Source: Massariosphaeria phaeospora
Taxonomy: Eukaryota > Ascomycota > Dothideomycetes > Pleosporales
NCBI GenBank assembly: GCA_011032825.1
Contig: JAADJZ010000001.1
Coordinates: 62,001 to 126,000 of the forward strand
Reading direction: 5' to 3'
DNA: 64,000 bases
In this document: piece by piece, positions 1 to 64,000 of the stretch
How the letters are laid out: each line of letters opens with the position of its first letter
Numbering within the stretch: the stretch's first letter is position 1
Notes under the pieces: generated by a model
What the model was told of the DNA's origin: nothing
What the model saw: the letters and a program-made list of their open reading frames with translations, nothing else
Database searches by the model: none
Translations under genes and position numbers: made by a program

Positions 1-125
1 GGCATCTGGGTGTGCTGCGGCTGCCGCGCCAGGGCAACGACGGCACCGGCGCCGAGGACTGGTATTTCAGTGGCGTGTATATTGAGAGTGGGACGCTTAC
101 GACGGCGGTGGATAGCCCGAAGTAA
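1..125 (+). CDS. 3' end of an unidentified gene (partial)
   Basis: An open frame runs in from the left edge (first full codon at base 3) and stops at TAA 123-125, giving about 40 residues with codon use like other genes here. The tail contains EDWYFSGVYIESG and ends in VDSPK. I do not recognise the family from so short a piece. The start and most of the gene lie outside the window. It could be the final exon of a spliced gene. Confidence 0.5.
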   Translation, partial: HLGVLRLPRQGNDGTGAEDWYFSGVYIESGTLTTAVDSPK

Positions 126-1119
126 ATGAGCAGGTTGGATGGGATGGAAGGGGATGAAATGCAGGGGTGAGGGGGTTTGTGTGGGAGGAGAGGGGAGGAG
201 AGGAACGTTGGGACGGGTCGCGATGTTTCTGATTCGGTTGTGATGTATATATTTTACGATCTGAGGATTTGGGGATGCGGTAGTACATCTGTCTTTCTAG
301 CTGCTGCATGTGTACTGTTGCTGTTTCCATTGCTATTGCCGTTGGTATCACATAAACCGCCTTGGTAGTCAGTCATACTGCTCTGCTGCACTGAGTTGAA
401 AACCAAACACTAGGCTAGATTAGTTCAGTTGGCTTCGATTTACATGGGTATTTGTTGCGTATTGCAAACAGTTGTTTACTACGCAGATGAATTAGGTGTA
501 TGTATACATACAAAAGTAAAGAGAAGTAAACTAGTTTGCAGTAGGTAGGTAATAACAATCTTTTTCTTTGATTGCGGGGTTTTGGGATGTGGGGTTTAGC
601 GTGCGTGCAGTAAAGCAAGAAAGCAATCAAGTAAGCAAGTAAGGAAAGCAATATGGTTTGCATTGGTCCAATCTTTCAAGGGGTAGATGAATATTACAAT
701 TATAAGTCGTCTACAAACCTAATTCTGTTAAGATGATGACTCGGCCGCACAATGCAGAAGACCCTTCGCCTTCGTTGTTTTTCTTCTTCATCTTCCTCTT
801 CGTCCTCGTCGTGGCTCTGCGCTTTGTGAAATCTAGAGGAATAAAAACTGGGTTGGGTGCAGTGAGGAAGATTAGGTGACAAGGTAGGTAGGCAGAAGGG
901 ATAGGTATTGGCTGCTAATTGACACGCTCTTTTCACACTCATATATCGAAAGATAGGCATCGCCGGAGCTGTGGACGCGCTTTGTCTAGGTACTATGTAT
1001 GCGCTGGATGACTCCGGCCAGGCAACAGATGAGGCCCCCCTTGGGCATTCGCGCAGACTTTTATACCTCGTGCCAGGCAAGTTGGTTCCAATCGGAGGCG
1101 AGGCCGCCCTTGTATAGGG
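126..1119. other. Intergenic, no gene seen
   Basis: Only short frames with no family resemblance. Several direct AAGCAAG/AAGTAAG repeats lie around 610-650, and a Glu/Asp-coding simple run (TCTTCTTCATCTTCCTCTTCG-like) around 780-815. Nothing else supported. Confidence 0.5.
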
Positions 1120-1679
1120 GTAGACGCCGTCGTCGAACAGCCTCTGCACCTCCCTAATCCGCTGCTCCACACAGTGAGCACATAGCTGCACATCGAGATG
1201 CCGCGTCAAGCTCACCCGCAAATTGTCCACGCCAGCCCGCACCGCCATATATGTATGGATCAAATCGGGAATACCCCATGAGGAAATGCTTCTCGTGGGC
1301 GTCAGATGTCACGCTGGTGTGCCCCCGCAAGGCATGTTCGACGGCGCTGGTGCACGCCAGCCAGACGCGCGGGGAGCACAGAGTGAGCTAGTCGTACCGC
1401 ACGACGACGCGGAACGCGGGATCTGCTTTGCAGATATCGTACAGCGCTTTCCCGCACGACCCTACCGGTAGCCAGTTGTGCCACTCCATGAACGCGTGTG
1501 TAAAAGTCGACGTGGGATGCGCATGGACATCAACGCGCTTCGTTGGCTGCGAAAGCCGAGGGGGTTGTGCTGATGACGACGAGGCCGGCGGGGTCGTGCA
1601 GCGCGTAGGTGTATATTTGGTTGCGTAGCTCGCCGGGTATGGACAGGAGATTGCAGTCGCTGGCGGAGGGGGATGGCAT
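1120..1679 (-). pseudogene. Broken 2EXR-family gene
   Basis: Reading leftward from an ATG at 1679, the first frame gives a classic 2EXR start (LLSIPGELRNQIYTYALHD) that stops after about 48 codons. A second frame resumes with YDICKADPAFRVVVRYD, meets an in-frame TAG, and continues LACTSAVEHALRGHTSVT and GYSRFD. A third frame supplies the C-terminal block DNLRVSLTRHLD...EQRIREVQRLFDDG. All three blocks align in order with the intact 2EXR protein at 2362-3207. Seen directly: at least two frame changes, one stop and a deletion after the N-terminal block. 2EXR proteins are an expanded fungal F-box-like family of unknown molecular role. Dead copy of the neighbour. Confidence 0.8.
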
Positions 1680-1810
1680 GGTTGGTAGGAAGGATGGGTT
1701 CGAGGATGAGATCGGGTGTTGGGGGTGGGAGACAGGGGGAGAAAGAGAATGGGGGAGCAGAGGGCGAATATTTAAATTGTGCTGTGGCTTTGCGAGTTAG
1801 TCTTGTAGAT

Positions 1811-1841
1811 GAACCATGGTTGTGGTAGCTCGGCTCCACAA
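1811..1841. repeat. Short dispersed repeat, copy 1 (GAACCATGGTT...CTCCACAA)
   Basis: Contains GAACCATGGTT, then about 10 variable bases, then GGCTCCACAA. The same two blocks recur at 18759-18790 and 63477-63503 in the same orientation. Flanking sequence is not conserved. Confidence 0.5.
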
Positions 1842-2013
1842 AAAGAACTGAGATCTAGCCAACTGCACGCTGTAATAAAGCATGCATATCTCTCGTCCGA
1901 TTGGTGATGTAGAACAGATTGAAGCGAGTGCAGAAGCTTGTTGGAGCATAAGAGGCTCTCGCGGCTATCGTTCATCCCGGTATCCCAAGTTAAACGGTGT
2001 CCGACGAGCTATT

Positions 2014-2375
2014 GTAGGAATTGGTAGAACGGTTGAAACATAACTATTGCCTAGTGTGCTGCATACGATAGGAGCACATCAAAGCTGGTGCAACTCTTTC
2101 AAACTTGCGGAAATCCGTTCTGATATCGAGAAGACTGGGAGACATGTCGATTAGTCGGCAAAGAAACCTTTCTTGCCGACATGTAACCCGAAGATTCGAC
2201 GTTGAAATTGGGGTCGTAGGCCGGTTGAAATATGTATTGCCTAGTGCGGCAGACACGATAGGGCGTTGTTAGAGGTGTAAAGGAGAGGTGGCGTTTCAAG
2301 GTCTTGCTAGAATTCCCTCTGTTATCGACAAAACGAGAAGAGTCTAGAGCCGAGTTGTCTGTCAACATCCAATCT
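2014..2375. repeat. Two-copy degenerate tandem repeat, about 180 bp
   Basis: The stretch from about 2014 to 2190 is repeated from about 2195 to 2375. Shared landmarks are the GGTTGAAA block, ATTGCCTAGTG (near 2047 and 2235), ACGATAGG and a GA-rich block near 2125 and 2330. Copies are clearly diverged. The second copy runs up to and slightly into the 3' end of the 2EXR gene on the minus strand. No protein is evident in either copy. Confidence 0.6.
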
Positions 2376-3207
2376 CGAATAACTGCCTAATCTGCTCCAC
2401 CCGCACATTCACAGCCGCCTCGTCGTCGCTAGGCATCGGCATTGCCACAGGATACAGCTCATCGGGATGTAGCTGGGAAAGCGTCAAGCGAAAGTTGTCC
2501 AGAAAAGGCCCGCGGTTGCCCGTATTCGCCGAGTTCAGGCGGAGCTTAGAGCAGCAACGGTCGAAACGTTGCGACTCGCGGTGATGAGGTACCAGTGTTA
2601 CCCCGGGATCCCCACGGAACATTTGCCGCAGCGCGCAATGCAGAGCTAGCCAGCTGGTGGGGTCTCTGCTGAAAAATCCGGTGGTTGCTGGTACCGCCGT
2701 GGCGTAGCGAATGATGACTCGAGACGCGGGATGCTGGCGACAGAAGTCGTAGATCCTAGGCCAGTAGTAGCCATTCAGTACACGCGACGCGTACATCGGG
2801 TGCCGGGTCCGTTCGTCTAGTATTGTGACGTTGTGAATGTAGTTCTTGCTGATACTTGAGATGCACTCGAGGAAATCTTCAAACTGCCTCGAGCCAGTAC
2901 GCCCTCCCGACTTCCGGCCATGGAAAGTAAGGTTGTTGAGCGCGAGAGCGAGACCTCTTGTCTCGTCATGCATCTGGCGGCACACATATCTCAGTTGATT
3001 CACTTCGAAGCCTCGCGCCCAGTCTTCAAACGGAATATCGGGCGGTTGTGGGAATAGACCTCCGGCAACATACAGCTTAGGCACCCTGTTGGCGTTGTGC
3101 GGTGTGGCGAATAGTGGAACTTGCTCGGTCAAGGCGTACTCGTATATCATGTTGCGGAGCTCCGCCGGCAATTTGAGAAAGAGGGGGGTAGAGTTTGTTG
3201 ACGCCAT
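2362..3207 (-). CDS. 2EXR-domain protein, 281 aa
   Basis: A single open frame of 281 codons with no introns. The N-terminus carries the 2EXR signature (FLKLPAELRNMIYEYAL, residues about 10-26). The second conserved block (RYVCRQMHDETRGLALALNN) is at residues 75-95, and the C-terminal block ends in VEQIRQLFEIG. Length is normal for the family. 2EXR proteins resemble F-box proteins in their N-terminal helix, but their molecular function is not established; they are expanded and strain-variable in Pezizomycotina. A pseudogene copy lies just downstream (1120-1679), and four further relatives occur in the first 24.6 kb. The ATG at 3207 is followed directly by the conserved domain, so the start is secure. 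Confidence 0.85.
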   Translation of the reverse strand: MASTNSTPLFLKLPAELRNMIYEYALTEQVPLFATPHNANRVPKLYVAGGLFPQPPDIPFEDWARGFEVNQLRYVCRQMHDETRGLALALNNLTFHGRKSGGRTGSRQFEDFLECISSISKNYIHNVTILDERTRHPMYASRVLNGYYWPRIYDFCRQHPASRVIIRYATAVPATTGFFSRDPTSWLALHCALRQMFRGDPGVTLVPHHRESQRFDRCCSKLRLNSANTGNRGPFLDNFRLTLSQLHPDELYPVAMPMPSDDEAAVNVRVEQIRQLFEIGC

Positions 3208-5118
3208 TATTCTCTGAGCTTTGCTGTGTGTGTGAAGGGGACGAAGGAAGCGGAGATGTTCATGTACTCACGTAATGCAGTATAAGGTCTAAAGAGGAGG
3301 AGGGGCAGTCTCGGCTGAACCCGGTAGAGGCCATCCAGGCGCTAATGACTAAGTGCCAAGGCGTTACTAACCTTACTTAGTAAGCAACTTTTAGCAGAGA
3401 GGACTTCGAGATTTCGCTCTCTCTCTCTCTCTCTTATCAATCTCTTAGTCTCTTAGTCTCTCAATTTCAATCTCAATCTCATCTATCGTATCTATCTTTT
3501 CCATCTCATCTATCTCATCGGCAGATAACGCGATTCAGACACGGGAGATGAAATTACCAAAGTTGCTAACGTAAAGGAGGGGCAGGAGGGGCAATTCAGA
3601 TAGAGGTAGAGGAGATCCAGAGCTAGAGCGACAATTCACCCGCAGCTGCCTAGCTAATGTCAGCTTACCTATAGCTACCTATCGCGTCAAACGTGCGCGT
3701 TAATTCACCCGTAGCTACCTCTACATGCGTACTATATATACCTGTAAACTATACCTACTACTAGCTGCCGCCCTAGAACCTTCTTTATGTAGATTTTCGC
3801 GTGTCTTATCTAAGATATTAACTCTGTAGCAGTCTCAACTACCTATATTGACTCCGTAGCAGCCCGATCCGTAGCGCAGACAGACCAGCTCTCCCACTGC
3901 CCACCATCCCCTAGAAGTAGCTAGACAGCGCGCACCCACCTACAGATGAAAGGTTACATTTCATTTCAACTCAATTCATTTCTCACAGTCAAGGGAAAAG
4001 GAAGATAGAAGCAGAGATTTAACAGTCCGCTTGACAGGTTGCTTGAGCATTGCAGACTAGCTAACTGAACTGAACTGGACTGAACTGAATTCGACAGGTG
4101 CAGACATTTCCTTCACGACCGACAGCCACCGTGCTTGTCCCGTCGTCGCCCGTCTAGAACATGCTCAATTGAGCAAGTCAGCCAGTCCACCCTCAAAGCC
4201 CCTCCCTCAGCAAAGCCAAGTGAAGCAGCCAGTGAAACTCGACCCGAAGAAAAAGATTGATTGAGAAAAGAATTAGCCATTAGACCAATGCACGCTTCCG
4301 ATGCCATCGCCCCGTCATTGTCCGTTCCCATCGTGCGAATCGTCGGCCATTTCGTTCGTTCGTGAAGACCCCCCACGGAAACGGGAAAAAAACCCCGCTG
4401 ATCCGTCCGTCATAAGCGTTCATCGTCCGTCATATAGAGTTTGGGCCGTATGGCAGAAAGAGACAAAGGAGAAGAAAGAGGGGGAGTGGCCGCACGGAAC
4501 AAGTATAACCCAGGAAGGGAAAGGGGGAGAAGGAAGTATGGGTTGAGTGTCGTGCAGTGTGTGCATTGCAATGTACAAAGAGAGCCACGCAGTTGTGAGG
4601 GAGAGCGATGAGAGGCGGATATGGAATCCCGCCTCGGCAATGGAGCATGTTGCCAGGCCCAATGCCTTGGACCCGGCAACATCTCCGGCTTTCCCAACGC
4701 GTGGCTCGAATTAGGGAATCAGATTGGGGAAAAGCGACACAAGGACGGATCATGTAAGCGTAGCGTCATGAACCCACCGCTACGCCGAGAAGAAACAGTT
4801 ATAAAAAGAAAGAAGAAATCGGCCTTCCTCGACGCGATCAAGTATAATCTCCGAAGAAGAACTGAACACACAAACTAGAACGAAGGCCGGCCAAGGGCTG
4901 AAGGTAAATAAACGAAGTATGAACAAATAACATAGGAGATGCTTTTAGATATGGCAGATGACAAGCCAGATGCTAGATGTGAGTCCCCTCTCACAGTGAG
5001 ATGATGCTAAGATGCAATAGATGCAATTGGCGGCGCTCAAAGGTCACCGGTGCCGGACAACGCCGTTCATGCAGTAACCAGGCAGATGCTCAAACGTCAA
5101 CCCGAAAGAGTCGGTCCT
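3208..5118. other. Intergenic: CT microsatellite and TA-rich low-complexity DNA
   Basis: A (CT)n run lies at 3415-3434 and continues as TCTCAATCTCA/ATCTATC-like repeats to about 3520. From about 3600 to 3860 the sequence is a TAGCTACC/CTACCTATA-rich low-complexity tract with near-repeats (CACCCGTAGCTACCT and CACCCGCAGCTGCCT), as in decayed fungal repeats. 3960-4095 has TGAACTGAACTGGACTGAACTGAAT-type repetition. No convincing coding frame. Confidence 0.5.
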
Positions 5119-7014
5119 CTAAGAATGAGGCAACAGAGCAGGGTCGCTCGGAAGACCGGCAAAGCGTTGCTCAAACGATGCAGGGAGCTCAAATGCATGC
5201 GAAGCCGATGCACGAGGGAAAGTGTGGTTGGGCCGTGCCACAAAAGGCGAGCCAAGTCGGATCGTAGACTGCCCTTGCATTTCCTGGTCCGAGGCAACGG
5301 TGTCGGCCGGGCTCTGCAACGCCGGCAAGCTCAAGTCGGCAAACGGGTTAAACTCGGGCGGTCCGGTGGTAGACAAAGGGAGACGGCGGGCTCCTTCGCC
5401 CATATCACCAAGGCTGAACCCGCGGCTACGAACGCGTCGGTGGCTAGACTTGGCCGGGGCACCGAAAAGCTGGTCGACGAAGGTGTTGCCTCGTGATCGA
5501 GCCTGTTCTTCGAAGTTGTGAAGAGCACGGCGCTTGAATGGCCGCGAGATCGGCTTCGGTGCATGCAACCGGAGAGGCGAGCCAAGCTTAGGCGCGTTTC
5601 CTGAGGGTGCATGCCATGTTCGTGCAGTCGATTGGTTCATGCTCATGTCCGTCATTTGCGACATGGACTGGAACGAAGATCCAACAAGGTTGCCAATGCC
5701 GAGTCCAATGTGCAGAGACTGTGACTTTTGGTGTGCCGAGGAGCGCGTATTTGGCCAAGCGGTTTCTGTCGGACGAGGAGATGCATTACTTGCTAGCTGT
5801 TGTAGAGGATTACCAAATTGCATGGAAGCAGCAGTGCTTGTCGCGAGCGATACGTTCATGTCACGCGTAGAGAAGCTCGGCGCCTTGGGTTGCGAGAAGG
5901 GCGAGGAGAGCACCTGCGTGTGCGACGAACGAGGTGAAGCTTGGGGTGAAGACTGCAAAGGTGATGGCGAACGTTGGCGGAGTAGCCGCTGATAGTGAGC
6001 AGAAAGAGTTGGCTTCTGCTTTGCCAAGTCACGCAGACGCTTGCGGCACTGCTTCTCGGTGGGGTATCGCGCATACGGCTTGTTGCTGCCCGGAACAGGA
6101 GTGCTGCTCCCACTCTTGGGGGGCTTGATGGTGTCTGGCGTGCCGCAACGGGAGTCGTACTGTGCAGCTGCCCGAATGCTCGCCATGGACGACGCAGTCC
6201 GCGACCCTCTCCAGGTCTTGCGAGCCATTCTCGCCACACGATGGCACACACCATTCGGCGGAACAGTGCTGGGCAGAGCCTTGAATGGAGTCACGGTGGG
6301 ATCCTGGAGATACCTCATATAGGTCATCCACAGGTGGTAATCCATTTCCTCTGTAAAGGTTGCGCGTAGTTTCAACTTCTTGGGCAGGCGAGGTTGATGC
6401 ACAGCAAGAGGTGAGCTCAGGCCACCGTATTTGACCTCAGGTAGGCAGAAACTGAACGGATCAGCCATGTCGTCTTCGGGGCTTGTGCAGCTGCCACCCA
6501 GTGACGGGAACGAGTCGAAACTGTCTCTTGAGGACATGGACGAGTCTGAGAAACCCGACGAGGACGTCGGCCGGCTAGAGGTTTCACTCTGACTGGCCGG
6601 ATCCATGTCTGACCAGTGCTGGGGTCCGTCGAAGTCGCTCAGGCTCCTCATCTGGGCGATGGGGGTCTTTGGCGGCGAGAGCAGGCGGCCAAACGTCACG
6701 GCCGGGGACAGATAGGCGCTGTCATGAGAGGGTAGGGTTGGGAGGTCTGCGGTGGCTTCCGAGCGGGGCTCTGGTGTCTCGATGGTCGGGATGGGCCTGT
6801 AGGCAGTACGCTCGTCGAGCTCGTCGAAGTCGGGGTTGACGGCAAAGGTCGTGCGACGGCGGCGGACTTTGAGCGTCTGTCGTGGAAGCGGTGGCGGGCC
6901 GACTTCCTCAGGCCGCACCTCGGGCTCCGGCGTGCGCGGCGCCTGTCCGTCCTGGTAGTGGAACATGAAGTTGCGCGGGAGGGTGATGGAGAGCTGGGGG
7001 CGTTCCGGGTCCAT
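5119..7014 (-). CDS. Large Ser/Pro-rich nuclear regulator-like protein, 631 aa (666 aa with upstream ATG)
   Basis: A long intron-free frame. The ATG at 7014 (MDPERPQLSI) is preferred over the upstream in-frame ATG at 7119, because the sequence between them looks like 5' leader and a CCGCACAG acceptor-like site lies just before 7014. The body is Ser/Pro-rich and disordered. One conserved core lies at about residues 215-350 of the shorter form: FTEEMDYHLWMTYMRYLQDP, then VARMARKTW, then QCRKRLRDLAKQK and HYQRLL. The Trp/aromatic spacing and basic helix suggest a SANT/Myb-like or similar DNA-binding fold (inference). I recognise the core as conserved in ascomycetes but cannot give it a name. The long GC-rich upstream region (7.0-8.6 kb) fits a regulatory gene. 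Confidence 0.7.
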   Translation of the reverse strand: MDPERPQLSITLPRNFMFHYQDGQAPRTPEPEVRPEEVGPPPLPRQTLKVRRRRTTFAVNPDFDELDERTAYRPIPTIETPEPRSEATADLPTLPSHDSAYLSPAVTFGRLLSPPKTPIAQMRSLSDFDGPQHWSDMDPASQSETSSRPTSSSGFSDSSMSSRDSFDSFPSLGGSCTSPEDDMADPFSFCLPEVKYGGLSSPLAVHQPRLPKKLKLRATFTEEMDYHLWMTYMRYLQDPTVTPFKALPSTVPPNGVCHRVARMARKTWRGSRTASSMASIRAAAQYDSRCGTPDTIKPPKSGSSTPVPGSNKPYARYPTEKQCRKRLRDLAKQKPTLSAHYQRLLRQRSPSPLQSSPQASPRSSHTQVLSSPFSQPKAPSFSTRDMNVSLATSTAASMQFGNPLQQLASNASPRPTETAWPNTRSSAHQKSQSLHIGLGIGNLVGSSFQSMSQMTDMSMNQSTARTWHAPSGNAPKLGSPLRLHAPKPISRPFKRRALHNFEEQARSRGNTFVDQLFGAPAKSSHRRVRSRGFSLGDMGEGARRLPLSTTGPPEFNPFADLSLPALQSPADTVASDQEMQGQSTIRLGSPFVARPNHTFPRASASHAFELPASFEQRFAGLPSDPALLPHS

Positions 7015-7119
7015 GCTGCTGTGCGGGGGCAAGACGGGTGAGGTTAAAGGTCCAGGCGGTGTGCAGCTCTCAGGGCTGTCGACGAGCCAAAGCGCGGTCT
7101 CAATCTCCAAGCACTGCAA

Positions 7120-9759
7120 GGACTCCAGGGATCAATTAGCAGAGGGTCCGACCAACGGCGGCGGCGAGTTTCCGGACGCGCAGGGCGGGGGCTGCGATGG
7201 ACGGCGGGTGCCAGCAGGTGTTTGGAGGCTGCGAACGCGACTGTGCGAGCTGCACGGCGGGTTACACAAACAACCGGGGAGATTTGCACACCCTTTGTTC
7301 GGTCGTCCAAGTCGTGGCAAGGCGTCGCGTACGACTCAATCGGCCTGCTGCCGTCGCCGGGCGTGTTGCAGGACGGGCGCAGGCAAGGAGCGGCGTCGAC
7401 GGCTCGTTCGAGGGCGGGCGCGACGCTGGCGCTCGAGCTGGCGGCGCGCCGGAGCAGCGAGCGACAGGCGTCTCGGGCAGGTTAGATGCGCGCGCCGTAG
7501 AGGTGGTGAGAAGGGCGGCGGTCGTGGTCGTGGTCGTGGTCGTGGTTCGGTGCCGGTGGTACTAGGGGGAGTGCGGTGGCCTGAGAGCGACGGGGGCAGT
7601 CGGGCGGTTTACGGGCAGGCCATGGGCGGACGGGCGACAGACAAGAGGCAAGAGACAAGAGACAAGAGCCCAAAGACACAACGGGGCAGCGACGCAGCTG
7701 GAGACTCGACTCGAGACGGGCCTCAACGCATCGCGCAGGCGGCAGGCGGCGTCGGGGGGGGCGGTGGGCGGCGGTGGTCGGCGGTGGTGTTGAGGGCAGG
7801 CGCGGCGAGGTGAGGTTGGAGAACGGGCAGGAGCGTCCGCCAGGTGCGCCGGGGCAGGTCTACGGGCGGGCCAGCGCTAACTGCTGCAAGCGGCTTGGCG
7901 CACGGCCGAAACTTCACGCTACCCACCACGACACCTCTCCGCCAGACAACCTCGCCGCCAGAGTCCACACACACAGCCGCCGGCCCACGCGCAGCAGCCA
8001 ACCGTGGAATGCACCGCTTCGCACAGCATTCCACCGCTGTGCGTCCAATCCGCACGTGAGCCGGCCGCCCCCCGCTTCGCCAGCTTCGTCTCGCCACCCC
8101 AAACGCTGTCCTGCTGTCCGACGGCCACACGTTGGACGCGTCGTTAGCGCGTATCGCCAATTCACCCCCCGAGCCTCGCGCTCGGGCCCGATTCGGTAGG
8201 CCGCCTGGCCCGTGAGCGCACATCACCCACTCATCAGCCCCTGCGTCTGCATGCCCGGCCGTCTGCACGACCACTTGTCACGACCACATGGCACAGACCT
8301 TCGTCCCCTCCGCTGGCACGCCATCCGAGCCTCCTCCGCGCGGGGCGACGGTGCGCACAACGGCTTCTGCCATCCTTCGCGCTGCATCGCCGTGCTTTTT
8401 GGCCTCCGCCCCCACTCTTCTGCAGGCACGAGCAGGGTGGCTTCGAGACATGCCAGCGGTGAGCCCATCACACGGCCCTCACCACCTTTTGGCTCTGCCA
8501 TTCGCCGCCGACTCAATATAAACAACGCGTTCCCCGACGACTCCTGCACTTCCTGCTACGCCGCGCCTCCCGTTGGCAAAGCAACAGGTACAACGCATCC
8601 AGTTGGACTGTTCGTTGTCCAATTGACCTTCTAAGCCCCGGCATAATTCACACTATCACTTCGCGCCTCGATTGACTGCAGAATCAATGCTGATCGAGAT
8701 ATGCAGCACCTGGAATTCCCACGGCATGTCGGAATTCCGTCCAACTGTCATGCGACGGTTAGTGTGCCTGTTAACCCTTCATACATTCCTGGCCATGTGC
8801 ACCGGAGTCAGTATGGTATCGGGTCAGGCACGCTCGACCGATTCAGGTCGACCCTAGCACACGTTTTGCGGTGTGTACAGCAAAGGCCGGCCTCGAAGGC
8901 CATGATGTGAGCACCGGGACGGCTTAATTGCGCCAAAGTTCAGCGCCATCGACGCCATACAGCATCGTCGGCGTGCAGTGCCCCGCAATCTCGATGACCG
9001 TAGTAGTACGCCGCTGTATTTTCCAGGCAGTCAAAAACACCCAATCAAGCCTGACAATCCATGCAATAAACTCAGCACAAGGCCACATCTGGACGCCTCC
9101 ACGCGAAAAGGAAATATTGGTTTGTGAAGAGCTGCAGGTCACACCAAGCGACGTCCTCTTTGGGCCAAGCGTGCGACTTCAACGTTTTCCGTCAACCCCC
9201 AGTCCGCTGCGGGGTTGTATCTTTCGGAAATTGCCACTAGCATCAACGACATCGTGATGCAGCTCTGAGGCGCCATTCGATAGAAGTACTGATAAGCAGG
9301 TGTAGCGCATTGGACTGCCGACCACTTTCGTTGGCTTGCATCGGTCATCTGATATGCCGCCAGTCTCAACAGCTTGAAGCTTGTTGAAGCTTTCTCTCTG
9401 CGCGTGAAGTAACAGAAGGGCGTGTTTATTCTGCCATTGACATGCATTAGATTCTTGCCCAGGGCCTAGGAGGTGCTCCAGCTTCTTGGACGTTCGAACT
9501 TTCGTCAATAGCCGATCCGATGCTCACTGAATGCAAACCGAACACGAAGCTGGCATCGGCACAAACTGCTAATAGGATGAGTTAGGAATTAGAGCCAATC
9601 ACGAAGCAAGGCACATCATGCAATCAAGAGTATTTCACAATAGCCTTCATTCAACAAGTCCTTTACAGGCTCAGGTATAATACACAAACAAATTTCCATC
9701 TAAAGTCAATCCCGATTTCTATCCCCCCTCAGTCACGTCACGTCACGTCGCGTCACACC
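7120..9759. other. Long GC-rich leader/intergenic region
   Basis: About 1.4 kb of very GC-rich DNA (7120-8500), including a (GTGGTC)n run at about 7520-7548, probably the promoter and leader of the minus-strand regulator. All open frames here overlap in several frames without family resemblance. A TATA-like CAATATAAA lies near 8512-8520. Frames at 8924-9508 on the minus strand (up to 109 codons) carry no motif I recognise. Nothing further supported. Confidence 0.45.
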
Positions 9760-11639
9760 CTAGAACCCAAGAGCAGCGTTGAACGCGTCGGCAGCTTCCT
9801 GGGCCTCAAGCCCGCTGGCAGCAGCCGCCGCAGTCTCGCATGTGGCGAGGGCAGCCTCGTCGGCCTCGCAAGCGTTGACGAGCTGGTCGCAGATGAAGTT
9901 CGAGATGATGTCGATGTTGAGAGCCGAGCCTTGCGGGAACGTGGCAATGTCGCTGGGCTCGAAGGCATCTTCTTGGCGGCCGTCGGAGGTAGGGCCGAAG
10001 ACGATGGTGGGATCGGCGCAGGAGCCGAAGTCGCCAGCACCAGCAGCATCGGCGGCAGCGCCAGCAGCGTCGGCAGCAGCACCGTCCTCGGCATCAGCAG
10101 CATCGGCGGCGGCGCTAGCGGCATCAGCAGCAGCACCCTCCTCGGCATCAGCAGCATCGGCGGCGGCGCCAGCGGCATCGGCAGCAGCACCCTCCTCGGC
10201 ATCAGCAGCATCGGCGGCGGCGCCAGCGGCATCGGCAGCAGCACCGTCCTCGACATCAGCAGCACCGTCCTCGACATCAGCAGCACCGTCCTCGACATCA
10301 GCAGCATCAGCAGCATCAGCAGCAGCGCCAGCGGCCTTAGCGGCGGCGGCGTTGACAAAGTTCCCAGCGGCGGCAGCGTCCTCGACATCAGCAGCATCGG
10401 CAGCAGCACCGTCCTCGGCGACAGCTTCATGGGCGTTGGCAGCATCCGCGGCGGCGCCAGCAGCATCGGCGGCGGCACCCTCCTCGGCGACAACTTCATG
10501 GGCGTTGGCAGCATCAGCGGCGGCGCCAGCAGCATCGGCAGCCGCACCGTCCTCGGCGACAGCTTCATGGGCGTTGGCAGCATCAGCAGCGGCGCCAGCG
10601 GCCTCAGCGGCGTCGGCGTTGACAAAGTTGCCGGCGGCGGCAACATCCTCGACGTTCTCGATCACGACGTGATCGTCAGCGGCGGCAGTAGCGTTACCAG
10701 CAGCAGCAGTGACGTTGGCAGCAGCGTCGTCCTCATCGACAGCGGCAGCGTCAGCCTCCTCGTTAACAGCGGCGGCATCGTCAACAGCAGCAGCATCGTC
10801 GACAGCAGCAGCATCGTCGACAGCAGCAGCATCGTCAACAGCAGCAGCATCGTCAACAGCGGCGGCATCGTCAACAGCGGCGGCATCTTCAACGGCAGCC
10901 CCGGCACCAGCTACGTCTGCGACGGCGGCGAGGATCTCGTCCTCGGTGAGATCATCGACACGGAGTCCCTCGGTGTTGATGCAACCCGCGTCGTCGAGCT
11001 CGTCGTTGCAGGTGTTGCCCGCGGCAGTCGCGTCATCGAGCTCGCCAGGCGCGAAGGTGCTGGCCTCGTTGGCGAGAAGGGGGTCGCCACCGATGGAGGC
11101 GATTTGCTGGGCAAGGATGGTAGCAATCTCCTTGTTCAGGTCGATTGCGCCCTCGCCGGCGGGGTCCTGGTGCTGCTGGAGAGCAGCAATCTCGGGGTTG
11201 ACGGCCTCGATAGTCTCGCAAGGAACGGATGCGAGACCAACCTCGCCAGTGTTACGCTCCAAAGCACGGAAGATGAGAGCCATGGTCATGCCGTCGACAT
11301 CTCCTGCCTCCTTGGCGTTCGTGAAGGCCTGGTCAGCAGTGGCTTGCTGAAGGCAATCTACAGCGCGTTAATATATTGAAGTGACCCAGGACTCCGAGGG
11401 AACGACTTACCAGCATCGGCAATGTTGCCGGCTCCCTCTGCAGCGGCCGCAGCTCCGAGAAGACCGAAGATGGCGTCTTGGATCTCGTCTGGGTTGTTGA
11501 GTAGCAGGACCTCATTCACAACGTTGATGACGTTCCTGTGAGAGTGCTCCTGGGGGACCTCGCGCTTCTTCATGACAGCAGCCGGGAGAGCCACCACGGC
11601 GCTGATGAGCGGGAGAGCATAGAGCATTTGTTGCTTCAT
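9760..11639 (-). CDS. Secreted Ala/Asp-repeat protein, 608 aa
   Basis: Two exons: 11639-11411 and 11357-9760. The intron 11410-11358 has a GTAAGT donor and TAG acceptor, and splicing restores one 608-residue frame across ...NIADADCLQQATADQ. The N-terminus is a signal peptide (MKQQMLYALPLISAVVALPA) followed by a dibasic KKR site. Residues about 100-230 are a conserved helical region with cysteines. Residues about 232-530 are low-complexity acidic repeats: seven DDAAAV units, three blocks with NAHEAVAEDGAAADAAG-like sequence, three ADVEDGA units and four DAEEGAAADAA blocks. The last 90 residues form a conserved tail (FPQGSALNIDIISNFICDQL). Similar proteins are often annotated circumsporozoite-like in fungi. 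A cell-wall or secreted role is inferred; no enzyme motif is visible. Confidence 0.85.
10020..10905. repeat. GCN/GAN-rich coding minisatellite inside the secreted-protein gene
   Basis: Nested tandem repeats: an 18-nt-type unit coding (V)DDAAA at about 10760-10905, and longer units of about 50-75 nt coding AADAAGAAADA plus a variable linker at about 10040-10600. Repeat type changes along the gene, as expected for slippage and unequal exchange. Confidence 0.8.
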
Positions 11640-11867
11640 CTTTGCTGATTTGGTGTAGAAAAACCCGACGGTTTGTGTAAAAGGAATGTCGAAAAGTCGA
11701 AAAGTAATACAGTAATACAGTTGTAAAGGGACCGGCCGGAATCGTTTCACCAGGAACGATTAAGAAGCGAAGTAAAGAAGGACACAACGAAGAGAGTGAA
11801 GCAATGAAAGACCTTTGTGGTAGGACGAGTTGATGCAAGAGGAAACCCTATGGCAGCGCAACGCATA

Positions 11868-11882
11868 ACACCTTATATACAA
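11868..11882 (-). promoter_or_regulatory. TATA-like element of the secreted-protein gene
   Basis: On the minus strand the sequence reads TGTATATAAGG, about 235 bases upstream of the ATG at 11639. Position and form suit a core promoter; no transcript evidence. Confidence 0.45.
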
Positions 11883-11889
11883 CCGGCCG

Positions 11890-12940
11890 CCCATAGTGTG
11901 CTAGGCGCGCTGGAACCATGACGCCGGTCACGCTGACGCTCGACTCGCACTGCTACGCCTGGGCGTGGACGAGCGTCGCATGATGGAGCCTCCTGTACGC
12001 GGTGTCGACTGCAAGCGCACCATCGCCGTCGGGATGATGTTCACGTCGTGGGCGCCAAGCCTGGCTGCTAGCCTGATCAGCTCACGGAGGCTAAGGCAGG
12101 AATGCGGCTGATTGGTCGGGAACCGCCAAGCTGTCGGCGGCGGATGTGAAACGCTGCCGAAGCGTAGAGACAGCGTCTGCCTCACGTCTGTCGACTGACA
12201 CGGACACCCGGTTCATACGTGCCGCTGCTATCAAGAGTTCTGGCGTGAGCTTGGCGAGCGGCGGCGCTGGGGGTGACCGTTGACAGCAGCCTTCCCGCTG
12301 GTGCACGCCCGCTGTGTTGTCCTGGATGGTTCGTGCACACGTCTACAACCTTCGGCGCTCCAAAAGGCATCGTGACCCGAAGCAACTGCACACGTCTCCG
12401 ACTGTAGTTATCTCGACCGCAACAACTTCCATCACTTCATCGACCTCGACCTGCTACGTCCTTCCGAGGTCCTTCCTCCAGCATGAGAATCTCACAGCAT
12501 GACGCCCCCGAGAACCCTCTTTCCCCGTTCGATTCGGTTCGATTCGGTTCCTTCTTCACTCGGTTTGAGGTTTAATTACCCGCAATGCCTGAACGCTTGG
12601 CAGAGTTCCCTTCCGCTCTCCGCGGTGCGCCATGGGCGCCAGGCGGTGGGCACGGGGGATGCGATCGACCGGAAAGAAGTCGGAAGTCGGGGCATTCTTT
12701 ATTCTTTGCGCGCTTCGTCCAGGCTTCGATAGTCGATGAAAACCTCGTGGCATATCACGGAAGTCATCGGGTGGACTTTGGTAGTGCAGAAACGAAGCCC
12801 CCCACATGCAATTACTTTTTGCGTTACGTAGTTTTACGTCTCCAATGAGACGTCGCCACGTGCGCAGTCGATAAGCAACAGCCAGATCGCCCTCATAGCC
12901 TCATGATATCTAGACCACAAAATCCGATAACTAGTCCATC
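11890..12940. other. Divergent intergenic region, no gene seen
   Basis: Separates the minus-strand secreted protein from the plus-strand HET gene. A direct repeat of GATTCGGTTC lies at about 12530-12552. Open frames up to 85 codons overlap each other in several frames and show no family features. Confidence 0.4.
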
Positions 12941-14944
12941 ATGGACCTGCAGGCAGATGAATACGCGACTGATGGTCATAATGCATGCAATCACCCGGAC
13001 GGACCTCTTTACAAGCCGTTGGACGACACAGTACCCGAGATACGCCTTATCAAAGTCAAGCGCCTTCCGTCAGACAAATCCAGTGAAACGATAATTGAGT
13101 GCTCCATGTTCACGGTATCACTGGGTGCTATTGAGGATCAGTACTTTGCGCTATCCTACGCTTGGGGTGACGCGAAGGACCGAAAGCCGATCGCTATCAA
13201 TGGGCATGAACGAATGGTTACCGTCAATCTTGAGGCATTTCTACACGAGTGGCGAAACGGCGCAGTTCTGGAGGACAGACCTGAGATGTACGATACATCT
13301 TTTTGGATCGATGCGATATGCATTAATCAAGAAGATATGTCAGAACGAGCCAGCCAAGTAAATTTGATGTCCAAAATATATCCTTCGGCCAAAGCAGCAA
13401 TGTGTTGGCTAGGCCAAGGTTCAAGAAGCTGCGAGCACGGTCTGGAGGCAATAGTTAGGCTTGGAGAACATGTCAAAAGCTTTCTGGACGAGGATAATCC
13501 GACCAACTATCTGACAAAGGAAGCTTGGCCCGAGGAGTTCTACCTTGAGGACGATGATGCTGCTGGCACTTACCAAAATCTGGCCTGGAACGGTATGCAA
13601 AACTTATTCGCTATGGAATATTGGGTTCGTGCATGGATTCAACAAGAGTTTGCACTCGCCAAGACTGTAATATTCAAGTATGAAAAGGCAGTCGCTCTCT
13701 TATTTCATATAAGATACGTATGGAACTGGTGGAAGGGTTTTGAGGACCAAGTTCGCCCAGAATTTATTAGCCATTCACTCTGGAGAAAATTGGCCCAGGA
13801 CCCATTTCGACATCTACTCGGAATGGAAAACCACTTGCAACGACTAGGATTCTTGGAACTCACCTCCCGGGATCATACAGTGATGGATACAGCAGACTGG
13901 GCCTTCTTCACACTTTACATGGCTCTGCGAGTTGTCAAAGCGACAAATCCCAGAGATATGCTATATTCGCTTCTTGGTGTCATGAAATTGGGTATTCAGG
14001 TCAATTATGAGCTTCCGGTCGAAGAAGTCTACTACCAGTTTGCCAGAACATGGATAGTTAAACCGGGCGGCCTTGTCTTCCTACTTGGGGCTGGTGGGCC
14101 TTGTCCTGAAGCGAATCATCGTGACGAATCCCAGCAATGCCAGCTCCCATCATGGGTGTCATGCTGGACTTCACTCCCAACAGGCTTGAATAGAATGGGA
14201 ATATTCATACGGAAAGGGGAAAGCGAAGCTGACTTCACATGTAGTACCGTGCGCATTGACGGTAGATGTCTACTTGTTCATGGGTACAAGATATCAGCAG
14301 TCAAATGGGACAAGTCTATCCACGCAGAGAATCTCCGGCCATTTCTTGCTAGCTACGTTCAGGACCCAATGGCATGTTTACCCAATACCCAGAGCCGCCG
14401 GCTTCAGCTCTTATTACGCTTAATTTGCGACGATAGCCATCCCACCTCGCGCAGCCCCCTGACCTTCAAGTCTTCTTCCTGGGACGAAGTACTGGAAGCG
14501 TTGGGAACCGTCGTGCTTACCTTCTCATACCAGTTCTCTCATTCGGCCTCGGATATAGTGATTTGGTTGGGACTTAGGACAAATGGCGATGTCGCCGAAA
14601 AGCTACTCAATGAACCGCTTCCGCCAGGAATCGACCCATCAGCACTTGCTGTTCCACCTGACCGCCGCTACCCCGTGCCTGCCATAGCGAGTATGTTGGG
14701 TGCAAACCTTCTCGAACACCATGTTTTTACGACTGAAGATGGCAGTCTGGGTTGGAGTCTTCACCATTTACAGCAGCATGATATTGTTTGCACTATATTT
14801 GGCCTTGCACCTCTTGTCATATTACGACAAGTGGGTGACTGCTATCGATACATTGGTCCCTGTAGCCTACAAGGCCAGCAAGATCTCCGCTCTGTTGTAT
14901 CTGACTTTGATACTAGCGCGAATACCATGTTCAACATATACTGA
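12941..14944 (+). CDS. HET-domain (heterokaryon incompatibility) protein, 667 aa
   Basis: A single 667-codon frame. The HET domain is clear: YFALSYAWGD at about residue 67, FWIDAICINQED at about residue 121, and the VNLMSKIYPSAKAAMCWLG block that follows. The C-terminal part (DIVCTIFGLAPLVILR, VGDCYRYIGPC) is the usual family tail. HET proteins mediate non-self recognition and programmed death when unlike hyphae fuse, usually acting in the cytoplasm in pairs or with NLR-like partners. No partner gene is seen alongside. The start at 12941 is the first ATG of the frame (ATCATGG context). HET genes are typical of subtelomeric accessory regions. Confidence 0.92.
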   Translation: MDLQADEYATDGHNACNHPDGPLYKPLDDTVPEIRLIKVKRLPSDKSSETIIECSMFTVSLGAIEDQYFALSYAWGDAKDRKPIAINGHERMVTVNLEAFLHEWRNGAVLEDRPEMYDTSFWIDAICINQEDMSERASQVNLMSKIYPSAKAAMCWLGQGSRSCEHGLEAIVRLGEHVKSFLDEDNPTNYLTKEAWPEEFYLEDDDAAGTYQNLAWNGMQNLFAMEYWVRAWIQQEFALAKTVIFKYEKAVALLFHIRYVWNWWKGFEDQVRPEFISHSLWRKLAQDPFRHLLGMENHLQRLGFLELTSRDHTVMDTADWAFFTLYMALRVVKATNPRDMLYSLLGVMKLGIQVNYELPVEEVYYQFARTWIVKPGGLVFLLGAGGPCPEANHRDESQQCQLPSWVSCWTSLPTGLNRMGIFIRKGESEADFTCSTVRIDGRCLLVHGYKISAVKWDKSIHAENLRPFLASYVQDPMACLPNTQSRRLQLLLRLICDDSHPTSRSPLTFKSSSWDEVLEALGTVVLTFSYQFSHSASDIVIWLGLRTNGDVAEKLLNEPLPPGIDPSALAVPPDRRYPVPAIASMLGANLLEHHVFTTEDGSLGWSLHHLQQHDIVCTIFGLAPLVILRQVGDCYRYIGPCSLQGQQDLRSVVSDFDTSANTMFNIY

Positions 14945-15811
14945 ACCTAGAAGTTTGTGAAGGCCTAGCGGGATTGGAAGATCCTTGTATAGGTCAAGCG
15001 GTTGGTTTTTGCGGATAAGAGAGGGAGTCGTTGGACGGGGTGCTAAAACAGTATAGACCCCACGATGGCGCCCGCAGAAATTTGGAAGTCATGATGCTGA
15101 GCTGGGTGATATCTCACTGGTTAGTGAGATTGATGGTTTCAACGTCCCGGAGGTTTGGCTACGCTTATGAATGAAGGTCAGAAGCTCCGAAGCTCCGAAT
15201 TGCCGTCATAGCACGAGTACTCTATCTTACTGCTGGTAGGCTGTAGGCTGTCTCGCTATCCGTACGGCGCAGTCTGCGATGTTCAGTTACAGTTCCTGCA
15301 CAGTTCTGTGGCTGGCGTAGCCTGATGCACGGCCCCCATTACCGCCGCCCGTTGATGACCCCAGACACACAACGTCTCGAGCAACCCGGCAAAACATGTG
15401 GGGCTGAATCGTGCGCTTGCAGCCACTAAGCGAATTCAGGATGCGTTCGCGCGCCTTGGCCTCTGTGAAACTCACCACAACCCCCTGGTTTGACACATGC
15501 AGGGACAAGCGGTGGCGCGACGCTGGGTCGGTACCTGAGGCTTCTCGCAACTGTCCGTAGCGAGCGGAAAACGTCGTGCGCATCACGATACTCCGGATGC
15601 TCTCTAGCAATATCATAGCGTAGAAACCGCTCTTAATAACAAAAGCTGGCCGATGCCTTCATCAACATCGTTTTTCTCGCACTCTAATACTTTATACCTA
15701 CTCAACACGCGCCGCACGAGACCACACGAAGCACATCTAATTCACCCGGGAGGCCTCCGTGCCACGTAATACAGCGCCCTCCTCAACCGCCCGCCCTGAT
15801 CCGTCATAATA
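14945..15811. other. Intergenic, one unsupported 109-codon frame
   Basis: The minus-strand frame 15616-15287 starts with a true ATG and reaches 109 codons but has no recognisable domain. Its length is possible by chance in this composition. Nothing else seen. Confidence 0.4.
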
Positions 15812-16903
15812 ATGGCACGATCCAAGCCAGCCTCCAAGCCCATTACCATTTCCGGGCCCTTCGACGCCCGCCATGTCGGCGGCGTGAGCATCCCCGGTGT
15901 CCAGCGACCTTCCGTCGTCGCAGCCAGAGTGCAACATTCAGTGCAACGTTCCCTGACGCTGGAACCCGACCAGCCGCCGTCGCACACCAACGCCGCGACC
16001 GGCACCACCGAAGTCCCCCGCAGGCGAGCCAACTCGTTCGCCGATAGCATCAGGCGCCCGAGCCTGCGGCTTCGCACGTCGATATCCAGGCTGAGGTCTC
16101 GCAGCTCGTCGAACTCGCCGGATACGGGTGCGTGTCGCAGGAAGCGCGGCGCGACGCTGGAAGGTGCGGAGGGAGGAGGGGCGGGGGATGCGGCGGCGGA
16201 GAAGCGGGGTGGTCGGGCAAGGAAAGCGAGTCTGTCGACGTTGAGGACGAGGCAGGATTCGAGCGCGGGGCTGGAGGCTTTGCGGATAAAGCACGAGTCT
16301 GAGAGGCTTGTGGCGGCGCAGTCACTTGTGAATCCTACGCCTGTCCAGGAGCCTAGGTTGTGGAACGAGCCGAACAGGAAGATGGTATTGCGGCCCGCTC
16401 CAATCTCAATTCCCAAAAAAACCGTTCAGAAACCCCGATCGCGGAACCACGCAGATAGGACCCCCGTCCCTCAACCAACGCTCGACACCCCACCTGGCCT
16501 CGCACGCTCCAGCCTCCCCCTCCGCGCCTGGACGTCTCCATCCCCACCAGCAACCCAGCCCTCAACCCAGCCCTCTCCTTCCCTCCACCACCATCATCAC
16601 CATCACCGCCGCCCCCCAACAACAACAACCCTCCCCTCAACCCTACCCTACCCTTTAATCCCTCGCAAACCCTCTCCATCTCCCCTCCGCCCCACCCCCA
16701 AGCGCACCGACTCCGGCACTGCCATCGACTTCAACCACGTGCCAGCTGAGCAGCGGCCGCTGGGCTTCAGGGACATTATGGCGGTGCAGAGTTTTGCGGC
16801 GCGCATGGAGTTGTATGGAAGGGCGAGGGAGTATTGGGCGGTGGTGGATCATGGGTTGGGGGCGTGGGTAGGGGAGAGAGGGGAGGGGGGAGGGAGAGGA
16901 TAG
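15812..16903 (+). CDS. CRIB-motif protein, 363 aa
   Basis: A 363-codon frame without introns. Residues 11-26 read TISGPFDARHVGGVSI, matching the CRIB pattern (I-S-x-P...F-x-x-x-H-V-G) that binds Cdc42/Rac GTPases, with the first conserved His of the canonical motif replaced. The middle is Ser/Arg/Pro-rich and disordered (SRLRSRSSSNSP, a poly-His run near residue 255). The C-terminus has a compact block (AEQRPLGFRDIMAVQSFAARMELYG split over about residues 310-335). No kinase or other catalytic domain is present, so it is more likely a small adaptor or effector than a PAK kinase. Role in polarity is inferred only from the motif. Confidence 0.7.
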   Translation: MARSKPASKPITISGPFDARHVGGVSIPGVQRPSVVAARVQHSVQRSLTLEPDQPPSHTNAATGTTEVPRRRANSFADSIRRPSLRLRTSISRLRSRSSSNSPDTGACRRKRGATLEGAEGGGAGDAAAEKRGGRARKASLSTLRTRQDSSAGLEALRIKHESERLVAAQSLVNPTPVQEPRLWNEPNRKMVLRPAPISIPKKTVQKPRSRNHADRTPVPQPTLDTPPGLARSSLPLRAWTSPSPPATQPSTQPSPSLHHHHHHHRRPPTTTTLPSTLPYPLIPRKPSPSPLRPTPKRTDSGTAIDFNHVPAEQRPLGFRDIMAVQSFAARMELYGRAREYWAVVDHGLGAWVGERGEGGGRG

Positions 16904-17513
16904 GGGAAAAGGGAGCAGGGAGTAATAGTTAATGTTTATTTTTAGTGTACGCGTACAGTCCACGATTTCACCAGGTCCCAGTCTTTCAAAACTCCTGCCC
17001 GCTCTGTCCGTACATACAATGCCTACTATACTGGATACAGTAGGGCTTTGCAAGGGTAGAGATAAACTATATACTAGCTGCTGAAAACTCCTAGGTCGTC
17101 AAGAGGATCGCCGGGAGCCTCCTTTATCGGCATTGAATTCGGCCTAACCGCTGATCAGCGAGAAGGCGTGGGCATGGTGTTTACAATAGGATAAAAGTTT
17201 GAACGCATGTGCAGCGTAGCCTGCGGGCAGTAATCTGCAGGGAGAGAGTTCCCCGAGATCTCTCCGCACTCTCTCTCTCTCCCTGTAATCCAAGAAGTTT
17301 CCCAGGAGAGCTAAGCTTTATCACTTAGGTATACTAACTTGTATAGGTGTAGTATAGGCGTTGTATACTAAGATTAAGTAGAAAGAATAGATGTGGGGTA
17401 TCAGGCGCTGTATGCCGATATTCGGCGAAAAACTACCAAGGCAGCAGAACGTTTACAGCACTGCCTAATCAGGTAATACAGCTTGATTACTAATCTCTAT
17501 ATACTCCCTAGAG
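16904..17513. other. Intergenic: CT run and TA-rich low-complexity
   Basis: A (CT)n run sits at about 17265-17283, and TA-rich sequence with GTATAGG/GTATACT near-repeats at 17325-17375. A copy of the TAAAAGTTTG repeat occurs at 17192-17202. No gene seen. Confidence 0.45.
17192..17210. repeat. Partial copy of the TAAAAGTTTG... dispersed repeat
   Basis: TAAAAGTTTG is shared with the copies at 18490, 22812 and 54285, but this copy then diverges (AACGCATG). All four lie in the same orientation. Confidence 0.35.
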
Positions 17514-18143
17514 CTACTCCAGAGTCCCTGGAGCGCTCTGGAGTGGCTCCGTTCCGTCCCTGCAGACCACTGCCTGCGGGTATGCGTCGCAAAAGGCCGT
17601 GAGCGCTATGCTGTTCACAATGTATGTCACGCCGCCTAGATAGCGGTTGATCCGGCTAGCGACAACCTTGGCGTCCGCAAGCTGCGCCAGGACGTCCGGT
17701 GTCGAGCGCAGGTTGATGGTGCGCAGCTGCTCCAGCTGGTAGTCGGGCGCGGCCGCAACGAAGCGGAGGAACTGGCGCACGGGCGGCGGGTGCGTGATAT
17801 CGGTGCGCACGAAGTTGAGCGCGTTGAGCCGGAGACTGAGGCCTGCGGTCTCGCCGTGGAGCTGGCGGCATACGGCTTCGAGGCAAGGGGCTGCGGGTGC
17901 GGAACTGGTGGGCGATGCGGCTGCGAGAGAGGGGTATAGCTTGAAGGTGCGGTCGCGGGCGGGCGCTGTGTGGCGGTAGTAGAGGCCCGTAGGCTCGGAG
18001 AGCGCGTAGTCCCAGATCATGAAGCGGAGTTCGGTGGGGAGGTTGAGGAGGCGGGATGTTTGGGGGGCGCTGTCGGGGCTGGAAGGCTGGGTTAATCGGA
18101 TGGGTCTGGTGAAGTTACGGAAGGAATATACGTACTCGGACAT
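17514..18143 (-). CDS. 2EXR-domain protein, 209 aa (short form)
   Basis: An intact 209-codon frame with the 2EXR signature LLNLPTELRFMIWDYAL at about residues 32-48 and the second block CRQLHGETAGLSLRLNALNF at about 92-111. It then follows the family only as far as the region corresponding to YDFCRQHP (here TAFCDAYPQ) and ends. The C-terminal third found in the 281-aa and 313-aa relatives in this window is missing. It may be truncated by an early stop, so expression and function are uncertain. Copies of a short dispersed repeat lie on both sides (17192 and 18490). Confidence 0.75.
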   Translation of the reverse strand: MSEYVYSFRNFTRPIRLTQPSSPDSAPQTSRLLNLPTELRFMIWDYALSEPTGLYYRHTAPARDRTFKLYPSLAAASPTSSAPAAPCLEAVCRQLHGETAGLSLRLNALNFVRTDITHPPPVRQFLRFVAAAPDYQLEQLRTINLRSTPDVLAQLADAKVVASRINRYLGGVTYIVNSIALTAFCDAYPQAVVCRDGTEPLQSAPGTLE

Positions 18144-18489
18144 TTTGAGGGCTTCTGATATCTTCAGGACGGGTGGAGTGCGATGTTTGTTCGGTGAAGT
18201 GGGGTGTCGAAGTTCTATGTAAAAGAAGTGAGGATTATCAGGGGGCAGGGTAAACTTATAGGTACGCTATAGATTATACGCTAGGGGCGTATCGCGAATC
18301 AGAGTCGTAGCGTTTGATGTTGTTGAACATTCGACATAATCAGCAATGACCCAAAGGCTCGAGTTGACATATTAGATGGTACGGAACTTGCACTGTGACT
18401 CATCTTGCCCTGGTAGCGAGTCTAGCGGCCCAGTTATCAACCAAGTATGATTCCGTGTCAAGACAGAGTATTAGGTTAGTGCATAAAGG

Positions 18490-18509
18490 TAAAAGTTTGC
18501 GCGAATGCT
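18490..18509. repeat. Dispersed short repeat copy (TAAAAGTTTGCGCGAATGC)
   Basis: Matches the copy at 22812-22831 over 20 bases, and the first 15 bases match 54285-54299. It lies about 350 bp upstream of the 209-aa 2EXR gene; the 22812 copy lies just downstream of another 2EXR remnant. Confidence 0.6.
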
Positions 18510-18758
18510 CAAGTCGGTGCAAATTCTATTACTCTTCTTTGGGCTGAATGAGAATATGCACTGGAAGTCGCGACTCCGATTTGACTGTCTCCATTGTTCT
18601 GTGGAAGCCGAACGTGCTGGGAAACAGATATCGGTCCTTCTGTTGCTATAGATGCTGCGAGAATTGTTAGATGGTAACTTCGGAATGAAAACTTCCTTGC
18701 GTACAAAGTGTGATGTATCAAATTAACGGGACCTTACCAAATGGCCTAGTGGAGGGCT

Positions 18759-18790
18759 GAACCATGGTTTTGAGAGTGCAGCTCCACAAA
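18759..18790. repeat. Short dispersed repeat, copy 2 (GAACCATGGTT...CTCCACAA)
   Basis: Same two-block structure as the copies at 1811-1841 and 63477-63503: GAACCATGGTTTT, variable spacer, GCTCCACAA. It lies downstream of the stop codon of the minus-strand Cys-rich gene. Confidence 0.5.
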
Positions 18791-18933
18791 ACGAACACCC
18801 TTTCAGCTCGTGCTGAAAACAAATCAGGCTCTCCGCAGCAAGTTTGAGCTTTGCGAAAACTTTCTCTGGGGGCTTAGAGCGCGAAGTAGACATTGTCAGG
18901 TACGTTTTCAGGCGCATACCACCAGTACCATGA

Positions 18934-19534
18934 CTACGGTTTTGGAGCCCTTGAGCAACTCTGCAATATGTAAACTTTAAGCTTTCCTCTATTGCAGGCT
19001 GAGCATCGAGAAAGGATTGGCTTACCTGACACCAGTAGATTGGCCTGCCGTCCTTCCCTTCACGTACCCTGCGGTGCCTTGTTGAGCTTGCATAACTATA
19101 CTCCCACTCCCCACACCACGCACAGCGCTGGCAAAGCTGTTCCTCCTTGAATAGAACCTCAACCAGCCTCTCCTCGATATCTTTTTCGACATCACCTCGA
19201 ATCTTAATCTTTACTGTTCTCTTCAACCCGCTATCTTTGAACACACGCGGCTCGGCTTGCATCAACCGTCCAAAAGACAAGACCCAGTACTGCTCGTGAT
19301 CTTTCTCGTACCTGAGCCAGAAGCGCGGATTGAGATTGGGCTGGGATGAGGGTGGTCTGGCGACGGGTCGTTGGGCTGCGGATAGTTGAGTGTAGCTACC
19401 AGTTTGCTCGCGGCCATGCCATAGGCACGTGGGAAGACTATACACCAGCGATCGCGGCGGCGGTGGAGAGCCACGGGGATCCCGAGTCCCGGGAGTAGGA
19501 TCTCGGTGAGTGGGATGGCGACTGGCTCAACCAT
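18934..19534 (-). CDS. Small Cys-rich (zinc-ribbon-like) protein, start uncertain
   Basis: The clearly coding core reads RFWLRYEKDHEQYWVLSFGR, then an acidic/basic helical stretch, then CQRCAWCGEWEY. A clean intron (19025-18961, GTAAGC donor, TTGCAG acceptor) joins ...GRPIYWCQ to SCSRAPKP and a TAG at 18936-18934. This completes a CxxCxxC ... CxxC pattern that could bind zinc. The N-terminus is ambiguous: a plausible start (MVEPVAIPLTEILLPG, ATG 19534) lies in another frame and needs one more intron near 19420-19370 or a frameshift, while an in-frame ATG exists at 19445. I do not recognise the family. About 150-190 aa depending on the start. Confidence 0.5.
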
Positions 19535-20293
19535 AGTCGGTTGATACGGGGCTACACGGATGGCTTTCAAACACGATCCATGGATATGACGTGAAATTTG
19601 AGGTGACAAGTGCTGTTTTCTATGGTGTTCATACCCCAAAAATGCTGACGCGAGCAAGGCTATGAATGACGACTGCGCCGCTGGCCATGGCTGGCGGTGA
19701 AGACCTACGTGTTGCTATTTCGGACTAGAGACGGTAAATTGGACTTCCAAGGTATATACGTGGCGATGCAATGTGTGCAGAAATGAGGTGAAAGGACAGT
19801 CTGGTCAGGTCGGAGCAAGATTTGCCCAGTCGAGGGCTAGTCCCAGTTAGATTAGCGCGCTTAATAAGCTTCATCCAATCATTCCCCTGGTGCCCCTCTT
19901 TCTGTCTATGACTTCATCAAGATCTTTGAATATCTGCCACTTTCATCAATCCTCTTATGTCGATCGTATCAATGTTGATCTGATCATTCCTACATGACGA
20001 CAATAGGACGACATGATGATATAAAGGGTTTGGCAGCTTTTGCGAATAAGCCTTCATTCGATTGTCGAGTTATGGAACAAGATCTAATATACTCGCGAGC
20101 TCATTGCGACGAGCCTCATTGGTTTTCGGTCTCGGAACGCTGACACTTCGATTGGTCGTCATGACCCCTTGGACTGTTGAGAATCCCAAGACCGTGGAAG
20201 ACCATGGGCTACGAACATGAATTTGCGAGCACATTCGCGCACGTATTTTCCCGGCATAAAACCGATTGTATACAGAAGTTCCTATAACTGCAC
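19535..20293. other. Intergenic, no gene seen
   Basis: AT-balanced sequence with no frame above chance and no motif. It separates the Cys-rich gene from a 2EXR pseudogene and probably holds both 5' regions. Confidence 0.4.
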
Positions 20294-20870
20294 TTGCTAC
20301 TACACTACCTCAAGATGCCACGAACTACGTTCAGAATGGCAAGCGTCCGCAAATGGTTGCGATCTAAATTTCCATCCCGAGAACAGCCACCCGCAGACGG
20401 ATCCTGCCACTTCCTCCGCCTCCCAAGCGAGATACGCAACTTAGTCTACACCTACGCGCTCTCCCAGCCCGACCATTTACTCCGATACACCGAAAATGGC
20501 CATAGCCGAGGCCAAGTCATTCGCTGCGGCTACGCACTTACCGCAATGAGTCCGCCGGACGATGCCGAGGATGCCAACGCCATCAAAACACCCAACAAGT
20601 CGCAACACATTGAAGCGAACCAGCTGCAGTACGTCAATCGCTAACTGCGCTATGAAACTCGGGGCTTGGAGCTCCGGTGCAACGACATCTACTTCGCTGA
20701 AACAGCGACACGCTCTACGGAAGGGCAGCTGTGCAGGTTCTAACTTCGAGTGCCCTGCTGCCCGCAAACATAGTCTTTGTGGGACGTGGGCGGAAGGCCA
20801 GACGGAAGGCGCCGACGATATAATTGTTATTATATGTTTCCAGGAGAGTAAGTGGGATTCGTTTCTGTGA
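20294..20870 (+). pseudogene. 2EXR gene stopped by a nonsense codon
   Basis: The frame opens at 20294 (alternative ATGs at 20315 and 20336), gives CHFLRLPSEIRNLVYTYALS and runs to NQLQYVNR, then TAA at 20642-20644. Beyond the stop the same frame continues LRYETRGLELRCNDIYFAE, the normal continuation of the family (CRQLRxET). The stop therefore replaces the conserved Gln, CAA to TAA. Further stops follow, and the C-terminal half is unrecognisable. The C-to-T change is in a CpA context, as expected for repeat-induced point mutation, though one site proves nothing. Confidence 0.8.
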
Positions 20871-21265
20871 ACGGTGCACACGGATGACAAACTCTCAGGG
20901 GAGCGGCTAAGGGATAAGGAGTTCCCGCTTTACGAGGCTTTTCGCGCTATGGCTCGGAGGCGCCAAAGACGCCTGCTACGGGTTTATTGTATTGGGAACG
21001 AGCTTGGGTATTCTTCAGCCTGAATCAAGATACTCATAGGGTATCTATTGTCGATTACGTAGGCAGCTTTGCGGCATCTCAACGTACGTAACATCTACCT
21101 TTCTGATCTATAATCTCCCCTATGGATGCGACTGTCCGACCTAAAAGTTCCTAGGTAACGAGTATGTAGGTATGATTTAACAGAGGATATCCGTCTATGT
21201 CGAGCGGAACTTATGTTTACACGAGGTATATACTCTTCAAGCCAACGATAAAGTATAATTGTTTA
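20871..21265. other. Intergenic, decayed
   Basis: No frame of note; it may hold the unrecognisable remainder of the 2EXR pseudogene. Sequence becomes TA-rich toward 21250. Confidence 0.35.
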
Positions 21266-21400
21266 CTAGAAGAGTTTGAATCCTTCTGGAAATCGCGTCT
21301 GAAACACTTCATTCGGGTCGTACTTCCTACTCACGCTCTGAATAAAAGCTTTGTTAGTCTGACCGTAGCTTGAAATGGGATCTTGTACTCGGTCCGTACG
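21266..21400 (-). pseudogene. C-terminal relic of a FAD-linked (BBE-type) oxidoreductase
   Basis: The minus-strand frame ending at 21266 carries QDPISSYGQTNKAF, then VSRKYDPNEVFQTRFPEGFK. This is the characteristic C-terminus of berberine-bridge/6-hydroxynicotine-oxidase-like flavoenzymes. Nothing upstream encodes the FAD-binding or substrate domain, and neighbouring frames carry stops. The rest has been deleted or decayed. It ends near the SDR gene and could be a lost tailoring enzyme of the nearby cluster (inference). Confidence 0.65.
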
Positions 21401-21599
21401 GCGTTGTTGCGGCGTTGAATCTACGCATGGAGAGCTCAACAAACGTAGTGCAGGTAGATTTGCCACTAGCACGTTCGTCAAAGTTTCTGAGCATCTCGCT
21501 CAATCGATTTAGTAAGTTCGTCAAGACCTTGTCCATTACTCATGAATGAGTCCTACAATTTCCATCAGCGTGGAACTAACGTGCAGCAATAAATCCGCA

Positions 21600-22498
21600 T
21601 CAGCCAGCAGAATCGAGACGTACCAGAACAAACTGAGGCAAATATCTGGCACAGAAGCTCGCGGCAGAACTACTCGGTCCACGGTAAATCCGGCCACTTT
21701 TCTTCGATAGTATGTCCTTGACTAGCTGCGCCGCAAAAGCTTCAGCGCTGATCGATCTCAGACCCGCTTCGCCAGCGGCCCACTTGGTAATTGTGTCCTT
21801 GATGGCTTGGTACCGAGACCCCGGCGGCAGCACCAGCCTGTGCCCTTCAGCATGGAAATTCGTCTTGATCACACCGACCATGACGGTCTGTACGTGGACT
21901 CCAAATGGAGCGACTTCTAAACGGAGAGTCTCGCTGAGCATGGTGGTGGCGGCTTTCGAGGCAGAATAGATACCTGGTGGTATGTGTTAGGTTTTGCGAA
22001 GCTAATTGACAAGAGAGAAAAGGAGGCGTGGTGCGAGGAAAACTAACCGATCCAGGGCGTGTGTACCTCGCCACCCACAGAGCTGATGTTCACGACTGTG
22101 CCCCGCGTCCGCACCAGCTGTTCCATGAAGGCCTTGGTCGTGGCAAGAACACCCCACACGTTCGTTTCGAACAGGCCTTTTGCCATGTCTATGTCCACAT
22201 CCAGAAGCGGCATCGGATAGCCGGCGCCGGCATTGTTCACCAAAATATCCAGGCCTTTGCCGTCCGTGGCTTTCGCGACAGTTTCGACCGCAGCAGCAAT
22301 TGACACGGATGATGTTATGTCCAGCTCGAGAACGGACACGTTGGAAAGAGCAGACAGAGCAGGCGAAATCTTCGCAGAATTGCGGAGCGTCGCAAAGACA
22401 TGATGGCCGCGCGATGCTAACGCTTCGGCAAGGGCCGATCCGATGCCGCCTGCGCTACACCCCGTGATGAGAATGTGCAACGGCGGAGATTCAGACAT
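21600..22498 (-). CDS. Short-chain dehydrogenase, AYR1-like, 274 aa
   Basis: Two exons, 22498-22048 and 21973-21600. The intron 22047-21974 has a GTTAGT donor, CCTAAC branch and CAG acceptor, and splicing joins HTPWIG to IYSASKAA. Classical SDR motifs are present: the cofactor loop TGCSAGGIG at about residue 13, NNAG, NISSVGG and the catalytic YSASK. The sequence style (FATLRNSAKI, LELDITSS, TNVWGVLATTKAF) is that of NADPH-dependent 1-acyldihydroxyacetone-phosphate reductases (Ayr1). That would place it on lipid droplets or ER in ether-lipid/phosphatidate synthesis, but similar SDRs serve in secondary-metabolite clusters. It lies 2.3 kb from the KDSR homologue. Intact. Confidence 0.88.
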
Positions 22499-23115
22499 GG
22501 CGGCTGCTAATACAATAATGATCTTCTCGAGGAGCTGGAAAAGGATGTGTAAGTGAAGCGATGGAATGGGCGCGGTTATCGAAAGGTTTTGTCAATTTTC
22601 AAGGCTCTTAGCTTAGGGCACGAATGTCCCCGCAACTAGACAATGGGCTACCCAGCTGTTGGGGCCCCGCGACAGGGTACACAGAAATATTGAAATCTGG
22701 CCGTATTACTAGTTGAGCTAGCCTAATTCGTTTCTCAGCCCTATTTGGGACGTCTGGTGCCCTACATAATAAAGCTCCACAATAAAGCTACAAAACGCGG
22801 ATGTAGTAGAATAAAAGTTTGCGCGAATGCTTAAAGCGAGTCTTATTTCTATTCAGCAGAAGCTAAATAGACAGGTATTTTAAGGAGCCTCTTATTACCT
22901 AGAACTGAAAGTTTGTTAAGATACCTCTAATAAAGTCTTCTTCTTACTTCTCTTGTTCTCCTTATCTCTTTGTACACACAACTACACGCAACATATCTAT
23001 CACTGTTCTAACACTTAGATACTGCCCAGCATTTATAATAGAATAATACAAACAGCCGTCCACTGATCAAATCAACAGGCAATTTAACCTAGAGAGAGCC
23101 TAGGAGCTGTCGGAT
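22499..23115. other. Intergenic, TA-rich decayed sequence
   Basis: Contains a full copy of the dispersed TAAAAGTTTGCGCGA repeat (22812-22831), a local duplication of AATAAAGCT(A/C)CA near 22767-22793, and TA-rich decayed DNA to 23115. No gene. Confidence 0.4.
22812..22831. repeat. Dispersed short repeat copy (TAAAAGTTTGCGCGAATGC)
   Basis: Twenty bases match 18490-18509 in the same orientation, with weaker similarity for about 30 bases more (a TTCTATT block at a similar distance). Confidence 0.6.
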
Positions 23116-23379
23116 TCAGTAGCAGACAAGGGAAAGAGAGTTGTAGAAAGGGTAGTTATCTCGGGTCTTAAGCCCGTTCATAGCAGAATGCCGAGGGGTG
23201 TAAGATATTAAGAGAATCGCGTCTGGTTGCATAAGGGCAAACGTGTAGATGGAGTTACGTGGTTCGGCGAGTAGTTGAAGGACAGCGCACCTACCGCTGA
23301 GGGCGGGATTGACGGATCCATAGATAGTCTTTTCCGTCGGCGCGGGGATTTGGGAGTCGTTTTGTGGTTGTGTCGACAC
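23116..23379 (-). pseudogene. N-terminal remnant of a 2EXR gene
   Basis: A minus-strand frame of 87 codons contains LQLLAEPRNSIYTFALMQPD, a damaged version of the 2EXR signature (LPAELRNxIYxxAL), and then YNSLSLVCY where relatives have LRPVCRQLR. A stop follows immediately and no C-terminal block is present. It is oriented away from the intact 2EXR gene at 23578, about 200 bp away, so the two form a head-to-head pair. Confidence 0.6.
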
Positions 23380-23577
23380 GAGATTTGGGTGCCAAGCATT
23401 GGCCCATCACGTGTTCCGCGGTGACTGCTACGCCATCGAGCTTCACCCAAATCTTTCACTGGACTGATTAGTTTAAATCGTTCCACAATAAACCTCACTA
23501 GTCCACACACATGGGCTTGCGCTTGGCACCGTCGCCTTCTCCCACGCCCGGGCTCTTTCTCCACACCACCTACTTGC

Positions 23578-24519
23578 TTGCTACCCACTTCAACCTCACG
23601 CAGAGCAGACACGACCGCGATGGACCCGTCAATCCCCACCGCGATGGACCCTTCATTTCCCACCGCGATGGACCCCTCAATTCCCGCCACGGACGGTACC
23701 TGTTTCTTCTTCCGCTTGTCAGGCGAGCTCCGCAAATTCATCTACACCTTCTCTCTCACCCACGACGCCGCCGCCGACGACAACAACAGCACCGACAACC
23801 AAGGCGGAGCCGTCGAAGCAATCTGCGACCAGGAGCAGCAACTCAGCTTCCAGACCCACCACGGCCGCACCCCAATCCCCGCGTACAACAACCTGCGCCC
23901 CGTGTGCCGCCAACTGCGCGCCGAAACCAACGGCCTATTCCTCTCCCTCAACACGCTCCGTTTCCGCGAGTCGACAACCGTCGGCCAGACCTTCCTCGAC
24001 TTCCTTTCCGCCTGCCCGCCCACGCAGCGCCAGCACCTCCGCCGCATCACCCTCACCGAATTCCTCTACCGCAACCGCAACGACTCCCACTCCATCGCCG
24101 CAAACCTCGACGCCATCACCACCTTCTGCAGCGCGCACCCCACCGTCGCCCTAACCATGCACATCGCGCGCATCAACCTCAAAGCGCCGGTGGAGCACTG
24201 CGTAGCCTTCGCCATGGGCATCCAGCTCGCGATGGGGAACCTGGCGCGAGCGCCGAAGAGCCTGCGGGACTCGGAGCTCACGCTGATGCTGTACTTGCTG
24301 ATGCGGCAGACGCATGGGAGCTGGGCGCGCTATGTGCGGGGGAGGGTGCAGCCGAGGAATCTGATGTTGTTGCCGCGCGAGGGCGATGTGTTTAATGGGA
24401 GGGTTTTAAGGAGGAGGATCGTGGAGTCGGTGCCGGTGAGGATGTTGGCTGAGAGGGAATTTGAGGGCGTGGATGGCTTGGTGGAGGAGTGGGGGAAGTG
24501 GTATACGCTGGGTATATGA
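23578..24519 (+). CDS. 2EXR-domain protein with N-terminal triplicated peptide, 313 aa
   Basis: An intact 313-codon frame. The 2EXR signature FFFRLSGELRKFIYTFSL lies at about residues 43-60 and the second block NLRPVCRQLRAETNGLFLSL at about 105-124. The rest follows the family to a Trp-rich end (VEEWGKWYTLGI). Residues 15-37 are three tandem copies of an eight-residue unit (AMDPSIPT), encoded by three 24-bp DNA repeats starting near 23616. Each unit has an ATG, so translation could begin at 23578 or at any of the repeat ATGs. Longest 2EXR copy in the window; function unknown as for the family. Confidence 0.8.
   Translation: MLPTSTSRRADTTAMDPSIPTAMDPSFPTAMDPSIPATDGTCFFFRLSGELRKFIYTFSLTHDAAADDNNSTDNQGGAVEAICDQEQQLSFQTHHGRTPIPAYNNLRPVCRQLRAETNGLFLSLNTLRFRESTTVGQTFLDFLSACPPTQRQHLRRITLTEFLYRNRNDSHSIAANLDAITTFCSAHPTVALTMHIARINLKAPVEHCVAFAMGIQLAMGNLARAPKSLRDSELTLMLYLLMRQTHGSWARYVRGRVQPRNLMLLPREGDVFNGRVLRRRIVESVPVRMLAEREFEGVDGLVEEWGKWYTLGI
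23616..23690 (+). repeat. Three 24-bp tandem repeats
   Basis: Three units beginning ACCGCGATGGACCC, with third-position differences, code AMDPSIPT/AMDPSFPT/AMDPSIPA at the N-terminus of the 313-aa 2EXR protein. Confidence 0.75.
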
Positions 24520-24828
24520 GGGCTGAATGGACTGCAGCGATTCCGAGGCGTATGACAATCTGTTAGTCGGCCATGCTACTGCCTACCTATCTGAGTAGCT
24601 TGTCATCTCTATGGAGCTGAAGTGTCGGTTTTGGGAGCCCATATCACCGGTGCTGCAGCCGGTAGCGGGTATAACTCTTGAATATAACTCTTGAAACATG
24701 GTGTGGTATGCGGTTTGAGTGGCGAGGAAAGCGCCTTCTCGCATCGCCATCATATCACATCAAAAGCAGTCCCGGCTGCCCTCTCAACACGCCTTTTTTT
24801 TCATCATCACCCACTCCCAGCCACAGCC

Positions 24829-26245
24829 TCACTTATTCCCCCCCTCCCCCTCATCCACCCTCCACGCATCCCCCCTACACTCCCTCTCCACCTCCCTCCT
24901 CACCCACCACCAAACCCCCCACATCACCCACCCCAACACCGTATCCACAACTCCCCACCCGCGCCTCGGACTCGCACCAACGGCCAGCGCCCACAGCAAC
25001 TGCGGCTCCAGCCGTGCATCCAGCACCGCGAAATCGCCCGTCGCGACCGCAGCCACGATCTCCGGCGCAATGGCCGCGGCATAGGGAAACTGCTTCTCGA
25101 GATCAGCGAGGGCGCCCGACGTGCGCTCGATGCGCTTGGTGAGGGCGGGCTTGGCCGCGTTTTCACGCAGGAACGTCGGCGTGATGAAGTTGTGCGCGAA
25201 GATGCATTGCGTGGTGTAGGTGGAGAGGGGGGATGTGTAGCGGAGGCATTCGGTGCGCAGGGTGTCGGCGAGGGCGCGTTGGGCGGCTTTTGCGGCTGTG
25301 GTTGAAGAAGGGGTTAGTGTGAGGAGGGGGGCAGGGTATACATAGTAGAGATATGGATGCTGATGGGAATATAACGGGTTGCGATAGAGTGGGGGGACTC
25401 TTCGGACGTACCCGAATACGCGCCATAGCCCGGCATCGGCACCAGCGCCGCACTGCTGTTCACAAACACTATCTTGCGCTCCTTGGCTGCCACCACCACA
25501 TCCTTCTCCGATTTCTTCTCCAGCTCATTTGCCTTCGCATCGCGGTCATCTTGCACCCACAGCCGCAGCGCCGCTTGCGCCGGGTACAGGCTCGAGTAGT
25601 AGTTGTTCGCCATGCAGCGCTCAAACACGGTCGGCTCGAGGTCGAGCACGAAGCCACATTCGGTCGGGGTGCCGCCGGCCACGCAGTACAGGATGTCGGG
25701 GAGGTGGGGCTGCGCGGTGAGTGTTTCGTGGGCCTAAAGAGGGGTGAGCGAGTTGGTGGGTTGGCGAATGGAGAGGAGTGGGGAAGAAGGATGGGTGGGT
25801 GGATAGCTGGATGCGTACCGTCGTCGCAACACTCATATCCGCCGCCACGCTCGCCACGCGCTGTCCGTCATGCTGCCTGGCAGCGCAGATCTCGTCGTTC
25901 GCGTCTTGGAGCTGCTTCTCGCCGCGCGCGAAGATGGTGATGTGCGCGCCTGTTGATGGATTGTCAGTCGATAGTGACCATCAACGTCCTTGACAACGGG
26001 GGATAGCCATCACCACCACCATGCCCTTCTGTTCCTGCCTGCCATCTCTTCACTGCACAAGCGCACACAAGTACGTACCCTGACCCGCCATAACCTTCGC
26101 CATCTCCTTGCCGAGCCCCGCACTGCCGCCGACAACGAAAACAACCTGTCGACAGAGAAACGTTAGCATCGTCGCCATCACCAATGAATCACATAACAAA
26201 ACACACCTTGCCCTCCAACGTGCCACCCTTCTTAGCACGCGCCAT
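24829..26245 (-). CDS. 3-ketodihydrosphingosine reductase homologue (KDSR/Tsc10-type SDR), 341 aa
   Basis: Five exons: 26245-26207, 26145-26079, 25949-25819, 25733-25412, 25295-24829. All junctions are GT-AG and the frame is kept throughout (341 codons plus stop). Motifs: cofactor loop VVGGSAGLGKE, ITIFARGEKQL, the family-specific CVAGGTPTECGF, NSSAAL and the catalytic YSAAK near residue 185. Then come QCIFAHNFITPTF and a hydrophobic C-terminal segment (WGVVDTVLGWVMWGVWWWV) that should anchor it in the ER. Tsc10/KDSR reduces 3-ketodihydrosphingosine to dihydrosphingosine with NADPH. Its neighbours are an AOS and an HR-PKS, so it may reduce the cluster's 2-amino-3-keto intermediate (as Fum13 and SphF-type enzymes are thought to) or act as a resistance paralogue. 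It could also be the housekeeping enzyme. Confidence 0.9.
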
Positions 26246-26947
26246 CTTCTCCTCTTCACTCTTCTCTCTTGTTCAACCGTCTCGTTTTCTCCTCTTATCT
26301 TCCCCTCCACAATCTCTTCCCCTTTGCAACACTATGCTTCGTGCAAGATGAGATGAGACGAGACGCAAACGACTCTGAGACACAATTCGCACGAGAAACG
26401 CAATTGTCTGCGGTCGGATAGAAACGCAGCCTAGTGTTAGTGTGAAGCGGGGGTTGACGTCTGGATAAAAACCGTTGAGGGGACGGTCGGCAGGGGTCCG
26501 GGAAGGGCGCCGGGAGCCAAGCCCCATGCAGGACGACGGACTGAACTAGTAAGTGTTCCGAGCGCATCCGGGGCCTGGCTAAGACAGTATGCTGGTGCAA
26601 CGCTTTACGATGCCATCGCTAGACTGTAGCCCGTGAACATACCTGTAACAGAGCAAAGACGCAATTAGTCCCACGAACTCCCGATATCTACTTCGTGCAC
26701 AATTACAACTTCGTAGAGCCGTGAACACATGAATCCACCCGTCCATACCCAAACCACTCCCAATCCCGTCACTAGGAGAACAGTAAACCAAAAGAAAGAA
26801 GCTTACAGCAGCATCATGCGACAGAGTACATTCAAAGTGCTGATGCATGTATCAGCAGAACAGCCAGAACGACCTCAAAGAAGCCTACAAAAGGCCTCTA
26901 GTGCTGTCCCGCTGAGTTTCTAAGCTATGGCCTAGATGCCAGTTTAG
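26246..26947. other. Intergenic, no gene seen
   Basis: Contains the KDSR promoter side. Frames of 65-100 codons on the minus strand overlap one another and show no family match. Some may be decayed transporter sequence continuing from the MFS relic, but I cannot show it. Confidence 0.35.
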
Positions 26948-27190
26948 TTATTGAGTTTTAGGGAGTGGCCCTGGTATTGCAACTGCAAGAACCGTCCCAA
27001 TTAGACACATGGTAAGAAGAGCGAGGAGGGACATATGGAAAGCCAGCGGCTTCTTCCGCTTGCGCTCCATTCACGACGCAACTGGCATTGCCGTGATGTC
27101 GTCTGTCTGTTCTTGTATCGCATCTCCATGATGCGAGCTTGGTGCTGTAGACTCAGGAAGGATGGGATCAAGGGACCACACGGTCGACAT
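26948..27190 (-). pseudogene. N-terminal relic of an MFS transporter
   Basis: From ATG 27190 one frame reads a hydrophilic tail (PILPESTAPSSHHGD, EQTDDITAMPVAS), one in-frame TGA, then MERKRKKPLAFHMSLLALL followed by MCLIGTVLAVAIP and a TAA at 26950-26948. The block after the TGA matches the first transmembrane segment of fungal drug-efflux MFS proteins (PLAF..LLALL...TVLAVAIP), with a short deletion where SLD/SLDA normally precedes TVLA. No further transmembrane segments are present. It lies between the KDSR and AOS genes on the same strand, where clusters often keep an exporter, so it probably marks a lost cluster transporter (inference). Confidence 0.6.
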
Positions 27191-27716
27191 CGACGAAGGC
27201 CTCGGACCAGGAAGTTGCAGTACTCGCCCAATATCGCGGTGACCCAGTCGCTCAGCCTCAACGGTTAATATCTACAAACCCAGCCCCAAACAAATTATTC
27301 CGAATGCGACTGCAGCAAGGCAAACTCTCCGCCCCCATCCATCGCCACAGATAGATTAATCAGTATCACCAGCGCTACCCTTAGTACGACCGGCACATTT
27401 GCACAAAGGTAACGTGTGCCGAGGCTACTGCACGCCCGCGGCACCGTTTGTCTCGGGAACTTTATTCGGACTCGGCGGATCTCCCCGCGCAAAGCTGAAA
27501 GTGATCTGCAAGTGCGTCAGCACATGTGGAGGCTTGGCCCGATGAAATTATGCAGTCAGCAACTGGTAAGTCCCCGAGCGTCTTGCATCATCGATTGTTT
27601 TTGCAGCGGTTGAAGCATGTGTGCCATGGTGTATGTGTACGGGGGTTAGCCGGATCTTATCTTTATCAGAAACATGCGACTCCATGCGCGACGCTGCGCA
27701 TGTCAAGGTGGTTTGG
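27191..27716. other. Intergenic, no gene seen
   Basis: A minus-strand frame at 27492-27295 contains one hydrophobic stretch (VVLRVALVILINLSVA), but nothing that identifies a family. Otherwise nothing. Confidence 0.35.
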
Positions 27717-29283
27717 CTATACAGCAGGCATTCCAAAGCCAGTCAGTTTCTCACCAGCCATCCAGGCATACACTTCTCCTGCAGCTCGCGTTGCCTTGTT
27801 CTTGCCTTTGCCTTGGATCCCGCTGCACTGCGAGTCCAGCATCTCTTGCACCCACTCGTAGATTGCAACAACTAATCCTTCGACCTGCGTCTCTGTATTC
27901 CCGGCGTGGAAGGTGACTTTGAGTCGACTCTGGTTCTTGGCAACGACGGGATGCTCGACGGGGAAAACACAGAAACCCGCGAAGAGCAGGTGGAAGTATA
28001 ACCAGTAGGTGCAATGCTGTCGCGTCCAAATTGTCACGATGTGCGATGTGGCGAGTGGTTTCTCTTCCCAGTCTTTCAGGATCGGGATGGCGAGAAGGCC
28101 TTTCGCTGTGGCCTCTTCCCAGAGTGGGTGTGACGTTATTGTTTCTAGGAAGAACTCGAGTCGAGATCGCACCTGATCTCGAGCCTGGTGTATATGAGTG
28201 AGTGGAATGTCATTGAGAGTAGTTAGGGGGATTGTATCACCTCTTGGCCTTGCTCTGAGCCCAGCAGCTTGTATCCTGCGCGCATAAGAGCTACATGCGC
28301 AAATGGTGGAGCTGTTGTGAATATGATAGATTTTGCGAAATTTATCAGCATAGCTTTGATAGTCTTATTCCCGAGAATTGCGGCTATATTGCAGAGTAAG
28401 CCTAATGTCGCAGAGCAGAGGGCAAGCCAGTCTTACCTCCCCGAGACGATAGGGCTTTTCCGCAGGTGTGCATTACCACAGCTATCTCGTTTTCCAGACC
28501 AAGGGCGCAGACAAGACCAGCTCCGTTGGGGCCCAAGACGCCCGTACTGTGTGCCTCGTCGACCACAAATTGTGCGTTCCCCTTCGGACAGACGTCTTTC
28601 GCGATGTCGACCAGTTCTTGTAGTGGACAGACGTCGCCGTCCATACTATACACGGACTCGACAGCTATGATGATAGACCGCTTACCCTGCTTCACGAGCG
28701 GCTTGGACTCTAGTATGGCCAGCAAAGCGCGACGAAAATCGACAATGTTGTTGTGGCCAAATTCCTCACGCTCTACCGCAAGGCTCTGATCCATCCCGTC
28801 ATGCGTGCTGGCGTGCACCAAGGCATCGTAGAGAATGACGTCGCCTGGCCGCGGTATGGCAGTCCAGATAGCGATGTTGGCCTCATACCCGGAGGCTAGG
28901 AGGAGCGCGGTCTCTGCGCCATGAAAACTGGCGATAACCTGCTCTGTCTCTTCCAGATAAGTGTAATTGCCATCTATCAGCCGTGAGCCTCCCGCGCCAG
29001 GATTCGACGCTGGGTTCTGTGCTAGCTCGTTGAGGTATTCGGCGCGCAGCAGACCACTCGATCCTAGCGAAAGGATGTCGTTGGAGGAGAAGTCGGCGAC
29101 GGCATCGTTGACCTGCCAGCTGTTTTGGACAATTGAGTAGAGTGTGTGCGATGTCCGCCGTGCGTCGAGCGCGTCTTCGAGATTGCGGTAGAAGGATTGC
29201 GAGGCTTCGGGCGACGGCTGCAGCTGCGGCTGCTGACCCTTGATGCGGGTTACCAGGGGCCCGGTGGGTGAGAAAATGTCCAT
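27717..29283 (-). CDS. Alpha-oxoamine synthase, BioF-type PLP enzyme, 485 aa
   Basis: Three exons: 29283-28437, 28383-28241, 28184-27717. Introns 28436-28384 (GTAAGA...TAG) and 28240-28185 (GTGATA...CAG) give one 485-codon frame. Fold-type I PLP motifs are clear: GSRLIDGN, DALVHASTHDGM, the cofactor-binding DEAHSTGVLGPNGAG (Asp about 242, His about 245) and the Schiff-base lysine in HTCGKALSSRGAAILG (about Lys276). Family members condense an acyl thioester with an amino acid, losing CO2 (8-amino-7-oxononanoate synthase, serine palmitoyltransferase, Fum8). A thioesterase-less HR-PKS 3 kb away and a KDSR homologue on the other side suggest that it offloads the polyketide as a 2-amino-3-ketone. 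A fungal biotin-pathway BioF is the alternative. Confidence 0.9.
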
Positions 29284-30339
29284 GGCTGGTTCGGAGGTGC
29301 CTGTGCCTAGATGGTTCGCCGTCGAGGACTGCTGAGCGCGTCGGCGGCCGGATCGCGATGGCTATTTCTCGACCGTCGTGGGCTGGCGACGCGTCGCGGG
29401 CGGGCGAATGAGACGGCCAGGGGGAGCCCTGCAGCGTAATCACACTGCAAAAAGCTGCATCTCAAGCGTCCACCAGGCATTTGCCCCCGTCGGCCAGCTG
29501 AATGCAACATGGCCGGTCGGCGGCGGGGCCAAGAGCAAGCCTCGGTCGCCATGGTGTGGTGTGCAGGTGTCTCGCAAAGCCGCATCGGAGGAGGAAGGCT
29601 GGAGTCGTTCAGCCAAGAAAGAGTGAGTCGCGATCAGCCCTCGGGTTTCAGCTGTGCATTGTGAGGTATTCCCCGTCGAAGCATGTGGGGCAGCCGGATG
29701 GAGGGATTGGCGTAAGCTCTGGCCTGGCGTCCGAACAGGCTTGAGATGCGCCGAGCGTGGCCATGCTCGTCGTCGTTGATGGTGGCGGACGTCTGGGCTA
29801 CCTGACTGACGTCTGTGGAAGTCGTTCCGAAGGCGCCAACCGGCATCGGGCAGGCGCGCTATGGCCCGCCCCACCGCTTATGGCTAATTCTCCGCGCCCT
29901 CCAACGTCCCCACGAATCCTGGTCATCTCTCTATCGTCGGCACAGGGCAAAGTGCGTCCAGCCCACCGTGCTCGCTGGGAATGTGGCGTAACTTTGTAAA
30001 CCCCCTACTTGTTTACGATGCACGTCATCCGCGAACGGTCCGGAACACGACGTCGATATTGCCCCCAAGCCGAACCCACCGCTCGTAGAGGGGAATAGCT
30101 ATCTCATTGGAGGGATAGACAAAAGTAGACTAATGGCAAGAGTTTGATTGGAGCTGTACACAAGCCGCCTTGCTAGCCTTTGGCAACCGTTGCAGGTTTA
30201 CACGGTATGCACTTCTGCCCAGCTGCATGTCGTTGTCTGTGTCAGCACGACACCGCAACTTGGCACAGGGTACAAAGCAACCTCAAGAGCCTCTATACGA
30301 GAACTTGCCTGGCGGCCTCCATTGTCATCTAATCGTGAT
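29284..30339. other. Intergenic, GC-rich, no gene accepted
   Basis: Upstream region of the AOS gene. Minus-strand frames (144 codons at 29874-29440, 92 at 29585-29307) overlap in all frames with Arg/Pro/Ser-rich composition and no domain. No Zn2Cys6 or bZIP motif was found in any frame I read. Confidence 0.4.
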
Positions 30340-31639
30340 CTAGACTTCCGTTGTGCTACCACTCGGCCGGTGGCTGTTTGTCTCCTTCAACGATAGCAAA
30401 TCGTGCTCGTTCAGCTCGCTGACCTCGAACTGGTTCGGACGCTTTTTGGGCGCCGGCTTGTACCACGACGGCAGCCCCCGGCGAGAGTTGGTTTGTTGTC
30501 CGCTTGAGCCGGGCCGCGTCAATGACCGCAGCAGAGAGAGCACCGACTCCGAGTACGGCAGGCTCTTGACGACCTTCGGGAGCGACGGAATTCCCATGAT
30601 CATAAATCCTGCAGTCATCTCACCGATAGCCCACAAACCGGCTTCGGAAACGGTGAACAATTGGTCGGGCGAGTTCAACAGTCTGTAAATGTAGTAGAGG
30701 CGGACTGCTGCGCTGGCACACGCACTATGGTCCATCAGTTAGCAGAGGACCGAGACGCTCTATCGACTCTTAGCACTCACAAAACTCCAATGGCGAACAG
30801 CAGTGAGATGCCAATCTTCGTTGGCCTCGAAATCTGCATCTTCCAGATCATCTGTTGAGGTAGGCCGATGATGATCAGGTCTGACACCAGATTTATGACA
30901 CCAGACGCGATGTTGTGGCTTTTCATGTTGATCGGACAACTTCCTTCGACCAGCGGGTTCCATATCTTTTCTCGCGGCGTGCATTGGAATAGCTCAACCA
31001 GTGTCCCGACCCCATAGAACAAAACATTGGACCAAATCATGGCGTGCGAAATCCAGAACATGGCGTTGCGCTGTCCGTGTGGCACAAAGATGCGGATCCA
31101 GTCGAGCAAAATCGCTGCTTTCAGAAGCATAATTATCAGTCCGTAAAAGACGGAGCCGATGTGGATATTCTACGCAATCGTTAGCTTCTGGTCAGTAACA
31201 TTTTCCCAGAAATTACTAACATAAAGGATAGGAATCATGTTCTTCAACTGAACGTTCCACTGGTGCACCTGCATTCCTGGAAATAACGCGAGGCTATAGA
31301 CGCAGTACTCGTGTCCAGCATAGAGTCCCTAACAAAGACAATTAGTTCATCGAAAGTGGTCGTAGGCTACAATTCGCATACCAGTGCCGCAATTAACAGT
31401 GCATCTTCGATGTTTACTCTCTTAATCAATAATCTTGAATGCAGGCGCAAGAGAACCGATATCGTCGCGAGAACGCCGCCGAGGATAACGATTCCGTAGC
31501 CCAATGCATGGTTTCCTCCTGGATTCTCGAAATCGTACATGACACCTGGCGGCGCTTCCAGGGCCGGCCCTTCGAGAAGAGCCGTCATGAAGGCAGCCTG
31601 TTCCTCTGGCGACATCGTTGCGATGAGAGCGGGATCCAT
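30340..31639 (-). CDS. PTH11-like / fungal rhodopsin-fold integral membrane protein, 379 aa
   Basis: Four exons: 31639-31382, 31328-31221, 31169-30781, 30724-30340. Donors are GTATGC, GTTAGT and GTGAGT with TAG acceptors; the frame is continuous for 379 codons. About seven hydrophobic segments are visible, starting with GYGIVILGGVLATISVLL, and including YGLIIMLLKAAILLDW and MIWSNVLFYGVGTLVELFQC. The family landmarks WNP, LVSDLIIIGLPQQMIWKMQ and RLYYIY identify the fungal rhodopsin-like (PTH11/SAT4-type) domain. The C-terminus is a soluble tail. Members are plasma-membrane proteins, some receptor-like; their role in metabolite clusters is mostly unknown. It is divergent from the PKS and shares its upstream region. 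Confidence 0.88.
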
Positions 31640-32345
31640 TGCGAGCGGTTGAAGAGAGGTGTATACGCCACGAGCCGGGATCTCGTAACCAGGATGCGAA
31701 GCGGGCTGTCGCAATCACACGGCTGATGAAGGCGATAGCGTCCCGCGAAAAGGCAAACGAGCTCGGAGTGCCCTCACGCACCTTATCATTAATATTTATC
31801 AGCCCTTGTTTGCTGACGGCACGGCTTACCCTCAAGTTCTGGCCTCCATGCAGGGCTGTGTTCGGAGTCCGACCTGCATGTCCTATAATATACGAGCACA
31901 TGTAGACAGGGATATTACCGGGGCGTTTTGAGCGGCTGAGAACGTCGCACAGCATCGAGGCAGGCGTTGTTTCCAAATCTGGGTGCGGCCTGACCCGAAG
32001 ACGTCAATCTATCTACGACTCCCAACGCAAGCGCTGAACTTGCAGCCGCGATCTCATCCTTGGACGTGTGTGTGTTGGGGGCCCGGTTGCAATTTCCCTA
32101 GCCAATTGCTGGCTCTAGCGAGCCCCCATGTGCACGGGTGGCGGCGACGCCACATCCATCCCGGCTCACCAGCTTGTGAGGAGATCTCGCCGCTATAGCT
32201 CCACAAGGTTACATCATATATCGCGGCCCTCCATGGGTGTATCGGTACGTTTGCTTCCCTTAGTACGGATACTCCCTCCCTTCTCCCGTTTCCTTCCCTA
32301 GTTCTAATCAACACTTACAACCAACATCACTCAATCTTTCTCATC
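31640..32345. promoter_or_regulatory. Shared divergent promoter region of the PTH11-like and PKS genes
   Basis: About 700 bases separate the two divergent starts (31639 minus, 32346 plus). A TATA-like CATATAT lies at 32215-32221, about 125 bases upstream of the PKS ATG, followed by a C/T-rich tract (about 32250-32340). A shared upstream region suggests coordinated expression (inference). Open frames inside it show no family resemblance. Confidence 0.5.
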
Positions 32346-35300
32346 ATGGAGCCAATTGCTATTGTAGGTCTGTCACATAAGCTTCCACAAGAGGCAAACG
32401 ACGACTGCAGCTTTTGGGAAACGTTGGAGTACGGCAGGAATGTTATGCGCCAGTGGCCGGAACAGCGGGTCAACCTCGATGCGTTTTACAGTTCGAGCGC
32501 TACCGGTACCCAGGATAACACTGTGAGTCCGATACGACGGGATCTACGCTGCGTTGTTGGGTCTAACGCCACGACAGCTATACTCAAAAGGTGCGCATTT
32601 CGTAAAAGAGGACCCCGCAGCATTTGATGCAGCATTCTTTTCGATTACCTCGAAAGAGGCGGCGTCGATGGACCCACAACAAAGATGGCTGCTGGAAACC
32701 TCATATCGAGCACTGGAGAATGGTATGATCTTTTATTGTAGAGAGCATTGCTGCATGTTGACTAGTCCCAGCTGGGATCCCAGCAGAAAAGGTGGGAGGA
32801 ACACAGACCGCTGTGTTCGCGGCATCGATGGCAGATGACTACACGAGAATTCTCGCCAAAGATCCGGACGAGGCGCCCACAAATACAGCCACTGGCACGT
32901 CTCCATCAATACTCGCCAACCGATTGAGCTGGTACTTTGACTTGAAGGGCCCAAGCATTCAGCTGAACACGGCTTGCTCAACAAGCATGATTGCTATGGA
33001 CTTGGCTTGCCAATCTCTGCGCAGCGGGCAGAGCTCAATGGTACAGAGCTATCGAGTTTCAATTTACCATCGCTGACATCTGGCCAGGCGCTCGTGACAG
33101 GCTCAAACGTCATCTTGAGTGTAGAGAGCTCATTGTACTTATCGAACATGCAGATGCTTTCGCCAGACAGCGTTTGCTACAGTTTTGATCAACGAGCCAA
33201 CGGCTATTCTAGGGGTGAGGGTGTTGTCGTATTCGTTCTCAAGAGATTATCCGACGCAATTCGGGATTCAGATACCATCCGCGCCGTGGTTCGAGCTACT
33301 GGCTCAAACCAGGACGGCCACACTCCTGGAATTACACAACCAAGCGCTGTATCCCAAGAGGAACTCATCCGGAGTGTCTACAAGAGCTGCAACTTGGGAT
33401 TCGAATCGACTCGTTATGTAGAGGCTCACGGGACAGGTACTCAGATTGGTGACTCTACCGAGATGAAGGCCATTGGCCGGGTCTTCAGGAGTAGTCGATC
33501 ATCAAAGGAGCCCTTATACGTGTCAGTATCTTTGTGTAAAATGATTGGTTAGATTCTGACTGCGTAAACTAGTGGGTCCGTCAAAGCAAACATTGGCCAT
33601 TTGGAAGGTGGCAGCGGCCTTGCTGGCATTCTCAAGTGTGTCATGATGCTTGAGAAAGGCGTCATCCCACCAAATCCGTTGTTCGAGACAATGAATCCTA
33701 GGATAAATGCGAGATTCTACAACGTTCAGGTCAGTCAGCAGCCAACTAGCATCCGCGAATCTGCTGATAAGTTTGCAGGTTCCCACAGCCTGCATTCCTT
33801 GGCCAGGTGATGGCATCCGCCGGATCTCGGTCAACTCGTTCGGCTTTGGTGGATCCAATGGTCACCTCATTCTAGACGATGCATACCATGCCCTCAAGGA
33901 TTTGGAGCTTGAGGGTAATCATAATACACTAATACACTCCCAACTTCCTGCGCTCGAGGTAAATGCAAAAACTCTAACAAATGGACCAACGACAAACGAA
34001 ACTCATACGAATGGAGAAACGACAGAAGGAATCCTCTCGAATGGTACTACAACAACGCAGCAAGAGATTCAGAGTAATGGCCAGGCGCTTGTTCATTCCG
34101 ACATCGATAGAAAGACATCTGATAAACTGTCAGTTGTCGACCTCGATCCTCCCCGTAACGACTCTGTCATCTCCACCCTATCGGAATCACTAACTACAAC
34201 CAACGGCACGACACCCACCGACACGCCAACATTACCACTAGACCTGCAGCTTCTCGTATGGTCAGCCAGAGACGAAGCCGCTCTGCGAAGAACGCTTCAA
34301 CAATATAGCAGGTACTACGAGGGGATGTCCGGTGCCAGAGAGCAGATTGAGCGTCTAGCGTACACTCTCGATTCCCGCCGAAGTCTCATGAACTGGAGGT
34401 CTTTTGCCGTTGTAGGTGCAGGCGCATCTTCCAGCGCCATCAGTGCAGCCGCCTCAAACGCGACGCGGTCCTCGCGAGACACCGGCCTTGCGTTTATCTT
34501 CACCGGCCAAGGCGCGCAATATGCGAAAATGGGATTGGAGCTGCTGAGTTATTCGGTTTTCAAATCGACATTAGCAAGGATAAGTGATGTGTTCTGCGAT
34601 CTGGGTGCCGATTGGTCGTTGCTTGGTAAGTACAAAGAGCTTACATTAGAGTGTTCCCATGTCCAGAAACCTAATGATTGATATAGAGGAGATCGAACAT
34701 GGGAAGCGGATCAATGCCCCTCAGTTTAGCCAGCCGCTGTGCACTGCTCTGCAGTTATCCCTGGTCGAGTTGCTGAGGAGTTTTGGAATCATCCCAGCTG
34801 CAGTCGTCGGGCATTCATCTGGTGAGATAGCTGCCGCTTACACAATTGGTGCCTTGTCACTCGAATCCGCGTGCAAGATTGCGTATCACAGAGGTCGACT
34901 CGCTAGTCAGCTCGTCGCGACGGTTGAGGTCCCAGGAGCCATGATGTCGGTCAATATTGCCGAAGGCGAGATTGATGCGTACCTGGCGAAGGTCCCGCTT
35001 TCTGGACAAGTCTACGTCGCCTGCGTTAATAGTCCGTTCAACATCACTTTATCTGGGGATGAGCAGGATATCGACATCCTCAAAGAACATCTCCAAGAGG
35101 ACGGCGTCTTTGCGCAAAAGTTGAATACGGGAGTCGCATACCACTCTCCCGCCATGCAGCAAGTTTCTGCGGAGTACCTCGAGTGCTTAGCCTCACTTGA
35201 AAAGGGAGAGGTTCTCGAAGATGCTGCACTAATGGTCTCGTCTGTTACTGGCGAAGTCGTAATCCCAGGAACACTTTCAGCAGCCCAGTATTGGATCGAC

Positions 35301-38300
35301 AATCTTGTGTCCCCAGTTAGATTCGCTGATGCTTTACAATACCTCGCAGTGACTGCGCCAAAACTAGACCGCAACCACACGTTCTACGATTTTCTGGAAG
35401 TGGGCCCACATGGTGCTTTGCGACGGCCTGCGAACGACTCTTTGGGGAGTTTTGCTGGGAAAAAGCGCGCCAGATACAGTTCCCTGCTTTCTAAGTTCGA
35501 CTCTCCTTTGAAGACGACCTTTGAAACCGCCGGGCGATTGTTCTCGTACGGGTACTCCATGTCAATTGCTGCAGTCAATGGAAAAAACTACGCCACGCAG
35601 CCTCTGGCTTCCTTGGTTGACCTACCCGAATATCCCTTCGATCACTCGCAGACTTACTGGCATGAGACACGGCTGAGCCGAGAGTGGCGACTCCGAGGAT
35701 CTGCTCCGAGAGCCATACTCGGCATCCGCGCAACAGACTGGAATCCGTTAGAGCCGCGGTGGAGGAAGTCATTGAGCATCGACGAGATTCCGTGGATCGC
35801 GGACCATGTAGTCGGAGACAACGCACTCTTTCCAGCCACGGGCATGCTCATGATGGTACTGGAGGCTGTGAAGCAAACAGCGCATGCAGATCAAACTATC
35901 ACTGGATACTTCATTAAAGAGGCCACATTCATGAATCCTATCGTGGTAGGCCCTGGACCCGGCGGAAAGACGGAGGTAGTGACGCAGCTACGGTCTCTGC
36001 AACAATCGTACGAGAAGACTTCAGTGCGCTCGGAAGTGCGGCTGTATGCCCGAGCTGATGGCGATTGGTGCGAGTGTGTGAGGGCTACAGTGCACACTGA
36101 GTACGAGGACACCGCTACTGAAGTCGATGGTGGTCTCGAGGCTCGCTCTAATGCCGAACAGTTGCTGCGCAACTATGAGCACGCACAGCAATCGTGCAAG
36201 AGCGCTGTGAGTAAGCAGGAGTTCTACAAGTGGCACCGCGAGCAGGGTCTGAAGTATGGAGAAGCCTTCTCACTCGCCGAGGATATTTACTGGGATGGCG
36301 GAGAGACTGGGGTCGCTAGTGTCGATGTGAACACTCCTACGAGTGGATATGAGGGCGTTGTTCATCCGGCTGTGCTTGACGCTGCGTGTCAAGTCTGCTT
36401 CACGGCTCCATCTAATGGCATGTTGAAACAGCTTCCCACAATCATCCCTCACAGAGTCCACGACACCTGGATAGCCGCTTCTGGGTGGCAATACCCTAAA
36501 ACCAGTCGCATTCGTATGTTGACGACGTCGAAGTTCAAAGCAACTGTAACAGGCCTCGATTGCTCCTTCACCGCTTTGGCTGACGATGGAACTCCACTTT
36601 GCCATGTTAAGCGCCTGGAAATGTTGCCGGTTTTGGGTAACGAGTCTAAGAACGACAGCGAGAGGAAGCTCCTCCACGGTGTTGATTGGAAACCCCGATT
36701 GTCTCTGCTCGAGCCGGAGCAGCTGCGTGAGGTCTGTGCCGTAGACCACTTCCCCGACGACGAGACAGCCACGATCGAGTACTGCCTCGAGCTAGACAAA
36801 AGTCTCCGGACAGTAATACAACGCGATATGGACCGTTTGCTGACAACAGATTGGTCCAAGGTTCCACCGCATTTCAAGAAGTTTGTGACGTGGATGGAGC
36901 GGCAAATCCAGCACATACCCGGCCAAACCATAGACGAGATTAGTGACGAGGACTTGGCTGCGAGACTGCAGGTTCTACGAAACCAAAGGCCCGCCTGGAG
37001 GATGTTCATCGAGATTGCTGAGCAGCTGGTTTCCATCGTCAACGGCGAAACCGATCCTCTCGAGTTGCTTTTTTCTTCCGACATGGCCCAAGACATCTAC
37101 GACGAGTTCTTCGGCCAGATGTACAACCACAAGTTCATCACCTACCTCAACCTAGCAGCCCATCAAAACCCGACTCAGAAAATCCTCGAAGTAGGCGCTG
37201 GGACGGGCGCCATGACTAGTCGCATTCTCTCGACGCTCAGCGACGTTGAAGAGCACACTGGAGGCACCGCGTTCGCTAACTATACGTACACGGATATTTC
37301 GCCGGGCTTTTTCGAAAAGGCGCGCGATCGATTCTCGGACTACCGGGATCGCATGACGTTCAAGCCGCTCGATCTCGAAAAGGACGTCACGGCGCAGGGC
37401 TTCGAGGCGGGCAGCTACGACATGATCCTCGCTGGAAGCGTGCTCCACGCGACGAAGAACCTGGCCGCAACACTGCAGAACCTCCGGCGCGCGTTGAAAC
37501 CCGGTGGCCTGCTCATCTTTCATGAGACCACTGCGCCGGATTCTTTTGTGATGAGCTTCGGGTTCGGCATCCTACCTGGCTGGTGGTGTAGTGACGAGAA
37601 GTTCCGTGCTTGGGGGCCGACTATCACGGAACCCGAGTGGGATCGTGTGTTGAAAGAGAATGGATTTTCTGGGAACGATCTTATTGTCAGAGACTATAAA
37701 GACGAGGCCGCTCATTTCTGCAGCGTCATATTCACCTCGGCTGTTGTTGATGATGTCCAGCCCGGGCTTGAAGGGTCGCGAATCGTGCTTGTTACCGATG
37801 ATGGGAATGAACGCCAGAGGAGCGTTGCTTCATCTTTCGTCGATTATAGTCCTCGCCCATCAACCAACCGGACAGCCGTTTATTCAGTGAGCCAGCTCAA
37901 GGATGCCGATGTCTCTCGAGACGACTACGTCATATTTCTTGCTGACATGGAGCCATCTCTGCTTTCGTCAATGTCGGAGTCCTCGTTCCAATCGGTTCGG
38001 GACTGGGTCAGACAGTCGGAGAACCTATTGTGGGTCACTTCAGCGGATATATCTGACGAGTCGCGTTCAAATACCTATCCGTATGCCGGCTTGAAAGACG
38101 GTTTCCTCCGGACGATACGTGCAGAGTACACCAGCAAACGCATAATTTCCTTGTCTCTAGAAAACGGTGCGAATGACTCGGCTTCCCACATCTGGAAGGT
38201 CTTCAACTCTGCTTTTGGAGACCAATCCTCGGAGGTGGAATATATCATCCAGAATGGCTGCATATCAACCGGACGTTTGACAGAAGAGACTGGGCTGAAC

Positions 38301-40617
38301 AACGATTTGAACTCTTCGATCGTACCTCAGAGTAGAACAGAATCTTGGTTGCCAGGTCCACCACTGAAACTAGACATTGGAAGTCGTGGCTCGCTTGAAA
38401 CTCTCCATTTTGCCGAGGATGCGGACTACAACAACTCCCTCGGACCCTTGGACGTGGAGCTCGAAGCAAAGGCCTGGGGTGTCAATTTTCGCGACATGTT
38501 CCAAGCTCTTGGACGGCTAGACGATGCTGGCTTTGGATCTGACTGTGCTGGTATCGTCACGCGAGTAGGTTCCTCCTGCACGACAGTCAAGCCTGGAGAC
38601 CGTGTCTGTATGTCCGTCGTCGGGTCTATGCGAATGTATCCACGAGGCGATGAATGGGCGGTAGTCAAGATCCCAGACTCTGTTCCATTCGAAGAGGCCT
38701 GCGCGGTGCTGAACCCGGGCATTACCGCATACCATTCGTTTGTTGATGTAGCTCGTCTGCAAAAGGGAGAAAAGGTGCTCATTCACTCTGCTTCCGGCGC
38801 CACCGGGCAGCTGGCCATCCAGGTTGCGCAAATGGTCGGCGCAGAAGTGTTTGCTACGGTTGGCTTTGACCACAAGAAACAGCACCTCATCGACTCGTAC
38901 GGAATTCCTGCAGACCACATTTTCTACAGCCGCAACACAACGTTTGCCAAAGGCATCAAACGAGTTACCCAAGGCTATGGCGTCGACGTCGTACTCAATT
39001 CGCTGGTAGGGGAAGGGTTGCGAGCCTCCTGGGAGTGCGTTGCTCCATATGGAAGATTCGTGGAGATTGGCAAGGCCGATATCAATTCGAATTCCCCTCT
39101 TCCAATGGCATGCTTTGCGAACAATGTTTCTTTCTTCGCGGTCGATCTTCGCCACATCTCGTTTCATCGCAAGGAGACGGGCCGTCGTTTGATGCGTACG
39201 ACAATGGAGTTGGCTGGGAACGGAAGCATTCACTGCCCGAAGCCGCTGAATCTTTATCCGATTTCGGCGGTTGAAGAGGCGTTTAGGTATCTGCAGAGCG
39301 GGAAGAATACTGGACGCATTGTTATCCAGATAGATCCTTCTACCGAAGTCCAGGTAAGTCAACTGTGTGCCGGACTGGACACATGCTGACAATGTTAGAA
39401 ACGAGTTTTACATCGACGAACATGGAGGTTTGAGGAAAACGCCACTTACCTTGTTGCAGGTGGCCTGGGTGGTATTGGAAGATCGATGCTGAAATGGATG
39501 GTGGCGAAGGGAGCAAAGAACTTAATTGTCCCATCGAGGTCTGGCGCCACGTCTGAAGCAGCTATAGAGGTCGTGGAAGGACTATCGCAACAGGGCGTTA
39601 TAGTTGCGACTCCGAAGTGTGACGTCTCTGTCGCCGAGTCGCTCTCCGAGGTGATGACTGAATGCGCAAAGACGATGCCGCCGGTTCGTGGGTGTATCAA
39701 CGCCACGATGGTGCTGAATGTAAGTGCTGTAACACCTGTACACAATGCAGACGTGGCTGACTTTCGGGTAGGACTCGACGTTCGATAACATGACGCACGA
39801 CCAATGGACAGCGACCATCCGATCAAAAGTAGACTCCTCATGGAACCTCCACAAATTGCTCCCCCACGACCTCGACTTCTTCATCCTCCTCTCGTCCGCC
39901 GCCGGCGTGCTCGGCAACGTCGGGCAATCGAACTACACAGCCGGCTGCACATTTCAAGACGCACTTACCCGGTACCGTGTGCACCACCAGCAACGAGCCA
40001 CGTCCGTCGACCTCGGCCTCATGCGCACCATCGGTATCGTCGCCGAAACCGCGCGTCTCCACGATAACTTCAAAGGCGCCCGCAGCCTCGGCCAGCTCGA
40101 AGAAGAAGAGTTCCTCACGCTGCTCGACATCTACTGCGACCCGCAGCGCTCGCCGACGCTGCTCACGCCGGCCAAGAGCCAAATCGCCATGGGCCTCGTC
40201 ACACCCGTCGACCTGCTCGCGCGCAACCTCGAGCCCGTCGAGCTGCTGCACCGCCCGTTATTCGCACACTTCGCACAGCCGCGCAACACCACGGCGCTCG
40301 CGACCGGCCCTAACAATACCGTCAGCGCCTCCGCATTGTTCCGCCAAGCCGAGACCGACGAAGAGCGCGCGAGCGTCGTCGTCGACGCCCTGGCGAAGAA
40401 ACTCGCGCGCGCGCTGTCGATTGCGAGTGAGGAGGTCGACGTCGATAAGCCGCTGCATGCGTTCGGCGTGGATTCGTTGGTCGCGGTCGAGCTGCGCAAT
40501 TGGATTGGGAAGGAGTTTGCGGCGGATGTGGCCGTGTTTGATATTATGCGCGGGAGGACGGTGGCGGCGATTGGGGAGCTGATTACGAGGGTTAGTCAGG
40601 TTAGGAGGGGGGCGTAG
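32346..40617 (+). CDS. Highly reducing type I polyketide synthase, 2620 aa, nine exons
   Basis: Exons: 32346-32522, 32578-32722, 32772-33040, 33088-33521, 33573-33729, 33779-34625, 34687-39353, 39399-39719, 39772-40617. All introns are GT-AG, 45-61 nt, and restore one frame of 2620 codons. Domains in order: KS ([25 protein letters not shown]; 1-430), AT (TGQGAQY about 630, GHSSGE about 718), DH (His in [14 protein letters not shown] about 1048, Asp in [10 protein letters not shown] about 1236), MT ([12 protein letters not shown] about 1509), ER ([10 protein letters not shown] about 1935, [12 protein letters not shown] about 2045), KR (AGGLGGIG about 2249, QSNYTAG about 2392), ACP (FGVDSL about 2570). 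No thioesterase, reductase or condensation domain follows, so chain release needs another enzyme; the AOS at 27.7-29.3 kb is the obvious candidate. All catalytic residues are present, so it should make a fully reduced, possibly C-methylated chain. Confidence 0.95.
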
Positions 40618-42234
40618 GAGCGTGCTGACGAATGGATGGCTTGGTTTGGTTTGCGTGCTGTTATTGTGTGCGTATGTAGGGCGTGGTGTCTGGTCTCTTG
40701 TTTGCGGGCGGGCGGTCTGGCGCTTTCGACATTGTGTAGGCGCGGTGGTTCTGTACTCGTACAATGCGATCAACTTAGGATGAGAAATACCCCATTACAT
40801 TGCATCAATCGAGATGACCATGATGGGCATGGTACGCGTTTGCAACTGTTACGAAATAATAATACGAGAGTCGTGGCCTCGGGAGTGTGGCACCAGTGGT
40901 GGTGGTGTTGATGGTTTGCGTGATGTCAGCCAAGCCGCTAAGACGGGGCTAGGCGTGGTTATCTCGACGTCCTCGCACCTTTCACTTTGCTTTCCCCACA
41001 CCCACGACACACTTTCACTCTTTCACTCTGCCGCCATACCCGTATGTCATTTGTGTCTGTCTTTCTGCACAATGGTAAATGGCTGATGCGCAGCGTCTGC
41101 AAGTCAGAGGCGCTGCGATGCTGTATGGATGCCCAGGTGGCTTGTAAGGTGGGCAAAGGCGAGGAGGTGAACAAGATGGCTGAATGCTGATGTTCGTAGA
41201 TGACGCCTGTGCCAGCTTGGCTTGGGAAAGAGATAGTCTTGTCGCAGTCGCGGTCCACTGTGCCACTGTTAAAGATGGGGTTTCCGGCCATGAGGTCGGG
41301 AAAGAATTCTCGCAAGCTCAAAGCGGGGAGGGCTCGTCTGATTTGAAGACGAGAAGCCAGCCAGCCCCACGCCGGCCTCTTCGTTCCTTCTTCAAGCCAT
41401 GGCCATAAAGGCCAGTGGTTTAATGAAAAACAAGAGCGCTCGACCCAAAGGAAGCCCCGACCAGCAGGGAAACCCCGGGAGTGATGCCTCGCGACACCAC
41501 TCTGGATATCAATCAGATCAATCCAGGATGGACGCGGGAGTGACCGTGGGCAGACCTGCACCCGCACAGTGTACACCGCAGCCCTGTGTGTTTAGAGACC
41601 GCATGTCGCTTTAGTCTCATGGACAGGAAGAATTTCCTGCCACCCGCAGGCTCGCCGATCCGACCGATGCCCTGCGTTGCTTGACTTTCCAGCGCAGTAG
41701 GGGCCCTTCATCCAATAGGAGAAAGGGGGCCTCCGCAGCATGTAGGCCAATCCATCGGTGGCTATACTCACCTCGGAAGAACGAACCAGTACCAGGGGGT
41801 CCTTTCGGCGGCCCTGGCAGTGTGTACAGAAGGGACAAACCTCTGCAACACCCCCACCTGCAAGTTGGTGTACCTGAGGTAGGGTAGGCTGGAGAAAGAA
41901 AGAGGGTGGGTTTGGGGGGGCAGAGGAGCTTATATACCTCGATGCTCCTGGGGTCCGTGCACTCCGCCGCCGCGACCGATACCTTCACTTACTGCGAGGC
42001 TTCTGTAGGCCCGTGCCCCTGCCGCTGCCACCCTCACCTTCACCTGGTACTCCGAGGCTCCTGTGAGTCCGTGCGCTTCGCCGGTGAGGGCGTCGCTAAT
42101 CTCTGCAGCCTTTTAGTCCGTGCGCATGACGCCGCCTCACCTCCGTCTACATTTAAGCAACTAAGCTTTTACCTTCTTCCTACTTCAACAACCAGCAATT
42201 GCAACTACGCCGCTTACTGCAACACCTCATTACA
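40618..42234. other. Intergenic, with degenerate tandem repeat near 42 kb
   Basis: No gene is supported in 1.6 kb downstream of the PKS. Minus-strand frames at 41576-40959 and 41988-41617 have no recognisable domain. A CTTATATACC TATA-like site lies at 41929-41938 and ATTTAAGC at 42151-42158, upstream of the small gene at 42235. Confidence 0.45.
41940..42135. repeat. Four degenerate tandem units of about 50-60 bp
   Basis: Units begin GCTCCTGGGGTCCGTGC, GCTTCTGTAGGCCCGTGC, GCTCCTGTGAGTCCGTGC and CCTTTTAGTCCGTGCGC, each followed by CCGCC/GCCGCTGCC and CCTTCAC-type sequence. Located in the putative 5' region of the small 125-aa gene. Confidence 0.6.
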
Positions 42235-42663
42235 ATGCCCGCCACCGACATCGCCGCTCAGAGCCTCGCCAAGCTCCCAAAGTACAAGACCCTGCTCAAG
42301 CGAATCAAGGCCTTGAAAATGAAGCTCCGCGTCTACGAGGCCACTTTCGCCAAGGTTCCGGTGGATGAGAAGCTCGAGCTGTTGAACGCGGTTCACAAGG
42401 AGCAGGTTCAAGCCATGGAGGATGCCAAGAGCCGGACGGATGCACGCCTCGCCGCGGTCCAGGACGAGAAGCGTCAGCTGCTTCGTCTTCTCGCCGACAA
42501 CAACGTGGCTGTTCCGGGACATCTCCTGTAAGTGCACGGCAATACTTGAAAATATCGTCCAATGACTAATCAGTATAGACCCAAGCGCCGCCCGAGGGCC
42601 CCCGACAGGATCCTCATCCCCTTTGCGGCGGTAAGACACGATAAGCCCCGCACAGGCTATTAG
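42235..42663 (+). CDS. Small charged helical protein of unknown function, 125 aa
   Basis: Two exons, 42235-42527 and 42579-42663. The intron 42528-42578 has a GTAAGT donor, GACTAAT branch and TATAG acceptor; without splicing the frame stops right at the donor (CTG TAA). The spliced protein begins MPATDIAAQSLAKLPKYK and is strongly helical and charged through residues 15-85 (LLKRIKALKMKLRVYEATF, HKEQVQAMEDAKSR), suggesting a coiled coil. It ends in a basic tail (LPKRRPRAPDRILIP). I do not recognise the family. It sits between the PKS and P450 genes; whether it belongs to the cluster is unknown. Confidence 0.6.
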
Positions 42664-43555
42664 GCATTCCCACTCATCCGAATTCCCGGCGTCCAGTTCA
42701 GTATGCAGACCGGCGTTTTCAGATAGTTAGCATTTGCACTAGGCGTACAGTTATATCGGGGGCGTTCTGGAGGTATACCCTTGATTAATGCTATGGCAGG
42801 TAGATGGCGAGCTGAGTAGCAAATGAGATATCGTGTCTACATTGAATTTCGCTCTTCCTCTGTTCCCGCTCACTATGTTACTTGTAGCCCCCAAATCTCC
42901 TAATGTCGAGACGGGTATTACGTGTATTACGAATTGTAGCCCTTGGAATGTACACTGCTGCTAGAGTATAGCTATCTTAGACGTAGCTGTATATCCCTTG
43001 TAGTTCTAGAGCTTCGTAGAGTATACACCTAATATACACAAGTATAAGCAATCTCCTTAACTACCTAGGAGTTTCTAGAAGTATATAGATAGGCTACTTG
43101 TGTATTTACAAAGACCTACTATATCTAGTATAGTAAGTATTGTCTAAGCGTAGGTTTAGAAATACGATAGAGCTAATTAGGCTTATAGAAGCAGAAGCGT
43201 GCTAGAATTGAGGTATTCGAGAGTAGAGGAATAGGATTGAATTAGACGTATACGCTACACTAGAGATAGGTAGATAGAATGCTGCTGCATGCACAAAGGC
43301 CTACTGTATCTAGTATAGTAGGTGTTGTCTGCGTAGAGGTTTAGAGATACAGAAAGTCTAGTTAGACGTATAGAACTAGGAGTATAGCGGAATCGAGGTA
43401 TTTGAGATAGGAGGAACGTGATCCAATTGCCTGTATACACTACACCACAGCTCTATCCCGACCTCCTATCCCTCAGCCCTATCTACATCGTGATACCTAC
43501 ACCTCCCTCCCCCCCTCCTATCTCCCCCCTATAGACTACATCCCCCTCCCCACCC
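42664..43555. other. Intergenic TA-rich region with tandem duplication
   Basis: TA-rich, TAG/CTA-dense sequence with no coding frame, of the kind left by mutated repeats. It contains the 186-bp tandem duplication listed separately. Confidence 0.5.
43103..43445. repeat. Diverged tandem duplication, period about 186 bp
   Basis: The unit at about 43103-43260 (ACAAAGACCTACTATATCTA, AGTATTGTCTAAGCGTAGG, GAATTGAGGTATT, GTATACGCTACAC) repeats at about 43292-43445 (ACAAAGGCCTACTGTATCTA, GGTGTTGTCTGCGTAGAGG, GAATCGAGGTATT, GTATACACTACAC). Most differences are transitions. Lies between the small gene and the 3' end of the P450. Confidence 0.75.
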
Positions 43556-45256
43556 TTACTTGAACGCCACCCTAACCTCCTTCGCCGGCTGCAGCACAAT
43601 ATCATTATGCAACCCCGCCTCCACCCCGCCCATCCGATTCTCCACGCCCTCGAACCGCTGCAGCAGCCGCACGAGCGTGTACGCTATCTCCGTCAGCGCA
43701 AACTGCTGCCCGATGCAGATGCGCGGCCCGCCGTTGAACGGGATGTACGTCCACGCCTTGGGCGTCCAGTGGTCCCAGCGCTCGGGCACGAATTTGTCGA
43801 CGGGGGGGAAACCCGATTCGGGCGACGGGTAGAGGTCCGCGCGGCGCTGCATGACGAGCGTGCTGTACGCGACGGACGTGCCGGCGAGGATGCCGATCGG
43901 CTGCGTGCCGTCGGGGCCGCCGCCGGTGGGCAGCGTCGTGTCGCGCAGGGCGATGCGCACGTTGTACGGCACGCTGGGGTACAGGCGCAGGGTCTCGTTC
44001 AGGATGTGCTGCAGGTACTTCATAGTTTTCAGGTCGTCGTACGTCGGGGCGCGGTCGCGGCCGAGGTGGTCGAAGATTTCGCGGCGCAGTTTCGCGGTGA
44101 TGTGCGGCTGCAGCGAGAGCTCGTAGATGGCCCAGTTGAGCGTGCAGGCGGTGGTGTCGCGGCCGGCGAGCATGACGGAGATGATTTGGTCGCGCAGCAT
44201 TTTGCGGTCGCGCGTGTAGGACGCGACGGCGTGCAGGAAGGTGTAGCCGGAGTCGTGGCTCGTTTTCTTTTCCAGCTCCTCGGGCGACAGAGCGAGCGCT
44301 TCGTCGATGTAGCCGCTTATGAAGTTGTTGATGACGTCCATTGCGCGGTAGAAGCCCATGCGCTTGCGCGGGACGAGCCAGTTCAGAGGACTATAGTTGC
44401 ATAGGTTAGCTTGGCTGAGTTGGGCGTTGGCGGAGTCTGTCGTACCCAGTTCTTACGACAAGGCCCATGGTACGTTGAGCAGTGGAAAAGGCAGCTGCGA
44501 GTGCGACCTGCGGCTGCTCCATGCTTCCCGCACTCTTGCCCAACAGGAAGTGCGTGGCGACGTCGAAGGTGTAGCGCAAGAGCTGGTCGAGCATGTTGAC
44601 TTCGGGGGTTTCGCTGATCTTCCTTATCAAAATCTGGACGTTCTCTTCGAATATCATCAAGTCGCTGACGCGCTCCTTGATAAACTGCGGCCGGATGATC
44701 TGGCGCGAGTCGTGCCAGAGGGCGCCGTCGGTGGTGAAGACGCCTGGTGCGGCCCTAGTTAGCGAGATTCTCATCCGCATCGATTACTTTGTATCCTGCT
44801 CTTGTCCTGCGCCCGCCCCGATACCTCCAGTCTTTAATGTGAGATTCCGAGACCAAACTCACCGCTGCCCAAGAACGGATGCCATTCTTTGTGGAATTGC
44901 TCGCCCTTGCCGTAGTCCGGGAACTGCGTGGCCAGGATTGCCTTGATGTTCTCGGGCTCCGCAGTCAGTATCACGCGCCGGATCCCTCCTTGTTCCAGCG
45001 TATGGCGGCCGTAGCTCCAGTCCGAGAACTGCTTCAGCCAGAACTCGTAGACCATGTCCGCCAAGAAGTACGTGAGGATCTCGTACAGTAGGTCGAGGCC
45101 GAGGGGGGCATAGGTGTGGCGGATGGGCGCGCGCGCGCCGAGTTTGGCAATGCGCGCATCCGTGGCTACCTTGCGCGACACCTTGTAGGCGACGTAGAGG
45201 GCGACGAGGGCGGCCAGGAGGTACGGCGTCGGGACGGAGCGGAGGGCGTCGAACAT
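43556..45256 (-). CDS. Cytochrome P450, CYP52-like, 508 aa
   Basis: Three exons: 45256-44863, 44743-44446, 44390-43556. Introns 44862-44744 (GTGAGT...CAG) and 44445-44391 (GTACGA...TAG) give one 508-codon frame. The ATG at 45256 places an N-terminal membrane anchor (PYLLAALVALYVAYK) at residues 12-26. Motifs: I-helix LAGRDTTA, ExxR in ILNETLRLYPSVP, PERW, and the heme loop FNGGPRICIGQQFALTE with Cys about 456. The loop and overall style are those of CYP52 and related alkane/fatty-acid hydroxylases. A long-chain hydroxylase fits a pathway building a long acyl chain: it could hydroxylate the polyketide or oxidise its end (inference). ER membrane. Nearest intact gene to the transposon. Confidence 0.92.
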
Positions 45257-45694
45257 GATAGCGACTCGCGAGTTTGTGTCTTCGGCAGCGGGGTCAGCGG
45301 TCCCTTGATATAGCGGAGGGACCAACGGGACGTGTTTACTTGTAGCTAGGATACGAGCTGGGCATGCACGACGGCAATTTCAAATGCCCGTCCTTCAATG
45401 CAGCCGTCGGCCAGTGATGCCACGGTGGTACTCAGAATGCGAGAAAAGAATCCTTCGCACGTCGCGCACGGCTGGGGATGTCGCCATGCTTAAGTAGGCG
45501 CCACATGCGTGTAGTGCTTCGGCCTCGCTAGGAAAGCAAGAAAAACAAAGGAGAGTTGGGCCAGGGAAGCCGTCGCGAGTGCATCAGGCTTCAGGCGCAC
45601 GCTTGAGGTGCCTAGCATGCATGGTGCAGCTGGAAGCTGGAGGAGCCTGTCCAGTGTCATGCTGTGCTATCGACAAGCATGCATGGTCATGGTG
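45257..45694. other. P450 upstream region
   Basis: 5' region of the P450, up to the transposon 440 bases upstream of its ATG. It contains CATGCATG palindromes near 45616 and 45677. No gene. Confidence 0.4.
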
Positions 45695-45696
45695 TA

Positions 45697-45790
45697 CTCG
45701 GGCCCAAAAGGTTTCTCCGAAAAATCTCAAGAGATTGCCCGTGCGTAGCACGGGCCTATCCCCCAGCGCAAATATCCCCCCAATGCAAAC
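45697..45790 (+). repeat. Left terminal inverted repeat of the transposon
   Basis: 94 bp with an internal perfect palindrome CCCGTGC-GTA-GCACGGG. The inverted partner is at 48234-48327. Confidence 0.9.
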
Positions 45791-45866
45791 AAAATACTTC
45801 CATATAAATCAACACCCGCCACAACGCTATATAATTAATTTCTAAAGCGGTAGAAATCTTTTAAAC

Positions 45867-48083
45867 ATGCCTTGCAACCCTGCTAACGCGAAAAAATACG
45901 CTAGAGAGGCGGTAGATTTGCAGCTGCACGCGTCGCACCTTCGCACCTACACAGCGCCCAACCTCAAATCGTACGCTACAGTCCACAACCTCCCTTACGC
46001 TCGCCTGCGCCGTGCCTATCTCAAGCTCCCAACGCGATCTGATCGTGAGGCAACTCAGCTGCTGTCGCCTGCCCAAGATCTCGCTCTCGTGCGCTTTATC
46101 GACTCGATTGACGCTATCGGTTTGGGGATACACCGGGTGCAGGTTGAGCAGCAGGCAAACCTGATACTTCAAGAGTCGTATTTGGGAGTTGATGAGGCCC
46201 CTCCGCCGTTGGGTAAACATTGGGCGCGCCGCTGGCTACAGAGGCACCCAAAATACAAGCGCGTCAAGGCAAAGCCAATGGAGATAGCGAGGAAACTCGC
46301 CCAGCAACTAGAGGCGCTGCGCGCCTGGTTCACGACTTTAGAGAGCCACATTGAACGCCTGGGCGTGTTGCCTCGCGATACGTACAATATGAACGAAACT
46401 AGCTGCCAGATTGACGTCGCAACCAGCCAGTACGTTTACAGCCGATATGGGCGCCAGATTTTTATACCTAACGCCAACAACCGCGAGTTGATGACTCTCG
46501 TAGAGTGCGTGAGCGCCGACGGCGAGGCAATAACGCTTCTAGTTATTATCAAAGCAACTACAGTAATAGAGCACTGGATACCTGACTTGCCTAAAGACTA
46601 CTTTATTAACGTTAGCGACAGCGGTTACAGCAACGATCAGATAGCGCTTGACTAGCTTAAACACTTTGATAAGATGACAGCTAGGCGACAGCAAGGCGTA
46701 TGGTGGCTACTACTCGTTGATGGCCACGGATCTCATGAGACGAGAGAGTTTGCTCAATACGCTGAGGATAATCGTATTCTGCTATACTCGCTGCTACCTC
46801 ACACGACTCACATGTTGCAGCCACTTGACGTTGGCTGTTTTCAACCACTCAAATGGTATTACGGTCGCCAGCTTGACTGGGCTGCTCGCGCTGGGTCCAA
46901 AGATATAAGCAAAGCTGACTTTCTAGCGACTGTAGCAGAGATCCGACGTCTCACGTTTACCCGCAGCACTATACTAAGCGGTTGGCAACATACAGGGCTT
47001 GCGCCGTTCAAACCTGATATTGTACTTCGTCAACTGAAGCTACTAGAAAACTGCAACTCTAGCGACGACGAGCGCTCGCCTACGCCTCCGCTACCTGTAC
47101 GCTCTACAACGCCTATAGTACTCTCCTCGCCGCCAAAGGTTGGCTCGTCGCCATCTCGCGAGCCATCTCGCGCGCCCACCCGGCGCTACAACCACGTCAA
47201 GATTGACCTACAACAGGCGCAGCTCGTCCGCCGCGCCTACACGCCTACAACGCCAGAGCCAGCAGAGCCAGAGCTGGGGGACGCCGCCTGGCGCACGCCA
47301 AAGACTGTACGCCAAATACAGGCGCAGGAGCCTTTCGTCCAAGCTGTGCTGCGTCAACACCTCCCTCGAGAGGTTGCTGCCAGCGTTATCAAACACCAGC
47401 GGGGCGTCTCAGCGCTCGCTCGCGCGGCGGGTGGGCTGCAGCGAGAGCTGCGCAAAACAGAGGCAGCTGTGACTGCTAACGATGAGCGCCGGCGCCGAAA
47501 ACGGCGTGCGCTTGACGTCAAGGGTGGCCCAATCTACGCCCAAGACGCGCGCGCGATGGTACAGCAGCGGGTCGTCAACGACGCTGCTCGCGCTGTACGA
47601 GACGTTACAGCTAAACAACTTCGCCAGATTACAGTTTTACTTAACAAATACCTCAAGGTACTGCCTCCTGTGAGGAACTGGGGCAGAAAGTACGTCAATC
47701 GAAGAAAGGCAAAGGTTGTAGCCTACCGCAACGTCGCCCGCTGGGTACACCCCCTTGACGACGAGCGCTACAACACTATAGCAGCGAGCAAATTGGAGTA
47801 TATACCGCAGCCGAGCAGCCTCAAATATAGGCGCAAAGTAACCGACGAGTTGACGCTAGCTATTGACGTGGCTGGCCAGGTGCGTTGCCTGATTGACCCG
47901 TACAACAAACTCGTCATCGCGAAACTACAGGCAGAAAATCAACTACGAGAGGAGCAAGACAGTCAGAGGAGAGCAGAGAAAGAGGACTCACTGCTGGCTC
48001 AGCAATCTCGTTCACAAAGCGTCAAAAACGAGTCTCAACCTGCCCCTACAGAGTTGCTGGATGAGGTCTCTGATGAGGCCTGA
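45867..48083 (+). pseudogene. Pogo-family DDE transposase, broken by one amber codon
   Basis: One frame runs from ATG 45867 to TGA 48083 (738 codons) except for TAG at 46653-46655. Before it: an N-terminal helix-turn-helix region, a CENP-B-type HTH (HRVQVEQQANLIL, GKHWARRWLQRHP) and the first catalytic motif. After it: LLLVDGHGSHETREF (second catalytic Asp) and LLPHTTHMLQPLDVGCFQPL (third). The stop replaces a Trp expected in IALDWLKHFDK (TGG to TAG). The first motif reads YNMNETS where active relatives have NMDETG, so the first catalytic Asp also appears lost (GAC to AAC). The copy is therefore probably inactive. The long Lys/Arg-rich C-terminal half is common in this family. Confidence 0.88.
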
Positions 48084-48233
48084 TCCGACGCTGAGAGCAG
48101 CGACGCAACCCACGCCTCGCCTAATGATGCGCAAAATGACTGGGGCCTTCAATAATGTGTATAGATTAATTCTACGGGTTTACAATGTCTGAATTACGCG
48201 TGGCTAGCTAACAAACTGAGACTGCAGTGTACC

Positions 48234-48327
48234 GTTTGCATTGGGGGGATCATTTCTATTGGGGGGATAGGCCCGCGCGGAGCGCGGGCAATCTTTCGAG
48301 ATTTTTCGGAGAAACTTTAGGCCCGAG
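48234..48327 (-). repeat. Right terminal inverted repeat of the transposon
   Basis: 94 bp, inverted match to 45697-45790. Its internal palindrome is CCCGCGC-GGA-GCGCGGG, so the hairpin arms differ from the left copy by paired changes. Confidence 0.9.
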
Positions 48328-48734
48328 TAGTAGATGCGAAGGAAGCGGGGCGACTCGGATCCCGGCGGATCGTGGCGGCCGGACGGCTGGGCAAGTCCGA
48401 GCGCCGATGGCTGCCCCGCGCCTTTCCACCCCCACCCCAACGTCGGAACGTTACAACCACCAACGCGCGAGGGACCTCCAGGCTACACCAACATTCTGGC
48501 CATCTTCAATGAGCTTGGATGCCGTCGACGTAGGCCGGTGGGAACCCCGATCCAACGCTCTTGGCCAGGTACCCTGTTTGGGCCGGAACATCCAACAGCT
48601 GATGATCGAGCCACTCCTCACCAATATCCTTCTGTCATCATCGTAGCCATACAAACACCTGTTTCAACTGTTAGTAGTATCACGCCTCGAGTCCATCGCT
48701 CTCCTCTATATCGGGTACAGTAATCACGACCAAC
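48328..48734. other. GH20 upstream region
   Basis: Promoter and leader side of the hexosaminidase gene, beginning at the transposon target site. No gene supported. Confidence 0.4.
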
Positions 48735-50804
48735 ATGAAAGCGCTTTTGATCGTCCCGCTTTTCTTGTCTCTCGCCACCGCCCTGTGGCCCATACCAACC
48801 GAATACTCGCACGGTAACACTGTTTTATGGATATCAGATAATGTCGAATTTTCCTTCAGAACCCGTGGGGCAATCGTTGGGCCTCAGGTATTCGATGGAT
48901 ACCAAGCGTAAGTGTCTAAGGCTCGACCTGGAGCTACTCCCAATGTCAAAAATGGCGGCAATAACGACTTCAGGAAACAACAGTGGATAGGCCCAAGGGA
49001 CTACGATAGCGTCGGCGAGGAACACGACGCGCCGACCGGGGCGGACATAATACATCACGCGATCAAATCAGCACGTGAAACAATATTCGAGAGAGGATTA
49101 TACCCTTGGAAGTTCCGTCCTAGGGAGTGGGAGGAGCCGCAGAAGGATAATTCTGGACACATCTCGACGGTGCAGGTAAAGCTCCTGCAATCCGAGGACG
49201 AGAACCCAGCCAAACCACTTGCAGGAAAGGTCGACGAGTCATACAAACTCACACTTACTGAAGCCGGCGAAGCTACTATATTAGCAAATTCATCTGTCGG
49301 TATTGTCCGCGGCTTGACGACGTTCACACAACTTTTCTACGAGCACTCACACGACGGAATATACACGCCACTAGCGCCCATCGAAATCTTCGATGCGCCC
49401 AAGTTCCAGCACCGCAGCCTCAATCTCGACGTCTCGCGCAACTGGTTCCCTACATCCGACATCAAGCGCACCATTGACGCGCTCGCATACAACAAAATGA
49501 ATCGTTTTCACCTCCACATCACGGATTCACAATCCTGGCCTCTCGAAATCCCATCGCTCCCAGATCTGGCAAAGAAGGGAGCGTATCGTCCAGACCTCGT
49601 TTACACAGTGGAAGATTTCCGAGAAATGCAATATTACGCCGCAATCCGAGGCGTTGAACTCATCACCGAGATCGATATGCCGGGCCACACTTCTTCTGTT
49701 CATCACAGCTACCCTGATCTCATTGCGGCATACAACATCCAACCAGACTGGAGCACCTATTCTGCAGAACCACCGTCTGGTACACTCAAACTCAATTCTT
49801 CTGCTGTGGACGCTTTTCTGGAGACGCTCTTGGCCGATCTACTTCCACGCGTCTACCCCTTCTCGTCACACTTTCATACAGGAGGTGACGAAGTAAACAA
49901 AAATGCATATTTGAAAGACGACACGGTTAGATCGAACGATCCGTCTATTCTCCAACCACTCATGCAGGCATTCATCGACCGCACTCACAAACACGTGCGC
50001 GATCAAGGCCTCACCCCCATCGTCTGGGAAGAAATGCTACTAGAGTGGAACCTCACCCTCGGTGCAGACGTTATCGTTCAGTCGTGGCGATCCGATCAGG
50101 CAGTTGCGGACATTGTGGCGAAAGGCCATAAAGCGCTTGTTGGCAACTACAAATACTGGGTGAGTCCATTCAATCGCGGTCCTCATTACAATCTAGCATC
50201 GTAACATGAATATCTCACTGACCACAACCAGTACCTCGACTGCGGCAAAGGCCAATGGCTCGACTTCCCCCCCTCCTCCGCCACCTCCGCCTTCCCCTAC
50301 CTCGACTACTGCGCCCCCTTCCACAACTGGCGCGCCATGTACGCCTACGACCCCCTCACCAACATCCCCCCGAACACGTACACCTTGTGCTCGGCGGCGA
50401 AGCGCACATGTGGGCCGAGCAGACCGACCCGATCAATCTGGACCGCATGGTGTGGCCGCGCACGAGCGCGGCGGCGGAAGTGCTGTGGAGTGGGGCGAAG
50501 GATGCGCAGGGCCGGAATAGGAGTCAGGTGGAGGTTAGTCTGCGCTTGGGCGGGATGAGGGAGCGCATGGTGCGGTTGGGGGTGCAGGCCGAGGTGATGC
50601 AGATGCCGTTTTGCAGTATGGAGGTCAGCGGGTGTCAGTGGGTGGGTGGGTGAGGGGTAGTGGTGATGAAGTGATTAAGGCATAGTGATGGTGAGCATCT
50701 CGTGTTGACTGACATCTACCGCAGCTAACGACAATGGTCAGAAAGAGAAAACGGGATGCCGCAACATGGGCTTTGGCCCTTGCCAATTTTTTCATCAAGA
50801 CTGA
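48735..50804 (+). pseudogene. GH20 beta-N-acetylhexosaminidase with an apparent one-base deletion
   Basis: Four exons: 48735-48907, 48974-50159, 50232-50623, 50742-50804. Signal peptide MKALLIVPLFLSLATALWP. GH20 motifs: HHAIKSARETIF, NKMNRFHLHITDSQSWPLEI, ITEIDMPGHTSS, the catalytic FHTGGDEVN (Asp-Glu about 361-362) and IVWEEMLLEWN. In exon 3 the frame breaks near 50388: ...NTYTL lies in one frame and LGGEAHMWAEQTDP in the next, as if one G were missing from TTGGTGCTCGG. The last intron (50624-50741, branch CTAAC) leads to a Cys-containing tail ending FGPCQFFHQD. Restored length would be about 604 aa, normal for secreted fungal chitin-degrading hexosaminidases. A real mutation or a sequencing error is possible; all other motifs are intact. 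Confidence 0.85.
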
Positions 50805-51139
50805 CCCATCGTATGCCGCAGCTGTATCTAAACACACCTGCTCAAAAGCCAGCCCTCACCCATGGCCATGGTCGCGGACGTTTTCCAAGCAACAACAACA
50901 CTCGCCAAACACACATCGATCTGTGACTGTTCGTATTTAGTCCACAAAACTAGCACCGACGCAGAAATCCCCACGTTCGCCCGCGGATTCGATCGATCCC
51001 GAACATCCATCGATCTAGCATTATTCATGTTTAGTCCACACAGCAGCACCGACGCAGTCATGCCGACAATTTCATATGGATTCGATCCCCAGTGACAAAC
51101 ATAGGTAAACATCCAGATCTGGTTCTGGTGCGGTGACAT
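50805..51139. repeat. Tandem repeat, period about 97 bp, flanking the large array
   Basis: Two full units and a partial one: CATCGATCT, then TTTAGTCCACA, then AGCACCGACGCAG recur near 50912-50967 and 51007-51060, and GGATTCGATC near 50986 and 51080. Each unit also ends in CAT (GAACAT at about 51006, AAACAT at about 51102). Begins right after the GH20 stop codon. Confidence 0.65.
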
Positions 51140-54100
51140 TTTTGCACGCACGAGCTCATATAAACGCTTTTACTTGGTCTTTCTTTTACCAGCACATGTC
51201 GGTCATGTAGTATAAGTTTCCTTCTTTCGTTGTAGCTGTGCCGCTTGTACAAAGCAGGACGCGACATGAAATTTTGATGTTGTGAGCTTTTAGACGGGTA
51301 GAGAGAGAGGGAGAGGGAGAGAAACAACATGCGTGTTTGTGTGCGTGTGTGTGTAGGTTTTATTTTAGAGGGACGCAGAGCACATGGAACTCTATAAACC
51401 ATGGGTTTTCGCTGCAGGACGCAAGCGCCGCATAAAACGTCTGTCATCTTTTTTTTAACTCTGCTGTTTTGACCAATGGGACAGACATATATTCTAACAC
51501 GTGTAGTTTTTGGCGGACAGACTGAGCCGAAACATAAAAGTTTAGCATGTGTCTTTTACAAGCACTCAGAGCACGCAGCAGGAACTCATGTCGTTGTTGC
51601 TATTGCTTTCTTCTTCGCCGCGAGACGCAAACGGCGCATCGTGGACCACACGCTCTGTTTTTTTCTGCTTCGACCGACGCGACAGGCATGTATTCCAAGA
51701 AGTGTCGTTTTAGGCGCACAGGGCGAGCCGAGACATAGATTGGCCCCTGTAGCTCTTTACGAGGACGCGGAGCACGCGACAGGAACTCATAGTCGTTTCC
51801 GTCGTTCTGTTTTTGAGCCGCGAGATGCAAGCGCGTATAGTGCACGATGGGTTCCGTTTTTTGACTGAAGTCTGCTGTTTCGACCGACAGCACAGGTATG
51901 TATTCTAAGAAGTGTCGTTTAGAAGCACGGAGAGCTCAAGGCAGGAACTCATACCCAGCTGTCATCGTTGTTTTTGAGCCGCAAGATGCAAGCGCGCATA
52001 GATGTCTTAGTAGAGCTTTTTTGTAGCTATGCGGCTTCGTCAAGAACAGGGCCAGGAACGTCTTTGATGCAATGTCCTTGTTGGAGGACAGAGCGAGCCA
52101 GGACATTCGTCATATGGAACAACGTTTTTGAGAACACAGGAAGCCCGCGGCGGGAACTTATACCCAGCTGTTATCGTTGTTTTTTTACGCATGAAATTAT
52201 GTCTTTATCCTTTTTTGTAACGATGCAGCTTTGACAAGGACAGCGCCGGACATGCTTAACTGGATACGCCATTTTCGGCAGACAGAGCAAGGCGAGACAT
52301 GTATTTCTTATACTAACGTTTTCAAGACGGGGAGCGCGCGGCAGGAACTCATGTCGTTCGTAACACCAAGTTTTTTAGCCGCGGAAAGCAAACAGGCCAG
52401 CGCATATACTATGCGATGTAGTAGGTTTTAGTCTCGCACGCTCGAGATCTTCGACAAGGACGGCGCCAGACATGAGATCGGATTTGTGCCATTTTCGGCG
52501 GACAGAGCGAGCCGAGACATTTATTGTATTGGAAGAAGTTTTACGAGTCAGGGAGCGCGCGGCAGAAACTCATGCCGCTCTTGATTTGGCTTTTTTAGCT
52601 GCGGAGAGCAACCGAGCAAGCAGGCAAACGCACATGTCCTTGGGCATTAGGGGATTCTTTTGGTCTCGTAAGGTTGAGATCTTCGAAGAGGACGGGGCCA
52701 GACATGTGATCTGGGATGTACTGTTTTAAGCGGACAAAGCGGGAGGAGACATGTACGTTCCCTGGTAGACTTTTACAAGACGGGAAGCGCGCGGAAGGAA
52801 CTCATTTTGCATGATTGAGGCGGTTTTTTCGCCGCGAGAAGCAAGCAAGCAAGCAGGCGCACAAGATTGTTTGTAATATTAGGTTTTGTTCTGTAAGGTT
52901 GAGAAGTTCAAGGGTGCGGGACAACATATAATCTGTTCTGTGTTGGTTTAGGCGAACAGACCGAGCCGAGACATGCACGCTTTCAAGCGGCGTTTACGAG
53001 ACGGGGAACACGCGGCAGGAGCTCATGTCGTTCGTGACACCGAGTTGTTTCGCTGCGAGAAGCAAGCAAACGCACATGGGAACTAGGAACCACGTTCTTT
53101 GTTCCCGCGAGGTTGAAGAGTTGGAGGGGGTGGGACAGGACATTGTGGATCGGAGGTCCCAATTTTTGAGGGACACAGGGAGGCGCAAGCCATAAAGAAC
53201 CGGTACTTGCGATCTAGACTCATAAGATGGAGGTAGAGTGCGCGGACAGCAGCACGGAGGACTCATTCGGCTGAGGCCCATTGTTTTATTGACCGCAGGA
53301 AGCAAGCAGGGAAGCGCACATGGATGTTGTAACAACGCCTTTTTTATTCCGTGAGCTTGAGGACTTCGAGGGGGCGGGACAAAAAATTCAAGCTTTCAGG
53401 CACCGATTTTCCAGGGCCAGAAAGAGAGAGACGCGACATAACTATCTAACGTTTCCGGTTTAGACTCTCAAGATGGGGATAAAACGCCTGGACAGCAGAG
53501 GGCAAGAACTCATCCGAAGGTCTTGCTGACATCTTTGTTTCGCCGCAGGAAGCAAGCAAGCGCACATGGTTTGTGGTAATGCGTCGTTTTTTTGTTCTCG
53601 TACGGCTGAGAACTTTGAGGGGGCGTGGCGGACAACACATCCAAGCTTTCAGGCACTGATTTTCGACAGCCAGAGAGAGAGCGACAAGACATGTGCAATC
53701 GAAGCTGCATTTTAAGAAAGACGCAAGGGGCAGACAGGAGGACATAGCAAAGTTGTGTTGCGGTTTTTACTCTCTCTTCTAAGTCTGTTGTCTCCGAAGG
53801 ACGCGAGCGCACATGCGGGTGGTATTGGTGTGACTTTTGTTCTTGTAAGCTAGAGAGTTGAGTTTTGAGAGGGCGGAGACTTGGAAGACACATTAAGGTG
53901 TAGCTACGCAGATTTGGGGGAGCAGAGGGAGAGGCAAGACATGCGAGGTGGTATTCTATTTTTTGAGAGTATAATAGAGCCCGCGGACAGCACACAGCGA
54001 AATCTCATTCAGCTGTTGTCCAGTCTCTTATTAACCGCAGGAGGCCAGCGCACATACTGTATCCTATAGTCTTCTTTCTTCGTTTTCAAGCTAGAGGCTT

Positions 54101-57100
54101 TGAGAGAATGGGACGAGACATACATACCGGAGGATTGATTTTAAAAGACAGAGGGAGACAAGACATAGCGTTTTGCGTATTCAGATTTTAGAAGGAAAGA
54201 CTGCGCGGATAGAACACAGCAAAAACTCATCAGTCGAGGATTTTTGGTTTGTCTTTTAGTGCAGGAAGCAAGTGCACATGTGGATAAAAGTTTGCGCGAC
54301 ACATTTCGTTTTTCTCTCTCTTTTGCATCTCAAATAGGCTTTTCGACAGGGCGGAGCAAGACATACATCTTGTTCTATTAATTCTTTACTAACAGAGGAA
54401 GCATCGGGATAGAATCTTTCGGCTTGTGCTCTAGATGGATAGAGAGCTCAGACAGCACACAGCAGAAACTCATCTACTTGTTTTCTGTAGATTTTCTTTC
54501 AGTACCAGCAGCAAGCGCACATGCAATCTCTGCATTGTGCCTTTTTCCCTTTGTTTGCATCTCTAATAGAGAGTTTTCCGAGAGGGTGGAACACGACATC
54601 AGATATAACCGATTATTTTTGAAGTAACAGAAAAAGCATCAAAGTTGTATACTTCAGCTTTTGCTATACAAGGATGGAGACCGCAGGCAGCACACGGCAG
54701 AAACACATCATTCTGTTGAAATCTTTTCCTTTTGTGCCACCGCAGGAAGCAAGCACTCATGCATTTACTTCAGTGACTGTTTTGGTAGCCCAACAGCTTT
54801 GACTGGGTGGGAACAAGACATAAATCGTTTTAGGTATTGCTTTATAAGAGTTTCCGGTGTCGAGGGCCGGGCGCGGAAAACACAGGGAAAGACATGTATA
54901 CTACCTAATGTTATTTTAGAAGCAGAGGAGCAAGAGGAAAGACACATGCATTGTCTCGCCAAATGTTTGAGGATGTAATGTAAAATGCAGAGGCGCGAGA
55001 GCAGTCACGACTATGACGATTACCGCTTTTGTTGCTGGAGAGAACGCACATATCTTTTCGATAGTTCCGTTTGTGGTCCTTCTTTCTTAGTCGCTTTAGA
55101 TCGAAAAGCCAGTAGGAAAACACATGTCTGAGGTCGTAAAACGTTTGTATACGAGGAGAGCCGGGCGAAGAGGAAAACATGTAGCTGGACGAGAGTATTT
55201 TCTTGCCCAAAGCGCGCACATGGAAGTCACATTCAGCCACTTTAGTCGTTCAGAACACTGTGAGGAGTTTGAGTCTCAGGCGCATCGAGAGCATTTCCCT
55301 CGCTTTTGTTCGTTTTTCGTGCAAAAGGGAAGAGCCGAGCAGAGGGGAAGACATAACGATCTTGGCGAAGAGTTACGATGTAAAGTGGACTTGCGGGCAG
55401 GGCAGAATCCATGGCTGTGAAGTCGATGTTATTATTTGCCGGGAAGTACACCCATGAAAAGGGAATTTCGTATATTTTTCAATCGGGTAGGTAACAACAG
55501 TGAGGAACAGGAGCATGACAGTCTTCATTAGGAATTGTAGAGAGCACGCCATAGAAGCATCTGAATTTAGTTTCGTTTTTCCGCGTGAGTTGAAGAGGTC
55601 CAGGAAGGAAGGTGAGCGAACCATGCCCAGAAGGATGTATGAATTCCTGCGACAGAGAGCGCGCATACGCGGCCTGGAATTCTCTTTTTGAGTCGTTTAC
55701 GATGTCGGTACACTGCGGAAAAGAACATGCTAGACTTGCGCTGCGATTTTGTAGCATACACGACACATTAGGGAGTAGTATCGTTGATTCTTTGTAAGTT
55801 AAGGTGGTATAAGAAGACGCAATCATGATAAGAGCATCGTTGAATTTATTACCAAAACGAGGAGCGCATATGGCAGCAATTCTACGTTCTTTTAGACACA
55901 CAAGAGGAAGCCATCGTCGTCTTCCTTTGTCGTCTGGACAAGAGAGGAGAGCGGGGTGAGAGAAGACATATAGCGATATGTGTAATCTTTTAAGAGGTCA
56001 AAAGTCCAGGCAGGAAGAAAGACTCATTTGCATATAGTGCAATCGTTTCTGGCGGCGGGACGAGGAGCGCGCATTTGTATGTCTACTCTTAGATTTGAGA
56101 CACGCCGAGAGAAAGCCATTGTCTTCTGCGTTTTTCTTCTATAGAGGCGAGCCGCGAGCCGCGAGCGAAATCATTGCGATGGGGGGGTAGTTTCTTTTAC
56201 GCCATGCGAAGTTCAGGTCTGCAGGCGAAAAGACGAACTCATGTTCCAATGTATTCGATCCTTTTTTCACTTGATGGAGCGCACAACATCCGATGTCATT
56301 GCAGTCTTTTCATGCCAGTATTCGTTTATAATTTAGGGGTCCCACACCGGAAGGAAGAAAGCATGCAAGTTTATCGCAGTCTTTTGCAAACGCAAAGACA
56401 TCAAAACGCATCATCGCTTTTTTCTAAATCAAAGAGTTCCAGACGGAAAAGAGAGACACATAGTTGTAGACTATCTGGAATTTTCGTCGACAGAAGAAGC
56501 GCGTGAACCATACAGAAGCAAAACTTGGCTTTCAAGGAAGCACAGAAAAGACAGACAGACATGAAAATCATTGGCCAATCTTTTTCAATAGCGTACAAGT
56601 GCGGACCAAAACCACATACATATCTCCGTATCTCTTGTTTTCCTTACAGATTGGAGGATGGCAGAAGCTGAAGACGCAGATTCCATGGCAATTTCCCACT
56701 TTATTTCTGGGAAGCTCGGGACAGGGCCGCCAGACATGATAATCTTCATATATGTTTTTGATAACACAAGCGAGACGAACAAATTCACATAAATGGTTGC
56801 TTCTTCCTGTTTTCTTCAAGGTTGAATTGGAAGCTTTCCGAAGAGACACATGAAAGCTAGAGCGTAATTTTTGATAGGGAGAAGCGTATGCAGTATTTCG
56901 CAGTAGTGTTTAGGGCTATAGAGTTTGGAGATGAACGCGGAGAAGACGCACATCAAGAGGGCCTGCCGTATGTTTGATGCAGACCGCGCGCGAGGTAGAG
57001 CGCACATGGGGACGCTGTTCTTATATTTATAAAGTCTAAATCCACGGCCGGAGAGCAACACATAGGTGCTTTATCAACGAAGTCTTTTCCTAGAGTATCC

Positions 57101-57480
57101 TTTTTGGTCCGGAACGAAACCCCTATGTATCTCTACATGTACATTTCTGCCGAGGAGAGACCATGGATCCGGCCAATAATCGTTTTTGGTATATTCCCCG
57201 TGCGAGACAAAGAGTTCATCGATGCAACAGCATTCGATTTTGTAAGATCAAAGATCCCAGGAGCATGGACACACATGTTTAATGCAGTCAATGATTTAGA
57301 GTAGGAGGTAAACCTCTTGTTCAAGTCCATGAGGGTGCAGATAAGACAGAATTTGAGGCCATGCGAGTATGATATGTTTTATGGAGACCGCGCGCGGGAG
57401 GCGAAAAACACATAAGAAGTGGTGTCATTCTTTCTCATTTTGAATCCCCAGAAGCAGATGACAGCTTATTGTCTCAAACT
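51140..57480. repeat. Large non-coding higher-order repeat array: four CAT-ending modules (A-B-C-D), period about 225 bp
   Basis: Modules of about 45-75 bp each have a variable 15-25 base head, a T-run (TTTT), a G/A-rich stretch and a terminal CAT. Four types recur in order. A ends GAGCCGAGACAT (51734, 52298, 52518, 52750, 52972, 53191, 53437, 53690, 53940). B ends CGGCAGGAACTCAT (51587, 51788, 51950, 52350, 52571, 52803, 53024, 53264, 53511, 53743, 54006, 54228, 54471, 54706, 54945). C ends GCAAGCGCACAT (51997, 52633, 53075, 53319, 53565, 53812). D ends GGACGGGGCCAGACAT (52251, 52471, 52703, 52925, 53141, 53638, 53890). At least eleven cycles are clear; B spacing ranges from about 160 to 263. 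Around 51900-51950 one A module is fused into B. Stops occur in every frame and B positions change frame from cycle to cycle, so no single protein is encoded. I do not recognise this family. Confidence 0.85.
54285..54300. repeat. TAAAAGTTTGCGCGA match inside the array
   Basis: Fifteen bases identical to the dispersed repeat copies at 18490 and 22812, same orientation, immediately after a C-module end (GTGCACAT). Confidence 0.45.
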
Positions 57481-60400
57481 TCTTATATTTAAGTAGTAAA
57501 AGCGCATATGTTCGTGGAGCCATTCGTTTGCTTCGAGGTTTGCAAGTTTAAAGAATTCATAGGAGGAGACGGAAACATGGTCAAGGCGATATACTTTCGT
57601 GTCTGACCAGAAGCACACATAGTGAAAAATAACACATAGTTTTCTGAGTCTTGCAAGAGAAAGAAACATATGAGTTGTTTTTTGAGTCCTTGGGATAGCG
57701 AAGGGGCGCAGAAGAGGCGTAGACATTGCGCCTTGGTCGTTTTCAATTGCTGAGTTCAGAGCTTGAGAGGCGGGGAAAGGCTCATTCCGAATAACAGCAG
57801 TGGGTTTTGCTGTAGCGCATGCTGGGCATATCTCTTGATTTTCAGTTCCTGAACATATCGAGTTTATGGTTATCATCTCTGTAGAGGTGAGAAGCCACAA
57901 GAGCATGTAATTGTTGTTAAGGCGCTTTTGGTCACATGATCGGCAACGTAATCCAATTTGTGCCTTAGGAAGCAATCAGTCGGCGCGTTCAGCGAACATC
58001 CATTTTCGCCATAGTAGTTTTCTCAGAAACAAACCATCTAACTAACAGCGCATGAGTTTTGAAACCACAAATCTCAAGGACGAATCATTTTGTAGGTCGT
58101 AGATACAACCCGTCATTTTCAACCTGGAAATTCAGAGGGAGATGAAGGAGGGGCTGGAGCAAATTATCCGCACACATTCGTTGAATATTTTTTTCGTTTT
58201 GGTAGTTTCAGGGGGAGAGGCATTCAGAGCCACTAGGCAAATTTAGACTTCCAAAGAACAGATGTCGATAGGTTGTAGGTTTTGAGACAGCAGGACCGTG
58301 TGTATAATACAGTCGATAAAAGCAAAGCTCATGTGGGTATTCGGCATCGTATTCTCATCCAAGAGCAAAGAGGGAAGTCCAGAAGTCCTCCGCTAAATCA
58401 CGTGAATAGCATCGAAAAGTAGTAACACCATATATCCATGGTTCGTAATTTTTGTGATCTCGGCGAGCGACAAGAGTGCCATTTTGCGACGTGTTGGCTG
58501 ATTTGAATCTCAGCCAAAGACTCCATCAGTGATTCCAAACGGCACTTTCTTGAGTTTCATAGTCCACACGTAGAGTGGGAACATCAGATTCAGTTTCTGT
58601 CATTTTTCGAGTTCTTTATTGACCTCATCGGGACGCTTTGAGTCAGTTTTCGAGGTCCAGAGATATTGTCGACGACTGGAGAACAAGAAGACCATAATGT
58701 GCACCAGGTTATGTGTTTTGAATGTCGAGCTTAAAGGACGGACTCCATTAAGTTTGTTGCTCGGTATTTGAGTATGATCCAACAGAACGGGAACTTCTAG
58801 GCTAGGTGACCGTTGCAAGAATCTTTTAAGTAACCACTCGACACCATGGAAGCGTTTTACTGCAATTCAGAGATCCAGAGATCCGGAAGCGAGCATAGTA
58901 TAATCATGCCCGCGAGGTCATGGGTAACAGAACGAAACATTTCGTAGAGAGGAGGTACGCGGAGGTCATCATCGAGAGCGTTCATGAATTCTTTTTAACC
59001 TCGAGCGCAATAAACGAAAACCGTGTTGACGCTCCATAACAGTATGGAGTTTGGCAGTTAGGGGTCGTTTTCCGATCCTGTTTCACATGATGAATTTCAT
59101 GCAGTCTTTAAATGTAGCAAGAAACGTTTGAAGGGTTCTGGACGATGTCGCACTGCTTCCAAGGACCGGAGATCCAGCAGAGAAACATCAAGCGGTTGTA
59201 CAGTGTTTTTTTACCGGGAAGGCCATAGCTCTGTCCTGAGGATTTTAATCGATCGAATGGGGATAACGAGTCTATGAGTGTTACTTTCAGTCTTGTTGTT
59301 TAGAGCGTGAGGAGGTACTCCGATTATGACTGCCTTATACCGATTCCTTAGTCACAAAGAGAGTGCCAACTACGTTTTGATTACCGTCCGAGCTTGACAG
59401 AAGACTCCATGCCACGACATCAACTGAATTTTGTGTCGAGATGCCGTAGCTTGACATTTCCTGGTGTATTGTGCTTTTATTCGACGATGCTGGACGCAGG
59501 CATTTCCAAAAGCCTTGAAGTGTTTGTAGAGCGGAGATCAATGTATATGGCGGTTATGTGTAGACGTACACCGTGGGAATGTAGTAGAAGGAACACCAAA
59601 CGGTACTCCTTTGAATTTGTAGTGCAAAAGAGTCGATACATGTTTGTCGAAGGGAATTTTGAGGGGGGGGGAGCGAAGAGGGCCAACATGTAACGGGGTC
59701 GCTGGCTGTTTGTTGATGCCGGTAGATTTATCGGTAGTAAGAAACGCGGGGAAGGAAAAGAACGCATAATGCTCAGATGTGTTCTTTTAATGGTTCTGGA
59801 CGCAAAGGAGCAGAAGGTCATATCAATAAAGATCAGGTGTTTTCGTTGCGCCAGGAGAAGAAAAGATTCTTTGTACGCTGTGACTGAGTGCGTTGATGTT
59901 GTTCAGTTTACATCTCCCAGCCAGGTCCAGAGTCGCTGGAGTTCATTTATACGATCCAGTTCCGTTAAGATCGGTAATGCGTGGTGACATGGCGCAAAAC
60001 ATGGACTTTCTTCATCGCGATTTGGCCCCCGGGACGAGGAGACCAGAGCAGGTCATCAAGTGGTAGAAAGCGTTATTATTTTTACTCAGCGGCGAGCAGG
60101 AAGCGACATGCAGCTTGTGAGAATAAGTTTTTCGGAGCAGATCGACAGAAGAGGAACTCTACAGTTTTGGTCGAGGGGCAAGCAGTTTTAACAGGTACAA
60201 GGAAACTCAGAATGTAGTAAGAGTAAAGTCTGTCGAGCGAGACTTTTTAATAGAAGCATCCGGAACAAATCTTGTATAAGGTGACTATTTCCATGAGCTC
60301 TCAAACCAGGCGCATTCAGCATCAAGATTCAAAATCCGGTTCCTCGGGGATGTTTGGATGTTTGAGGCAGCCGCACACTTAGCGTCTATACATGGTGCTC

Positions 60401-61200
60401 CATTCAACCTTATTCTTAGAAGAGAAAACACCAAGCAAAGAGCCATGGAGTGCTGGTTGAGTCTTTTTGTTGTTGATGTATAGAGAAGTTGTGGTAGAGA
60501 GTAGGCCAGTCCAAGCAGAGTGGTATATACATTTGAGAAACGCGTCCGACTCGCATACTGATTGACGCCTGGTGAAATTCTTTCTTCTCATGAGTTGACG
60601 AGTGTCAGCACAGCCCTGCCTATGTTTGGGTGCTGTTGCATTTTATTTCTCGATATCAGCTATATGTTTACTAAGCTTGAGTTTCATTGAACTGTGCGCA
60701 TCCAACGAGAGCATGTATCTTTTTGAACCGTTTATTAGAAGAGCACACACGGACAGAACCCATGTGTAGGTTCTAACAAGCGTTTTGAATTGCGGGGCGG
60801 CCTTGGAGAAAAGATCATAGTCTAGAGGTTCTGGAATTTGGTCCGAGCGGCGACCAAGAAGAGGTCATCTTTTGACAGTGTCGCAAGTTTTCTAGTAGGA
60901 AACCCGGAAAACAAATATAAAACATAGTCTTTTAGAAGGGGTGGCGACCGAGGGGAACCATCAGAATTGGCTCTTAGTATTTTATTCCCCGTTTTGACTC
61001 GATGGAAAGATAGCGCAGAGAGCCTGAAAGTTTGAGGGACTCTTGCGGGCTTATATAGTGTTGAATGTAGGATCAGGAGGTTTGTTCGCAAGTTCTCGCG
61101 ATCAGCATCGGGCGTACGATGCCGGTGTGCTCCTCCCTAGTGTAGCTGCAGATCATACAGGCCGAGTCCAACAGCGACCTCATCGTATAAGCCACGTGCA
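57481..61200. repeat. Degenerate continuation of the CAT-module array
   Basis: The same texture (T-run, purine-rich stretch, CAT) can still be followed, for example GAAGCACACAT near 57620, GAAAGAAACAT near 57670, GCGTAGACAT near 57725 and GGGAAAGGCTCAT near 57785. Beyond about 58 kb the module types can no longer be assigned. No gene is supported; open frames stay below about 115 codons and match nothing. The right boundary near 61.2 kb is approximate. Confidence 0.5.
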
Positions 61201-62140
61201 AAAACAATACTCTTTCGAGAGATAAAACGACAAGGACAGGTAGAGGAAATGGAGGAAAGCAGAAAGATGAGGATGATCTGCGCCTAAAGAAGTCACGTGG
61301 TAGACAAATTCCATCTAGACGGCTTCGATTGACCAGGCGTTCAACATCGACTCAGAGACTGAGCTGTATGGCAGGAGGTTTCGAACATAAACCACATCAA
61401 CATGATTTTACGTTTCTAACCTTGAAGCGCATGCTCGCACCAACAATTGCTTACCTATGGAGTACAAGTCTCGGATTCTGTTTCTTCCGATGACTTGACA
61501 CTGCGTCATTGATTCCGCCCGGACGAATCTTACTAAGTCCGAACCTCCTGCATAAAGGCGTGCCCTTTTGGAAACAGACTACAAAACAAGCGTACGGATG
61601 ACTGAGTTTTCCTGTTTGAGGTACAAATAAAGGGACGAAGTTGCTGGATGGTTTTTGTTGTGTTGATTTGATGAAACTGTACGGAGTACATCCCGAATCT
61701 TGCGCCTTAGTTCTGATCGTTTGACTCCAGGATGCGAATCTCGGATCTTGCGGCGAGGAAAGCAAGCTTTGTGGATTTAAGCGCGGAGCTAGCCTGGTTA
61801 GTAGCTAATGCAGTCCGTCTATTTCCAGCCCCTAGAGTTAGGGCATACCACCGTGCAGCGTGCTTAGCCAACATAGCTAGATCCTCGCGCTGAGTCCAAT
61901 GGCATGCATCTATCACGGTGCTAAACAAGTGAGCACGGTCATTTCGTTCGAAATTGGCCCCATATGGCTGCGATCCCAGCCAGTAGGGGCGGGACATCGG
62001 GGGCGGAGCCACGAGGCTGCGCAAGGCGACCCGCGCCCGAAACCTTAGCGCCCTTAAGCTCGAAGTTCCCGTTCCTCTTTAACGGGTTTGTCCTGCGTCT
62101 TCTCGTCCGCTCTTGCTCTCGTTCACTGTGCGCTTTCAAG
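61201..62140. other. Intergenic; upstream side of the membrane-protein gene
   Basis: A minus-strand frame at 62024-61707 (105 codons) has helical character but no recognisable domain and is not accepted. The plus-strand region 62040-62140 is C/T-rich (GTCCTGCGTCTTCTCGTCC), as in fungal 5' leaders. Confidence 0.4.
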
Positions 62141-63205
62141 ATGTTGGCTCTTTTCTTTTCGTTCGCCATGCTCTTCGGCGCATCAAGATGCGACCCTCAA
62201 CCACCCGCCGTTACTGCTCGCGCTCTTTTACCGAGAGCAGATTTACAGACTTTTGGATGGTGGTCCATTGGGATGAATGTTGATGTCACAGTTTGTGAGC
62301 AAGCCCAATTCTCTACTCCAACCGGCATATCTAACGTTCCTCTAAAGACTCGGCGTGGATTTTCGATCCGGAGGTCGCTCCTATCACATCGTCGGCAGGC
62401 TACTGGGTAGACTATTGCGCAGATCAGAGCGGATATTGCGATATTCCGACAAGTTGTGGTGGCGGATCGCTCTACTATTCGGGGACCCGAAGTGAAGACC
62501 CATGGTGAGACTCACTACAAGTCTTCTTTGCCCGTTTCGAATCGTTAATCGCCTACAGCCCAGTAACCCAGGATGGCAACGCCTTCGTCTGCATAACTGA
62601 TTACCTGTATGCGAGCCTTAGCGCTTCAACACCGCTGTTGTCGAAGGTGGGGTGTGTAAATCAAGAGGCCAGAACTTACTTCAGAGAAAGCCCAACCACG
62701 GCTGGTATGTACTCTATCCTCATATAGACTCCTTTCCATGCTTCAAGCATCGCTGACTCGATTTTTAGCCGCATCAGGATCCTCTACAGGCGCAGCATCG
62801 GCCGGGAACACACCCATCAGCACATCCTCCAGTGGAAGCCCAAGCGCAAGTCCAAGCGCAAGTCCGTCGCCAGCTAGAACTCCACAAAATATCAAGACCG
62901 CTATTAATACAGGCGCTATTGTTGGAGGTGCAGTAGGCGGCGTCGTCGGTCTGGCCGCACTAGCTCTTCTCGCTTTCTTTCTCCTACGACGTTCCAAGCG
63001 CAAGTCCGCATCTGCGTCTTCCGGTGCATATGCGCCCACTGCTGGGACAGAATATCATCCTGCACCGACCCAACAAACGGAATATTACGGAGGACAAACG
63101 AAGGAACCGATGTATGCGCCCGGGTCTTCGCCACAACCCCAAGGGCACGCCGAGCTACAGGGAGAGAGCGGGTACGCAGCACCATCAAGAAGCGAGTTAG
63201 CCTAG
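62141..63205 (+). CDS. Single-pass cell-surface protein with Cys-rich ectodomain, 297 aa
   Basis: Four exons: 62141-62294, 62348-62504, 62559-62704, 62769-63205. Donors are GTGAGC, GTGAGA and GTATGT, acceptors AAG, CAG and TAG; one 297-codon frame results. Signal peptide LALFFSFAMLFGASRC. The ectodomain (about 25-150) has paired cysteines (YCADQSGYCDIPTSCGGG, FVCITDYLY, KVGCVNQ). It is followed by a Ser/Thr/Pro stalk (SPSASPSASPSPA), one transmembrane helix at about 200-228 (GAIVGGAVGGVVGLAALALL) with an RRSKRK stop-transfer, and a Tyr/Pro/Gln-rich cytoplasmic tail. This layout is that of fungal WSC/MID2-like wall sensors, although no named ectodomain is identified. The first intron uses a less common AAG acceptor, so exon 2's start is the weakest point. 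Confidence 0.78.
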
Positions 63206-64000
63206 ATGCCCGCAAGTTCGTTTTGAAAGCTATGCGATAAGCGTTATCTTTTCGCGTTGAAGGTTGGAATATTCGTTGGGTCATCGCTCTTAGGAGCTGG
63301 CTGGCAGGATGGAGGCGCATGTTGTGAAACTTTGTCGGTCATCGCAAGTGGCTGTCGGCCTCGCGCATGTTGAACGCGGGCTGCCGCCTCAAACTTTTGA
63401 AGCCCGATGATGTGCGAAGAGTGGAAGAAGAGAAGACAAGGCGTTTGATATGTGTCCCGGGAAGTCGTTGCCGGCCGAACCATGGTTTTACAGCGGCTCC
63501 ACAACTGAAGCGGCGTATCATGACGCGATGACGTCCCCTATTGCACAACCATCTTAATATTAAGAGTTCATTTACACTATTCTAATCACCGGGAGAGCTA
63601 ACTGACCAACTGTCTTATCTAAAGATGATAATATCCAAGAACAGGTGGCTCATACATTCATCATCGCGTTCGAACTCCAGGGCTGGTCAGCTCCATCATC
63701 ACTAACACAAGGGCAACAACACTACGAGCAAGCAAGCAAACGAGAACTCTGGGCTTCATTGAACCTCTGGACTGACGGTTTTTTCGCAACAATCTGACTC
63801 TCACCGGATCTACCTTAACGACTCTTTTCGGAGCAAGGCCATTAGATATACATTTGGTACGATCTAGAAACATCCCAGATCGTGTCGTTTCTTGGGTTTT
63901 GGTGATCGCCTTCCATGTAGATGGCTTCGCCCCCTTTCGAGACATATCTTGATCCTCAACCAAATTCCTGTTGTACACATCCCCAGGGCACATGTTCCAT
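63206..64000. other. Window end, no gene accepted
   Basis: Holds a copy of the GAACCATGGTT...CTCCACAA repeat (63477-63503). A minus-strand frame from ATG 63993 to 63661 (110 codons) starts almost at the window edge and could be part of a gene beyond it, but has no recognisable motif. Confidence 0.4.
63477..63503. repeat. Short dispersed repeat, copy 3 (GAACCATGGTT...CTCCACAA)
   Basis: GAACCATGGTTTTA, a short spacer, then CGGCTCCACAA, as in the copies at 1811 and 18759. Confidence 0.5.

Follow-up and report, generated by a model that had tools for sequence, protein, structure and literature searches.

The window, a 64,000-nucleotide stretch of the Massariosphaeria phaeospora genome (C1:62001-126000), carries two arrays of a short cassette in which spacing is conserved and sequence is not. 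In minus-strand orientation, the unit that is conserved consists of an A-run, 17-19 free bases, an ATG and an A-poor tail. Cassettes of this architecture, with the same fixed spacing, strand bias and linkage to TATA boxes, with no reading frame and no hairpins formed by their cores, occur at many sequence-unrelated loci in the genome (42.08 Mb in 51 contigs searched). The explanation that we favor, at a probability of roughly 0.42, is that Pol II transcribes these loci into RNAs in which the unique 18-nt segments serve as guide precursors, with transcription, processing and guide function all putative.

As judged from cassette density and fixed spacing, array 1 occupies 51140..61060 of the window on the minus strand, the inferred transcribed strand; its left border is approximate. 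One TATATAAGCCC box, at 61,057, precedes approximately 123 cassettes in 10 kb. This box (TATATAAG, 61050..61057, minus strand) is followed by CCCGC and a leader, and the combined promoter and cassette pattern matches at C1:122959-123057(-), which is window 60959-61057. The first cassette behind the box lies at 60959..60983 on the same strand, with its A-run at 60980-60983, a spacer of 18 bases and its ATG at 60961-60959. The 123 cassettes in 51,101-61,100 amount to a density of 12.3 per kb; the opposite strand has 0.7 per kb and control DNA 0.56. Array 2 begins at the right edge of the window (63757..64000, minus strand) and continues beyond it to about C1:130,120, a window-equivalent of about 68,120. 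Its TATA boxes lie on the minus strand at window-equivalents 67,496-67,503 (TATATAAG) and from 68,120 (TACATAAG), and 53 cassettes were counted in window-equivalents 63,701-68,150. Two plus-strand open reading frames, at 61,964-62,410 and 62,738-63,205, lie between the arrays.

The spacing rule was evident from simple distance counts. On the plus strand, the distance from each CAT to the next TTTT (C to first T) peaked at 21-23, with 46, 41 and 21 counts compared with 4.9 expected per position in 51.1-61.5 kb. When the array up to 61.5 kb was divided into three, every part had this peak, as did 63.9-68.1 kb, most of which lies to the right of the window; in the same cross-count the TTTT-to-CAT and CAT-to-CAT distances were broad. 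With 120 elements aligned on the CAT, bases between the CAT and the T-run were near random, and the approximately 16 bases preceding the CAT were poor in T.

An earlier note had described modules with a T-run, a purine-rich block and a terminal CAT at 51140..57480. Modules in which a T-run, a tail poor in T and a closing CAT follow each other do stand in succession on the plus strand: a simple module score applied to the whole window gave 83 modules on the plus strand compared with 6 on the minus strand, and 79 of the 83 falling in 50-62 kb. The array at that position is thus real, with limits that need redrawing, since array 1 reaches the TATA box at 61,057 and array 2 extends to about 68.1 kb. 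The strand had been taken backwards: the TATA boxes are on the opposite strand from the modules, and the “terminal CAT” is therefore an ATG about 18 nt after an A-run. From this arrangement, the minus strand is likely the working strand in the window.

The same note had proposed at least eleven cycles of four module classes (A, B, C and D) in fixed order, with a period of about 225 bp. Class matrices were built from four training modules per class, 16 in all. With these matrices, 17 of 18 steps followed the A-B-C-D order in 52,240-53,350, which is the trained stretch itself, as did 3/7 in 51,200-52,240, 7/18 in 53,350-55,200, 2/9 in 55,200-57,500 and 1/8 beyond 57,500. Over 51.2-61.2 kb in total, 30 of 64 steps were ordered, compared with a mean of 16.1 and a maximum of 28 in 2000 order shuffles, a comparison that took in the trained stretch (52,240-53,350). 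As the same matrices yielded 32 matches in 49 kb of control DNA, weak matches past 55 kb mean little. By the ordered-step counts for each stretch, there are about five clean cycles and further degenerate ones to about 55 kb, and not a firm eleven to 57,480. Tail classes remain recognizable in 51533..54893 (minus strand), with a cycle of about 220-250 bp that is cleanest in 52,250-53,080. Letter autocorrelation of 51.1-53.2 kb placed lags of 220 and 232 among the ten best, without a single sharp period at 225 bp. Tandem Repeats Finder reported no array in the module region. The observation that module ends are better conserved than heads was upheld, with an excess identity of 0.26-0.57 for tails and -0.02 to 0.17 for cores across the four window classes. 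So was the description of a common architecture rather than a common sequence.

In order to follow the cassette beyond the window, the genome was searched for ten non-T bases, CAT, 18 bases and TTTT, yielding 791 matches compared with 424 for the reversed pattern. Versions containing CATG raised the enrichment (216 vs 44 and 94 vs 17). A dispersed repeat, AACAAAGCAACATG, and its near variants make up 21 of about 100 matches listed for one CATG pattern; these are not arrays, and some matches to this repeat are also within the 791-match search. Among the matches listed on C1, clusters that are mostly one-stranded lie near 18-22, 113-129, 414-416, 539-543, 565-573, 784-792, 880-890 and 1662-1671 kb; at 539-543 kb, matches fall on both strands. 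Nine of ten C1 stretches taken around clusters showed the spacing peak on one strand (weakly in L013); the tenth, a flanking piece, showed none, and neither did ten other C1 stretches. In the cluster at C1:887-889 kb, conserved flanks enclose an 18-base stretch of near-random identity.

The ATG itself is specific. It was found 16-19 nt downstream of 708 A-runs 389 times compared with 63 expected, a 6.2-fold enrichment that makes it by far the top-enriched trinucleotide. The next enriched words (CAT, TGT, TGG, TAT, TGA and GAT, at 2-3.8-fold) all overlap ATG, and no peak at 17-19 nt was seen for any of nine printed variants that differ by one letter (CTG, GTG, TTG, ACG, AAG, AGG, ATA, ATC and ATT). 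Arrays of poly(A) sites were rejected as a source of the pattern, as they would not need exactly ATG. Eleven array segments on C1 and C13, with limits drawn around the arrays by the analyst, held 630 cassettes in 72 kb, at 5.2-12.6 per kb. Their opposite strand held 0.1-1.9 per kb and control DNA 0.56, the control count omitting three AT-rich control loci (L018, L023 and L024) that were without a spacing peak in a separate test. Core lengths were tightly grouped, with 17 bases in 84, 18 in 175 and 19 in 103 of 416 cores of 16-20.

The promoter and the cassette were then combined in one pattern. Across the whole genome, TATATAAG-N48..76-AAAA-N17..19-ATG gave 276 matches compared with 8 for the reversed pattern, and shifting the last spacer to N27..29 as a control left 9 matches and 7 reversed. 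The pattern VTATATAAGYCC gave 303 matches compared with 15 reversed. The genome may hold approximately two thousand cassettes in total, a rough scaling of the excess of 367 matches, part of which is the dispersed repeat, on the basis that the two window arrays hold 176 cassettes and yield 29 strict matches. When one 491-base piece served as a DNA query against the whole genome, the window array was the only one recovered, and arrays elsewhere have the spacing in common, with no shared sequence above baseline and none of the A-B-C-D class sequences. Viral contigs were also scanned for the promoter. None of the 6 stretches recovered had a spacing peak, including one (L040) with an AT-rich strand carrying 3.3 pattern matches per kb and a flat offset profile, and all 6 were taken as chance for this reason.

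The TATATAAGCCC boxes are opposite in strand to the modules and either head the arrays or, in several, recur every 200-400 bp inside them. In ten array loci, TATA[AT]AAG occurs 46 times on the transcribed strand and 3 times on the other, a count of this single motif recounted from a listing whose expression was wider on one strand. From the box onward, a unit reads as TATA, a CT-rich stretch, often CACAC, a short leader, CTAAAA, 17-19 variable bases, ATG and an A-poor tail. A second cassette often follows the first, and units carry from one to more than 100 cassettes. The A-run starts 64-78 nt past the TATA box in 30 of 42 units, and a cassette lies within 135 nt of 66 of 77 boxes (13 locus sets); of 2600 positions picked at random in those loci, 982 have one as near. 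In 22 of the 77, TGATGAT lies 10-150 nt upstream of the box, where 0.6 would be expected. Several clusters consist of tandem units about 300 bp apart, the median TATA-TATA spacing being 295 among spacings below 1 kb. L008, L012, L034 and L041-L043 appear to be built of numerous short tandem units, each holding one to four cassettes, and the 4.5 kb of L041 contain 15 such boxes. Three loci on other contigs that were selected by the TATA pattern alone had an ATG 17-19 nt after 17/33, 19/32 and 25/54 A-runs on the TATA strand, compared with 0/16, 0/7 and 3/11 on the other strand.

The cassettes do not read as genes of familiar kinds. Stop codons after the ATG were about equally frequent in the three frames (0.025, 0.027 and 0.022 per codon over codons 1-5 of 405 cassettes), and with no frame depleted of stops, a tandem protein-coding gene with the ATGs as start codons was rejected. 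The suggestion in the earlier note of a decayed repeat gene is likewise unsupported for want of any reading-frame signal. A depletion of TAA and TGA inside cores was discounted because control stretches have the same bias. Duplexes between core and flank were not beyond swapped controls in 410 cassettes, and the mean fold z of the window array was about 0 on both strands compared with shuffled sequence. A weak hairpin exists in the leader, where 69 leaders gave a mean z of -0.45 (s.e. 0.14) compared with 0.03 (s.e. 0.08) in a control stretch. A hairpin precursor was rejected, as no hairpin or duplex includes the variable segment, and for the same reason (410 cassettes) this segment is no ordinary Dicer substrate. 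Rfam 15 at gathering score returned 0 matches in the window and none in five array loci (L006, L008, L012, L013 and L034), and no tRNA was found in the window, which removes tRNA and Rfam genes as candidates there. Pol III small RNAs ending in TTTT on the other strand are disfavored by argument, not by data, in that the TATA boxes are on the opposite strand.

The variable segment appears free in sequence wherever it was compared. In six tandem families, tails were, except in L043, the best kept of six segments (weighted excess identity 0.18). Cores had an excess identity of 0.03 compared with 0.01-0.05 upstream of the TATA box; as the cores diverge about as much as that upstream DNA, they could be unconstrained spacer. 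Among 35 gene pairs with a leader identity of at least 0.7, core identity was 0.34 against a baseline of 0.35, and upstream (0.60 vs 0.55) and downstream DNA (0.62 vs 0.58) were little above their baselines. Of 13 windows compared in one compact array, the core showed the lowest conservation, a weak difference when compared with spacers (P 0.046). Diversifying selection on the core, hinted at in that array and in the window classes, was unsupported in the six gene families. Some of the cores are related to one another: same-orientation 10-mers common to the 416 cores numbered 88 compared with 8.6 in shuffles, an excess that we tentatively put down to recent duplicates and overlapping calls, and reverse-complement sharing was 4 compared with 6. 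Cores matched 190 kb of other DNA about as often as chance would give. No 5' U bias was seen where the variable segment starts (175 cores), and the only positions standing out near the ATG were C at -1 (0.45) and T at -3 (0.39, and 0.34 in a separate cassette count). Being free in sequence and fixed in length, the cores fit both a guide and a spacer.

Domains of RNAi proteins were looked for in the genome. Piwi domains were found at nine places (14 matches, the one on C12 partial), RNA-dependent RNA polymerase domains at five (7 matches, the one on C4 partial), and RNase III domains gave 6 matches, including two domain pairs that look like Dicers. One Argonaute reading frame, of 804 residues, matches a Massariosphaeria phaeospora protein at 100% identity from end to end, and L026 gives better matches with solved Argonautes of the AGO clade than with those of the PIWI clade. 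Nine Argonaute loci is a high number for Pezizomycotina by the figures quoted from a 2014 survey, an average of 2.66 with a range of 1-7 (PMC4290597). This expansion offers circumstantial support for guides.

Taking these results together, we infer that Pol II transcribes the units and that their working part is the variable segment. Array 1 would be an unusually long member of a family of non-coding units that occur throughout the genome and carry promoters of Pol II type. Some members have a TGATGAT-type element upstream; in each, a TATATAAGCCC box precedes a CT-rich stretch, a short leader that closes with CTAAAA, and the cassettes. The transcript would be cut at the A-run and the ATG, either directly or after copying by RNA-dependent RNA polymerase, to give RNAs of about 20-22 nt with differing 18-nt cores. 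These small RNAs would load the enlarged Argonaute set and form a genome-encoded guide repertoire that may work like animal piRNA clusters. This explanation is favored because the units bear promoters, because a free segment of small-RNA length lies between invariant borders and differs from copy to copy, and because of the enlarged set of Argonautes. Also in its favor, the 21-22 nt ruler has the size of a small RNA. Counted against it are the lack of any hairpin or duplex around the variable segment, the lack of a 5' base preference, cores that evolve no faster than neutral in the six families and matches to other DNA at chance.

Two suggestions of the earlier note, a small-RNA precursor and a protein-binding array, are both retained as readings, and the second takes two forms. 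An unlikely though credible one is a transcribed scaffold, a non-coding RNA with many two-part sites of A-run plus AUG that one protein would read at 18 nt across a free spacer, the RNA acting as a sponge or nuclear-body scaffold. A fission-yeast meiotic RNA carries clustered sites and provides a parallel. A scaffold suits a variable segment that evolves like unconstrained DNA, constraint on the A-run, ATG and A-poor tail only, and a 10-kb array behind one recognizable TATA box; however, the loci built from short tandem units with one to four cassettes are better explained by separate products. We are more doubtful that the cassettes act as DNA, through a dimeric DNA-binding or recombination protein reading the ATG and an A-tract two helical turns (about 21 bp) apart, in which case the arrays would serve as boundaries or as sites of docking, replication or recombination, with TATA boxes that are incidental or accessory. 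A spacing of 21-22 bp does equal two helical turns, the spacer is free and orientation is consistent inside arrays, but a pure DNA element needs no promoter placed as this one is, at a preferred distance, nearly always on one strand and sometimes with an upstream element. Most rigid bipartite DNA sites also hold a tighter spacing than the spread over 17, 18 and 19 bases seen here.

Translation would give the ATG a direct meaning as a start codon, with the A-run just upstream of the initiating ribosome and the A-poor tail in its entry channel, the units making tiny peptides or stalling on them. The enrichment of ATG at a set distance, shared by none of the printed one-letter variants, points this way, and the distance from TATA box to ATG would suit a compact fungal gene. 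Against this stand the equal frequency of stops in three frames, T as the commonest base at -3, which is a poor start-codon context, and more than 100 ATGs behind one TATA box, which together leave a role in translation improbable. Lowest of all we place an old satellite or decayed repeat whose pattern is left over from tandem duplication, for which there is scarcely any likelihood even though the window array has an A-B-C-D order and a divergence gradient. The same spacing is found at loci without common sequence and outlasts the recognizable sequence classes, and the spacing-shifted control was at chance. The heterochromatic satellite suggested in the earlier note is likewise unsupported, given TATA boxes on one strand within or heading the arrays and a spacing common to sequence-unrelated arrays.

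Among known systems, nematode type I 21U-RNA genes are clustered tiny Pol II units with a unique, non-conserved segment of about 20 nt at a fixed place relative to short signals, and the Ruby motif CTGTTTCA is the upstream element of these piRNA genes. Here too the units are clustered and the variable segment is fixed relative to short conserved signals, and what appears to be a promoter element lies near a variable segment of about 21 nt (64-78 nt in 30/42, with the 18-nt ruler). The differences are a TATATAAGCCC box that precedes the first cassette by about 70 nt, borders formed by the A-run and ATG, often two or many cassettes per TATA box, and a fungal host. Array 1 resembles an animal piRNA cluster as a long single-strand putative precursor, 10 kb behind one TATA box, with many differing small RNAs, though its cassettes are regular and set by a fixed ruler and its small RNAs are putative. 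Fungal milRNA genes share a genome-encoded small-RNA sequence, putative here, but their precursors are typically hairpins, and no hairpin surrounds the cores.

Other families share single features. As in a higher-order satellite, 51.5-55 kb holds ordered, diverged monomers in tandem; unlike in such a satellite, other arrays share the spacing without sequence above baseline and TATA boxes are part of the unit, so that a single monomer family is seen inside the window array and not across arrays. Tandem snRNA, snoRNA and spliced-leader RNA genes are likewise small non-coding tandem units with a period near 300 bp, whereas the 18-nt segment here varies from copy to copy and the window and five loci have no Rfam match. 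CRISPR-type arrays have near-identical repeats and unique spacers; here the flanks are degenerate and only the A-run, ATG and composition are kept. The V(D)J signal combines a CACAGTG-type heptamer and an A-rich nonamer across a 12/23 bp spacer, and the cassettes have only ATG/CAT and an A-run with a spacer of mostly 17-19. A link to Aspergillus MATE elements was considered, and a literature search gave nothing usable on it. No description of such arrays was found in the literature searched, most subscription journals being outside the search. No tested family fits the architecture, whose function is putative.

Even without a guide role, the genome contains hundreds of units, set by a spacing rule instead of sequence, that were missed by the repeat finder and Rfam as run, and the route by which they were discovered is reusable. 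Animals are known to encode clusters of autonomous guide-RNA genes in their genomes. We advance only tentatively the idea that about two thousand drifting 18-nt guides, in hundreds of co-regulated Pol II units and released by hairpin-free cutting into expanded Argonautes, could form an independent piRNA-like system in a fungus. If this is true, fungal guide-RNA clusters would be an independent invention of the animal logic, and they could account for the nine Argonaute loci kept in this genome.

The gene separating cassette arrays 1 and 2 (window 61964-63205) lies on the plus strand, opposite to the arrays, and is made of two ORFs, probably with introns in it; a hydrophobic stretch is also visible by eye. 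Elsewhere in the window, GC-rich tandem repeats at 10035-10899, with unit lengths of 15, 18, 21, 54, 69 and 75 bp, all multiples of three, fall within long ORFs of both strands. Polyketide synthase domains are spread over two overlapping ORFs at 33707-39389, and a partial match to a DDE_1 transposase was found at 46674-48083.

Three of the ten arbitrary stretches from contig C1 (L018, L023 and L024) are AT-rich, perhaps representing RIP-mutated repeats. T-runs are abundant on both strands of these stretches, and the cassette spacing peak is absent from them. The cassette pattern is imitated by a repeat, AACAAAGCAACATGTTYGCTARGC..., dispersed across the genome (e.g., C1:265763, C2:646350 and C6:800081), which is perhaps the end of a transposon.

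Argonaute genes occupy nine places in the genome (C48:1042k; C4:304k; C15:135k, 211k and 714k; C27:253k and 402k; C30:179k; C12:733k), eight of which were retrieved as stretches L026-L033. Pieces of the catalytic motif are present in the reading frames examined. Nine exceeds the Pezizomycotina range of 1-7 stated in PMC4290597.

At array locus L041, an inverted repeat recognised by eye (GGCAAACTGC...GCAGTTTGCC, ~4290-4400), perhaps a small transposon, is positioned after the last TATA box listed there. An element of the GTGATGATG type lies 40-120 nt 5' of TATA boxes, with examples at array loci L008, L012, L034 and L041; in L041 it is often followed, by eye, by CGCACC. This element may be the regulator site of the cassette-unit family.
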